From the NCBI GenBank assembly GCA_027309085.1, contig DAIDDL010000039.1, forward strand, positions 1-39,089: DNA of 39,089 bases, given 5' to 3'. How positions within the stretch are numbered: the stretch's first letter is position 1; each line of letters starts with the position of its first letter. Of this stretch, positions 1 through 39,089 are shown piece after piece. Source of the stretch: Sulfobacillus sp. GTDB lineage: Bacteria; Bacillota; Sulfobacillia; Sulfobacillales; Sulfobacillaceae. Both the position numbers and the translations under genes were made by a program. Below the pieces are notes generated by a model. The model was not told the DNA's origin, did not search any database, and saw only the letters and a program-made list of their open reading frames with translations.

Positions 1-105
1 GACGTCATGTCGAGGGGGTGACTCCTAAAAATTCTGCAGCTTCTCGAATACCAACAAGTTTTCGACTCATACCTAAACTATACAATAATGGATAACGATA
101 GGTAG

Positions 106-1072
106 ACTTTTAGCAAACTGTTAAAACCCTCCTCGGAGTTTACGGGCCTGAAAACGGGTACGGTGACCGTGGGCTTTTTGCCGCCGTCTTTATGGGATTC
201 GCGCAAGGAACTGTCCAACGACGTGCTGAGCACCACTTACCTGCTGGGATTTAATTTTTTGGTACCCAACTTGAGCCCAAAGGCTCCAAGTGGCATTGGC
301 AAGACGTTTGACCACCTCTATGTCCGTCAAGCCCTGCAGGAAGGGGTGGACCAAGAAGCTATCATCCACACGATGTTTCACGGCCATGGTGTGGTGGAGA
401 CGGGGCCGGTGCCATCCCAGCCACCCACACCTTTCTTTGACCCGCACCTCAAGAATCCGGTTTACCCGTTTAATCCCCAAGCCGGCAAGCGGCTCTTGCT
501 GAGCCATGGCTGGCGTCTGGAGAATGGCGTCATGACCAAAGGCGCCGAGAAATTATCTTTTACGTTGGGATATGCCTCGGGCAGCCAGACACATACGGAT
601 ATCGCACAGCTCCTCAAAAGCGACTGGGCCCAGGAAGGCATTCAAGTCAGCCTCAACTCGGCGCCATTCGATAGTGTTCTTGCAGAGGCGACTCCCACTG
701 ACCCTTCCAAGTGGGCCATGCTGAACTGGGGCGGGGGCCTCTCCTTCAGCTGGACCTATGAACCGGACTACTTTCCTTCCGGGGGTGGCCTCTTTGGAAC
801 GGGAGCAGGCAATAACCCAGGCCAGTACAGCAGTCATACGATGAACCTGCTCCTGCAAAAAAATTTACCAGCCTGGGAACACTAAGCAGACGCTCGCCCG
901 TCTGGATGCCTATCAGAACTACGCGGCCCATGACTTGCCAGTGATCTGGCTGCCGTACACGCCGATGTTCAACGAGCATGCGCGCGGGATTCACGGCACG
1001 GTTAGCAGTTTCAATCCCATTGAGGACATTTTCTATCCCAATTACTGGACAGAGTCGCAGCCAAAGGGATAA
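106..1072 (+). pseudogene. Truncated, frameshifted ABC transporter peptide-binding protein (SBP_bac_5 family)
   Basis: The translation matches the middle and C-terminal lobe of a family 5 extracellular solute-binding protein (oligopeptide/nickel type): an 'FDHLYVRQALQEGVDQEAI' type helix, then 'NPQAGKRLL', then a C-terminal 'DLPVIWLPYTP' segment. The first in-frame codon follows a stop at 103-105. There is no signal peptide or N-terminal lobe, so the 5' half is missing. The first frame ends at 885. The family sequence resumes one frame over from about 864 ('KIYQPGNTKQTLARLDAYQNY') and runs to a TAA at 1070-1072. The switch lies at a run of seven A (857-863), where six would restore one continuous frame. 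It is therefore either a decayed gene or a 5'-truncated gene with a homopolymer error. The intact gene would have served peptide uptake at the cell surface. Confidence 0.75.
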
Positions 1073-1320
1073 GGTGACGGAGCCCACGGCCGGGGCCGGA
1101 AGCTTGGGATGCTGTTTTTCTTAAGGGGGGCCGCGGAACAAGATTCGCTGCAATCTCCCTGTCAGACGGCTTTTCAGTCGAGGGGCAAGTGGCGATTTTG
1201 AGGCAGGAAGAATCACGGGATCGCGAAACATCACCTGATTTATACAAGAAGTCAGATCGGTGACCGGGAATTCTTGGCCGGGTCGAAAAGGAATACAAGT
1301 CGGGAAAGGCGGGAAATTGA

Positions 1321-2388
1321 TTGCGCTTTCGGGATTTGGGCGGGGCCGTGGGATATCTGGAGCATGGGCCCCACAATGCCATTACGGACGTGCCGGGTGT
1401 CAAAGTGGGTCAGGTAGACGCGGTGGGGGATGAACCCTTTGTGATGCGCTCTGGCGCCACGGTAATTTGGCCCCACGGCGGGAACCCCGATTTTCAGCGG
1501 GTGTTTACGGGGATTGACATTTTGAATGGCTACGGGGAAATGACTGGCCGCACAACGATTGAAGAGTGGGGGCTCCTCGGGTCGCCAGTGGTGCTGACCA
1601 ATACCCGCAGTGTGGGCCAGGGATATGAAGCGGTGATCCAGTTCATGAACGCTTTGGATCCGGGAATAGGGGACTTGGACGTGCTGATGCCGGTGGTCGC
1701 TGAATGTGATGACGGGTACCTGAATGACAACCGCGGACCGGCGGTGCCCTTGGCTGTGTTTGAGCAGGCGCTGCGCGAGGCTCAGACTGGCCCCGTGGCC
1801 GAGGGCAGTGTGGGGGCTGGCGTGGGAATGCAGCTGTTTGGGTTCAAGGGCGGCATCGGCACAGTGTCCCGCCAAGTGGAATTGGCAGGACAGACCTACA
1901 CGGTCGGCGTTCTCGTCAACACCAATTTTGGCAGAAAGCACCAGCTGATTATCAAGGGACATGCCGTGGGCCAGACTTTGGCGGACGCCCTGCCTCTGAC
2001 CCCGGACAAGGAAGGCTCGTGCATCGGCATTGTCGCCACCGACGCGCCGCTCTTGCCGTACCAGTTGCGCAGGCTGGCTAAGCGGGCCGGATTTGGGCTG
2101 GTCCGCACGGGATCGGTAGGGAATGACGGCAGCGGAGAGCTCTTTTTAGCATTTTCGACGGCTTTGCACATTCCCAAGCAAGATTCCGTGCCTCTTCACC
2201 CCGTATATCTGGGAGATGGCCTGGTTTGGAACGAGGAGCCGCCCTTGAATGTGCTGTTTGACGCCACCGTAGAAGCCAGTGAAGAGGCCGTGCTCAATGC
2301 GCTGGTGTCGGCTGTGACGGTGACCGGGCGCGACAACCACGTTCTCCGCGCCTTCCCGGTTGAGCAGTACAAGCACCTCTTTCGCTGA
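1321..2388 (+). CDS. P1 family (DmpA-type) aminopeptidase / D-esterase
   Basis: This 355-residue protein has full-length similarity to the DmpA/L-aminopeptidase D-Ala-esterase family (MEROPS S58). These N-terminal nucleophile hydrolases cleave themselves before a Ser, which then becomes the catalytic residue. The self-cleavage site is visible as Gly232-Ser233 in 'DKEGSCIGIVATDAPLLP'. Also present are the N-terminal 'NAITDVPGVKVGQ' block, the 'TNTRSVGQGYEA' substrate loop, the 'GSVGAGVGM' glycine-rich turn and the C-terminal 'GSGELFLAFST' block. It probably releases N-terminal amino acids from small peptides, amides or esters in the cytoplasm. The start is TTG at 1321, just after 'AAAGGCGGG'. 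It is convergent with the amino acid permease at 2498-4000, which fits use of peptides and amino acids, but the two are not co-transcribed. Confidence 0.88.
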   Translation: MRFRDLGGAVGYLEHGPHNAITDVPGVKVGQVDAVGDEPFVMRSGATVIWPHGGNPDFQRVFTGIDILNGYGEMTGRTTIEEWGLLGSPVVLTNTRSVGQGYEAVIQFMNALDPGIGDLDVLMPVVAECDDGYLNDNRGPAVPLAVFEQALREAQTGPVAEGSVGAGVGMQLFGFKGGIGTVSRQVELAGQTYTVGVLVNTNFGRKHQLIIKGHAVGQTLADALPLTPDKEGSCIGIVATDAPLLPYQLRRLAKRAGFGLVRTGSVGNDGSGELFLAFSTALHIPKQDSVPLHPVYLGDGLVWNEEPPLNVLFDATVEASEEAVLNALVSAVTVTGRDNHVLRAFPVEQYKHLFR

Positions 2389-2402
2389 GACAGCGCCGGG
2401 GG

Positions 2403-2444
2403 TGCTGCAAAAGAGAGCTGTCCGGGCAGCTCTCTTTTGCAGCA
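2403..2444. terminator. Perfect bidirectional rho-independent terminator
   Basis: Two 18-base arms are exact inverse complements (TGCTGCAAAAGAGAGCTG and its complement) around a 6-base TCCGGG loop. The core stem GAGAGCTG/CAGCTCTC is flanked by AAAA on one side and TTTT on the other, so it can terminate from either direction. It lies 14 bases after the P1 peptidase stop and 53 bases beyond the end of the convergent permease gene, the expected place for a shared terminator. Confidence 0.9.
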
Positions 2445-2497
2445 TACAAGACTGGCAGCAGAACCTGCCGAGGATCACCAAAAGGGGTTTTGGCCGC

Positions 2498-4000
2498 CTA
2501 TTCCAGTGGCAATTCCTCAGCAATGGCATGGATGTGAATCCCTTTAGCCCGGGCTTTGACCACGGACCAGTGATAGATAACGGCGCCGATGATGATGGCG
2601 ACCACGGCCTGGAAGGCTGGCTGAAACTCCAGGGCGGTCTTGGGGACCACCAGTACGCTGCTAATGAGCACCACTGCGATGATAATGCCGAGCACCGCTG
2701 CCACAATGACTCCCCAGCCCTTGGCAATCGGGTCGCGCCAGTGGCTGTGGCGGAAGCGGGACCCCCAGCGCAGGTTCAACACCCCAATTCCCAGCAAGGC
2801 CAGCACCAGCAAAATAGCGATGGAACGGAATGTGACGCCAATGGACCAGCCAACCAGCGCAGACTGCACGAGGGAGAAAGTGCCGACGACGGCGCTCAGA
2901 AACAATGCCGCCGACGGGGTCTGCCACCGGGAGGTTTGGGCAAATCGGGCGGGAAACAGGTGGTCCTGAGCCCACGCAAACACCAGCCGTGATGTGCCCA
3001 TCATCTGCGGAGCGATGGTCTTTCCTACAATCAGCGCGACCAACAGATTTAGTCCGGCAGCTAGTGCCGGAGAGCCCAAAAGGCCAACCAGACCCGGAGT
3101 GGTGGCATACGCCGTGTCACCGTGCCCGATTAAGGTGACGACACCCCACCAGGGGGCAGCGTGGAAAATGGCGAGCGCGACTAGCGAAAACAAGACAATA
3201 GCGGATATCCATCCCCACAAAATGCCGAGGGGAATTGAGCGGCTGCCGTTTTTAGCCTCACCGCCGAGAAACGGGGCGGCCGATATCCCGCCGTAGGCAA
3301 AGATGAAGAGCGTGCACACGGAAAGGAAAGCGGACAGTGTCGGGGCGCCGGGCGAGACAGGAGCGACTAATGAGACATGGAGCTTGCTGTGGACGGCCTG
3401 CGCGAATGCTGCTGGGGTGTGGCTGAACCCTACAGCCACAACAATAGCCGCCGTAATCAGTACCGCGACCATAAGGACCGTCACCAATTTGGCGTAGTTG
3501 CCGATTCCGCGGTAGTGAAGCCAAAAGATCAGCCAGATGGCCACAGTTCCGGCGATGATATGTCCCCAAGGTGTCACAAAGAACGTGCCTCCCGCAAGCC
3601 CCGTACTGACGAGTCCGGCCGAGAGGAAGGTGCCAAATGCAAAGGCAAGGACCCCGATGGCAAAGGCGAGGCTGGCCCACCATAGAAAATGCACAATAAA
3701 TCCGATTTGCATCCCGAGACTGCGGGTAATCCACACGTAGCTGCCCCCGGCGCGCGGCATGATTTTTCCAAAGCGCATGAACAGGAATACTTTGGGCAGG
3801 TAAAACAATCCAGTGACGAACATGGCAAGAGGCACCAGATACTCTATTTTAGGGTAGACACTGAGGCTTTGGGTTGCTACAAAATTGATTCCGGAACCGT
3901 ATTCTTGGGAAAGGGCCGACGCCATGATGGCAATGACTCCCACCACTTTGGCGAGCTGGTATCCGCTGGTTTTGGGTTCTTGTTCAATCAATGCATTCAC
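2498..4000 (-). CDS. APC superfamily amino acid permease
   Basis: The roughly 500-residue hydrophobic protein has about 12 or more predicted membrane segments and the amino acid/polyamine/organocation permease layout. The first segment carries 'VVGVIAIMASALSQEYGSG', followed by 'GKIMPRAGGSYVWITRSLG', typical of the TM2-TM3 region, and a mid-protein 'FIFAYGGISAAPFLGGEAKNGSRSIP' block that matches the conserved APC segment after TM5. It would import an amino acid or amine by cation coupling. The open frame extends to 4222, but the upstream part is unlike the family. A GTG at 4000 (or TTG at 3991) follows GGGGAGAGGTG on the minus strand and is the better start. Substrate cannot be told from sequence. 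Confidence 0.85.
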   Translation of the reverse strand: MNALIEQEPKTSGYQLAKVVGVIAIMASALSQEYGSGINFVATQSLSVYPKIEYLVPLAMFVTGLFYLPKVFLFMRFGKIMPRAGGSYVWITRSLGMQIGFIVHFLWWASLAFAIGVLAFAFGTFLSAGLVSTGLAGGTFFVTPWGHIIAGTVAIWLIFWLHYRGIGNYAKLVTVLMVAVLITAAIVVAVGFSHTPAAFAQAVHSKLHVSLVAPVSPGAPTLSAFLSVCTLFIFAYGGISAAPFLGGEAKNGSRSIPLGILWGWISAIVLFSLVALAIFHAAPWWGVVTLIGHGDTAYATTPGLVGLLGSPALAAGLNLLVALIVGKTIAPQMMGTSRLVFAWAQDHLFPARFAQTSRWQTPSAALFLSAVVGTFSLVQSALVGWSIGVTFRSIAILLVLALLGIGVLNLRWGSRFRHSHWRDPIAKGWGVIVAAVLGIIIAVVLISSVLVVPKTALEFQPAFQAVVAIIIGAVIYHWSVVKARAKGIHIHAIAEELPLE

Positions 4001-4626
4001 CTCTCCCCGGGATGGTGGAATTCCCAATATCGGATGCGCTTCGAATAAGATGGGACAGTGATGCCGTGAAGAGTTCCCTTTATGATATTCACACAAAATA
4101 GGTTCACATGCATCGGTTCTGTAGACCAAAGAATAAAAGAGGCGAACATGCGCGGTTATAACCGGAAACATCAGGATTGGATGCTGCCCCTGGCTGCCTA
4201 TCGTACCATGAATTTGCGTCAAACGTAATATTCAGCTAGGAAGCATTTTTATGCGAATGAATCTAAGGGGCGGATTAAAGTCGAGATGAATGAGGCCGGG
4301 CGCCTGTATTTCAATCCAGAGGCATCTTGCACGATGTGCCAGGAATTTGCAATTTCTTGGAAATTTAGCAGGGGGATGGCCCGCTCGTGTCCTATCAGGC
4401 ACTCTTGGTATAACCGCCTCCTTTTGAAATGCGAGGCCGTTGATGTTCACGTTGGACAGAGCGTGCATTAGCCGTCATATGTTTTGGCGGTGCAGAAGAG
4501 TCTGCGGCTGGGGGAGCCGCACAAGGCAGGGTGCCAATGATCCACCTTCGGGGTGGACGGTGATGCAAAACCACAAGGGCATGCCCCCCCGTCTCACGCC
4601 ATGTTGCTTCCCCCTGGTGACCGCAG
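4001..4626. other. Gene-free stretch upstream of the permease
   Basis: No convincing coding frame is seen on either strand. On the minus strand a TTGACG (4222-4217) lies 16 bases before TAGGCA, a weak sigma-A promoter candidate for the permease that would give a leader of nearly 200 bases. A short hairpin, CCACC-TTCG-GGGTGG, lies near 4541-4555. An isolated AGCCGTCAT occurs at 4470-4478; the same nonamer forms hairpin arms at 12570 and 16151. Nothing else stands out. Confidence 0.4.
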
Positions 4627-5013
4627 CGGCCAGTGTCTTGCCCGCGTAATGCGCGCTGAACTCCAAAAGGGGCGTCCCCGGCGAGATTTCCCGTGGGCCG
4701 ACTCAACTGCTTGAGCGGCTCTTGTGGGATTGGTGGTGCGGTTATTCCTCCCACAGAAACGGAAGTCTTTACTGTCTGCGATGAATTCGAGAAGACCAAG
4801 GGCATCGAAGCCGCACTACAAATCACGCATGACGCACGATTTACGGGGACGGTCCGATTTGGCAATTCTGAGCAAGACAAGCCGTTGCAACTCGCGGATT
4901 TAGTTGCAGGGACAGTGCGGCGATCTTTGATAGAAGAATTCAATGAGGGGCGTTTCGGAATTTTAGTCCCGCTTCTCTTTCATGTGGGTGCTGTAACTGT
5001 CCGTCAAAAATAA
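4627..5013 (+). pseudogene. Remnant of a DUF3800-like gene
   Basis: The open frame at 4693-5013 contains 'FTVCDEFEKTKGIEAALQ' and 'NSEQDKPLQLADLVAGTVRR'. These resemble the C-terminal part of DUF3800 proteins, where a DE motif and a 'lQlADliag' motif are conserved and probably act in an RNase H-like active site. Just upstream, a different plus-strand frame reads 'PTQLLERLLWDWW', which looks like the preceding helix of the same family, so at least one frameshift separates them. No N-terminal half is present. DUF3800 genes are often found near mobile elements and defence loci. This copy looks dead, and the assignment rests on short motifs. Confidence 0.45.
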
Positions 5014-5240
5014 AAATGGGCAACGATCACCTGTAAGTCCTTGCGTTACTCCGGTGAACCGGAGCACCTTACGTCACGTTAGCGCGACGGGCTCAAACAG
5101 GGAGAGGTGGCCTGGCTATCGTCACCATGACCCCTGTGCTCTTGGCATACTGCATCGGACTGACTCGGCTTAGGAGCGCTTGGCCTTTGACGGTCTGGGA
5201 CTGGGCGGGGAGATAATTGGTGCTGGTGTGAGCCACTACC

Positions 5241-5402
5241 GTGCCCGGGTTGGGCAGAAACAGCGTTATCCCCCGAGCAGCCGACTTGGCTTCGTCCATT
5301 GATTGGTCTGAAGTGGACGAGGTGGCCAAGTTGCTCAACAGTGTGAGCGAAGCCAAAGAATTCCTGGAAGCATACGTTCAGAAATTGAAGGCGGGCCCGT
5401 AA
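5241..5402 (+). CDS. Possible small helical protein (53 aa)
   Basis: From a GTG at 5241 the frame encodes a 53-residue peptide. Its C-terminal half, 'DWSEVDEVAKLLNSVSEAKE' continuing to 'LEAYVQKLKAGP', has the regular charged/hydrophobic spacing of an amphipathic helix or coiled coil. No good Shine-Dalgarno sequence precedes the GTG, and the upstream frame is closed by a TGA. It lies in a 520-base stretch (5014-5533) with no recognisable gene. A competing minus-strand frame (5093-5356) covers the same bases. I do not recognise a family. It may be a real small gene or the tail of a lost one. Confidence 0.25.
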   Translation: MPGLGRNSVIPRAADLASSIDWSEVDEVAKLLNSVSEAKEFLEAYVQKLKAGP

Positions 5403-5533
5403 TGTCTGCACTGGGCACAAAGCAGAGATCACGGGCAGTGGGCTCAGGGACAAATTGCGACGGGTCATCGCATTGGCCGGGAATACACGCCAAGAGCTTT
5501 CCCTATCAAGAGACAATGTTCTTGCTGCAGCGC

Positions 5534-6376
5534 CTAGTCATGCGCGCCGTCTAGCTGGGCGTACACATCGGATAAGACGGTATCCGCTAATGCCCGGCTC
5601 TGGGCGGGCCCGCTGACTGACACCATGAAGAGAATGCCGCCAGGGCGGTCTTCGTCTCGAAGGCTGAAGTCCTCGAGACCCCAGACGTCTCGGCCACTGC
5701 GCATCTGGTACGCCTTTATGAAGAGGTGGGAGCTCTCAAAACGGTAGGATATTAAAGAGCGGAGCGCAGAGAGGGCAGGACCGCTGTAGGGGGCGCCATA
5801 CTGTCCTGACTGCCGGGTGGCCGCGGGAAAGATGCCTGCGGCCCCGTCTACGGCACATCCCACGCAGGCCGGCGTATCACTTACGGTGATCGAAATACTG
5901 CCGTGCTGAAGGCTCAGAGCCAAAGAGCCGTCGGCCCCCACCCCGGCTTGCGAGCGCATTTCTGGCGGGGCAGGCACATAGATGGCCCTGGCGCCGCCGA
6001 GGGGAACTGCATAGGCTAAATAGGCAGACTGGGATGGCCTGACGGCCATCGGCACATCCTTCGGCAGGGGCGCGAACGACTCGGTTGCGCCGTAAGTCGC
6101 GGGGACGTTGTGTACAGGCAGCGCCAGTTTATCCGGTCCCACTGCCACGCTTGGCAAGGGAATTGGGGCCGCCGGGATCTCAGTGCCAAACAGAATGGCC
6201 AGCTGGGATCCTGAAATCTTTGGCGCTGGGCGCGATTTGGAGCGTGGGGGAACGGGTGAAGCAGTCTCCCTTGAAGAGGGAGGAATGCTTGGACTCGGTG
6301 CCTTGGAGACTGCTTTTCCGCACCCCGCTGCAACGACAGCGCATCCGGCGAACAGCCCCATCCATTTCCATAACAT
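5534..6376 (-). CDS. Proline-rich lipoprotein, possibly DUF4850-like
   Basis: This 280-residue protein begins with a short basic/aromatic N-terminus and a hydrophobic stretch ending in 'AVVAAGC' (Cys19), a plausible though atypical lipobox (Ala at -3). A Pro/Ser-rich linker of about 40 residues follows, then a globular domain. The segment 'TPACVGCAVDGAAGIFPA' and the preceding 'GADGSLALSLQHGS' remind me of DUF4850 proteins of Bacillota, but I cannot confirm this. It should sit on the outer face of the membrane; no function is known. The open frame continues upstream to 6442, but the ATG at 6376 places the signal peptide correctly and has GAGGGGGG upstream. It has no operon partner on its strand. 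Confidence 0.7.
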   Translation of the reverse strand: MLWKWMGLFAGCAVVAAGCGKAVSKAPSPSIPPSSRETASPVPPRSKSRPAPKISGSQLAILFGTEIPAAPIPLPSVAVGPDKLALPVHNVPATYGATESFAPLPKDVPMAVRPSQSAYLAYAVPLGGARAIYVPAPPEMRSQAGVGADGSLALSLQHGSISITVSDTPACVGCAVDGAAGIFPAATRQSGQYGAPYSGPALSALRSLISYRFESSHLFIKAYQMRSGRDVWGLEDFSLRDEDRPGGILFMVSVSGPAQSRALADTVLSDVYAQLDGAHD

Positions 6377-6493
6377 ATTCCTAGAAACCCCCCTCAATAT
6401 GACAACGCGCCTAGCAAAGAAAAGGTCACAACCTAGACACAAGAGGGCAGCGTGCTGGGAATGCGGCGGGGTGGACGGCCGCGGGCTCAGTTC

Positions 6494-6519
6494 ACCGGGC
6501 CCCTTACTGCGGGCCCGGT
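6494..6519. terminator. 9-bp hairpin, possible terminator
   Basis: ACCGGGCCC and GGGCCCGGT form a perfect 9-bp stem with an 8-base loop. The plus-strand side is followed by GCGTTTATTC, a weak T-rich tail. It sits just past the 3' end of the broken aminotransferase on the minus strand, where the tail is not T-rich, so the direction of action is unclear. Confidence 0.4.
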
Positions 6520-6563
6520 GCGTTTATTCTAGAACGATGCAGCGCAGACCTCCTGGTGTTTGG

Positions 6564-7050
6564 TCAGTACTCCATGGACAGGGCCATCTGCTGACCAATG
6601 GATTTCACTCCGCTCGCGACGACCTCAACCAACCGGTCAATTTCCTCCACCGTGGTGATGAGAGGGGGCGCGAACATCAGCACGTTGTTATGCGCCATTT
6701 CCACATCGGTCGCCTTGCCTGCGTGGCTAGGTACCCCGCCAAGTGTCTCATGAAGTCATTGGATGCGGGGGTTTTCGCGTCGGCATCGGAGACAATTTCT
6801 ACTCCTGCTAGGAGTCCCGCCGACCGGATGTCTCCCGCCCAGGGAACGTTCAAGAGGCTCTCCCGCAGGCTTTCAGCCAGATATTGCCCTTGTACCTGAG
6901 CGCGGAGCACTAATCCCTCATCTTCGATGAGGGCTAAATTGGCCAAGGCGACTGCCCACGACGGGGGGCCCCCATAGGTATTGACGTGGCGCAGGTGCCT
7001 GCCGGAGTCGGTTTCGCCGAGGAATGAGGAGAATATCTCTTCGCTGACGG
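6564..7050 (-). pseudogene. C-terminal fragment of a class III (omega) aminotransferase
   Basis: The minus strand encodes about 150 residues of the small domain of a PLP-dependent class III aminotransferase. 'HVNTYGGPPSWAVALANLALIEDEGL' contains the conserved 'T(Y/F)(G/S)G.P...AAA.A.L' block, and 'GDIRSAGLLAGVEIV' matches the family's 'vrg.GLl.gvElv' block. Near 6700-6716 the frame breaks and the family sequence resumes one frame away ('TDVEMAHNNVLMFAPPLITT', then 'IDRLVEVV') to a TGA ending at 6564. The catalytic lysine and the whole N-terminal and central domain are missing. It is a 5'-truncated, frameshifted pseudogene; the deletion junction is near 7050, where composition becomes AT-richer. 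Confidence 0.75.
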
Positions 7051-7055
7051 CAAAG

Positions 7056-7799
7056 CAAATATGACACAAACAAACGTTATTTGTTAGATATTACAATTCT
7101 GGGCAGGGATTGGCACACTCGTGGGCGGCGGCTGGGAAGGGCGGCAAAAGAGGAGAGGCTGTTCGGGAATCATGCGGAATTTCGGTGCTTCGTCTTAATG
7201 CCGTGAGGTTTCGCAACATACGGACGACGGAGGTTGTAAAGGCAGCCGGGGCCCAGAAAATGTAGAAATGCCTTGAGCAAAGCCCATTATAGGAAAGCCA
7301 CGTTGTAATCAATTATGTTATGTTTTTGGGAAAGCGCGACAATTATCTGACAAGAATTCGCGCATTGGCTAGGGGGTTGTATGTGCGTGAAGGCAAAGAC
7401 CCCCGAAGGGGGGCGTTTCGCTGCAGGCGGTCGGGACGGACCGGCCGCGGTGTCGGGCTGGGAATATTGTGAGCGCCTTGCCGCACCCATGGTTTTCAAG
7501 GACCCGACGCGGTTTGCCGCTGCCTTCAGTCCCTGCCCTATCTGCTGGGGAACGCAAGCATGATACAATTATAGACAAGAAGTGTCGCAGTAATATCGCA
7601 GCCACTGGGTGTTTTGACTTTTTGCCCATGGTCAACGCATGGCTCGGGGAATCTCGTACCAGTAGGGTCGCGCACACCAAGGACAAAATGGGTAGCAGTA
7701 CGCGGCGGCAATGACTTCTATTTAGCGGCAACCCGCTTTGCTCCCCGCGCCTTAAGGCGTGGACGTTCCGCGGGCACTTGGTGAGGAAGAGATAGGAAA
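7056..7799. other. Gene-free stretch between aminotransferase remnant and SWIM operon
   Basis: No open frame here has recognisable protein content or a supporting ribosome site. The part near 7050-7090 and 7300-7350 is AT-richer than its surroundings and may mark the breakpoint that removed the aminotransferase 5' end. A short C5/G6 hairpin (CCCCCGAAGGGGGG) starts near 7398 and is followed by GCGTTTCG, a weak terminator candidate. A CGCCTTAAGGCG palindrome lies near 7749-7760, shortly before the SWIM gene, and could be an operator or an mRNA leader hairpin. Confidence 0.35.
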
Positions 7800-9359
7800 A
7801 TGACGGCGGATTTGCAACATCTTCAGGCTATCGGGAAGAAAATGGCGCGGTACACTTCAGCGTCCGTGTTTGCTGCGGGGCTCGGAGATTATGAGCGGGG
7901 CTTGGTTACCGACACACGGGAACACGGTGGCATTGTTACCGCACTCGCTGGCGCTGAACGGTTCCAAGTCCTGTTGGATCTCGATATGGACAGATTCCTG
8001 GCAAAGAGCACCTGTTCGTGCGGGACGCTGCGGTTTTGCCGGCATATGGCTGCAGTGTTCTACCAATTGTTGAGTGAGCAAGGTGACCCTGAACAGTTTC
8101 AGCGCGAATTGGGCAGACACACAGTCGGCTCGAATGGAAGTCCCCCCAATTCTGGTGACGGTGATGTTCCCCAGCCGGAACAGTCGTACGAGTCATGGCT
8201 TGGCTACTTTAAAGAGGTGTGGGAATGGGAAGGAGGAGCCGGGCCCCTTTTCGCGAGGTCCGCAACGTTTTTGGTCAGCCGGATGAATGACCTGGCCAAA
8301 GCGGCCGCCGACTGGGAGTCTCCTGTGCGTCAGGCTTACATGCTGTCCGTCTATCTGTTCTTTCTCAGCGCCACGCTGGCTGCTGCGGATGAAGTTCGCC
8401 CTGCCTGGCAAGCCGGAATTATCTCTCCCAAGGGGCTCATGATGAGCTCCGCAGCTGGCGGAGTGAATGAAGTGGTCAATGGCGCCTCGCCTGAAGACCT
8501 CGAAGCGGTGGCCCGCGGCTACGGCAGCGCCATTGCCGAACAGGCGCGGGGGCTGGTGGCGGGTTCCGGTCACAGCCCAGGGCTGTGGGGTACGGGTGCA
8601 TACCGCCTTGTATGGCACAAGGTCCTGCATCATTCCGAGTTGTTAGAGAGCGAAATCCGCTGGATGGAAGGCAGCCAAAGAGAACTCTCTGAACAGTCTC
8701 CAGAACTTTCTCAGGCGCTCGCCTATCTCTACACTCTGGCAGGGCGCGACCTTGAAGCGCGGGCGCTGCTGGAGGGGATGCCGCGAGCGGCCCGGTTTGA
8801 AATAGTGGAGACGGTGCTGGCCGTTTTAGAGGACGCGGAGGTGGAGCGGGGTCACTGCTGGATGCAGTGGATAGCGCCTCCTGTTCCCGGCTATGACCCT
8901 TACATGCACAGGCTCAATGCATTCTGGAGTCATTTAGTGGACAGGCGTCCGGAGGCGGGTCCAGACTACGAGGCCTATCTGGTGACGCATTTGCCATACA
9001 GCAATACAGATTACTGCCGGTACCTGCTGCAAAGTCGGCAGTACCGTCTGTGGGCAGAGCAATATCTTCAGGATGGCTCTTTTCCTCCTAATATTTCTAC
9101 CGAGGAGCTGAGACTGGTGGAAGGGCAGTCCCGGGAAACGCTCCTGCCTTTGTATCATCAGGGGATTGAGAGCAGTGTCAGCGAGAAAAACCGCAAAGCC
9201 TATAAAACCGCGGTGCGGCTGTTAGTCAAGCTGCGTGCCAATTACCGCAAACTGAAGCGGGAGAGGGACTGGAATCGCTACATTGCGCAGTTTTCCCTGG
9301 AGCATGGCCGGCAGCGCGCACTAATGGAAGAAATGAGACAGAGGGGGCTCGTCGATTGA
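7800..9359 (+). CDS. SWIM zinc-finger protein, SNF2 partner (YwqB-like)
   Basis: This 519-residue protein carries one SWIM zinc finger near its N-terminus: Cys72-x-Cys74, then Cys80-x-His82 in 'STCSCGTLRFCRHMAAVFY'. The rest is largely helical. In many Bacillota a SWIM protein of this size is encoded directly before a SNF2-family helicase, as with YwqB/YwqA of Bacillus subtilis, and the finger is thought to bind DNA or protein for that ATPase. Here the next gene starts inside the stop codon of this one (TTG at 9356, TGA at 9357-9359), so the two are translationally coupled. The ATG at 7800 follows GAGGAAGAGATAGGAAA. The biological role of the pair is unknown; replication-fork or repair remodelling is a common suggestion. 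Confidence 0.88.
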   Translation: MTADLQHLQAIGKKMARYTSASVFAAGLGDYERGLVTDTREHGGIVTALAGAERFQVLLDLDMDRFLAKSTCSCGTLRFCRHMAAVFYQLLSEQGDPEQFQRELGRHTVGSNGSPPNSGDGDVPQPEQSYESWLGYFKEVWEWEGGAGPLFARSATFLVSRMNDLAKAAADWESPVRQAYMLSVYLFFLSATLAAADEVRPAWQAGIISPKGLMMSSAAGGVNEVVNGASPEDLEAVARGYGSAIAEQARGLVAGSGHSPGLWGTGAYRLVWHKVLHHSELLESEIRWMEGSQRELSEQSPELSQALAYLYTLAGRDLEARALLEGMPRAARFEIVETVLAVLEDAEVERGHCWMQWIAPPVPGYDPYMHRLNAFWSHLVDRRPEAGPDYEAYLVTHLPYSNTDYCRYLLQSRQYRLWAEQYLQDGSFPPNISTEELRLVEGQSRETLLPLYHQGIESSVSEKNRKAYKTAVRLLVKLRANYRKLKRERDWNRYIAQFSLEHGRQRALMEEMRQRGLVD

Positions 9360-12283
9360 TCAACAGCGCACCGTCCCAAGCCAGAATGATTGTGGAAATC
9401 TCGTGGATTTCCGACCGCGGAATTTTTCTTGAGCCGACAACCCCTCAAGGCTATTCCATCGAGCTGCGCAGAGCGGCCCGCGACCTTCTGACATGGGACT
9501 CATCCAGCTTTTACGGTACGGTGTACCAGACGGCTACGGCGGATGGCCGCCAGGGTATCATATTGCGGGCGATTGACGCTGTGGAATATTTTTCGGAAAA
9601 TCGGGCTAACAGCCTCATCGCTATCGAGTGGTCCCCGGAAGTTGATGCGGTCCGTCAGGCTGCTGCTCAGATCCGTGAAGTCTTGCACACGGCGCGCTTT
9701 ATCCCCGACTTTATCGCATGGCAGGAAGGTCGGCCCGGGTGGCGGCTAGCACAGGCGCCAGAAGCCACTGAGAAACTTTTACCTGTGCCGTACTTTGATG
9801 AATGGGCGAGTTTGGCCGTCCGCCAGCGCATTGGGGATGTGCCGGAGCTGGCCGAGGCATGGGAAGATCTTGTGCGCGCCTATCCTCTGCTGGGGTCAAA
9901 TGCCTCAGTTCCCGACCGTCTTGTGGACGAGACCGAATGGCGTGTGGCCATTGGGTTTCAGGAGGATCCCTTGCCGCTTCGCACATGTCTGCAGTTGGAA
10001 GAACCTCAAAACTCTTCGGAGTTTAGCGTCGGCATTGTGTTGCAGGACAGACATAACCCCAGCATTTTGATGCCTTTTTCTCCAGAAGACGGGGGGGAGT
10101 GCGCGCCGTATGCTGACCGGGTGGCCCGGGAAATTGCGCATTGGGTTCAGCTCGCGCCGTGGATGGCAGAGAAGTCGGAGAAAGGAGGGGAGGCGGGTAT
10201 CCGCCAAACACTCTCCCCCCGTGACGCCTGGCGGTTTCTGACAGACGCGGCCCCGGTGCTGGCCGCCGCAGGCTACACTCTGCTGCTCCCGGGTTGGTGG
10301 GAGCGTGCTCGCAGAGCCCGGGCGCGGCTGCGCGCCAAAGTCAAGTCCTCTGCCAATTCGAGGCGGGGATCCTTGTTCGGGTTGGACCAAACAGCTGCCT
10401 TTGACTGGCGCATTGCAGTAGGAGAGACGGAAATCACCCCCGAAGAATTTGCCCAAATGGCCGCGGAAAAGAGCCGCCTGGTGCGGTTTCGCGACCAGTG
10501 GCTGTGCATCGACCCGGAATTTCTCAAGCAGATCCGCAAGACCATGAAGACGGTGGATGAGAGCGGACTGACTCTGCGCGAAGTGCTGGAACGCTATCTG
10601 CGGGATGCAGCGGACCCGGCAGAGTCCCCCCAGAGAGGCGGCGAAGCCGGAGAAGACCCTACAGGCACCGTGGATGATGATGTGGAAGTCATATTGGACG
10701 CTCACCTCACGGAACTGGCTGAGCAGCTGGGGACGGCGGGACGCTTCCCCGTGATGGACACGCCGCCTGGGTTTCACGGCACACTGCGGCCGTATCAGCA
10801 GCAAGGATTCTCGTGGCTGGCCTTCTTGCGGCGCTACGGTCTGGGCGCTCTTTTGGCCGATGACATGGGGCTGGGCAAAACCGTGCAGTACATTGCCTAT
10901 CTCCTGGCCGCCCGCATGGAACCAGCAGAAGAAAATGCCTCACGCATGGAGGAAACGGGTGCGCGTCAGGGCCACGCCCTTCTGATCTGTCCGACCTCAG
11001 TGCTGGGCAACTGGCAAAAAGAGCTAGACCGATTTGCGCCGGGACTGCAGGTGCATCTTCATTACGGGGCCACGCGCAAACATGGCGACGAGCTGTGGGA
11101 TGCGGTGCGCGATGCTGACCTGGTTGTGACGTCCTACGCCGTGGCATATCTGGACGGGGATGACCTGACCGGGATCCATTGGGACTCCTTATGCCTCGAC
11201 GAGGCGCAGAACATCAAAAATGCGCACACCAAACAGGCATCGCTGGTGCGCCGCATTTCTGCCGGACACCGGATTGCCATGACCGGCACGCCTGTAGAAA
11301 ACCGGCTCACCGAACTCTGGTCCCTGATGGATTTTGCCAACCCGGGCTACCTAGGTGGACTCGCAGGGTTTTCCCACAGGTTTGTGCAGCCTATTGAAAA
11401 AGACAGAAATTCTGTGCGCGCCCAGCAACTGCAGAGAATGGTCAGGCCGTTTCTCCTGCGCCGTATCAAGGAAGACCCCGCGGTAGAGCTGGATCTGCCA
11501 GAGAAGTCGGAGATGAAGGAATTTGTCTCCCTGAGTGCCGAACAGGCGGCGCTGTACGAAGGGATTGTGAACCGGATGCTGGAGCGCATCGATCAGGAAC
11601 CTCCCATGGCCCGGCGGGGAGTGATCCTGGCCACTCTTACCCGGCTCAAGCAAGCTTGCAACCACCCTGCCCTGGCGGTTCAGGACCTGCCTGATGACGC
11701 ACTCCGGTCCGAGATGGATGTTATTGAGCAAATTTCGCGCTCGTCCAAATTGGAGCGTTTGGTGGAGATGGTGCAAGAGGTACGGGAAGAGGAGGACCAG
11801 TGTCTGATTTTTACCCAGTTTGTGCAGACAGGGCTGTTATTGCAGTCTATCTTGCAGCAGACGCTGGGGGAACCCGTGCCCTTTCTGCATGGGGGCCTTA
11901 ACAAACAGGCCCGTGACCGGATGATTACGGACTTTCAGCAGGCTGGCGCCACCCAAGGAGCGTTGATTCTCTCGCTGAAGGCGGGCGGGGTGGGACTGAA
12001 TCTGACAGCAGCTACGCATGTGTTCCATTTTGACCGCTGGTGGAATCCGGCAGTCGAGAGCCAGGCTACTGACCGGGCCTACCGCATCGGACAGGACCGG
12101 CACGTGCAGGTGCACAAGTTTGTCACATTGGGTACCCTGGAAGAACGGATCGATGCCCTGCTTGATTCCAAAAAGTCACTGAGCGAGAATATTGTCGGAG
12201 GCGGGGAACGGTGGATTACGGAACTGGCCACGGACGAACTCCGTGAGCTGCTGATGCTGCGGCGCGAGTGGGTCCGGGAGTAG
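9356..12283 (+). CDS. SNF2/RapA family helicase (YwqA-like)
   Basis: This 975-residue protein has an N-terminal bacterial SNF2-associated region (roughly 1-460) and a C-terminal SNF2 ATPase core. Walker A is 'DDMGLGKT' at 502-509, motif II is DEAQ at 615-618, motif III is 'MTGTPVENRLTELW', and helicase C ends with 'QATDRAYRIGQ' at 903-913, the motif VI arginine region. It should translocate on double-stranded DNA using ATP and remodel bound proteins. The TTG at 9356 is preferred because GAGGGGG lies 9 bases upstream and the gene overlaps its SWIM partner by four bases. The ATG at 9386 has no ribosome site. All catalytic motifs are intact. Confidence 0.93.
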   Translation: MINSAPSQARMIVEISWISDRGIFLEPTTPQGYSIELRRAARDLLTWDSSSFYGTVYQTATADGRQGIILRAIDAVEYFSENRANSLIAIEWSPEVDAVRQAAAQIREVLHTARFIPDFIAWQEGRPGWRLAQAPEATEKLLPVPYFDEWASLAVRQRIGDVPELAEAWEDLVRAYPLLGSNASVPDRLVDETEWRVAIGFQEDPLPLRTCLQLEEPQNSSEFSVGIVLQDRHNPSILMPFSPEDGGECAPYADRVAREIAHWVQLAPWMAEKSEKGGEAGIRQTLSPRDAWRFLTDAAPVLAAAGYTLLLPGWWERARRARARLRAKVKSSANSRRGSLFGLDQTAAFDWRIAVGETEITPEEFAQMAAEKSRLVRFRDQWLCIDPEFLKQIRKTMKTVDESGLTLREVLERYLRDAADPAESPQRGGEAGEDPTGTVDDDVEVILDAHLTELAEQLGTAGRFPVMDTPPGFHGTLRPYQQQGFSWLAFLRRYGLGALLADDMGLGKTVQYIAYLLAARMEPAEENASRMEETGARQGHALLICPTSVLGNWQKELDRFAPGLQVHLHYGATRKHGDELWDAVRDADLVVTSYAVAYLDGDDLTGIHWDSLCLDEAQNIKNAHTKQASLVRRISAGHRIAMTGTPVENRLTELWSLMDFANPGYLGGLAGFSHRFVQPIEKDRNSVRAQQLQRMVRPFLLRRIKEDPAVELDLPEKSEMKEFVSLSAEQAALYEGIVNRMLERIDQEPPMARRGVILATLTRLKQACNHPALAVQDLPDDALRSEMDVIEQISRSSKLERLVEMVQEVREEEDQCLIFTQFVQTGLLLQSILQQTLGEPVPFLHGGLNKQARDRMITDFQQAGATQGALILSLKAGGVGLNLTAATHVFHFDRWWNPAVESQATDRAYRIGQDRHVQVHKFVTLGTLEERIDALLDSKKSLSENIVGGGERWITELATDELRELLMLRREWVRE

Positions 12284-12330
12284 GATGTTGTTGGCCCCGC
12301 AGGGCACGGTGAGCGAGCAAGAGGGGGAAG

Positions 12331-12519
12331 ATGATGGCCAAGACAGAAAAAATTCCAGATGGACAATCCCCGCCGCGCAAATCCCCTGGGAAGACTAAAA
12401 CCGGAAAGGCGCGGCAGGCAGTTTTGCTGCCGGAGCCGCCCATTGTGGGAGAAGTGCCGGGAATGGCTGAGGAATGGAAGAAATTTTACCGGGTGTTCAT
12501 GGCAGGGTGGGACGAGTAA
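12331..12519 (+). CDS. Small basic protein following the SNF2 gene (62 aa)
   Basis: A 62-residue frame starts with ATG-ATG at 12331/12334 right after a strong AGAGGGGGA ribosome site, 47 bases downstream of the helicase stop and on the same strand. The N-terminal half is Lys/Arg/Pro-rich and probably disordered ('PDGQSPPRKSPGKTKTGK'). The C-terminal half, 'PGMAEEWKKFYRVFMAGWDE', looks like a short aromatic helix. I do not recognise a family. Position and ribosome site suggest it is the third gene of the SWIM/SNF2 operon and perhaps a peptide partner. A terminator-like hairpin follows at 12547. Confidence 0.55.
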   Translation: MMAKTEKIPDGQSPPRKSPGKTKTGKARQAVLLPEPPIVGEVPGMAEEWKKFYRVFMAGWDE

Positions 12520-12546
12520 TGCATGGCCGCATGATGACAGGCTGAT

Positions 12547-12569
12547 GGTCCATTGGGCCTTCATTTCTT
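12547..12569 (+). terminator. Rho-independent terminator of the SWIM/SNF2 operon
   Basis: GGTCC-ATT-GGGCC forms a 5-bp stem with one G-T pair, followed by TTCATTTCTT. It lies 28 bases after the stop of the small third gene. The stem is short but the T-rich tail is good. An imperfect palindrome, AGCCGTCATCATGATGGCT, follows directly at 12570-12588. Confidence 0.5.
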
Positions 12570-12735
12570 AGCCGTCATCATGATGGCTTGAGAACATATA
12601 GAATACTGTCCGGGGTGTCTGCTGAGAATGATGAGACGATGGCAGGTGAGAGACACGGCAGCTTAGGGCAACGGCGGGCACATGCGAACCTTTATCCATA
12701 ATTCAGCAGAAGAAGTGTTGGTAGGGGGACAGATT

Positions 12736-13229
12736 ATGGAAGCACCCGTGCAGGAACCGAACTGGGAGGAGATTGTGGGCAGAGGGTGGGACCTTCACAC
12801 GACCCCCGAAAATATGCTTGCCTACTATGAAGAATTTGTTGAGACGTTCCATGGCAGCGCGAGGGCATACTTCGAGTATGGGAACGCACTCGATTTGCTG
12901 GGAGGGAAAGCGAAGCCGCCGGATGCTCTCACAAGGCTCTGGAATTGGGATTGGAACCGCCTTTGAGGGTGTTCGCCTTCATCCAGTTAGGCAGCTCCTA
13001 CCGCAATATCGGCCGCAGTGTTTCTGCTATTTCTGCCCTCGAAGAAGCTCTGGCTCTCGCGCCAGGAGATTGGGCGGCTAGGATTTTTTACTGTTTGGCG
13101 CTATATAGCGCCGGGGAACCAGCCAAGGCACTGAAAGCGGCTCTGTCGTATATCTTGCAGGACGCGGACAGCGCAACTCAGAAACGGTATGGCGAAGTGC
13201 TGCGAGGATATCTCAGCGACTTGACCTAA
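12736..13229 (+). pseudogene. Frameshifted TPR_5-type tetratricopeptide repeat protein
   Basis: The ATG at 12736 follows AGGGGGACAGATT. The first frame encodes 'HGSARAYFEYGNALDLLG', then departs from the family. From about 12900 another frame continues it exactly: 'GRESEAAGCSHKALELGLEP', then 'FIQLGSSYRNIGRSVSAISA', 'LEEALALAPGDWAARIFYCL' and a stop at 13229. Together they make a protein of about 165 residues with tandem TPR helices like the Pfam TPR_5 family, which are small cytoplasmic scaffold proteins. The switch needs one extra base in CTGGGAGGG (about 12898-12906). It is either a recent pseudogene or a sequencing error, since both halves are otherwise well preserved. No clear partner gene indicates its role. 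Confidence 0.72.
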
Positions 13230-13344
13230 CACCGCAGGATGTCGGGGTGCAGAATTTGTTGAGGCAATGATGCCCGCCCTTGATCTTTGGCGAAGGATGG
13301 GGCACAATTCCTCCTTGGAAAAGTAAGAAAGCAGAGCAAAGGAA

Positions 13345-14028
13345 GTGGCGGGCAGCGTGTCTCAGTGTGGCATTGCATGGCAGAGGGTCCGGCGCACCGC
13401 ACTGGGGCACCTGCGGCTTCTCCGGATGCAAGTGGCTTGGCGGCATAAAAATGCTGATAATCTCACCTTGCCCTTTAATGTCTTTCCGCTGGACCGGGTC
13501 ACTGTAGGGCGAAACACCTACGGTCCACTGGAAATTCACACATGGGGAGCCCCTGTGGAGAAACTCACTATCGGAGCCTATGTATCGATTGCCCGCGGAG
13601 TGCAGTTTGTCTTGGGAGGAAACCATGATTACAAGCGGCTTTCCACTTATCCGGTGGAAACCATGGTGCTGCATCAAAAGCCTTTTGAGGCGCTCTCCAA
13701 GGGACCGATTCAGGTGGGCGATGATGTATGGCTCGGAATGGACGCCATGATATTGTCGGGTGTGACCATTGGCCAAGGGGCCGTAGTCGCGGCCAAAAGT
13801 GTTGTCACCAAAAGCGTTCCGCCCTATGCCATTGTTGCGGGAAATCCCGCTGCGGTCATCCGCTACCGCTTTCCTGATAACGTGATAAGCCAGCTGCTGA
13901 CTATCGATTACAGCCAAATCGACGAAGCTGTGATACGCACTCACTCATCGCTGTTTGTTGACCCCCTGACCGAGGAGGCTGCGGCGCAATTGGACCGCCT
14001 GCCTAAGAAGCCGCCGCCACTCACCTAG
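13345..14028 (+). CDS. Hexapeptide-repeat acetyltransferase (Vat/CatB xenobiotic type)
   Basis: This 227-residue protein folds as a left-handed parallel beta-helix acyltransferase. The hexapeptide repeats are visible in 'VTVGRNTYGP', 'LTIGAYVSIARGVQFVLG', 'IQVGDDVWLGMDAMILSGVT' and 'IGQGAVVAAKSVVTKSVPPY'. The loop 'GGNHDYKRLSTYPVE' carries the catalytic His of the streptogramin/chloramphenicol acetyltransferase (XAT) group, and 'AIVAGNPAAVIRYRF' is the usual C-terminal CoA-binding end. It transfers an acetyl group from acetyl-CoA to a hydroxyl of a small molecule or sugar as a cytoplasmic trimer. The natural substrate, and whether it confers resistance, cannot be told. The start is uncertain: GTG at 13345 lies directly on the AAAGGAA site, and GTG at 13357 is an alternative. 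Confidence 0.82.
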   Translation: MAGSVSQCGIAWQRVRRTALGHLRLLRMQVAWRHKNADNLTLPFNVFPLDRVTVGRNTYGPLEIHTWGAPVEKLTIGAYVSIARGVQFVLGGNHDYKRLSTYPVETMVLHQKPFEALSKGPIQVGDDVWLGMDAMILSGVTIGQGAVVAAKSVVTKSVPPYAIVAGNPAAVIRYRFPDNVISQLLTIDYSQIDEAVIRTHSSLFVDPLTEEAAAQLDRLPKKPPPLT

Positions 14029-14195
14029 TCCGGGCAGGCAAGGGCTAGGTCTGCAGAGCTTTGTGCGCGGATGAGAGGTGGGCTGTGGCGGCAGGCGCGA
14101 CCTGACCGGGGTCTGTTGCTGCCGTGTCTGACTTGGAAAGAGAAAAACAAGCCGAATGCATGGCGCGGGTTTTTCGGCCTAGGGGAGGGCACACC

Positions 14196-14732
14196 GTGCA
14201 GCGAATTATCGTGATTGGACCGAGCGGCGCCGGCAAGTCCACGCTGGCGCGTGAGCTTCACCGCCTTACCAGCATTCCCCTCGTGCATTTGGATCACGCA
14301 TTTTGGCATCCACACTGGCAAGAAACGAACCGGGATGAGTGGCGGCGGGTTCAGGAAAATATGGTTGCCGGCTCTACATGGATTATTGACGGGACCTATG
14401 GGTCCACACTAGAAATTCGCCTGCGGGCCGCCGACACCGTATTGTTTTTGGATTTCCCTAGACGCATATGTCTGTGGCGCGCCGTGAAACGCTGGGCCCG
14501 CTACCGCGGCACGACCCGCCCGGACATGGGAGAAGACTGCCCGGAGAAAATGGATAGGGAGTTCCTGCGCTGGATCTGGCGCTGGAACCAGAACGAGCGT
14601 CCCCAGGTCATGGAAAAATTAGGCGGCGTGTCCTTGGGAACACAAGTCGTGAGAATCCGCACGCCCAGGCAGGCGGCACGGTTCCTCCAGAGTGTTGAGG
14701 AGGCGCAGGAGAATTCAGGACGGATGCGGTAA
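14196..14732 (+). CDS. FlaR-like P-loop NTPase (topology-modulation / adenylate-kinase-like)
   Basis: This 178-residue protein opens with a beta strand and a Walker A loop 'GPSGAGKST' at residues 8-16. 'IPLVHLDHAFWHPHWQ' and 'WIIDGTYGSTLEIRLRAADT' follow, matching proteins annotated as DNA topology modulation protein FlaR or shikimate/adenylate-kinase-like ATPases. The lid region contains a run of Arg and Trp residues ('RRICLWRAVKRWARYRG'). It probably phosphorylates a small molecule, and the name FlaR should not be taken as a function. The open frame reaches back to 14124, but the GTG at 14196 has GGGGAGGG 8 bases upstream and puts the P-loop at the usual distance from the N-terminus. Confidence 0.8.
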   Translation: MQRIIVIGPSGAGKSTLARELHRLTSIPLVHLDHAFWHPHWQETNRDEWRRVQENMVAGSTWIIDGTYGSTLEIRLRAADTVLFLDFPRRICLWRAVKRWARYRGTTRPDMGEDCPEKMDREFLRWIWRWNQNERPQVMEKLGGVSLGTQVVRIRTPRQAARFLQSVEEAQENSGRMR

Positions 14733-14995
14733 GGAAGTCCTAGAGGTCCTGTGATGTACTCCTCGCGGATAATAATCGGCGGAGGCTTTTGGCTGCCCTC
14801 CATGTGCCCGTGCTGGATAAGATGGGCCCGTTCTTGTCGGGCAACACGGTGAATGGCAATTCTCCCGGTATTAAGAACACGACCATTTCCGAACGGCAGA
14901 CACTGGGCCAGGACCGATTTCAGCATCCCGAAGGAAGACACCGTGCGCGCCCATTTGCAGCTTATCGGATGGGGAGCTTGAGGCTCTCGAGCGGT

Positions 14996-15793
14996 TCAAT
15001 TCGCAGCTGTGGGGCTCGTCAGATGCAGGCCTTGGCCCCAGTGAAAATAGATGGTTGTCTCCAGCACCTGGTAGGGCCGGCCATCTTGCACGCAGTGCTC
15101 TGTCACGTGGAGTTTTCGGGGGTGATGCTCCGGCCCTATCCAGAGGGGGAACACCATCGACGTGATGATTTGCTGCGCCGGACTGATGGACTTTCCAGCA
15201 CTGAGACTCTCGAGCAGCCGCACCCCTTGTTTGTCGAGCGTTGCGCTCACCCCTTGGGTCGCGTGCCCCCGAACCAGTTGGCCGGAGACAGGATGCACAT
15301 TTACGATATAGGGCAAGAGCTCACTAATCGGAAACGGATTCGTGGGTTGGACGGTTTCCTCGTGCCATCCGCCTCCGGGCGGGGTAGACTGTCCCCATGA
15401 ATGTTGCCCAATGCGAATGGACTGTCCCACGACAGTCACACCATTGGCCCCCGAGATCCCGCTCAATGTCGCATGCTCGGTCGACTCGGACTCTTTGTTG
15501 ATCGGGTCAACGGCTGAAGTCATTTGCACATGCGCGTTCAGCGTGTCTGTGATCGTGGTGTTCATGTGCACGGGCTGTGCAGCCTGAATCCTGGCCGCAA
15601 GGGTCAAAAGGGAAAGAGGAGGAACGGGTGTCTCCGCGCTGGCCTTCGCGGGACCTTTCTTATCAGCGGACTGCTTCACTGCTGGGGACGTTTTCACGGA
15701 CGCAGCGGCCGATTGCTGGGCGCCGCAGGCTGACAGCAGGACAGGAGCGCGCAGCACCCACAGCGGTATAGATTTTCGTGAGCGAAAGTACAT
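14996..15793 (-). CDS. Predicted lipoprotein of unknown function
   Basis: The 265-residue protein begins with a basic stretch ('MYFRSRKS'), a hydrophobic core and the lipobox 'LLSAC', so it should be lipid-anchored outside the membrane. A Lys/Ala/Ser-rich linker precedes a domain with repeated Thr/Gln-rich beta strands: 'MNTTITDTLNAHVQMTSAVD', 'HATLSGISGANGVTVVGQSI' and 'VLETTIYFHWGQG'. The alternation is reminiscent of LolA/LppX-like lipid-binding lipoproteins, where a mutable-substrate beta sheet repeats such strands, but I cannot assign it. The ATG at 15793 is preceded by GGGAGGGAAG. The open frame continues upstream to 15874 without supporting signals. No operon partners. Confidence 0.68.
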   Translation of the reverse strand: MYFRSRKSIPLWVLRAPVLLSACGAQQSAAASVKTSPAVKQSADKKGPAKASAETPVPPLSLLTLAARIQAAQPVHMNTTITDTLNAHVQMTSAVDPINKESESTEHATLSGISGANGVTVVGQSIRIGQHSWGQSTPPGGGWHEETVQPTNPFPISELLPYIVNVHPVSGQLVRGHATQGVSATLDKQGVRLLESLSAGKSISPAQQIITSMVFPLWIGPEHHPRKLHVTEHCVQDGRPYQVLETTIYFHWGQGLHLTSPTAAN

Positions 15794-16360
15794 TTTGACA
15801 CTTCCCTCCCTGAAGGAAGGGGATTCTTGCGAGGAACCGACTGACGTCAGCTTTACTTGCAAAGGGTGAGCCAAACGCCCCCTATTCGGTCGCCCGAATG
15901 TCTCCGGTTACTTGGACTAATCGTTCGCCGAATCCTGTTAACGTCTGGTCTTGACGACGCGATACATTTTACGTCTCCCACGATTGCGGGAGACAACCGC
16001 CAACGTATCCAATTGTCAAAGGGCGAACACATAGTTAAGATATCACGAAGCGACCACGGTATAGCATTTTCGCGGGCAGCCCTCTTAAGGGGGGAAGGTC
16101 AGAATGTGCGCTGCGTCGGTCGGACGCTGCATGGGAGGAGCACGCAGACAAGCCGTCATGTGTCAGAGGCATGACGGCTTGGGCCTGAGTCTGGCCTATC
16201 GCCAGGGGACGTCACAACTTTCCCGGCTCCCAGACGCCTGAAGGAAATCATTCACCCTGCCGGGGCGCGACAAATGATGAGCCTTCGCTGGCGCCGGTCC
16301 CATGCGCAAAGCAGCGGATCTGCCGGCTGGCGCGACCATAAGAGGCAAAAGGGGTCCAGG
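15794..16360. other. Intergenic stretch with hairpins
   Basis: No coding frame here is convincing. Two perfect hairpins are visible: GTCTCCC/GGGAGAC with an 8-base loop at 15973-15994, and AAGCCGTCATG/CATGACGGCTT with a 9-base loop at 16150-16180. Neither has a T-tract. The second lies about 180 bases past the 3' end of the minus-strand CoA ligase and could help terminate it. Confidence 0.4.
16150..16180. repeat. 11-bp inverted repeat containing the AGCCGTCAT nonamer
   Basis: AAGCCGTCATG and CATGACGGCTT are exact inverse complements separated by 9 bases. The nonamer AGCCGTCAT also occurs at 12570, where it forms an imperfect palindrome, and at 4470 without a partner. All three sites lie outside genes. 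It may be a recurring terminator or REP-like element of this genome, but three sites are too few to be sure. Confidence 0.4.
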
Positions 16361-18016
16361 TCAGCCCTGGTTCCGGGTCTGTTCCTCATCCACCAAGAAT
16401 CTGCGCATGATCTTTCCGGAACCGTTTTTCGGGAGTGATTCCCGAATTTCCACTTGCCGCGGCGCTTTGAAAGCCGCCATTTCCCCGCGCGCCCAGGTGG
16501 CAATTTGCTCGGGAGTGACATGGCTGTCAGGCTTCAAGACGACGAAAGCCTTCACGGTTTCCCCCCGGTATGCGTCGGGAACGCCGATGACCACAGCCTC
16601 AGCAATGGCAGGATGCTTATACAAGAGACTTTCCACTTCGGCCGGAAATACGGAGAAACCAGAAGACTTGATCAGTTCCTTGCTGCGTCCTGAGATAAAA
16701 AGGTATCCGTCTGGGTCGACGTAGCCGATGTCCCCCGTATCAAACCACCCATCAGGCCGGAGCACTTCCTCTGTCGCCTCGGGGCGCTGCCAGTAACCTG
16801 CCATAACTTGGGGGCCCTTGACCCAGATCTCTCCGGTTTCCCCCAAGTCCAGTTCCCGGTCAAAATGACCGATTTCAGTAATGCGGAGATCGACGTCAAA
16901 CACCGGGATTCCCGCCGAGCCCATTTTTGGGTGGTCGGAGGGGTTGACGGTGACCTGGGATATGGTTTCGCTGAGGCCGTATCCCTCAATCAGGGTAGAT
17001 CCGGTGAGCTCGCGGAATTTCTCCAAAATGGGCACGGGTATGGGAGCGCCTCCCGACATGCAGGCTTGGAGCGAGTCGAGGCGGTATTCCTGGATGGCGG
17101 GAAACTGGGTCACCGCGATATTCATGGTGGCGATGCCCACCCAGTGCGTGGGGCGGTAGTAGTCGATGGCTTGGATGAATGTCGGTGTCTCGAACCGGGT
17201 AATCAGGAGTACGGTGGCGCCGGCGTACAGGGGCGCGAGAAACGAGTGCACCATGCCTGTCACGTGAAACAGAGGCAATACGGCAATATGCATGGATTCT
17301 TGAGTAACGTGAGTCCATGAAACCGACCCGGCGACATTGGCCAGCACATTGCGGTGCAGGAGCATGGCGCCTTTGGGTTGGCCGGTCGTGCCTGAGGTAT
17401 ACTGCAGCAAAGCCAGATCCTGATCCACATCCACATGCACGGGAAAAATAGGCTCCTGCGAGCGCACCCACTCGCTAAAGGAGATCCGGTCTGGATTCAC
17501 GGGAGAAACTTCGCGGCGCATGTCGGGATGAACTGCCGGCACAGGGATCTCGGGCAAGAACTCATCAAAGGCGGCATACACGACAGGAAGGCCTGGTTGG
17601 GAGGCAACTGCCTTTTCTACCACCGGCGCCAGCTCACGTCCCGCGATGACGAGGCGCGCCTGGCTGTCTTCGAGCTCATAGCGGAGCTCGTCGGCCATAA
17701 ACATGGGATTGGCCGCGACCACAACGCCCCCTACGGCATGAATCGCCAAATAGCTAAAAATAAACTGGGGAATATTTTGCATAAAGAGGAGGACTCGGTG
17801 CCCTGGGCCAATGCCGGCCGCCTGCAGGGCATGAGCCGTGCGCCCTATCCAGCCAGCCAGTTCCTGGTATGTAAAACGTGTACCGTAATAAATGAGGGCC
17901 GTGTGCTGGGGTGTTTCGCGAGCCCAGTCAAATACCCGTTCCGTGACGCTTTGCGACGGCTTGCTCCACGTTGTGGGCACACCTTCGGGCCACTCTTTGA
18001 GCCAAATCGGCTGCAT
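16361..18016 (-). CDS. Acyl-CoA ligase (AMP-forming), block A
   Basis: This 551-residue member of the ANL superfamily activates a carboxylic acid through an acyl-adenylate and transfers it to CoA. The P-loop signature 'YTSGTTGQPKG' is at residues 206-216. Other family blocks are 'LIEGYGLSETI', 'GWFDTGDIGYVDPDGYLFISG', the hinge 'GRSKELIKSSGFSVFPAEVE' and the C-terminal 'PKNGSGKIMRR', whose Lys is the catalytic residue of the adenylation step. The length and 'SGGAPIPVPILEKF' block fit medium- or long-chain fatty-acid ligases. The ATG at 18016 follows AAAGGAGGAACGGCAA. It lies 36 bases downstream of the lactonase gene, so both share one transcript, which suggests it activates the acid released by the lactonase (inference). 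Confidence 0.9.
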   Translation of the reverse strand: MQPIWLKEWPEGVPTTWSKPSQSVTERVFDWARETPQHTALIYYGTRFTYQELAGWIGRTAHALQAAGIGPGHRVLLFMQNIPQFIFSYLAIHAVGGVVVAANPMFMADELRYELEDSQARLVIAGRELAPVVEKAVASQPGLPVVYAAFDEFLPEIPVPAVHPDMRREVSPVNPDRISFSEWVRSQEPIFPVHVDVDQDLALLQYTSGTTGQPKGAMLLHRNVLANVAGSVSWTHVTQESMHIAVLPLFHVTGMVHSFLAPLYAGATVLLITRFETPTFIQAIDYYRPTHWVGIATMNIAVTQFPAIQEYRLDSLQACMSGGAPIPVPILEKFRELTGSTLIEGYGLSETISQVTVNPSDHPKMGSAGIPVFDVDLRITEIGHFDRELDLGETGEIWVKGPQVMAGYWQRPEATEEVLRPDGWFDTGDIGYVDPDGYLFISGRSKELIKSSGFSVFPAEVESLLYKHPAIAEAVVIGVPDAYRGETVKAFVVLKPDSHVTPEQIATWARGEMAAFKAPRQVEIRESLPKNGSGKIMRRFLVDEEQTRNQG

Positions 18017-18052
18017 TTGCCGTTCCTCCTTTTTGGGTGGTGCTGGTGCGGC

Positions 18053-18997
18053 TCAACGCTCAAACAAACGGCGCGGATTGCCGACGGTCATTGTGCGGAT
18101 CTCTTCATCAGATACGCCCAACTGTTTGAGGGCGGGGAGAACAGTCGTGGGAATGAAGGACATGCTCCAGTCGGGAACCATTTCCTTAATCTGTTCGGGC
18201 TCAAACCAGTCAATGGTGGCGCAGGCATCTTGGGACAGCAGCAGCTGGCCAGCGTAGCCCTTCTCAATGAGCGTGGCAACGGCTTGGTTGCGCCGACCTG
18301 TGGGCAGGTAGATATCCAGACCATAGCGGTCCAAACCGATAAAGACGCCGCGCTCGAGCACTCGGGTCAAGTAGGGAATGTCGTCCGTATCCCCGACGTG
18401 TCCGATGACCACCCGGGACAGGTCGACCCCTTCTTCTTCCAACAGGGCAATTTGCTCCAGCCCTGAGCCATTTTGCGCGTGGGAATGGGTGACGATGGGA
18501 CACTCGGTCCGGAGGTGGGCCCGCGCGGCCGCCCGGATCACTTTTTCCACTCCCGGAGTAATGCCGGGTTCGTCGGTGGCGAATTTAATAAAGCCCGCCT
18601 TAGTGGCAGTGCCCTGGATGCCCACAGTGATGTCGTGCACAAACAAGTCCGCCATAAAGTCAATGGACCGGTTGTCAAAGAAATGCGGCAGGTCACGGTA
18701 GGTGTAAATTCCCGTAGCCGCTACAATTTGTGCGCCGGTCGCCTCGGCGACGCGCTCCATGAAGTGCGCGTCGCGTCCCAAACCCAAGACGGTGGGGTCG
18801 CATATCGTCTGCACCCCGGAGCTTAGGGCCCGGCTGACCTCATCCACGGCACGCTCAAACTGGCGGGTGTCATCATACAGGAAGGGCCACTGAAAGCGCA
18901 CTCCGTCCGATTCTGTCCGCAGGTGCTCGTGAATGAGGGTGAACCCCATCTGTTCCGCGCTGATGGTGTTGCCTCCTACTAAAGGAATTGCCGCCAT
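18053..18997 (-). CDS. Phosphotriesterase-like lactonase (PLL, SsoPox-like)
   Basis: The 314-residue protein aligns end to end, from memory, with the archaeal lactonase SsoPox, with a constant offset of one residue. The binuclear metal ligands are all present: His23 and His25 in 'LIHEH', the carboxylated Lys138 in 'KAGFIKFATDE', His171, His200 in 'IGHVGD' and Asp257 in 'LSQDAC'. The lactone-pocket 'GIYTYRDLP' tyrosine and Arg224 in 'GLDRYGLDIYLP' are also kept. SsoPox-type enzymes hydrolyse gamma-lactones, delta-lactones and N-acyl-homoserine lactones, with weak phosphotriesterase side activity. No signal peptide is seen, so it is cytoplasmic. The neighbours are fatty-acid genes, not signalling genes, which favours lactone catabolism over quorum quenching. 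An 18-bp palindrome lies between its -10 box and its start codon. Confidence 0.9.
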   Translation of the reverse strand: MAAIPLVGGNTISAEQMGFTLIHEHLRTESDGVRFQWPFLYDDTRQFERAVDEVSRALSSGVQTICDPTVLGLGRDAHFMERVAEATGAQIVAATGIYTYRDLPHFFDNRSIDFMADLFVHDITVGIQGTATKAGFIKFATDEPGITPGVEKVIRAAARAHLRTECPIVTHSHAQNGSGLEQIALLEEEGVDLSRVVIGHVGDTDDIPYLTRVLERGVFIGLDRYGLDIYLPTGRRNQAVATLIEKGYAGQLLLSQDACATIDWFEPEQIKEMVPDWSMSFIPTTVLPALKQLGVSDEEIRTMTVGNPRRLFER

Positions 18998-19030
18998 AAC
19001 TCGTCACCATCCTTATCACAGTCTATTAAG

Positions 19031-19048
19031 ATACCTTCCGGTGGGTAT
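19031..19048. promoter_or_regulatory. Operator O1, 18-bp palindrome
   Basis: ATACCTTCCGGTGGGTAT is an imperfect palindrome about 10-27 bases after the predicted lactonase transcription start. It matches the pattern ATRCYNNCYRGNNRGYAT shared with the copies at 19150 and 32391. Size and symmetry fit a TetR-family repressor; the likely binder is encoded at 27317-27901 (inference). Confidence 0.65.
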
Positions 19049-19149
19049 TTACCGTTATTTTCGGATTATACCGCTTTTTTGGGCAGCAATGTACCCATTA
19101 AATTATTTTAACTATTGGGTTCCGATCCAAATTGCAGTATGCTATCACC

Positions 19150-19167
19150 ATACCTGCCAGTTAGTAT
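19150..19167. promoter_or_regulatory. Operator O2, 18-bp palindrome
   Basis: ATACCTGCCAGTTAGTAT lies at the predicted transcription start of block B, between the -10 box and the ribosome site of the first acyl-CoA dehydrogenase. On the other strand it reads ATACTAACTGGCAGGTAT, close to the 32391 copy. Confidence 0.65.
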
Positions 19168-19185
19168 GTGCAAAGGGGGATCGCT

Positions 19186-20394
19186 ATGACGCCTTTTGGG
19201 ATGTCTGAACGGGCTGAACTGTTGCAAACACAGCTGCTGCGGTTCATGGACGACTATATTTATCCGAATGAACAGGTCTTCGAACAACAGGTTCGCACAG
19301 GGGGGTTTCAAATCCCACCTATCATCGAAGAGCTGAAAGAAAAAGCCCGAAGCCAGGGCTTGTGGAATTTGTTTTTGCCTGAATCGGAATACGGCGCGGG
19401 ACTCACCAACCGGGAATATGCGCCGCTGGCGGAAATCATGGGCCGCTCGTATTTTGCCTCAGAGGTCTTCAACTGTGACGCACCCGACACGGGCAATATG
19501 GAGGTGCTGGTGCGGTATGGATCTCCGCAGCAAAAAGAGCAGTGGCTCCAGCCGCTTTTAAACGGCACCATCCGGTCGTGTTTTTCCATGACCGAGCCTG
19601 AGGTGGCCTCTTCCGATGCCATGAACATCCGCACGCAAATCGTGAGGGAGGGGAACGACTATGTGATTACAGGCCGGAAGTGGTGGTCGTCAGGGGCAGG
19701 CCATCCCCTGTGCCGCATTTCCATTGTGATGGGGCTGACCAATCCGGAGGGCCCGAAGTATGAGCGCCAGTCCATGATTCTGGTCCCGCTCGACACGCCG
19801 GGAGTGAACGTCAGGAGGATGCTCCCGGTCTTCGGCTATGACGATGCGCCGCACGGACACGGGGAGATTGACTTTGACCATGTGAGGGTGCCCGCCGACA
19901 ACATCATTTGGGGCGAAGGCAAAGGATTTGCGATTGCCCAAGGCCGGCTGGGCCCGGGCCGCATTCACCATTCCATGCGCATGATCGGTTCCGCCGAGCG
20001 GGCTTTGGAATTCATGGCCCGGAGGTCCCTGGAACGGGAAACCTTTGGGAAACTTCTGGCAGACCAGGGAGTAATCCGGCAGTGGATCGCCCAGTCGCGC
20101 ATTGCCATTGACCAAGCCCGGCTGCTGACCCTGTGGGCCGCTTACAAAATGGATACGGAAGGCAACAAGGCGGCAAGGCGGGAGATTGCGATGATCAAGG
20201 TCGTGGCGCCCTCCGTGGCCCTGGCCGTTTTGGACCGCGCTATCCAGACGTTTGGCGGGGCGGGCGTCAGTGACGACTTTCCGTTGGCCCGCATGTGGGC
20301 CAACGCACGCACGCTGCGGATCGCTGACGGTCCCGATGAAGTGCACCTGGACCAGCTGGCCCGGGACGAGTTGCGCCAATACCGTCCGCACTGA
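19186..20394 (+). CDS. ACAD10/ACAD11-type acyl-CoA dehydrogenase (LvaC-like)
   Basis: This 402-residue flavoprotein follows the dehydrogenase domain of mammalian ACAD11 closely: '[13 protein letters not shown]' at 96-108, '[14 protein letters not shown]' at 131-144, 'RKWWSSGAG' at 164-172, '[10 protein letters not shown]' at 253-262 and 'ADGPDEVH' at 380-387. In ordinary acyl-CoA dehydrogenases the last motif is YEGT-type with the catalytic Glu; here it is ADGP, as in ACAD10/11. That subgroup, with Pseudomonas LvaC, processes 4-phospho-acyl-CoA made by an APH-type kinase. In ACAD11 the kinase is fused at the N-terminus; here it is a separate gene, 21273-22325. The ATG at 19186 follows AAAGGGGGATCGCT. 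First gene of the block B operon. Confidence 0.9.
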
Positions 20395-20446
20395 GGCAGG
20401 CGATATTATTGTGGCAAGACAGGAAGGGAAAGGGAGGGCATTAGCT

Positions 20447-21217
20447 GTGAAGGTGCAGGAATTGTTCGACTGCCACGGCAAGACGGCAATTGTCACCGGA
20501 GGCGGCAGGGGACTCGGCAGGGTGATGGCGGAAGCTCTGGCTGAGGCCGGGGCCAACATTGTGGTGTGCTCCAGGAAACTTGAGGCCTGTGAGGAAACCG
20601 CCCACGGACTGTCTGCCCTGGGCGCCAAAGCTGTAGCGATGTCCTGCGATGTGACTTCGGCCGAGCAGATTGACCGTGTGGTAGATGCTGCGGTGCGGGA
20701 GTTTCACTCGGTGGACATTGTCATCAACAACAGCGGAGCCAGCTGGGGAGCCCCGGCTCTCGACATGCCGGTTGAGGCTTGGCACAAGGTGATGGAGGTC
20801 AATGTCACCGGCACCTTCTTAATGAGCCAGCGCGCTGGACGGGTGATGATAGCCCAGAAGTCCGGCAAGATGATCAATATGGCGTCGGTGGCGGGGCTTC
20901 ACGGTTCGGACCCCCGCTTTTTGGATGCTGTTGGCTATAGCGCCAGCAAGGGCGCCATTGTGGCGCTGACCAGAGATTTGGCTGTCAAGTGGGGGCCTTT
21001 CAACATTCAGGTCAATGCCATTGCCCCCGGATTCTTTCCCACCAAGATGTCGGAGGCTATTATTCAACGCCATGGCGACTTTCTGTTGGAGCATACGCCG
21101 CTCAGGCGGTTCGGAACCCCGGATGACATTAAAGGCATCGCGCTGCTGCTGGCGTCGCGAGCTTCAGATTACATGACGGGCGCCGTCATTGTGGTAGACG
21201 GCGGCGAATCGGCCTGA
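20447..21217 (+). CDS. Short-chain dehydrogenase/reductase, block B
   Basis: This 256-residue classical SDR has the cofactor loop 'VTGGGRGLGRV', 'NNSGASW' in place of the usual NNAG, Ser in 'MASVAG', and the catalytic 'YSASK' Tyr/Lys pair. It ends with 'ASDYMTGAVIVVDGGES', the normal SDR C-terminus. It would oxidise or reduce a hydroxyl/keto group with NAD(P). In the LVA pathway an SDR reduces a 4-keto-acyl-CoA to the 4-hydroxy form, and a 3-hydroxyacyl-CoA dehydrogenase role is equally possible here. The open frame runs back to 20252, but the GTG at 20447 has AAGGGAGGG 8 bases upstream and starts the protein just before the Rossmann fold. It lies 52 bases after the dehydrogenase gene. Confidence 0.87.
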   Translation: MKVQELFDCHGKTAIVTGGGRGLGRVMAEALAEAGANIVVCSRKLEACEETAHGLSALGAKAVAMSCDVTSAEQIDRVVDAAVREFHSVDIVINNSGASWGAPALDMPVEAWHKVMEVNVTGTFLMSQRAGRVMIAQKSGKMINMASVAGLHGSDPRFLDAVGYSASKGAIVALTRDLAVKWGPFNIQVNAIAPGFFPTKMSEAIIQRHGDFLLEHTPLRRFGTPDDIKGIALLLASRASDYMTGAVIVVDGGESA

Positions 21218-21272
21218 CCCTGCACGAAGGGAAGGCGGATGCGGCCTGTGGCAGCATCAGGAGGTGAGAGTC

Positions 21273-22325
21273 GTGTCCCAGTTGACCCCGATAAGACCGG
21301 GAGAAGAATTGGATGTGGCCCGTCTTGAGCCGTATTTGCGGACCGCTATTCCGGATTTGCCGCAGGGTCCCCTGCAGGTTCAGCAGTTTGCGGCGGGGCG
21401 GTCCAACCTGACCTATCTCATTTCCGTGGGAAGCCAGGACTATGTGCTGCGGCGCCCGCCCTTGGGCCCCGTAGCACCCAGAGCTCATGACATGGTGCGT
21501 GAGTACAGGTGGCTCCAAGAAATTTCCCCGCGGTTTTTGTGGGCGCCGCGGCCACTGGCCTTGTGCAAGGATCCTGCGGTGCTGGGCTTCATCTTCTTTG
21601 TCATGGAGCACCGCCCGGGTGTGCTGCTCGAAGATGCTCTCGCAGAACCGGGCCGCTATGCCCCGGCTGTGGGTGCTAAGATTTCTCAGATTCTCGTGTC
21701 ACGCTTGGCGGACCTGCATGCAGTGAACTGGCGATCCACCAACATGGCCTCCTGGGTCAAGCCTGAGGGGTTTTTAGCACGCCAAGTTGAAGGCTGGACC
21801 AGCCGTTACCAGAGGGCTAGGATTGCCGAAGTTCCCGGTGACCAGGAATTGACTCAATGGCTTCTCAACCATGTTCCGAATTCCTCTGAACCGGCCGTGA
21901 TCCACTACGACTACAAGCTGAATAATATGGTGTTCCGTCCCGACCTCAGTGACGTGGCGGGGATTTTCGATTGGGAAATGACCACCGTGGGCGACCCCAT
22001 AGCAGACGTGGCTGTGGCCATGAGCTACTGGATTCAGCCGGATGACCGCGGGCCGCTCCGGCAAGCCCTCCAAGAACATACGACCACACTTCCAGGATTT
22101 TGGACCCGGGATGAGTGGATTCAGCGTTATGCCCAGATGACAGGACGGGACATGGGAGATTTCCCCTACTACCTGACCTTTGCCTACTTTAAGCTGGCTG
22201 TGATTGTGGCGCAAATCTACTACCGTTATTACCAAGGCCAAACCCACGATCCGCGGTTCGCCGACATGAACCAGATGGTGGAACTGCTTGTGGAGTATGC
22301 TCTGGCGACGCGGCCTGACCATTAG
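21273..22325 (+). CDS. APH-family kinase for hydroxyacyl-CoA (ACAD11 N-domain / LvaA-like)
   Basis: The 350-residue protein has the aminoglycoside phosphotransferase fold. A glycine loop is seen in 'FAAGRSNLTYLI', then 'YVLRRPPLGPVAPRAHDMVR', the family's substrate-side signature. The catalytic loop is 'HYDYKLNN' (His211, Asp213, Asn218) and the metal-binding segment is 'IFDWEMTTVGDP' (Asp233). This subgroup is found fused to, or next to, ACAD10/11-type dehydrogenases. Known members phosphorylate the 4-hydroxyl of 4-hydroxyacyl-CoA rather than an antibiotic. Its place two genes after the ACAD11-like gene supports that role. AGGAGG at 21259-21264 selects the GTG at 21273; the upstream GTG at 21264 overlaps the ribosome site. 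LvaB, the small partner of LvaA in Pseudomonas, is not seen. Confidence 0.88.
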   Translation: MSQLTPIRPGEELDVARLEPYLRTAIPDLPQGPLQVQQFAAGRSNLTYLISVGSQDYVLRRPPLGPVAPRAHDMVREYRWLQEISPRFLWAPRPLALCKDPAVLGFIFFVMEHRPGVLLEDALAEPGRYAPAVGAKISQILVSRLADLHAVNWRSTNMASWVKPEGFLARQVEGWTSRYQRARIAEVPGDQELTQWLLNHVPNSSEPAVIHYDYKLNNMVFRPDLSDVAGIFDWEMTTVGDPIADVAVAMSYWIQPDDRGPLRQALQEHTTTLPGFWTRDEWIQRYAQMTGRDMGDFPYYLTFAYFKLAVIVAQIYYRYYQGQTHDPRFADMNQMVELLVEYALATRPDH

Positions 22326-22384
22326 CCCGTCCGCGCCAGCCAGTGGCGGGACAATATTTTGTGTGCGAGGAGATGAAGCCATCC

Positions 22385-23164
22385 ATGACGCCTCCAGAAA
22401 TTATTGTGGAGCAGCGCGGCGGGATCTTGTGGATTACCATGAACCGCCCCGAGAGGTTAAATGCTTTAAGCGAAGACATTGTCAGTGGAATTGCCGCTGC
22501 GATGGAGCAGGCAGGCCGGGACGATGAGGTCAAGGGCGCCGTGATTAGTGGCGCAGGGCGCGCGTTCAGCGCTGGCGGCGACGTGCGGAGCATGCAAGAC
22601 GCAAGGCCGGAGATCGTGGAGGACTACGTGGGCCGGTTGAACCGTGCGATACTGGCGATTAAGAATCTCCCCAAACCGGTGGTGGCGCAGGTGCACGGAT
22701 TCTGTGCGGGCGCTGGCTTCAACCTGGCATTGGCGTGCGATCTGGTGGTGGCCGCGGAGGATGCGCAATTTATGATGAGCTTTGTGCAGGTGGGGCTGAT
22801 TTCTGATGGAGGCGGGCTTTATTTCCTCCCGAGGCTGGTGGGAGTCCACCGGGCCAAAGAGCTGCTGTTTCTGGGCGATCCGGTCTCTGCTGGCCGCGCC
22901 TATGATCTGGGTCTCGTAAACCACGTCGTGCCGGCGGATGATTTGGAAAAGGAGACCGCGGGCCTCATGGACCGCCTGGCGCACGGCCCGGGTCTGGCCA
23001 TCGGACAGATGAAGCGGATGGTTGACAATTCTTGGGACGCTTCTCTGGAACAAATGCTGAGGGCCGAACAGACGGAGCAGCCGCACCTGGTAGCATCTTG
23101 GGACCATAAAGAAGGGGTGCGCGCCTTTTTGGAAAAGCGGCGTCCTCGCTTTGAAGGCCGCTGA
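22385..23164 (+). CDS. Enoyl-CoA hydratase/isomerase
   Basis: This 259-residue crotonase-fold protein has the oxyanion-hole segments 'GRAFSAGGDVRSM' and 'HGFCAGAGFNLALACDLVVA', then 'VQVGLISDGGGLYFLPRLVG', where other hydratases carry one of their catalytic carboxylates. Here that position is Asp-Gly-Gly. It would add water to a trans-2-enoyl-CoA (or shift the double bond), giving the 3-hydroxyacyl-CoA for the next SDR. The ATG at 22385 gives the normal family length. GAGGAG lies 12 bases upstream, and an ATG at 22373 directly abuts that site and is unlikely to be used. It lies 59 bases after the kinase gene. Confidence 0.87.
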   Translation: MTPPEIIVEQRGGILWITMNRPERLNALSEDIVSGIAAAMEQAGRDDEVKGAVISGAGRAFSAGGDVRSMQDARPEIVEDYVGRLNRAILAIKNLPKPVVAQVHGFCAGAGFNLALACDLVVAAEDAQFMMSFVQVGLISDGGGLYFLPRLVGVHRAKELLFLGDPVSAGRAYDLGLVNHVVPADDLEKETAGLMDRLAHGPGLAIGQMKRMVDNSWDASLEQMLRAEQTEQPHLVASWDHKEGVRAFLEKRRPRFEGR

Positions 23165-23195
23165 AATTATTACAAAAATGGGGAGGAACCGGACG

Positions 23196-23951
23196 ATGGG
23201 GAAATTAGAGGGGCGGGTCGCTGTGGTAACGGGCGGCGGGCGCGGCATTGGCCAGGCTGAGGCGCTGCGCCTGGCTGAAGAAGGGGCGAAGGTGGCCGTG
23301 CTGGACCTGCGCCAGGCAGACGCGGACGTGACCTGCAAAATGGTGGAAGAGGCTGGAGGAAACTGCCTGGCCTTAGCCTGCGACGTCACCCAGCGCGCCC
23401 AGGTGGAACAAGCCTTTGAGGCGGTAGCCGCCCACTGGCAGACTGTTGATATTTTGGTGAACAATGCCGGGGTCACGCGCGACAACTTGCTGTTCAAGAT
23501 GTCGGACCAGGACTGGGACGTGGTAATGGACACGCATCTCAAGGGATCCTTTCTGTGTGCGCAGGCAGCCCAAAAATTCATGGTGGCCCAGCGTTGGGGC
23601 AAAATTGTCAACACGTCGTCGACATCGGCGCTCGGCAACCGCGGGCAAGCCAATTACTCTACGGCCAAAGCTGGTTTGCAGGGGCTGACCAGAACCCTTG
23701 CAATCGAACTGGGACCATTCAATATTAATGTCAATGCCGTGGCTCCGGGTTTTGTGGAGAGTGAGATGACGCGCGATACGGCCAAGCGGCTGGGAATGGA
23801 CTTCGAGCATCTGAAGAGTCTGGCCATCCAAGACATCCCCCTGCGGCGTGTGGGTGTTCCGCGGGACATCGCCAATATTGTGACCTTTTTATGCACGGAT
23901 GACGCGTCATTTCTGTCTGGGCAGGTTCTGTATATCCGGGGTGGGCCCTGA
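23196..23951 (+). CDS. FabG-like 3-hydroxyacyl-CoA / 3-oxoacyl reductase (SDR)
   Basis: The 251-residue SDR has 'VTGGGRGIGQ', 'NNAGVTRDNLLFKMSDQDWD' (a FabG hallmark), the catalytic Ser in 'NTSSTSALGNRGQ', and 'YSTAK' with Tyr and Lys. The C-terminus, 'FLSGQVLYIRGGP', resembles FabG. In this operon it most likely oxidises a 3-hydroxyacyl-CoA to 3-ketoacyl-CoA before thiolysis. The ATG at 23196 follows GGGGAGGAACCGGACG, and the gene begins 31 bases after the hydratase stop. Confidence 0.88.
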   Translation: MGKLEGRVAVVTGGGRGIGQAEALRLAEEGAKVAVLDLRQADADVTCKMVEEAGGNCLALACDVTQRAQVEQAFEAVAAHWQTVDILVNNAGVTRDNLLFKMSDQDWDVVMDTHLKGSFLCAQAAQKFMVAQRWGKIVNTSSTSALGNRGQANYSTAKAGLQGLTRTLAIELGPFNINVNAVAPGFVESEMTRDTAKRLGMDFEHLKSLAIQDIPLRRVGVPRDIANIVTFLCTDDASFLSGQVLYIRGGP

Positions 23952-23972
23952 CGCGGAAAAGGAGTGAAGATT

Positions 23973-25484
23973 ATGGAAGGCTCTTTTGAAGATGTGGCGC
24001 AGGACTTGGCGGCGCGGCGCGAGCGGGCAGCGGGCGGGGTGGGAGCTGCCCGCCGGCGCATCGAATATCTAGTGGACCCCGGGTCTTTTCTGGAATGGGG
24101 CTTATTGAGCCATTCCGACGTGCCCGGGCAGGAAGAGAGGACTCCAGCCGACGGGATCATAGGCGGCCTTGCCGCCGTAGCTGGGCGTCAGGCAGTGGTC
24201 GTGGCGATTGACAGCCGGGTGCTGGCGGGGACTGAAGGCCGGGTTCACTTGCGCAAGTGGCATCATTTCCACGAATACGCAGTACAGCACCGCCTTCCGC
24301 TATTTCACCTGGCGGAAGGAGGCGGCTTGCGCATCCCTGATGGGATGGGGTCGGACGGCATCAGCGGCAGCATGATGCCGCTGAATTTGTTGCGGCACGG
24401 CCGCCAGGTGCCGCTCCTGACCGCTATTTTAGGAGACAGCTTCGGGGGGCCGACATGGACCGCTGTGTCGTCGGACTTTGTGACCCAGGTTGCGGGGACA
24501 GCGATGGCGGCTGTGGGCCCGCGGATGTTGGAGGTGGCTACCGGGGAGAAGATTGTGCCTGAGGAGTTGGGGGGCGTGTCCATCCAAGCGGCGGTCACCG
24601 GTCAGGTGGATTACGTGGCCCGCTCGGAAACAGAGGCGCTGGATGCCTTAAAGCGGGTGTGGAGCTATCTGCCTTCCCACGGCGGGCAGGCACCCCCGGT
24701 TGCGACACCAGAGGACGACCCGGAACGCCGGATCGATGATGTGGGGCAACTGGTGCCTGTGCGGCGCCAGCAAGCTTACAACATGCGGCGGTTGATGGAG
24801 AGAATTGCCGACCATGGGAGCCTGTTTGAAGTCGGGGAGCGCTTCGGCCCGGCTCTCATCACCAGCCTAGCCCGTCTTAACGGGCAGGTGGTGGGTGTGG
24901 TGGCCAACCAGCCGCTGGTGCAGGCCGGAGCTGCCGGGCCCGATGAGGCCGACAAGGCCACCGCCTTTATCTGCTGGTGCGACTCCTTTCACATCCCCCT
25001 TATTTTCCTGCACGACATCCCGGGATTCCGGGTGGGACGGATGGCAGAGCACAAGAAAATGCCCACCAAAATCATGGTGTGGAACCAGGCCTTAGCCTGG
25101 GCTACTGTGCCAAAGATTTCGGTTGTCGTGCGAAAGAGCATTGGGGCGGCGTATAGCAATATGGCGGGGCCGCAGATGGGTTCCGATCTGGTGGTGGCAT
25201 GGCCCGGGGCGGAAATCAGCTTTACCGGTTCTGACGTCGGCATCAACGTGGTCTACAAGAAACAGCTGGAGGCGGCTGACGATCCAGACCGCCTGCGCCA
25301 AGAGCTGTTGGAGCGCTGGGAATTTGAGGTCTCCCCGTATCCAGCGGCCGGAAAATATTTGGTACATGATGTGATTGACCCCGCTGGCACCAGGCAGTAT
25401 CTCACACGGGTCTTCCGGTCCTTGCGGGCAGCTGGTCCGATTATGGGCAAACGCCAGCTGGCGAACTGGCCTACCGGGTTTTAA
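23973..25484 (+). CDS. Acyl-CoA carboxylase, carboxyltransferase (beta) subunit
   Basis: The 503-residue protein has the two crotonase-like halves of a biotin-dependent carboxyltransferase. The N-half contains 'ERTPADGIIGGLAAVAGRQ' and 'HLAEGGGLRIPDG'. The C-half contains 'FLHDIPGFRVGRMAEHKKMP', 'VVVRKSIGAAYSNMAGPQMG' and 'AWPGAEISFTGSDVGINVVY'. It moves CO2 from carboxybiotin to an acyl-CoA such as propionyl-, acetyl- or methylcrotonyl-CoA. No biotin carboxylase or biotin carrier gene lies in the window, so it must borrow one encoded elsewhere. In an odd-chain or C5 lactone pathway it would remove propionyl-CoA (inference). The ATG at 23973 sits 8 bases after AAAGGAG and 21 bases after the SDR stop. 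Confidence 0.85.
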   Translation: MEGSFEDVAQDLAARRERAAGGVGAARRRIEYLVDPGSFLEWGLLSHSDVPGQEERTPADGIIGGLAAVAGRQAVVVAIDSRVLAGTEGRVHLRKWHHFHEYAVQHRLPLFHLAEGGGLRIPDGMGSDGISGSMMPLNLLRHGRQVPLLTAILGDSFGGPTWTAVSSDFVTQVAGTAMAAVGPRMLEVATGEKIVPEELGGVSIQAAVTGQVDYVARSETEALDALKRVWSYLPSHGGQAPPVATPEDDPERRIDDVGQLVPVRRQQAYNMRRLMERIADHGSLFEVGERFGPALITSLARLNGQVVGVVANQPLVQAGAAGPDEADKATAFICWCDSFHIPLIFLHDIPGFRVGRMAEHKKMPTKIMVWNQALAWATVPKISVVVRKSIGAAYSNMAGPQMGSDLVVAWPGAEISFTGSDVGINVVYKKQLEAADDPDRLRQELLERWEFEVSPYPAAGKYLVHDVIDPAGTRQYLTRVFRSLRAAGPIMGKRQLANWPTGF

Positions 25485-25491
25485 ATTCCTG

Positions 25492-25517
25492 CAAGGAAGC
25501 AAGGAAGGAAGGAAGGA
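25492..25517 (+). repeat. GGAA-type purine repeat in the ribosome-binding region
   Basis: The run CAAGGAAGCAAGGAAGG continues with two more GGAA units before GGAGCGAG, ahead of the CoA ligase ATG at 25530. Tandem tetranucleotides like this can gain or lose units by slippage and would then change Shine-Dalgarno spacing. Confidence 0.6.
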
Positions 25518-25529
25518 GCGAGTCTGCCA

Positions 25530-27136
25530 ATGGACCGTCTCGGGTCTAAACCTCTGCATGAATATTTACGGGATCATGCTCAAAAGCATCCGGACCGCGC
25601 CGCTATTATTTGGTATGGCCGCACGATCACATACGCCGAATTGGACGAGTGGTCTGGACGTGTGGCCGCCGTGCTCCAGGACTGGGGAGTGCATTCCGGT
25701 GACCGTGTGGCGTTGTACATGGGCAATTGCCCTCAGTACCTCATGGCTTTTTTGGGTACGCAAAAGTTGGGGGCGGTTGTGAGTCCCGTCAGTCCTTCAT
25801 TTAAGTCGTGGGAACTGGAATACCAGTTGCAAGACAGCGGGGCCAAGGTTCTGGTTGCGGACAGACGGCTCATCGCCCAGTGGCTTCCAGTCCGGCGGGC
25901 ATTTCTGGACATGCGCGTGCTGGTCTCGGATTACCGGGACTTTTTGCCGGAGCACACACCGCTTACAGCATTTGGTGAAACACCAGACCTGCCACCTCTT
26001 TGTGAGGCCGGGGAGTGGAGCCGGGTGGTGCCTTCAGCAGTGCCAGCGCCCACTCTTTTCCACGTTCCGGTGGATCACGTGTCGCTGATGATGTATACAT
26101 CCGGATCAACAGGGATGCCCAAAGGGGCGATGCTCACGTATGAAAACGCGTGGTTCAAGGCGGCGGCCGACAGCGAGGCCAATGGCATCGGTCCACAGGA
26201 CATCTTGCTGACGGTGATGCCCCTGTCGCACATTGCCGGTCTGCTGATGGGCCTGGGCGTGCCGATTTATTTGGGAGCAAGCCAGGTGTTGCTCCACCAG
26301 TTCAATCCGGAGATGGTCATCCAAGCTGTCGAGACATACCAGTGCAGTTTCTGGTACAGCGTGGCCCCCATGAACCGCGCTGTGCTCGACTGTCTGGATT
26401 CTGGCGATGTCCGGATGCGGTCGCTCCGCCACAATCTGTGCACCAGCTTTGGGATTCCCCTGACGGAGACACTGGCCCGGGAGTGGACCCCCAGAAAACC
26501 GGTTGCGTCATTCACGAAGCGGCCTATGGTCTGACTGAAACCCACACAGCGGATACGTATATGCCTGCCGGCGACGTGCGGTGGGGGACGGTCGGGAAGC
26601 CGGTGGGGGACACGGTGCTCCGCATTGTGGATCCAGACACCGGGCATGACGCCAGGCCAGGAGAAGCCGGAGAAATTTGGGTGAAAAACCGGGGGGCATT
26701 CAAAGGGTACTGGAATCAGCCGGAGGCGAGCCAGAGAGCTCTTCGCGAGGGGTATGTGCTAACAGGGGACATAGGACATCTCGATCCGGACGGATATTTG
26801 TATTTTCACGGGCGGCTGAAGGAAATGATCAAAGTCTCAGGATACAGCGTGTTTCCCGAAGAGGTCGAGGCGCTGCTGATCCGGCATCCCGGTATCCAGC
26901 AGGTGGCTGTGGTCGGGCAAATCCACCCCTACCGGGGAGAGGTGGTCAAAGCCTTCGTGGTGTTAAGGCCGGGAGCCGTGTTAACATCTGAGGACTTAAT
27001 AGAATGGGCTCAAGATCACATGGCCTATTACAAAGTGCCCCGGGAGGTCGTGCTGGTGCCGTCCTTGCCGGTGTCAAGCACCGGCAAGGTGATGAGGAGA
27101 TTGCTGGTGGACGATTCTCAGCCTGGTAAAGACTGA
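25530..27136 (+). pseudogene. Acyl-CoA ligase (AMP-forming) with a frameshift, block B
   Basis: Two overlapping frames encode one ANL-family ligase. The first (from ATG 25530) has the P-loop 'YTSGSTGMPKGAML' and runs to a false end at 26534. The second resumes near 26490 with 'HEAAYGLTETHTADTYMPAG', then 'GYVLTGDIGHLDPDGYLYFH', the hinge 'KEMIKVSGYSVFPEEVEALL' and the catalytic-lysine block 'SSTGKVMRR', ending at 27136. Six C instead of five at 26488-26492 would join them into one protein of about 535 residues with no other defect. So it is either a very young mutation, a phase-variable tract or a sequence error. Repaired, it would be the acid-activating step of block B. Confidence 0.85.
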
Positions 27137-27316
27137 CGGTTCTTTGCAGGTGCTATGCTAGGGCGTTGCGGGCTCTTATAGACCGCGGCCGATCATGGTA
27201 AAATGCTCTAGCAGCGGGGCATGTGTCCGCGATATGCTTGGAAAGACTCAAGGAGATGCTGCGGTCACCCGAGAAGGATGCCTTGTGGCGTTCTGACCGG
27301 AGGCAGGAGGAGGGTC

Positions 27317-27901
27317 ATGAAAGATACCATTGTGCGCGCCAGCATGAAACTGTTTGAAGAGCGGGGGTTTCGTGAAACCTCGATTCAAGACATCTGTGAC
27401 GCCGTAGGCGTGACGAAGGGCGCATTTTACTACTATTTTACGAGCAAGGAAGAGCTTCTGATGGAGATCCACCAGCAATATATTGACGACTTGCTGAACC
27501 AGGAAGAAAAGATATTGAATGAAGAGCTTTCAGCTTCTGACAAGATACTGGGTGTCATGAGCCTTCTGATGGACTCCATCCGTAACAATCGGGCCGCTGC
27601 GAGGATTTTTTTCGCCGAGCTGCGGCAATTGGAAGGGGAGCGGCTCGCCGCTATCATTACGAAGAGGCGTACGTTTCGTACGAATGTGGAAGGCGTGGTG
27701 CGCCGCGGCATGGAGACCGGGGAACTGCGGGATGACGTGGACCCAGGCGCCATGACCATGGCTATTTTGGGTATTGTCAACTGGAGCTACCAGTGGTTTC
27801 AGCCGAACGGGAAACTGGGGTCTTTGGAATTGGCCCGGCAGTTTCACCGGATGATTATGTCAGGTATTGGCAAAGGTGGCCGCGAAGGACTGAAGCCATA
27901 G
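27317..27901 (+). CDS. TetR/AcrR family transcriptional regulator (fatty-acid type)
   Basis: The 194-residue protein has an N-terminal TetR helix-turn-helix, 'GFRETSIQDICDAVGVTKGAFYYYFTSKEELL' (about residues 14-45), and an all-helical ligand domain like the repressors of fatty-acid degradation genes. It probably binds an acyl-CoA and then leaves its operator. Best candidate targets are the three 18-bp palindromes at 19031, 19150 and 32391. The ATG at 27317 follows CAGGAGGAGGGTC; the open frame reaches upstream to 27221 without support. It lies 180 bases beyond the ligase, where TTATAG and TAAAAT spaced by 17 bases (27174-27202) could give it a promoter of its own. No palindrome of the same type precedes it, so autoregulation is not evident. 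Confidence 0.87.
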   Translation: MKDTIVRASMKLFEERGFRETSIQDICDAVGVTKGAFYYYFTSKEELLMEIHQQYIDDLLNQEEKILNEELSASDKILGVMSLLMDSIRNNRAAARIFFAELRQLEGERLAAIITKRRTFRTNVEGVVRRGMETGELRDDVDPGAMTMAILGIVNWSYQWFQPNGKLGSLELARQFHRMIMSGIGKGGREGLKP

Positions 27902-27932
27902 GAAGACCGCTCTCCATGGGCCATTAAGAGAT

Positions 27933-27964
27933 TGGGGGGAGGGCCGCTTGCGGCCCCTCCCCCA
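27933..27964. terminator. GC-rich hairpin between convergent operons
   Basis: TGGGGGGAGGGCCGC pairs with GCGGCCCCTCCCCCA around a two-base loop with two mismatched positions. It lies between the TetR stop and the end of the convergent block C dehydrogenase, so it probably ends both transcripts, although neither side has a T-tract. Confidence 0.55.
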
Positions 27965-28001
27965 GTGCAAACTGCGGTGAGCAGTGTTTCCGGGGCAATA
28001 G

Positions 28002-29159
28002 TTACCGCGACTTTAGAAAGTCTTTCTTGATCTGGGCGGCAATGATATTCTTTTGGATCTCGGATGTGCCTTCATAGATCCGGGTAATGCGCGCATCCCG
28101 GTAAAAACGCTCGATGGGGTAATCCGCGATATAACCCATACCCCCGTGGATCTGCACCGCCTTATCTGCCACCCGGTTGTATACTTCCGAACCATAGAGT
28201 TTCAGCATGGCGGCTTCTTTTATCACCGGCATGCCTTGATCCGCCATCCAGGCGACCCGGTAGGTCATCCAGCGCAGAGTTTCAATATCTGTAGCCATGT
28301 CGGCCAAATAGTGCTGTAGGATTTGCTGTTCAAAAATGGGGCGGCCAAACTGCTGCCGCTGCAAAGAATACTCCAGCGATTTGTCCAAGAGGTATTGCGA
28401 AGAGCCCAACGAGCGGGCAGCCAGGCCGGCCCTCCCATTCGCCAGGATTTTCAGCGCGTTGACGTACCCTTGCCCTTCTTGGCCCAACACGTTGTTGGCG
28501 GGAACCTCCATAGCCTCAAAATAGATTGGGGCGGTGTGCGAGCCGTGCAGTCCCATTTTTTTCTCGATCCTCCCGACGCGAAGTCCCGGAAAATCCCGTT
28601 CGACAATAAATGACGTGATGCCTTTGGGCCCACGGGACGGGTCAGTGACCGCCATGACCGTAAAGACATGGGCGTAGGGCGCATTGGTGATGTAAATTTT
28701 CTGCCCGTCCAGAATGTAGCGGCTGCCGTGCCTCACGGCACGGGTGGTCATGGCCGCAGCGTTGGACCCCGCTTCCGGCTCAGTCAGCGCAAATGCTCCC
28801 ATCCACTCTCCCGCCGCCATTTTCGGAAGGTACCGTAATTTTTGTTCAGGCGTGCCAAACTCGACCAGACCGACTGACCCAATGCCATTGTGGGCGCCAA
28901 TAATGGTGGTGTAGCCGTTAATGGTTTTTCCCAGTTCCTCGAAAACGGCACACTTGTCAACCATAGACAGGCCCAGGCCGCCATACTGTTCAGGAATGCT
29001 CAGTCCAAACAGGCCAAGCTGTCTCGACTTCTCCAAAATTGCGAAGGGGACCTCGTCCTGTTCTTCAATTTCTGTGGCGTGCGGTTCGACTTGTTCTCGA
29101 ATGAAAGTCTGCACCGTCTCTCTCATCTGCAGAATATCCGGTGATAGGGTAAAATCCAT
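28002..29159 (-). CDS. Acyl-CoA dehydrogenase, canonical type, block C
   Basis: The 385-residue FAD enzyme is a standard short/medium- or branched-chain acyl-CoA dehydrogenase: 'FALTEPEAGSNAAAMTTRAV' for FAD and substrate binding, 'GQKIYITNAPYAHVF', 'ANGRAGLAARSLG', 'QIHGGMGYIADYPIER' and the catalytic 'IYEGTSEIQ' Glu motif near the C-terminus. It introduces the trans-2 double bond of beta-oxidation and passes electrons to ETF. No etfAB is in the window. AGGGAGGAACATC precedes the ATG at 29159. It is the last gene of block C, 24 bases after the thiolase. Confidence 0.92.
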   Translation of the reverse strand: MDFTLSPDILQMRETVQTFIREQVEPHATEIEEQDEVPFAILEKSRQLGLFGLSIPEQYGGLGLSMVDKCAVFEELGKTINGYTTIIGAHNGIGSVGLVEFGTPEQKLRYLPKMAAGEWMGAFALTEPEAGSNAAAMTTRAVRHGSRYILDGQKIYITNAPYAHVFTVMAVTDPSRGPKGITSFIVERDFPGLRVGRIEKKMGLHGSHTAPIYFEAMEVPANNVLGQEGQGYVNALKILANGRAGLAARSLGSSQYLLDKSLEYSLQRQQFGRPIFEQQILQHYLADMATDIETLRWMTYRVAWMADQGMPVIKEAAMLKLYGSEVYNRVADKAVQIHGGMGYIADYPIERFYRDARITRIYEGTSEIQKNIIAAQIKKDFLKSR

Positions 29160-29183
29160 GATGTTCCTCCCTAGAAGTTTTGG

Positions 29184-30341
29184 CTACCGCTCAAACAGCG
29201 TGGCGATGCCTTGGCCGCCGCCAATACAGGCTGAGACAATGCCGCGCTTGGCTCTGCGCCGCGACATTTCATTCAGCAGTTTGGTGGCTAAAATGGCCCC
29301 GGTGGCGGCAATAGGGTGGCCGTGGGCGATGGCTCCGCCATCTACATTGACCCGGTCCCAGTCCCAGTGGAGTTCCCGGTCGCATGCCAGCACCTGAGCC
29401 GCAAAAGCTTCATTGACTTCGAGCAGGTCAATGTCGCCCAGGGTGAGCCCGGTTTTGTAAAGCAGTTTCTGAATGGCGGGCACTGGGCCCAGCCCCATGA
29501 GGTTGGGGTCGACCCCGGCGACACTTTCCGCGCGCACCCGGGCTAGAATGTTCAGGCCCAGCTGTTCCGCGCGGCGTTCGCTCATGACCACCAAGGCGCC
29601 AGCGCCGTCATTTATGCCGGAACTGTTGCCGGCGGTAACGGTTCCATTCACTTTGAACACTGGGCGCAGCTGGGCCAGACCCTCTCGGGTGGTGGGACGC
29701 GGATGCTCGTCGAGGGCAAAAAGGCGGCTTCCGCTGTGATTGCCGGAAACATCCAGAGGCAGGATCTGGGTGTCAAACCGTCCTTCGCGCACGGCTTGCG
29801 CCATCCGTTCCTGACTGCGCAAGGCATAGGTGTCCTGTTCATCCCGGCCAATATGGTAAAGCTCAGCCAAATTCTCCGCAGTGAGGCCCATGGGAGGGTC
29901 CCCCACTGCAGCCGGAGACAGCCTTGGGCGCAAAAATTGAGGCGGTGTGCGGTCATAGGCCCGCTTCGGGCGGGCCATTAAATACGGGCGCTGCGACAGG
30001 CTTTCAGCCCCTCCCGCCACGTATGCGGACCCTTCGCCGGCGCGGATCGCCTGGGCGGCCAGATTGATGGCGCTGATGCCGGACCCGCACTGGCGGTCTA
30101 TGGTCATTGCCGGGACGGATACGGGAAAGCCTGCTTCCAACCAGGCGACGCGGGCCAGATTGCCGTCTTCGGCAAAACAGTTGCCGAAGAACACATCATC
30201 AATAGACTGGGGGTCGATGGCGGCGCGCTCCAGAGCCGCCTGGATCACAGCTGCCCCCAGAACATAAGCGGGAATTTCCTTGAGAGATCCGCCTTCCTTG
30301 CCGATAGCGGTGCGCACGGCAGATACAATGACGGCGTCCAT
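29184..30341 (-). CDS. Thiolase (acetyl-CoA acyltransferase)
   Basis: The 385-residue protein has all thiolase catalytic residues: nucleophile Cys85 in 'DRQCGSGISAI', His342 in 'GAIAHGHPIAATGA' and Cys372 in 'CIGGGQGIATLFER'. 'NVDGGAIAHGHP' and 'NEAFAAQVLA' are the usual active-site blocks. It cleaves 3-ketoacyl-CoA with CoA to acetyl-CoA and a shortened acyl-CoA (or condenses in reverse). It is the only thiolase in the window, so it may serve blocks A, B and D as well as C. AAAGGAGGCATTAT precedes the ATG at 30341, which lies 12 bases after the IclR stop. Confidence 0.92.
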   Translation of the reverse strand: MDAVIVSAVRTAIGKEGGSLKEIPAYVLGAAVIQAALERAAIDPQSIDDVFFGNCFAEDGNLARVAWLEAGFPVSVPAMTIDRQCGSGISAINLAAQAIRAGEGSAYVAGGAESLSQRPYLMARPKRAYDRTPPQFLRPRLSPAAVGDPPMGLTAENLAELYHIGRDEQDTYALRSQERMAQAVREGRFDTQILPLDVSGNHSGSRLFALDEHPRPTTREGLAQLRPVFKVNGTVTAGNSSGINDGAGALVVMSERRAEQLGLNILARVRAESVAGVDPNLMGLGPVPAIQKLLYKTGLTLGDIDLLEVNEAFAAQVLACDRELHWDWDRVNVDGGAIAHGHPIAATGAILATKLLNEMSRRRAKRGIVSACIGGGQGIATLFER

Positions 30342-30353
30342 ATAATGCCTCCT

Positions 30354-31166
30354 TTACCGGCCATAGTCTTCAAAGTCACTGCTCTGATCTCCGGTTGGAT
30401 GGATAGAGAACCCGTGCAGTGCGGACAGCCGCTGGGTGCTGGCTGTCAAGGTCTTGATAACCCGGGCTTCGTATGCGCTATCCAATTCCGACGTCATCGC
30501 CAAACACGCGACGACTAATTCCACATGGCCGCCAAGATTGAAGATGGGGGCGGCGACCGCCGAGAGACCGGGGGTTAAGGACCCGTGAGAGACCGTATAG
30601 CCCGCTTGCCGGATGGTCCTCAGGGTCGCGGCAAATACCGACGGGTCCACGATGGTATCTGGGGTGTAGGGCACCAGCCCCGGGTCGGTAAAATGCTGCC
30701 AGTCCTCCTCGCTATCGTAGGCGAGAAAGCACCATCCAAAGGAAACTCCGGCCAGAGGAATGTGCTGCCCGATGGAAATGGAGATTGTCGGATGGTTCCC
30801 GGGAGGGTGCTCGGAGGCGAGATAGATCGCCCGGTCCTGAGATATCCTCCGGATTAACACCGTTGTCAGACCCACTTCCGAGGAGATAGCGGCTAATTCG
30901 GCAGCCGCTGCGGTCACCATGGGATTAAGCTCCAGCGCCCGGTTGCCTAATGCGATTAAATACGGCCCCAGGCTGTACTCCTTGCGCTGGCTGTCGTACT
31001 TGACAAAGTCCTCGCGCTCCAGTGTCCGTAAAATGCGGAGGCAAGAGGTCTTGTTGACCTGAGTCAGGTCAGATATTTCTTTGAGGGAACAGCTTTTATG
31101 CCGGTGGCGGCTTAAGAGCTTCATGATCCGGATGCTTGTGGTCACCGCCGGCACATCGTACTCCAT
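30354..31166 (-). CDS. IclR family transcriptional regulator
   Basis: The 270-residue protein has a winged helix-turn-helix at residues 10-65 ('SCSLKEISDLTQVNKTSCLRILRTLEREDFV') and an IclR effector domain, including 'GVSFGWCFLA' and 'GLSAVAAPIFNLGGHVELVV'. IclR proteins sense small organic acids or CoA-pathway metabolites. GGGAGGTGACCT precedes the ATG at 31166. It is embedded between the alcohol dehydrogenase and the thiolase on one strand, so it probably controls its own operon. The GTTTCATA-type inverted repeat at 32277-32298 is a candidate binding site. Confidence 0.88.
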   Translation of the reverse strand: MEYDVPAVTTSIRIMKLLSRHRHKSCSLKEISDLTQVNKTSCLRILRTLEREDFVKYDSQRKEYSLGPYLIALGNRALELNPMVTAAAAELAAISSEVGLTTVLIRRISQDRAIYLASEHPPGNHPTISISIGQHIPLAGVSFGWCFLAYDSEEDWQHFTDPGLVPYTPDTIVDPSVFAATLRTIRQAGYTVSHGSLTPGLSAVAAPIFNLGGHVELVVACLAMTSELDSAYEARVIKTLTASTQRLSALHGFSIHPTGDQSSDFEDYGR

Positions 31167-31201
31167 AGGTCACCTCCCTCACCGGGCTGAGTGGGGGGGC
31201 G

Positions 31202-32242
31202 TCACCATTGAGTGAGCACGGTGACGCCGGCGCCGCGGTAGGCCCCCATGTCTTCCAGGACACAAGACACCTGGTCCAGACTGACCGTCGCCGTAACCAG
31301 GGCCCCTGGATTTAGCTGGCCCTTCCCGACCATCCGCAGCAGGTCCCCGTAGCGGTGCGGCTGCATTCCAAAGGTGCCCATGACCAGCAGTTCGTGCTGC
31401 ACGATGACGTCTACGGGAAATGCTGATACGCCGCGGTCTTCCGGACTGGCCAAACCAATTTGCAGATGGCGTCCCCGGTTGCGCAGACTGTGAATGGCAG
31501 CCTTTATGGTAGAGGCCCGGCCTAAAGCATCAACGGACACATCGGCCCCGCCGTGTGTCATCTCACGCACGGCGCGCGCCACATCGGAAGCCCTCCCATC
31601 GACCACAACGTCAGCTCCCAGACGTTTGGCCAGGCTCAGTTTGTCCTCTGCAATGTCGACGGCAATCACTGATGCTCCCTGAGCTTTGGCAATCTGGACC
31701 GCTGACAGGCCGACCCCGCCTGCGCCATAGATTACGACCTGCTCCCCAGCCTGTACTTTAATTTGATCGACCAGTCCGTGAAAGGCAGTCATGTAGCGGC
31801 AACCGAGCGCTGCGGCATCTTGGAATGACACGGTGTTGGGAAGAGACACCAGGTTGCGGTCAGCATGGGGAATGTGCACCCATGGCGCCATGCCGCCCGA
31901 GTAGGAAAACCCCGGCATCGTGACGTGCTCACAAACATTTTGATGGCCTTGCTGACATGCTGGGCACGTGCCGTCTCCCTGGGTGAACGGGACGATGACT
32001 CGGTCGCCAGGTCGGAACTGGGTCACCTCAGACCCAGCCTCCTCCACCACCCCAGACAGCTCATGGCCTAATACATGGGGGAGAGACAGCCACCGCCAGT
32101 CCCCCACCCAGGCGTGCCAGTCGCTGCGGCAGATGCCGTTGGCCTCAACTTTTACAATGACGCCGTCAGGTGTGAGCAATGGGTCAGGATATTCCCGGAT
32201 GACTAGAGGTTGCCCAAAGGATTCAAGAACAGCTGCGCGCAT
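31202..32242 (-). CDS. Zinc-dependent alcohol dehydrogenase (MDR family)
   Basis: The 346-residue medium-chain dehydrogenase has the catalytic zinc ligands Cys38 ('GICRSDWHAW') and His60-Glu61 ('LGHELSG'), and the Rossmann loop 'YGAGGVGLSAVQ'. The structural-zinc lobe reads 'CPACQQGHQNVC', with three of the usual four cysteines visible in this stretch ('GTCPACQQGHQNVCEH'). The segment 'VIAVDIAEDK' ends with Asp at the NAD-discriminating position, favouring NAD over NADP. It would oxidise a secondary or primary alcohol to the ketone or aldehyde, feeding a hydroxy-compound into beta-oxidation. AAAGGGGCGGCATC precedes the ATG at 32242. First gene of block C. Confidence 0.88.
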   Translation of the reverse strand: MRAAVLESFGQPLVIREYPDPLLTPDGVIVKVEANGICRSDWHAWVGDWRWLSLPHVLGHELSGVVEEAGSEVTQFRPGDRVIVPFTQGDGTCPACQQGHQNVCEHVTMPGFSYSGGMAPWVHIPHADRNLVSLPNTVSFQDAAALGCRYMTAFHGLVDQIKVQAGEQVVIYGAGGVGLSAVQIAKAQGASVIAVDIAEDKLSLAKRLGADVVVDGRASDVARAVREMTHGGADVSVDALGRASTIKAAIHSLRNRGRHLQIGLASPEDRGVSAFPVDVIVQHELLVMGTFGMQPHRYGDLLRMVGKGQLNPGALVTATVSLDQVSCVLEDMGAYRGAGVTVLTQW

Positions 32243-32276
32243 GATGCCGCCCCTTTCATTCCACTAGTGAAACATA

Positions 32277-32298
32277 GTTTTATAGGTGGTTATGAAAC
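32277..32298. promoter_or_regulatory. GTTTCATA-type inverted repeat, candidate IclR operator
   Basis: GTTTTATA and TATGAAAC form an inverted repeat (one mismatch) around GGTGGT, 35-56 bases upstream of the alcohol dehydrogenase start. Related TGAAACATA words flank it at 32268-32276 and 32363-32371. Repeated pseudo-palindromic GTTTC/GAAAC words are common in IclR targets. Binding by the IclR protein encoded at 30354 is inference. Confidence 0.45.
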
Positions 32299-32361
32299 CA
32301 TGATACACCGTCTGGAGAAAGAGGAATGCAATACAGGGGAAAATTATCTCAAAAGTATGTC

Positions 32362-32390
32362 TTGAAACATAATTGCTTCCGCGTTAAAAT
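32362..32390 (+). promoter_or_regulatory. Sigma-A promoter of block D
   Basis: TTGAAA at 32362-32367 and TAAAAT at 32385-32390 with an exact 17-base spacer form a good housekeeping promoter. Operator O3 follows without a gap, so it covers the start site near 32397. The resulting leader to the ATG at 32601 is about 200 bases. Confidence 0.75.
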
Positions 32391-32408
32391 ATGCTAACCA
32401 GTAGGTAT
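32391..32408. promoter_or_regulatory. Operator O3, 18-bp palindrome
   Basis: ATGCTAACCAGTAGGTAT; on the other strand ATACCTACTGGTTAGCAT, matching O2 (ATACCTGCCAGTTAGTAT) at 14 of 18 positions. It overlaps the predicted transcription start of block D, so a bound repressor would block initiation. It links block D to the regulator of blocks A and B, 13 kb away. Confidence 0.7.
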
Positions 32409-32410
32409 GT

Positions 32411-32482
32411 GGCCCGGGAAGACGGGCCAGCGCATTACGGCGAAAGTCCCGGGGGCGGGCGCAGGATCCCCTGCGCCCGCCC
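32411..32482 (+). promoter_or_regulatory. Two strong hairpins in the block D leader
   Basis: GGCCCG/CGGGCC forms a 6-bp stem at 32411-32428. GGGCGGGCGCAGG/CCTGCGCCCGCCC forms a perfect 13-bp stem with a 4-base ATCC loop at 32453-32482. No T-tract follows, so this is not a standard terminator. A downstream GGCGGGGGAG (32495-32504) could pair with the CGCCCGCC arm instead, which would allow an attenuator-like switch. No known riboswitch is recognised. Confidence 0.5.
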
Positions 32483-32600
32483 TCAGAAGAAATAGGCGGG
32501 GGAGAATGCAGGGACGGGAGGATTCGGCTGGGCGCGCACACGGCCGCTTCACGTGCGGACCGCCACCGTTGGAGCAGCGGGAGTGGAAGGGGGATGTGCA

Positions 32601-34130
32601 ATGCAAGTGCTTACCCGGGTTTTGGCGGAGAATGTGCAGCAGTACGGCGAGTATCCGTTTCTCTATGATCAGGAAAGGGTGATCAGCAACCGCCAGGCTT
32701 TCCACGAAGCCGAGAGAATTCGCGATTTGCTGGTGGACTCCGGCGTGCATGGTGGTGACCGGGTCATGGTGACCATGCCCAACCGAGCTGAGGTGTTGTC
32801 CGCCTATCAGGGGGCGCTCATGGCCGGCGCCATTGTGGTGCCTGTAATGCACCTCCTGGAAGAGCCGGAAATCCGTCACATTCTGGCAGACTCGCAGCCA
32901 CGCGCGGTATTTTTGGACCGCCACACCGCGGAAAAGGTGGAAACAGCCGCCCGCCATGTGCCGGATGCGCCGGAGCTGTTCTGCGTTGACACAGGTGTCC
33001 GGGGCCTCCCCTCTTTGGCCCAAGCGCTTCAGGGCACCGCTTCTGGGCATCGCACCGCCCGGGTGGCAGAAAATGATGTCGCTGTCATCTTGTATACATC
33101 CGGGACGACTGGCAAACCCAAAGGGGTGATGCTGACGCATAAAAACCTTTACAGCAATGCGCGCCAAGTGGCTCAGGACAATCCTTCCGACCGGTCGGTG
33201 ACGCTGGGGGTCTTGCCTCTGGCGCACGTGTACGGATTTACCGTTACGACCATCAACGCCATGCTGGGCGGGTCCATTGTGCTGTTTCCCCGATTTGAGG
33301 CCGAAAAAGTGTTCCAGGCGATAGAGCGTTACCGGGTGAAAATGTTTTCGGCCGTACCGGCAATGATTTATGCGATGGTCTACAGTCCGGCCCGCTCCCA
33401 GTATGATCTCTCAAGCCTGGAATATGTCTCGTCCGGGTCCGCTCCCTGTCCTGTCGCACTGATTGAAGCATTTCAATCCGCCTTTCACGCCGATGTGCTG
33501 GAAGGATATGGCCTGTCCGAGGCGGCACCCGTGGTCAGCGGCCACCGCCGCGGAATGCCCGTGAAGCCTGGTACTGTCGGGGTGCCCGTTTCGGGAGTGG
33601 ATGTGCGCATTGTCGGCGGAGACGGGCAGGACCTCCCGTCCGGGGACATTGGGGAATTGTGGATACGGGGAGACAATGTGACCCCGGGGTATTACCGAAA
33701 TCCGAACGCCACCCGTGAAGTACTGCACGGCGGAGGGTGGCTGGCGACGGGCGATATGGCCAGCATAGACCCCGACGGCTATTTGAGCATCGTGGAGAGG
33801 AAGAAGGATATCATCATTCGGGGGGGATTCAACATTTATCCCCGAGATGTGGAAGACATCTTGTTGCGCCATCCTGATGTGGCAGAGGCGGCGGTTGTGG
33901 GAATGGCTTCGGACCGCATGGGAGAGGAAGCCGTTGCCTACGTGGTCGCGAAACCCGGCACCCGGGCGCGTCCAGAAGAGATTTTGGAGCATGCTGCGCG
34001 TTTTTTGGCACGTTACAAGCTTCCCCGGCACATCGTCGTTGTGGACACTCTGCCCAAAAACGGTGTGGGCAAGATCATGAAAAAAACCCTGCGGGAATGG
34101 GCAGGACAATTGGCTCAGGATGAGGATTAA
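32601..34130 (+). CDS. Acyl-CoA ligase (AMP-forming), block D
   Basis: The 509-residue ANL enzyme has the P-loop 'YTSGTTGKPKGVML', 'LEGYGLSEAAPVVSGHRRG', 'GGWLATGDMASIDPDGYLSI', the hinge 'ERKKDIIIRGGFNIYPRDVE' and the catalytic Lys in 'PKNGVGKIMKKTLREW'. It activates a carboxylic acid as the CoA thioester; 'VVPVMHLLEEPEIRHIL' and the overall length fit fatty- or aryl-acid ligases. The open frame extends upstream to 32553, but the ATG at 32601 has GGAAGGGGGA 6 bases upstream. First gene of block D, 12 bases from the frame of the MaoC N-type subunit. It is the only one of the three ligases that is both intact and in an operon controlled by the O3 site. Confidence 0.9.
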   Translation: MQVLTRVLAENVQQYGEYPFLYDQERVISNRQAFHEAERIRDLLVDSGVHGGDRVMVTMPNRAEVLSAYQGALMAGAIVVPVMHLLEEPEIRHILADSQPRAVFLDRHTAEKVETAARHVPDAPELFCVDTGVRGLPSLAQALQGTASGHRTARVAENDVAVILYTSGTTGKPKGVMLTHKNLYSNARQVAQDNPSDRSVTLGVLPLAHVYGFTVTTINAMLGGSIVLFPRFEAEKVFQAIERYRVKMFSAVPAMIYAMVYSPARSQYDLSSLEYVSSGSAPCPVALIEAFQSAFHADVLEGYGLSEAAPVVSGHRRGMPVKPGTVGVPVSGVDVRIVGGDGQDLPSGDIGELWIRGDNVTPGYYRNPNATREVLHGGGWLATGDMASIDPDGYLSIVERKKDIIIRGGFNIYPRDVEDILLRHPDVAEAAVVGMASDRMGEEAVAYVVAKPGTRARPEEILEHAARFLARYKLPRHIVVVDTLPKNGVGKIMKKTLREWAGQLAQDED

Positions 34131-34199
34131 AGGGTTCCAAAAATGGCGGCCGCCGGGTGCGCACGGTGCATTCCAGCGGTGGAAAGGCGGGGACAATGG

Positions 34200-34643
34200 A
34201 TGCTGCAGGTGGATGCAGAATGGATAGGGGAGAGAGCAGCTCCTCGGGCCACAGAAATTGAGAAGGGGGCGATCAGACAATTTGCGCTGGCTCTGGGGGA
34301 AAGTGATCCAGTGTACTTTGATGAGGAAATTGCGCGGCGGGCGGGATACCGGAGTCTTCCCGCCCCGCCGACTTTCCCCGCCACCCTGCCGAGCAATCCC
34401 GTGCCGGGCCTGAAATTGCCCCGGGCGGGCCTTATTCATGGCGAGCAGCAGTTTGTCTACGGCGCGCCGATCTGTGCGGGAGACGTCATCCGGGTGAGCG
34501 CGTGGCTTGAGAATGTCAAGGTCCGCCGCGGCAGCCGGGGCATCATGAGCATCGTGACTATCGCCCGCGAAGGGGTCAACCAGGAGGATGTGATGGTGTT
34601 TCAGGCCCGGTCGGTCCTCATTGCGAATGAGGGGGAAATTTGA
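34200..34643 (+). CDS. MaoC-type dehydratase subunit, N-terminal (non-catalytic) type
   Basis: The 147-residue hot-dog protein belongs to the MaoC_dehydrat_N / FAS1-like dehydratase group: 'ATEIEKGAIRQFALALGESD', 'RSLPAPPTFPATLPSN', 'LIHGEQQFVYGAPICAGDVI' and the C-terminal 'TIAREGVNQEDVMVFQARSV' strand. The position of the catalytic Asp-x4-His is 'DPVYFDEE', without the His, as expected for the substrate-binding partner of a two-subunit hydratase (HadA-like). The frame extends upstream to 34143, but the ATG at 34200 gives the family N-terminus and has GGGGACA nearby. Its TGA directly abuts the ATG of the catalytic subunit, so the two are coupled and probably form a heterodimer. Confidence 0.85.
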   Translation: MLQVDAEWIGERAAPRATEIEKGAIRQFALALGESDPVYFDEEIARRAGYRSLPAPPTFPATLPSNPVPGLKLPRAGLIHGEQQFVYGAPICAGDVIRVSAWLENVKVRRGSRGIMSIVTIAREGVNQEDVMVFQARSVLIANEGEI

Positions 34644-35069
34644 ATGTGGCAAGTTGGCGATAAGGTGGGGCCATGGGCTCACACCATTACCCGTGAACAG
34701 CTCGTGCGTTATGCGGGGGCATCGGGCGATTTCAATCCTATCCACTACGATGACGAGCGGGCCCGTGAATTTGGACTGCCCGGGGTAATCGCTCACGGGA
34801 TGTTGAATATGGGACTGGCGGCACGCTATTTGAAATCCGCGGCCCCGCCCGGGGCCCGCTTCGAACGTTACGCCGTGCGGTTTCGGTCTATGGTGCAGCC
34901 AGGACAGACCGTGACGATTTCCGGTGAGGTTAAGTCGGTGGACTATGGCTCGAGCGGTGCGCAGGCGCTGATTGACGTGACGGTGGGGGTTGCCGGGGCC
35001 GAGGCGGCCGTCACAGGGCAGGCTGTTCTCTCCTGGCCGGCCGGCGGGGAGGAGAGTCCGGGAACCTGA
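34644..35069 (+). CDS. MaoC-type hydratase subunit, catalytic (R-specific enoyl-CoA hydratase)
   Basis: The 141-residue hot-dog protein has the hydratase-2 motif 'GDFNPIHYDDERAREFGLPG' with Asp29 and His34 and the following 'VIAHGML' helix. It hydrates trans-2-enoyl-CoA to (R)-3-hydroxyacyl-CoA, unlike the crotonase in block B, which should give the (S)-isomer. It pairs with the preceding MaoC-N subunit, and the ATG at 34644 follows that gene's stop with no gap. Together with the block D ligase and dehydrogenase it supplies a separate beta-oxidation branch. Confidence 0.87.
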   Translation: MWQVGDKVGPWAHTITREQLVRYAGASGDFNPIHYDDERAREFGLPGVIAHGMLNMGLAARYLKSAAPPGARFERYAVRFRSMVQPGQTVTISGEVKSVDYGSSGAQALIDVTVGVAGAEAAVTGQAVLSWPAGGEESPGT

Positions 35070-35160
35070 TGGGGGACGCACCGGTGAATGCGGAAACTGT
35101 CCGTCACGGCTCGGCCCGCCAAGGCCGCGTAATCAATCACGGAGCAGGCAAGGAGACAAG

Positions 35161-36417
35161 ATGGAACAGCTGACCGGCCAAGTGTGGCTGGGAGATGTGC
35201 AAGAGGTACCGCAGATGCTGGCGGAGGGTGTGACTTGGTTCGCGGATCTTCGGACAGATGCCGGACCGCCCATTGATGCGGCAAACACCGAAAGATTCCC
35301 CTTGGAGCGGTCTGCTCCTGATGGGGACGGCACGCTGGCATGGGCGGCGCACTGCGTAAAGATGCGGGTGGACCAGGGGGAAGTTGTCGGCATCTGCGGA
35401 CACGGCCAGAAGGACGCGGCAGAGGCTTTGGGACTGGCCTACCTGATGGCCATGGGTTACAGTCTGTCCGGTGCCCAGCGATTCTGGCGGAAACGGTTCC
35501 CGGGCATGACGTTTCCTCTGCCCTTATGGTATGCAGAGGATGCCAGGCGCCGCCTGCAGGCAAGCAAGAGAGTGCACAGCCTCAGGACTGTTGCAGGCCT
35601 ATCTGTTCACACCGTGCACTGCCCGGGTCCGGGAGATCCTCTGGTGCTGTTGCATGGTGCTTACGGCAGCTGGACACATTGGGTGAACAACCTGGAAAGC
35701 CTGTCGCAGTTTGCCGATGTCTGGGCTATGGACTTGCCGGGATTCGGTGAATCAGATGACTGGCCCGGGGAGTTCGATTCCCCGAAGTATGTTCAGGTAG
35801 TGGCGTCTGCTATCCGTGACATGGTCGGCAAACCGGTCGTGTTGGCGGGGTATTCCTTCGGGGCTTTTATCGCGGCCGCGCTGGCTTTGGCTGCACCGGC
35901 TCAGGTGCAGTCGTTAATTCTGGTGTCCCTTGTGGGAGAGACTGGGGACCCGGCCGCGCACCGGCGCCTTGAAGAGCGCCATTTTTCCCACAATCCGTCC
36001 TGGCATTACCGGCTGGGCGTGGTGCGGGACAATTTGGCGGCGCTGCACCTTTACCGGCCCGAAGCCGCCGATGAGCGGGCGGTAAGACTGACTTACCTGA
36101 ATATCCTGCACGCGCGCTTAGGCCCGCGCGAGTTGCGACGCGGCAGCCCCCGAATGGCTATGGCAGATATGCTGCGCGGTCTGCGGGGCATTCCCGTTAT
36201 GATGTGCTGGGGACGTCACGACCCTATGCCGCAACCCAGTGTGCAGGCATGGGCACAGACTTGTGAGATGCTGCTTCCTGATGCGGAAATGAGAATAATT
36301 GATGAGGCTTCCCACTGGTGCCAGTATGAGCGGCCCCACGAAATTACCGCAGTGATTCGGGAATTCATGGGGTCCGGGCGCGGGGCGAACGCTGAGAGCG
36401 CCGCTCCTCACGAATAG
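35161..36417 (+). CDS. Pseudophosphatase-alpha/beta hydrolase fusion protein
   Basis: The 418-residue protein has two domains. Residues 1-125 resemble a dual-specificity phosphatase: 'VWLGDVQEVPQMLAEGVTWF', then 'VVGICGHGQKDAAEALGLAY' and 'MAMGYSLSGAQRFWRKRFPG'. The catalytic HCx5R loop reads Ile-Cys79-Gly-His-Gly-Gln-Lys-Asp85, so Cys is kept but the Arg is replaced by Asp and the His by Ile; it is probably inactive. Residues 145-410 are an intact alpha/beta hydrolase: oxyanion 'LHGAYGSW', nucleophile Ser232 in 'AGYSFG', Asp354 in 'WGRHDP', His385 in 'ASHWCQYE'. The hydrolase half may cleave an ester, lactone or acyl-CoA. The ATG at 35161 follows AAGGAGACAAG; the open frame reaching 34990 overlaps the MaoC gene and is ignored. 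Confidence 0.85.
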   Translation: MEQLTGQVWLGDVQEVPQMLAEGVTWFADLRTDAGPPIDAANTERFPLERSAPDGDGTLAWAAHCVKMRVDQGEVVGICGHGQKDAAEALGLAYLMAMGYSLSGAQRFWRKRFPGMTFPLPLWYAEDARRRLQASKRVHSLRTVAGLSVHTVHCPGPGDPLVLLHGAYGSWTHWVNNLESLSQFADVWAMDLPGFGESDDWPGEFDSPKYVQVVASAIRDMVGKPVVLAGYSFGAFIAAALALAAPAQVQSLILVSLVGETGDPAAHRRLEERHFSHNPSWHYRLGVVRDNLAALHLYRPEAADERAVRLTYLNILHARLGPRELRRGSPRMAMADMLRGLRGIPVMMCWGRHDPMPQPSVQAWAQTCEMLLPDAEMRIIDEASHWCQYERPHEITAVIREFMGSGRGANAESAAPHE

Positions 36418-36567
36418 ATTCGAAAGGGGTGCAGCGGGAGGCGGCAATGGTCAGCAATATTGAAGCATGCGGCCATGAGTTTGGAGCCAAGGCTGGTGAC
36501 GCGAGCAAAGGCGAACTATGTGGGCTGCCCCCGCATAGTCAACCTCCGAAACGTAGGGAGAAAAATA

Positions 36568-37470
36568 ATGGCGAGTCAGGAAAGTCAACACATCCGCGCA
36601 GTGCTGCGGAGCCAGAAGGAGGCGGCGAAAAACCACCCCCCGCTGTCCATAGCGCAGCAAAGGCAAGGCCTGGAATCTTTAAGCAGGGGGTTGCCGCCAG
36701 ATGCCGGGATAGCGGTGCGTTCCGCCACTGCGGGCACAGTTCCCGGGGAGTGGCTGATTCCTTCCGAAGGGACAGGCAGCCGGGTCATCTTGTACCTTCA
36801 TGGGGGAGCTTACTATATGGGAAGCTGCAGCACCCATAGAGATCTGGCGGGGCGGCTGGCCCTCGCTTCGGACAGCCGGGTTTTGGTGACAGGGTACCGG
36901 CTGGCTCCAGAGTGGCCGTTTCCCGCGGCGTTGGACGATGCCGTATTGGCTTACCAGTATCTCTTAGACTCAGGAGTGCCGCATGAGCGCATTGTGGTAG
37001 CGGGGGACTCGGCGGGCGGGGGATTGGCGGTTTCAGCGCTCGTGTCCTTGCGGGATCGGGGAACGGATTTGCCAAGAGCAGCGGTGCTGATGTCGCCGTG
37101 GACAGATTTGGCGGGGACTGGCGATTCTATGGAAACACGGTCAGAGGCGGATCCCTGGCTGGATCCGGAGGGTATTCGCGCCGGCGCCAGGATTTACTTG
37201 GGCAACGCTGACCCTAAAAACCCGCTGGCATCCCCGCTCTACGCCGACTTGCACGGGCTGCCCCCTATGCTGATACAGGTCGGCCGCGATGAGTGCCTGC
37301 TCGATGATTCGGCCCGGCTGGCGGAGCGCGCACGGGACCAGGGGACAGATGCCACGGTGACCGTGTGGGACGGAATGTGGCATGTTTTTCAGGCATTTGC
37401 CGCCCAAGTGCCCGAAGCGCAAAAAGCGGTCAACGAGATTGGTGAATGGGTTAGATTTCAGGTGCCGTGA
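36568..37470 (+). CDS. HSL-family esterase (alpha/beta hydrolase fold-3)
   Basis: The 300-residue carboxylesterase has the HSL-family oxyanion motif 'LHGGAYYMG' (His78-Gly-Gly), nucleophile Ser148 in 'VAGDSAGGG', acid residue in 'GRDECLLDD' (Asp241 or the following Glu) and His272 in 'MWHVFQAF'. 'GYRLAPEWPFPAALDDAV' is a family signature. It hydrolyses short- or medium-chain esters or lactones in the cytoplasm; no signal peptide is seen. The open frame extends to 36460, but the ATG at 36568 has GTAGGGAG 9 bases upstream and a normal N-terminus for the family. It would release acids for the block D ligase. Confidence 0.9.
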   Translation: MASQESQHIRAVLRSQKEAAKNHPPLSIAQQRQGLESLSRGLPPDAGIAVRSATAGTVPGEWLIPSEGTGSRVILYLHGGAYYMGSCSTHRDLAGRLALASDSRVLVTGYRLAPEWPFPAALDDAVLAYQYLLDSGVPHERIVVAGDSAGGGLAVSALVSLRDRGTDLPRAAVLMSPWTDLAGTGDSMETRSEADPWLDPEGIRAGARIYLGNADPKNPLASPLYADLHGLPPMLIQVGRDECLLDDSARLAERARDQGTDATVTVWDGMWHVFQAFAAQVPEAQKAVNEIGEWVRFQVP

Positions 37471-37607
37471 AGTGGGATACAGAAGGCATTGGCGCGATCC
37501 AGGCGGAATCTGATTTACCGGCCACCAGCTGGCAGGATGGATGCCGCCGGCCCCAAGGCCCAGCCCAGTGTGGAAAACATACCTTATAGAAAGCAGACGG
37601 TGATTTC

Positions 37608-38771
37608 ATGGATTTCTCATTAAGCAGCGAAGAGCGCATGATTCGCGATACGGTACGGCAGTTCATTGCCAATGAAGTGATGCCCCTGGAACCCGAAGTG
37701 CTAAAAAATGAACGGAATGGCCGTCCGGCAATCTCCGACGACACGCTGAAGCGATTGCAGGAAAAGGCGAAGTCCTTGGGATTTTGGGGAATCAACACGC
37801 CCAAGCAATACGGGGGGGCGGAGTTGGGATGGCTGATGACCGCCTTGATTTACGTAGAATTGGGGAGGACCTATGTGCCCTTTATGTTTGGCGGCAGTGC
37901 GGACAACATTTTATATGAAGGCACCAAAGAACAGCAAGAGCGGTATTTGCTGCCGACAATCGCAGGCGACAGACGGTCGTGCTTTGCCCTGACAGAGCCC
38001 GGAGCGGGCTCGGACGCGGGCAACATCCGCACCTCTGCTGTCAAAGAGGGAAAGCACTGGGTTATCAATGGCGAGAAAATATTTATCACCAATGGCAACG
38101 AAGCCGATTTCTGCATGGTATTGGCGGTGACTGACCGCTCCAAGGGGCCTCACCAGGGTATCAGCTGTTTTTTGGTGGACCGCGATATGGGATGGCGGTC
38201 CACACCAATTCAAACGATGGGAGAGTGGTCCCCGGCGTCTCTGGTTTTTGACAACGTCCGCGTTCCGGAAGAGAATCTGCTGGGGGAAGAAGGGCGGGGG
38301 CTGGCTCTCGGCATGCGGTGGATCGGGAATGCCCGGTGGGCCATCGCGGCGCGTGCTGTCGGAGCTGCGGAGCGGCTTCTCGAGATGGCTATCCAGCAGG
38401 CCAACACGCGGGTCACATTCGGACAGCCGCTGGCTGACCGCCAAGCTATTCAGTGGATGATTGCCGATTCCGCAGTGGAAATTGAAGCGACCAAATGGAT
38501 GACGTACCGTGCGGCCTGGATGCTGGATCAAGGCATGGACAACAGGCATATGGCCTCGATGTCCAAGTTGTATGGGGCAGACATGGCCAACCGCGTGGTC
38601 GACCGTGTGCTGCAAATCCACGGCGGCATGGGATACACGAAAGACTTGCCGATCGAACGGTGGTACCGGGATATGCGGCTGTTTAGAATTTTTGACGGAA
38701 CAGATGAAATTCAGCGTTATATCATTGCCCGCAATTTACTGAAAGGCCATGTGAAAGTCGGGCAAGATTAA
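37608..38771 (+). CDS. Acyl-CoA dehydrogenase with Asp in the catalytic motif, block D
   Basis: The 387-residue FAD enzyme has 'CFALTEPGAGSDAGNIRTSA', 'INGEKIFITNGNEADFCMVL', 'ITFGQPL'-like 'VTFGQPLADRQAIQWMIADS' and 'QIHGGMGYTKDLPIERWYRD'. The C-terminal motif reads 'RIFDGTDEIQRYIIAR', with Asp where typical enzymes carry the catalytic Glu of YEGT. This is seen in some FadE-like branches, where another Glu may act as base. It probably begins beta-oxidation of the acid made in block D. The ATG at 37608 has only a weak ribosome site (GACGGTGATTTC). It is the last gene of block D, 137 bases after the esterase. Confidence 0.88.
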   Translation: MDFSLSSEERMIRDTVRQFIANEVMPLEPEVLKNERNGRPAISDDTLKRLQEKAKSLGFWGINTPKQYGGAELGWLMTALIYVELGRTYVPFMFGGSADNILYEGTKEQQERYLLPTIAGDRRSCFALTEPGAGSDAGNIRTSAVKEGKHWVINGEKIFITNGNEADFCMVLAVTDRSKGPHQGISCFLVDRDMGWRSTPIQTMGEWSPASLVFDNVRVPEENLLGEEGRGLALGMRWIGNARWAIAARAVGAAERLLEMAIQQANTRVTFGQPLADRQAIQWMIADSAVEIEATKWMTYRAAWMLDQGMDNRHMASMSKLYGADMANRVVDRVLQIHGGMGYTKDLPIERWYRDMRLFRIFDGTDEIQRYIIARNLLKGHVKVGQD

Positions 38772-38865
38772 GCGCTTTGCATGGCACTGCTGGCTGATTG
38801 GTGCTGCCTTGCAAATGGAAGCTTCTACCGCTCAGTGGGCTGCCGTTTGGCGATAGGTGGGATCG

Positions 38866-38885
38866 GCGGCCTAGTCTAAGGCCGC
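38866..38885 (+). terminator. Possible block D terminator hairpin
   Basis: GCGGCC and GGCCGC form a 6-bp stem around TAGTCTAA, about 95 bases after the block D dehydrogenase stop. No T-tract follows, so it is only a weak candidate. Confidence 0.35.
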
Positions 38886-38932
38886 AGCACAGGTGGTTTG
38901 GCGGCGTCCCAGAGGTAATAATATAGTTATCA

Positions 38933-38960
38933 AGCATCATCTTTGATGATATAATATTTC
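38933..38960 (+). promoter_or_regulatory. Small palindrome and -10-like box before the HTH gene
   Basis: ATCATC-TTT-GATGAT (38937-38951) is a perfect short inverted repeat, followed by TATAAT-like TATAATAT just before the ATG at 38962. If it is a promoter, the mRNA would be nearly leaderless. The AT-rich patch contrasts with the GC-rich block D and may mark the left edge of an inserted element. Confidence 0.4.
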
Positions 38961-38961
38961 C

Positions 38962-39089
38962 ATGGATAAAGAAGAGTTTATGCCGATCGGAAAGGCTGCA
39001 CGGTTAATGGGAGTGACCACGCAAACGATCCGGCGCTGGCAGAAAGCCGGGAAAATTGAGGAAGTCCGCTCTCCTACAAATCGGCGGCT
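38962..39089 (+). CDS. MerR-type HTH protein, probably IS607-family recombinase start (partial)
   Basis: The 42 visible residues form a MerR-like winged helix: 'MPIGKAARLMGVTTQTIRRW' followed by 'QKAGKIEEVRSPTNRR'. This 'iG.aA.llGVs.qTlRrWe..GkI...Rtp..HRR' pattern is typical of the N-terminus of IS607-family serine recombinases, which cut and paste their element without long terminal repeats. It is also found in free MerR regulators and excisionases, so the class is not settled. The gene runs off the window; the resolvase catalytic domain and any following tnpB would lie to the right. Confidence 0.65.
   Translation, partial: MDKEEFMPIGKAARLMGVTTQTIRRWQKAGKIEEVRSPTNRR

Follow-up and report, generated by a model that had tools for sequence, protein, structure and literature searches.

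Operons of the MaoC/acyl-CoA dehydrogenase (ACAD) type are known from CoA-dependent degradation pathways such as those for sterol side-chains. Most pseudophosphatases known so far belong to eukaryotic signalling, the eukaryotic protein STYX among them. PTPRU is a further eukaryotic pseudophosphatase (PMC7320164). The atypical dual-specificity phosphatase (DSP) DUSP28 has a Tyr in place of the His before its catalytic Cys and shows atypically low activity (PMC5679558).

The gene described here lies in a stretch of Sulfobacillus sp. DNA of 39,089 nucleotides (the window) and encodes a DSP-derived domain joined to an alpha/beta hydrolase. Its product has an apparently inactivated PTP/DSP-type domain in common with STYX and PTPRU, but is bacterial, is fused to an enzyme and has lost several motif residues at once. 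DUSP28 (PF00782) is the nearest solved relative and shares the Tyr before the Cys with the canonical relatives of the window protein, whereas the window protein itself has neither the Cx5R motif nor the general acid and continues into a hydrolase. The back half has the fold, the GxSxG motif and the Ser-Asp-His triad of the C–C hydrolase/esterase group (CarC, BphD, HsaD), although identity is only approximately 20% and these enzymes lack the extra N-terminal DSP domain. The operon resembles the MaoC/ACAD type in its paired MaoC genes and acyl-CoA ligase, and relatives of the operon also have the ACAD pair; the window differs in carrying the DSP–hydrolase gene and in having no such pair. Features are listed in Table 1.

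Table 1. Features of the fusion gene, its operon and a degenerate paralogue (window positions except in the last row).
Feature	Position	Strand	Details
AMP-forming acyl-CoA ligase, operon head	32553..34130	+	PF00501, E 1e-89
MaoC/FAS1-DH-type hotdog protein A (MaoC-A), partner of B	34143..34643	+	PF13452, E 3e-33
MaoC-like hydratase B (MaoC-B)	34644..35069	+	PF01575, E 4e-26
DSP–alpha/beta-hydrolase fusion gene	35161..36417	+	418 aa
Degenerate DSP domain, residues 1-133	35161..35559	+	Profile match; AF2 strand/helix order
Arg50, replacing the general-acid Asp of FPLxD	35308..35310	+	Alignments A3/A4
Degenerate P-loop ICGHGQKDAA, residues 78-87, replacing YCQAGxSRT	35392..35421	+	Alignments
Alpha/beta hydrolase domain, residues 160-392	35638..36336	+	Pfam; VIA-align; triad invariant in 7 fusions
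Hormone-sensitive-lipase-type (HSL-type) esterase, downstream	36460..37470	+	PF07859, E 3e-57
Acyl-CoA dehydrogenase, downstream	37608..38771	+	Only 24-31% identical to the relatives' post-fusion ACAD pair
Degenerate fusion paralogue, L046 (G037:C199)	3378-4712		Operon TetR-MaoC-MaoC-fusion-ACAD-ACAD

The fusion protein and its family

The fusion ORF is a genuine coding sequence, with a purine-rich AAGGAG-like site ahead of its ATG, and its full length is intact, with no stops or frameshifts and the same length as the canonical members. Pfam analysis of the protein returned the alpha/beta hydrolase only (PF00561, E 8.7e-22, about residues 160-392). The N-terminal domain alone gave no Pfam match and nothing credible among PDB sequences, and a Pfam scan of the host genome gave no DSPc match at all. 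By contrast with these single-sequence tools, a profile built from 12 canonical relatives, with the window left out, matched residues 1-122 in register with a score of 69 bits. The canonical relatives that were scanned match Pfam DSPc (PF00782) above the cut-off, and the DSP-domain profile A3, which takes in the window row, matches DUSP28 and other DSP structures (E 5e-14 to 1e-12). The initial annotation had described DSP landmarks in the N-terminal 125 residues and this was borne out by the profile match; at the level of sequence, the homology of residues 1-125 to DSPs, with the link made through the canonical relatives, is confirmed.

An AF2 model of the full protein with a 14-row alignment reached pLDDT 84 and pTM 0.80, by comparison with pLDDT 35 when the same protein was modelled from its single sequence. 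The strand/helix order of the N-terminal part fits a DSP, with uneven pLDDT (block means 60-91); fold-search lists from the full-length model were filled by the hydrolase half, with no DSP structure among the matches listed. The full-protein model matched C–C hydrolases at Z 28-30 (VIA-align; CarC Z 30.2, BphD and HsaD about 28), with the best fold match of the hydrolase at Z up to 30.2 and an rmsd of 2.2 over 247 residues, and the modelled hydrolase fold of the back half can be taken as secure. Esterase structures match at Z about 27, within 1-3 Z units of the C–C hydrolases, and for this reason a substrate is not assignable to the hydrolase; nor do the scores single it out as a meta-cleavage C–C hydrolase acting on a dienoate. 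The triad Ser232 (GYSFG), Asp354 and His385, which the initial annotation had called intact, is present in all seven fusion proteins of the alignment. The hydrolase half probably retains its activity and would work within an acyl-CoA pathway.

A search of 42 genomes of the order found seven DSP–hydrolase fusion genes spread over six genomes, of which the host is one (G000, G011, G031, which is Sulfobacillus harzensis, G033, G036 and G037, the last with two genes), and a stand-alone DSP in G041. All seven, the window gene among them, have both domains in one ORF in the same order. No further fusion gene was found among 154 genomes of the class, and plain searches for relatives of the fusion protein in genome contigs and for the DSP half in viral contigs gave nothing. 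The architecture had been annotated as unusual, with the suggestion that the same two-domain order be sought in other genomes; it is not a one-off, and judged from these sequences the seven genes form a small conserved fusion family in the Sulfobacillus order, most members of which have canonical DSP motifs. Literature searches turned up no description of a fusion between a DSP and an alpha/beta hydrolase, which is weak evidence as coverage was partial.

The canonical motifs YCQAGxSRT and FPLxD, or close forms of them, occur in five of the six other fusions as well as in the stand-alone proteins examined. A YCQAG pattern played no part in finding the order's fusion members, whereas it helped to find the actinobacterial stand-alone DSPs (L028-L033), which are therefore canonical by selection. 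When the DSP family was sought more widely and without bias, 198 genomes from one actinobacterial order and 396 from Actinomycetota yielded only the seed genomes and no further degenerate member, and the family is thus rare. A tree of the DSP domain only has a single branch that separates the stand-alone from the fused forms, and its support is modest (82/86).

Loss of the active-site motifs in the window protein

In place of the canonical YCQAGxSRT and FPLxD, the window protein has ICGHGQKDA and FPLER. Thirty-nine near-invariant columns were taken from the canonical members, 11 of them in the P-loop and general-acid segments and 28 elsewhere. In an ungapped alignment, the window protein keeps 0/11 of the active-site columns by comparison with 20/28 of the others (p = 4.5e-5); with a gapped alignment instead, 2/11 active-site columns are kept (p 0.004). 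The ungapped MAFFT alignment sets Cys79 on the Tyr position and Gly80 on the nucleophile position, whereas the HMM alignment places a one-residue deletion before and a one-residue insertion after, and so sets Cys79 on Cys, Gly82 on Gly and Ala86 on Arg. The phosphate-binding Arg is absent from the loop in both alignments, and the domain shows neither the HCx5R signature, with its catalytic Cys and its Arg, nor the general-acid Asp.

These alignments revise the initial annotation, which had read the loop as Ile for His and Asp for Arg with the Cys retained. The absence of the Arg stands, while the roles of Cys79 as nucleophile and of Asp85 as occupant of the Arg position depend on the alignment; the His substitution does not hold as stated, as the family has Tyr before the Cys (YCQAGxSRT). 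The lost general acid (Arg50 for Asp) had been missed. The same annotation had reasoned that close homologues with the Arg present would make this a point mutation. Relatives at about 40% identity do have the Arg, but the aligned sequences indicate a wholesale loss of the motif and not a point mutation, because the whole motif and the general acid are gone and the DSP half has evolved several times faster than in the canonical members.

With the nucleophile loop, the phosphate-binding Arg and the general acid lost, it is very probable that the DSP half is devoid of phosphatase chemistry. The conserved residues outside the active site indicate that the DSP fold itself is probably kept.

Operon context

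The window operon reads acyl-CoA ligase, MaoC-A, MaoC-B, fusion gene, HSL-type esterase and ACAD. In the window and in the relatives, the MaoC pair lies directly or closely upstream of the fusion gene; the relatives keep MaoC-A, MaoC-B and fusion (with an SDR gene before the fusion in two of them), mostly followed by an ACAD pair. MaoC-B counterparts with 56-65% identity adjoin the fusion gene in relatives, the ligase heading the window operon has a 63% identical counterpart in L023 and in L026, the locus of the canonical Sulfobacillus harzensis homologue, and an ADP-forming acyl-CoA synthetase adjoins the fusion gene in some relatives. In the window, the fusion gene is followed not by an ACAD pair but by the HSL-type esterase and one distant ACAD, with the contig ending at 39089; as the pair is absent, the window pathway may differ from that of the relatives. 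Two genomes of the same genus, G005 and G007, retain the MaoC pair but have no fusion gene.

Each half also occurs in such surroundings alone. Stand-alone DSPs in Actinomycetota and in G041 adjoin MaoC/hydratase-2 or ACAD genes, and hydrolase homologues with no DSP domain, on proteobacterial plasmids, adjoin ACAD, acyl-CoA ligase or enoyl-CoA hydratase genes. Either half is thus linked to CoA pathways independently of the other, and their fusion unites components of a single type of pathway. The initial annotation of a pseudophosphatase fused to an esterase in a fatty-acid operon is supported once the esterase is read as an alpha/beta hydrolase, which is intact, and the operon as one of CoA catabolism. 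From operon and fold together, it is likely that the hydrolase half hydrolyses an ester, a thioester or an activated bond in a CoA pathway.

Several other features of the window and relatives were recorded. The ACAD downstream of the fusion gene shares 69% identity with an ACAD of Trebonia kvetii (Actinomycetota; L033 75-1232), about 7 kb away from which is a stand-alone DSP belonging to the same family as the DSP half of the fusion gene; transfer of this ACAD between phyla is possible. Further upstream in the window is a split ACAD11-like pair (19168-20394 and 21264-22325), together with a phosphotriesterase-like gene (18056-18997, a possible lactonase) and an acyl-CoA ligase (16364-18016). 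The acyl-CoA dehydrogenase of the pair matches ACAD11 at E 9e-139, and its APH-type kinase matches the kinase half of ACAD11 at E 2e-48; the genes from 16364 to 22325 look like a cluster for 4-hydroxy-acid or lactone degradation. An AMP-binding acyl-CoA ligase at 25530-27136 extends over two frames (profile positions 2-308, then 316-384 and the C-terminal domain) and is a frameshifted gene or a sequencing error. At 7800-12283, an ORF of 519 aa with no Pfam match is directly followed by a DUF3670/SNF2 helicase. In G041, away from its DSP, a MaoC pair, an acyl-CoA ligase and an ACAD11-like kinase are consecutive (L058, G041:C30:70000-82000, 3817-7482).

Rates of evolution and possible roles of the DSP half

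A second degenerate member was found in G037, which has a canonical fusion gene on C240 and a degenerate one (L014) on C199. The motif of L014 is FSETSGPSRG, with Ser for the catalytic Cys, and its general acid is kept; as in the window protein, the scaffold is kept and the motif lost. End branches of the DSP domain are 2.55 for the window protein and 2.71 for L014, by comparison with at most 0.48 for the rest, whereas those of the hydrolase domain are ordinary (0.68 and 0.60, versus up to 0.65); fast evolution is thus limited to the DSP half in both proteins. An AU test did not discriminate between one loss shared by the two and separate losses (p 0.145).

Our preferred explanation, which we hold to be somewhat the better bet when taken as a whole, is that a phosphatase-dead DSP half is kept as a module beside an active hydrolase in a CoA operon. 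The window protein would be a fusion-family member of a MaoC/acyl-CoA dehydrogenase operon in which the phosphatase chemistry of the DSP half has been lost and its original phosphatase role dispensed with. The hydrolase half would cleave an ester, thioester or activated C–C bond of a CoA-thioester degradation intermediate, and the dead DSP half would persist for the sake of the hydrolase, in folding, in oligomerization or in docking on the neighbouring MaoC/ACAD enzymes. A structural or interaction role for the dead half is on balance the likelier case.

Fast evolution of the DSP half is also how simple decay looks. A DSP half that is a decaying remnant under relaxed selection, of which only the fold is needed for solubility of the hydrolase, would account for a DSP branch about five times the longest canonical one next to an ordinary hydrolase branch and for there being no Pfam DSP match left. 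Against this, 20 of the 28 near-invariant columns outside the active site are kept, the full length is intact with no stops or frameshifts, and L014 shows the same pattern of kept scaffold and lost motif; we consider decay rather unlikely, if a serious alternative.

It is improbable that the DSP half serves as a sensor or regulatory lid for the hydrolase that binds a ligand or phospho-ligand such as a phosphorylated acyl-CoA, as the initial annotation had proposed. ACAD11-like enzymes make 4-phosphoacyl-CoA (PMC12440821), and the window does have, 13-16 kb upstream, a 4-hydroxyacyl-CoA-kinase-like gene as well as one for an ACAD11-like dehydrogenase; however, the DSP half has lost the phosphate-binding Arg together with most of the loop. 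Presence of the kinase does not track that of the DSP across the 42 genomes (3/7 versus 9/35, p 0.39), and a search of eight other genomes found no APH-family gene on the same contig as the DSP genes or less than 100 kb away from them. Coupling of kinase and phosphatase through the ACAD11-like kinase is not supported on the same counts.

A loop remodelled into a different but still catalytic site would have chemically able residues in Cys79, His81, Lys84 and Asp85, and the HMM alignment leaves Cys79 at the nucleophile position and Gly82 at that of the glycine; this is very doubtful, as the searches of 42 genomes of the order and 154 of the class brought up no second sequence in which the loop is remodelled in this way. 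That an assembly error or compensated double frameshift masks a normal motif is hardly credible and a frameshift origin of the loop was rejected, since the off-frame reading ...GHGARRTA, seen at a very low frameshift penalty, gains no more than random in-frame segments do (fraction as high, 0.38-0.50), the loss extends to the general acid in another part of the domain, and the length equals that of the canonical members.

Returning to the DSP half as a retained module, we tentatively suggest that a lineage of metabolic phosphatases tied to MaoC/ACAD pathways, stand-alone in Actinomycetota and fused in the Sulfobacillus order, may have given rise, perhaps twice, to pseudophosphatases that regulate or scaffold a hydrolase, with motif-intact and inactivated forms that can be compared even within G037. 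The window protein is, from its motifs, a bacterial pseudophosphatase domain in a small fusion family that appears to have gone unremarked in the part of the literature covered. It would place an enzyme-fused bacterial pseudophosphatase in a metabolic operon, with motif-intact homologues in the same order. With such homologues, and with a motif-intact paralogue that coexists with a Cys-to-Ser copy in G037, the remaining role of the dead phosphatase domain is testable, and the family raises the question of which target the motif-intact versions dephosphorylate in CoA-degradation clusters.
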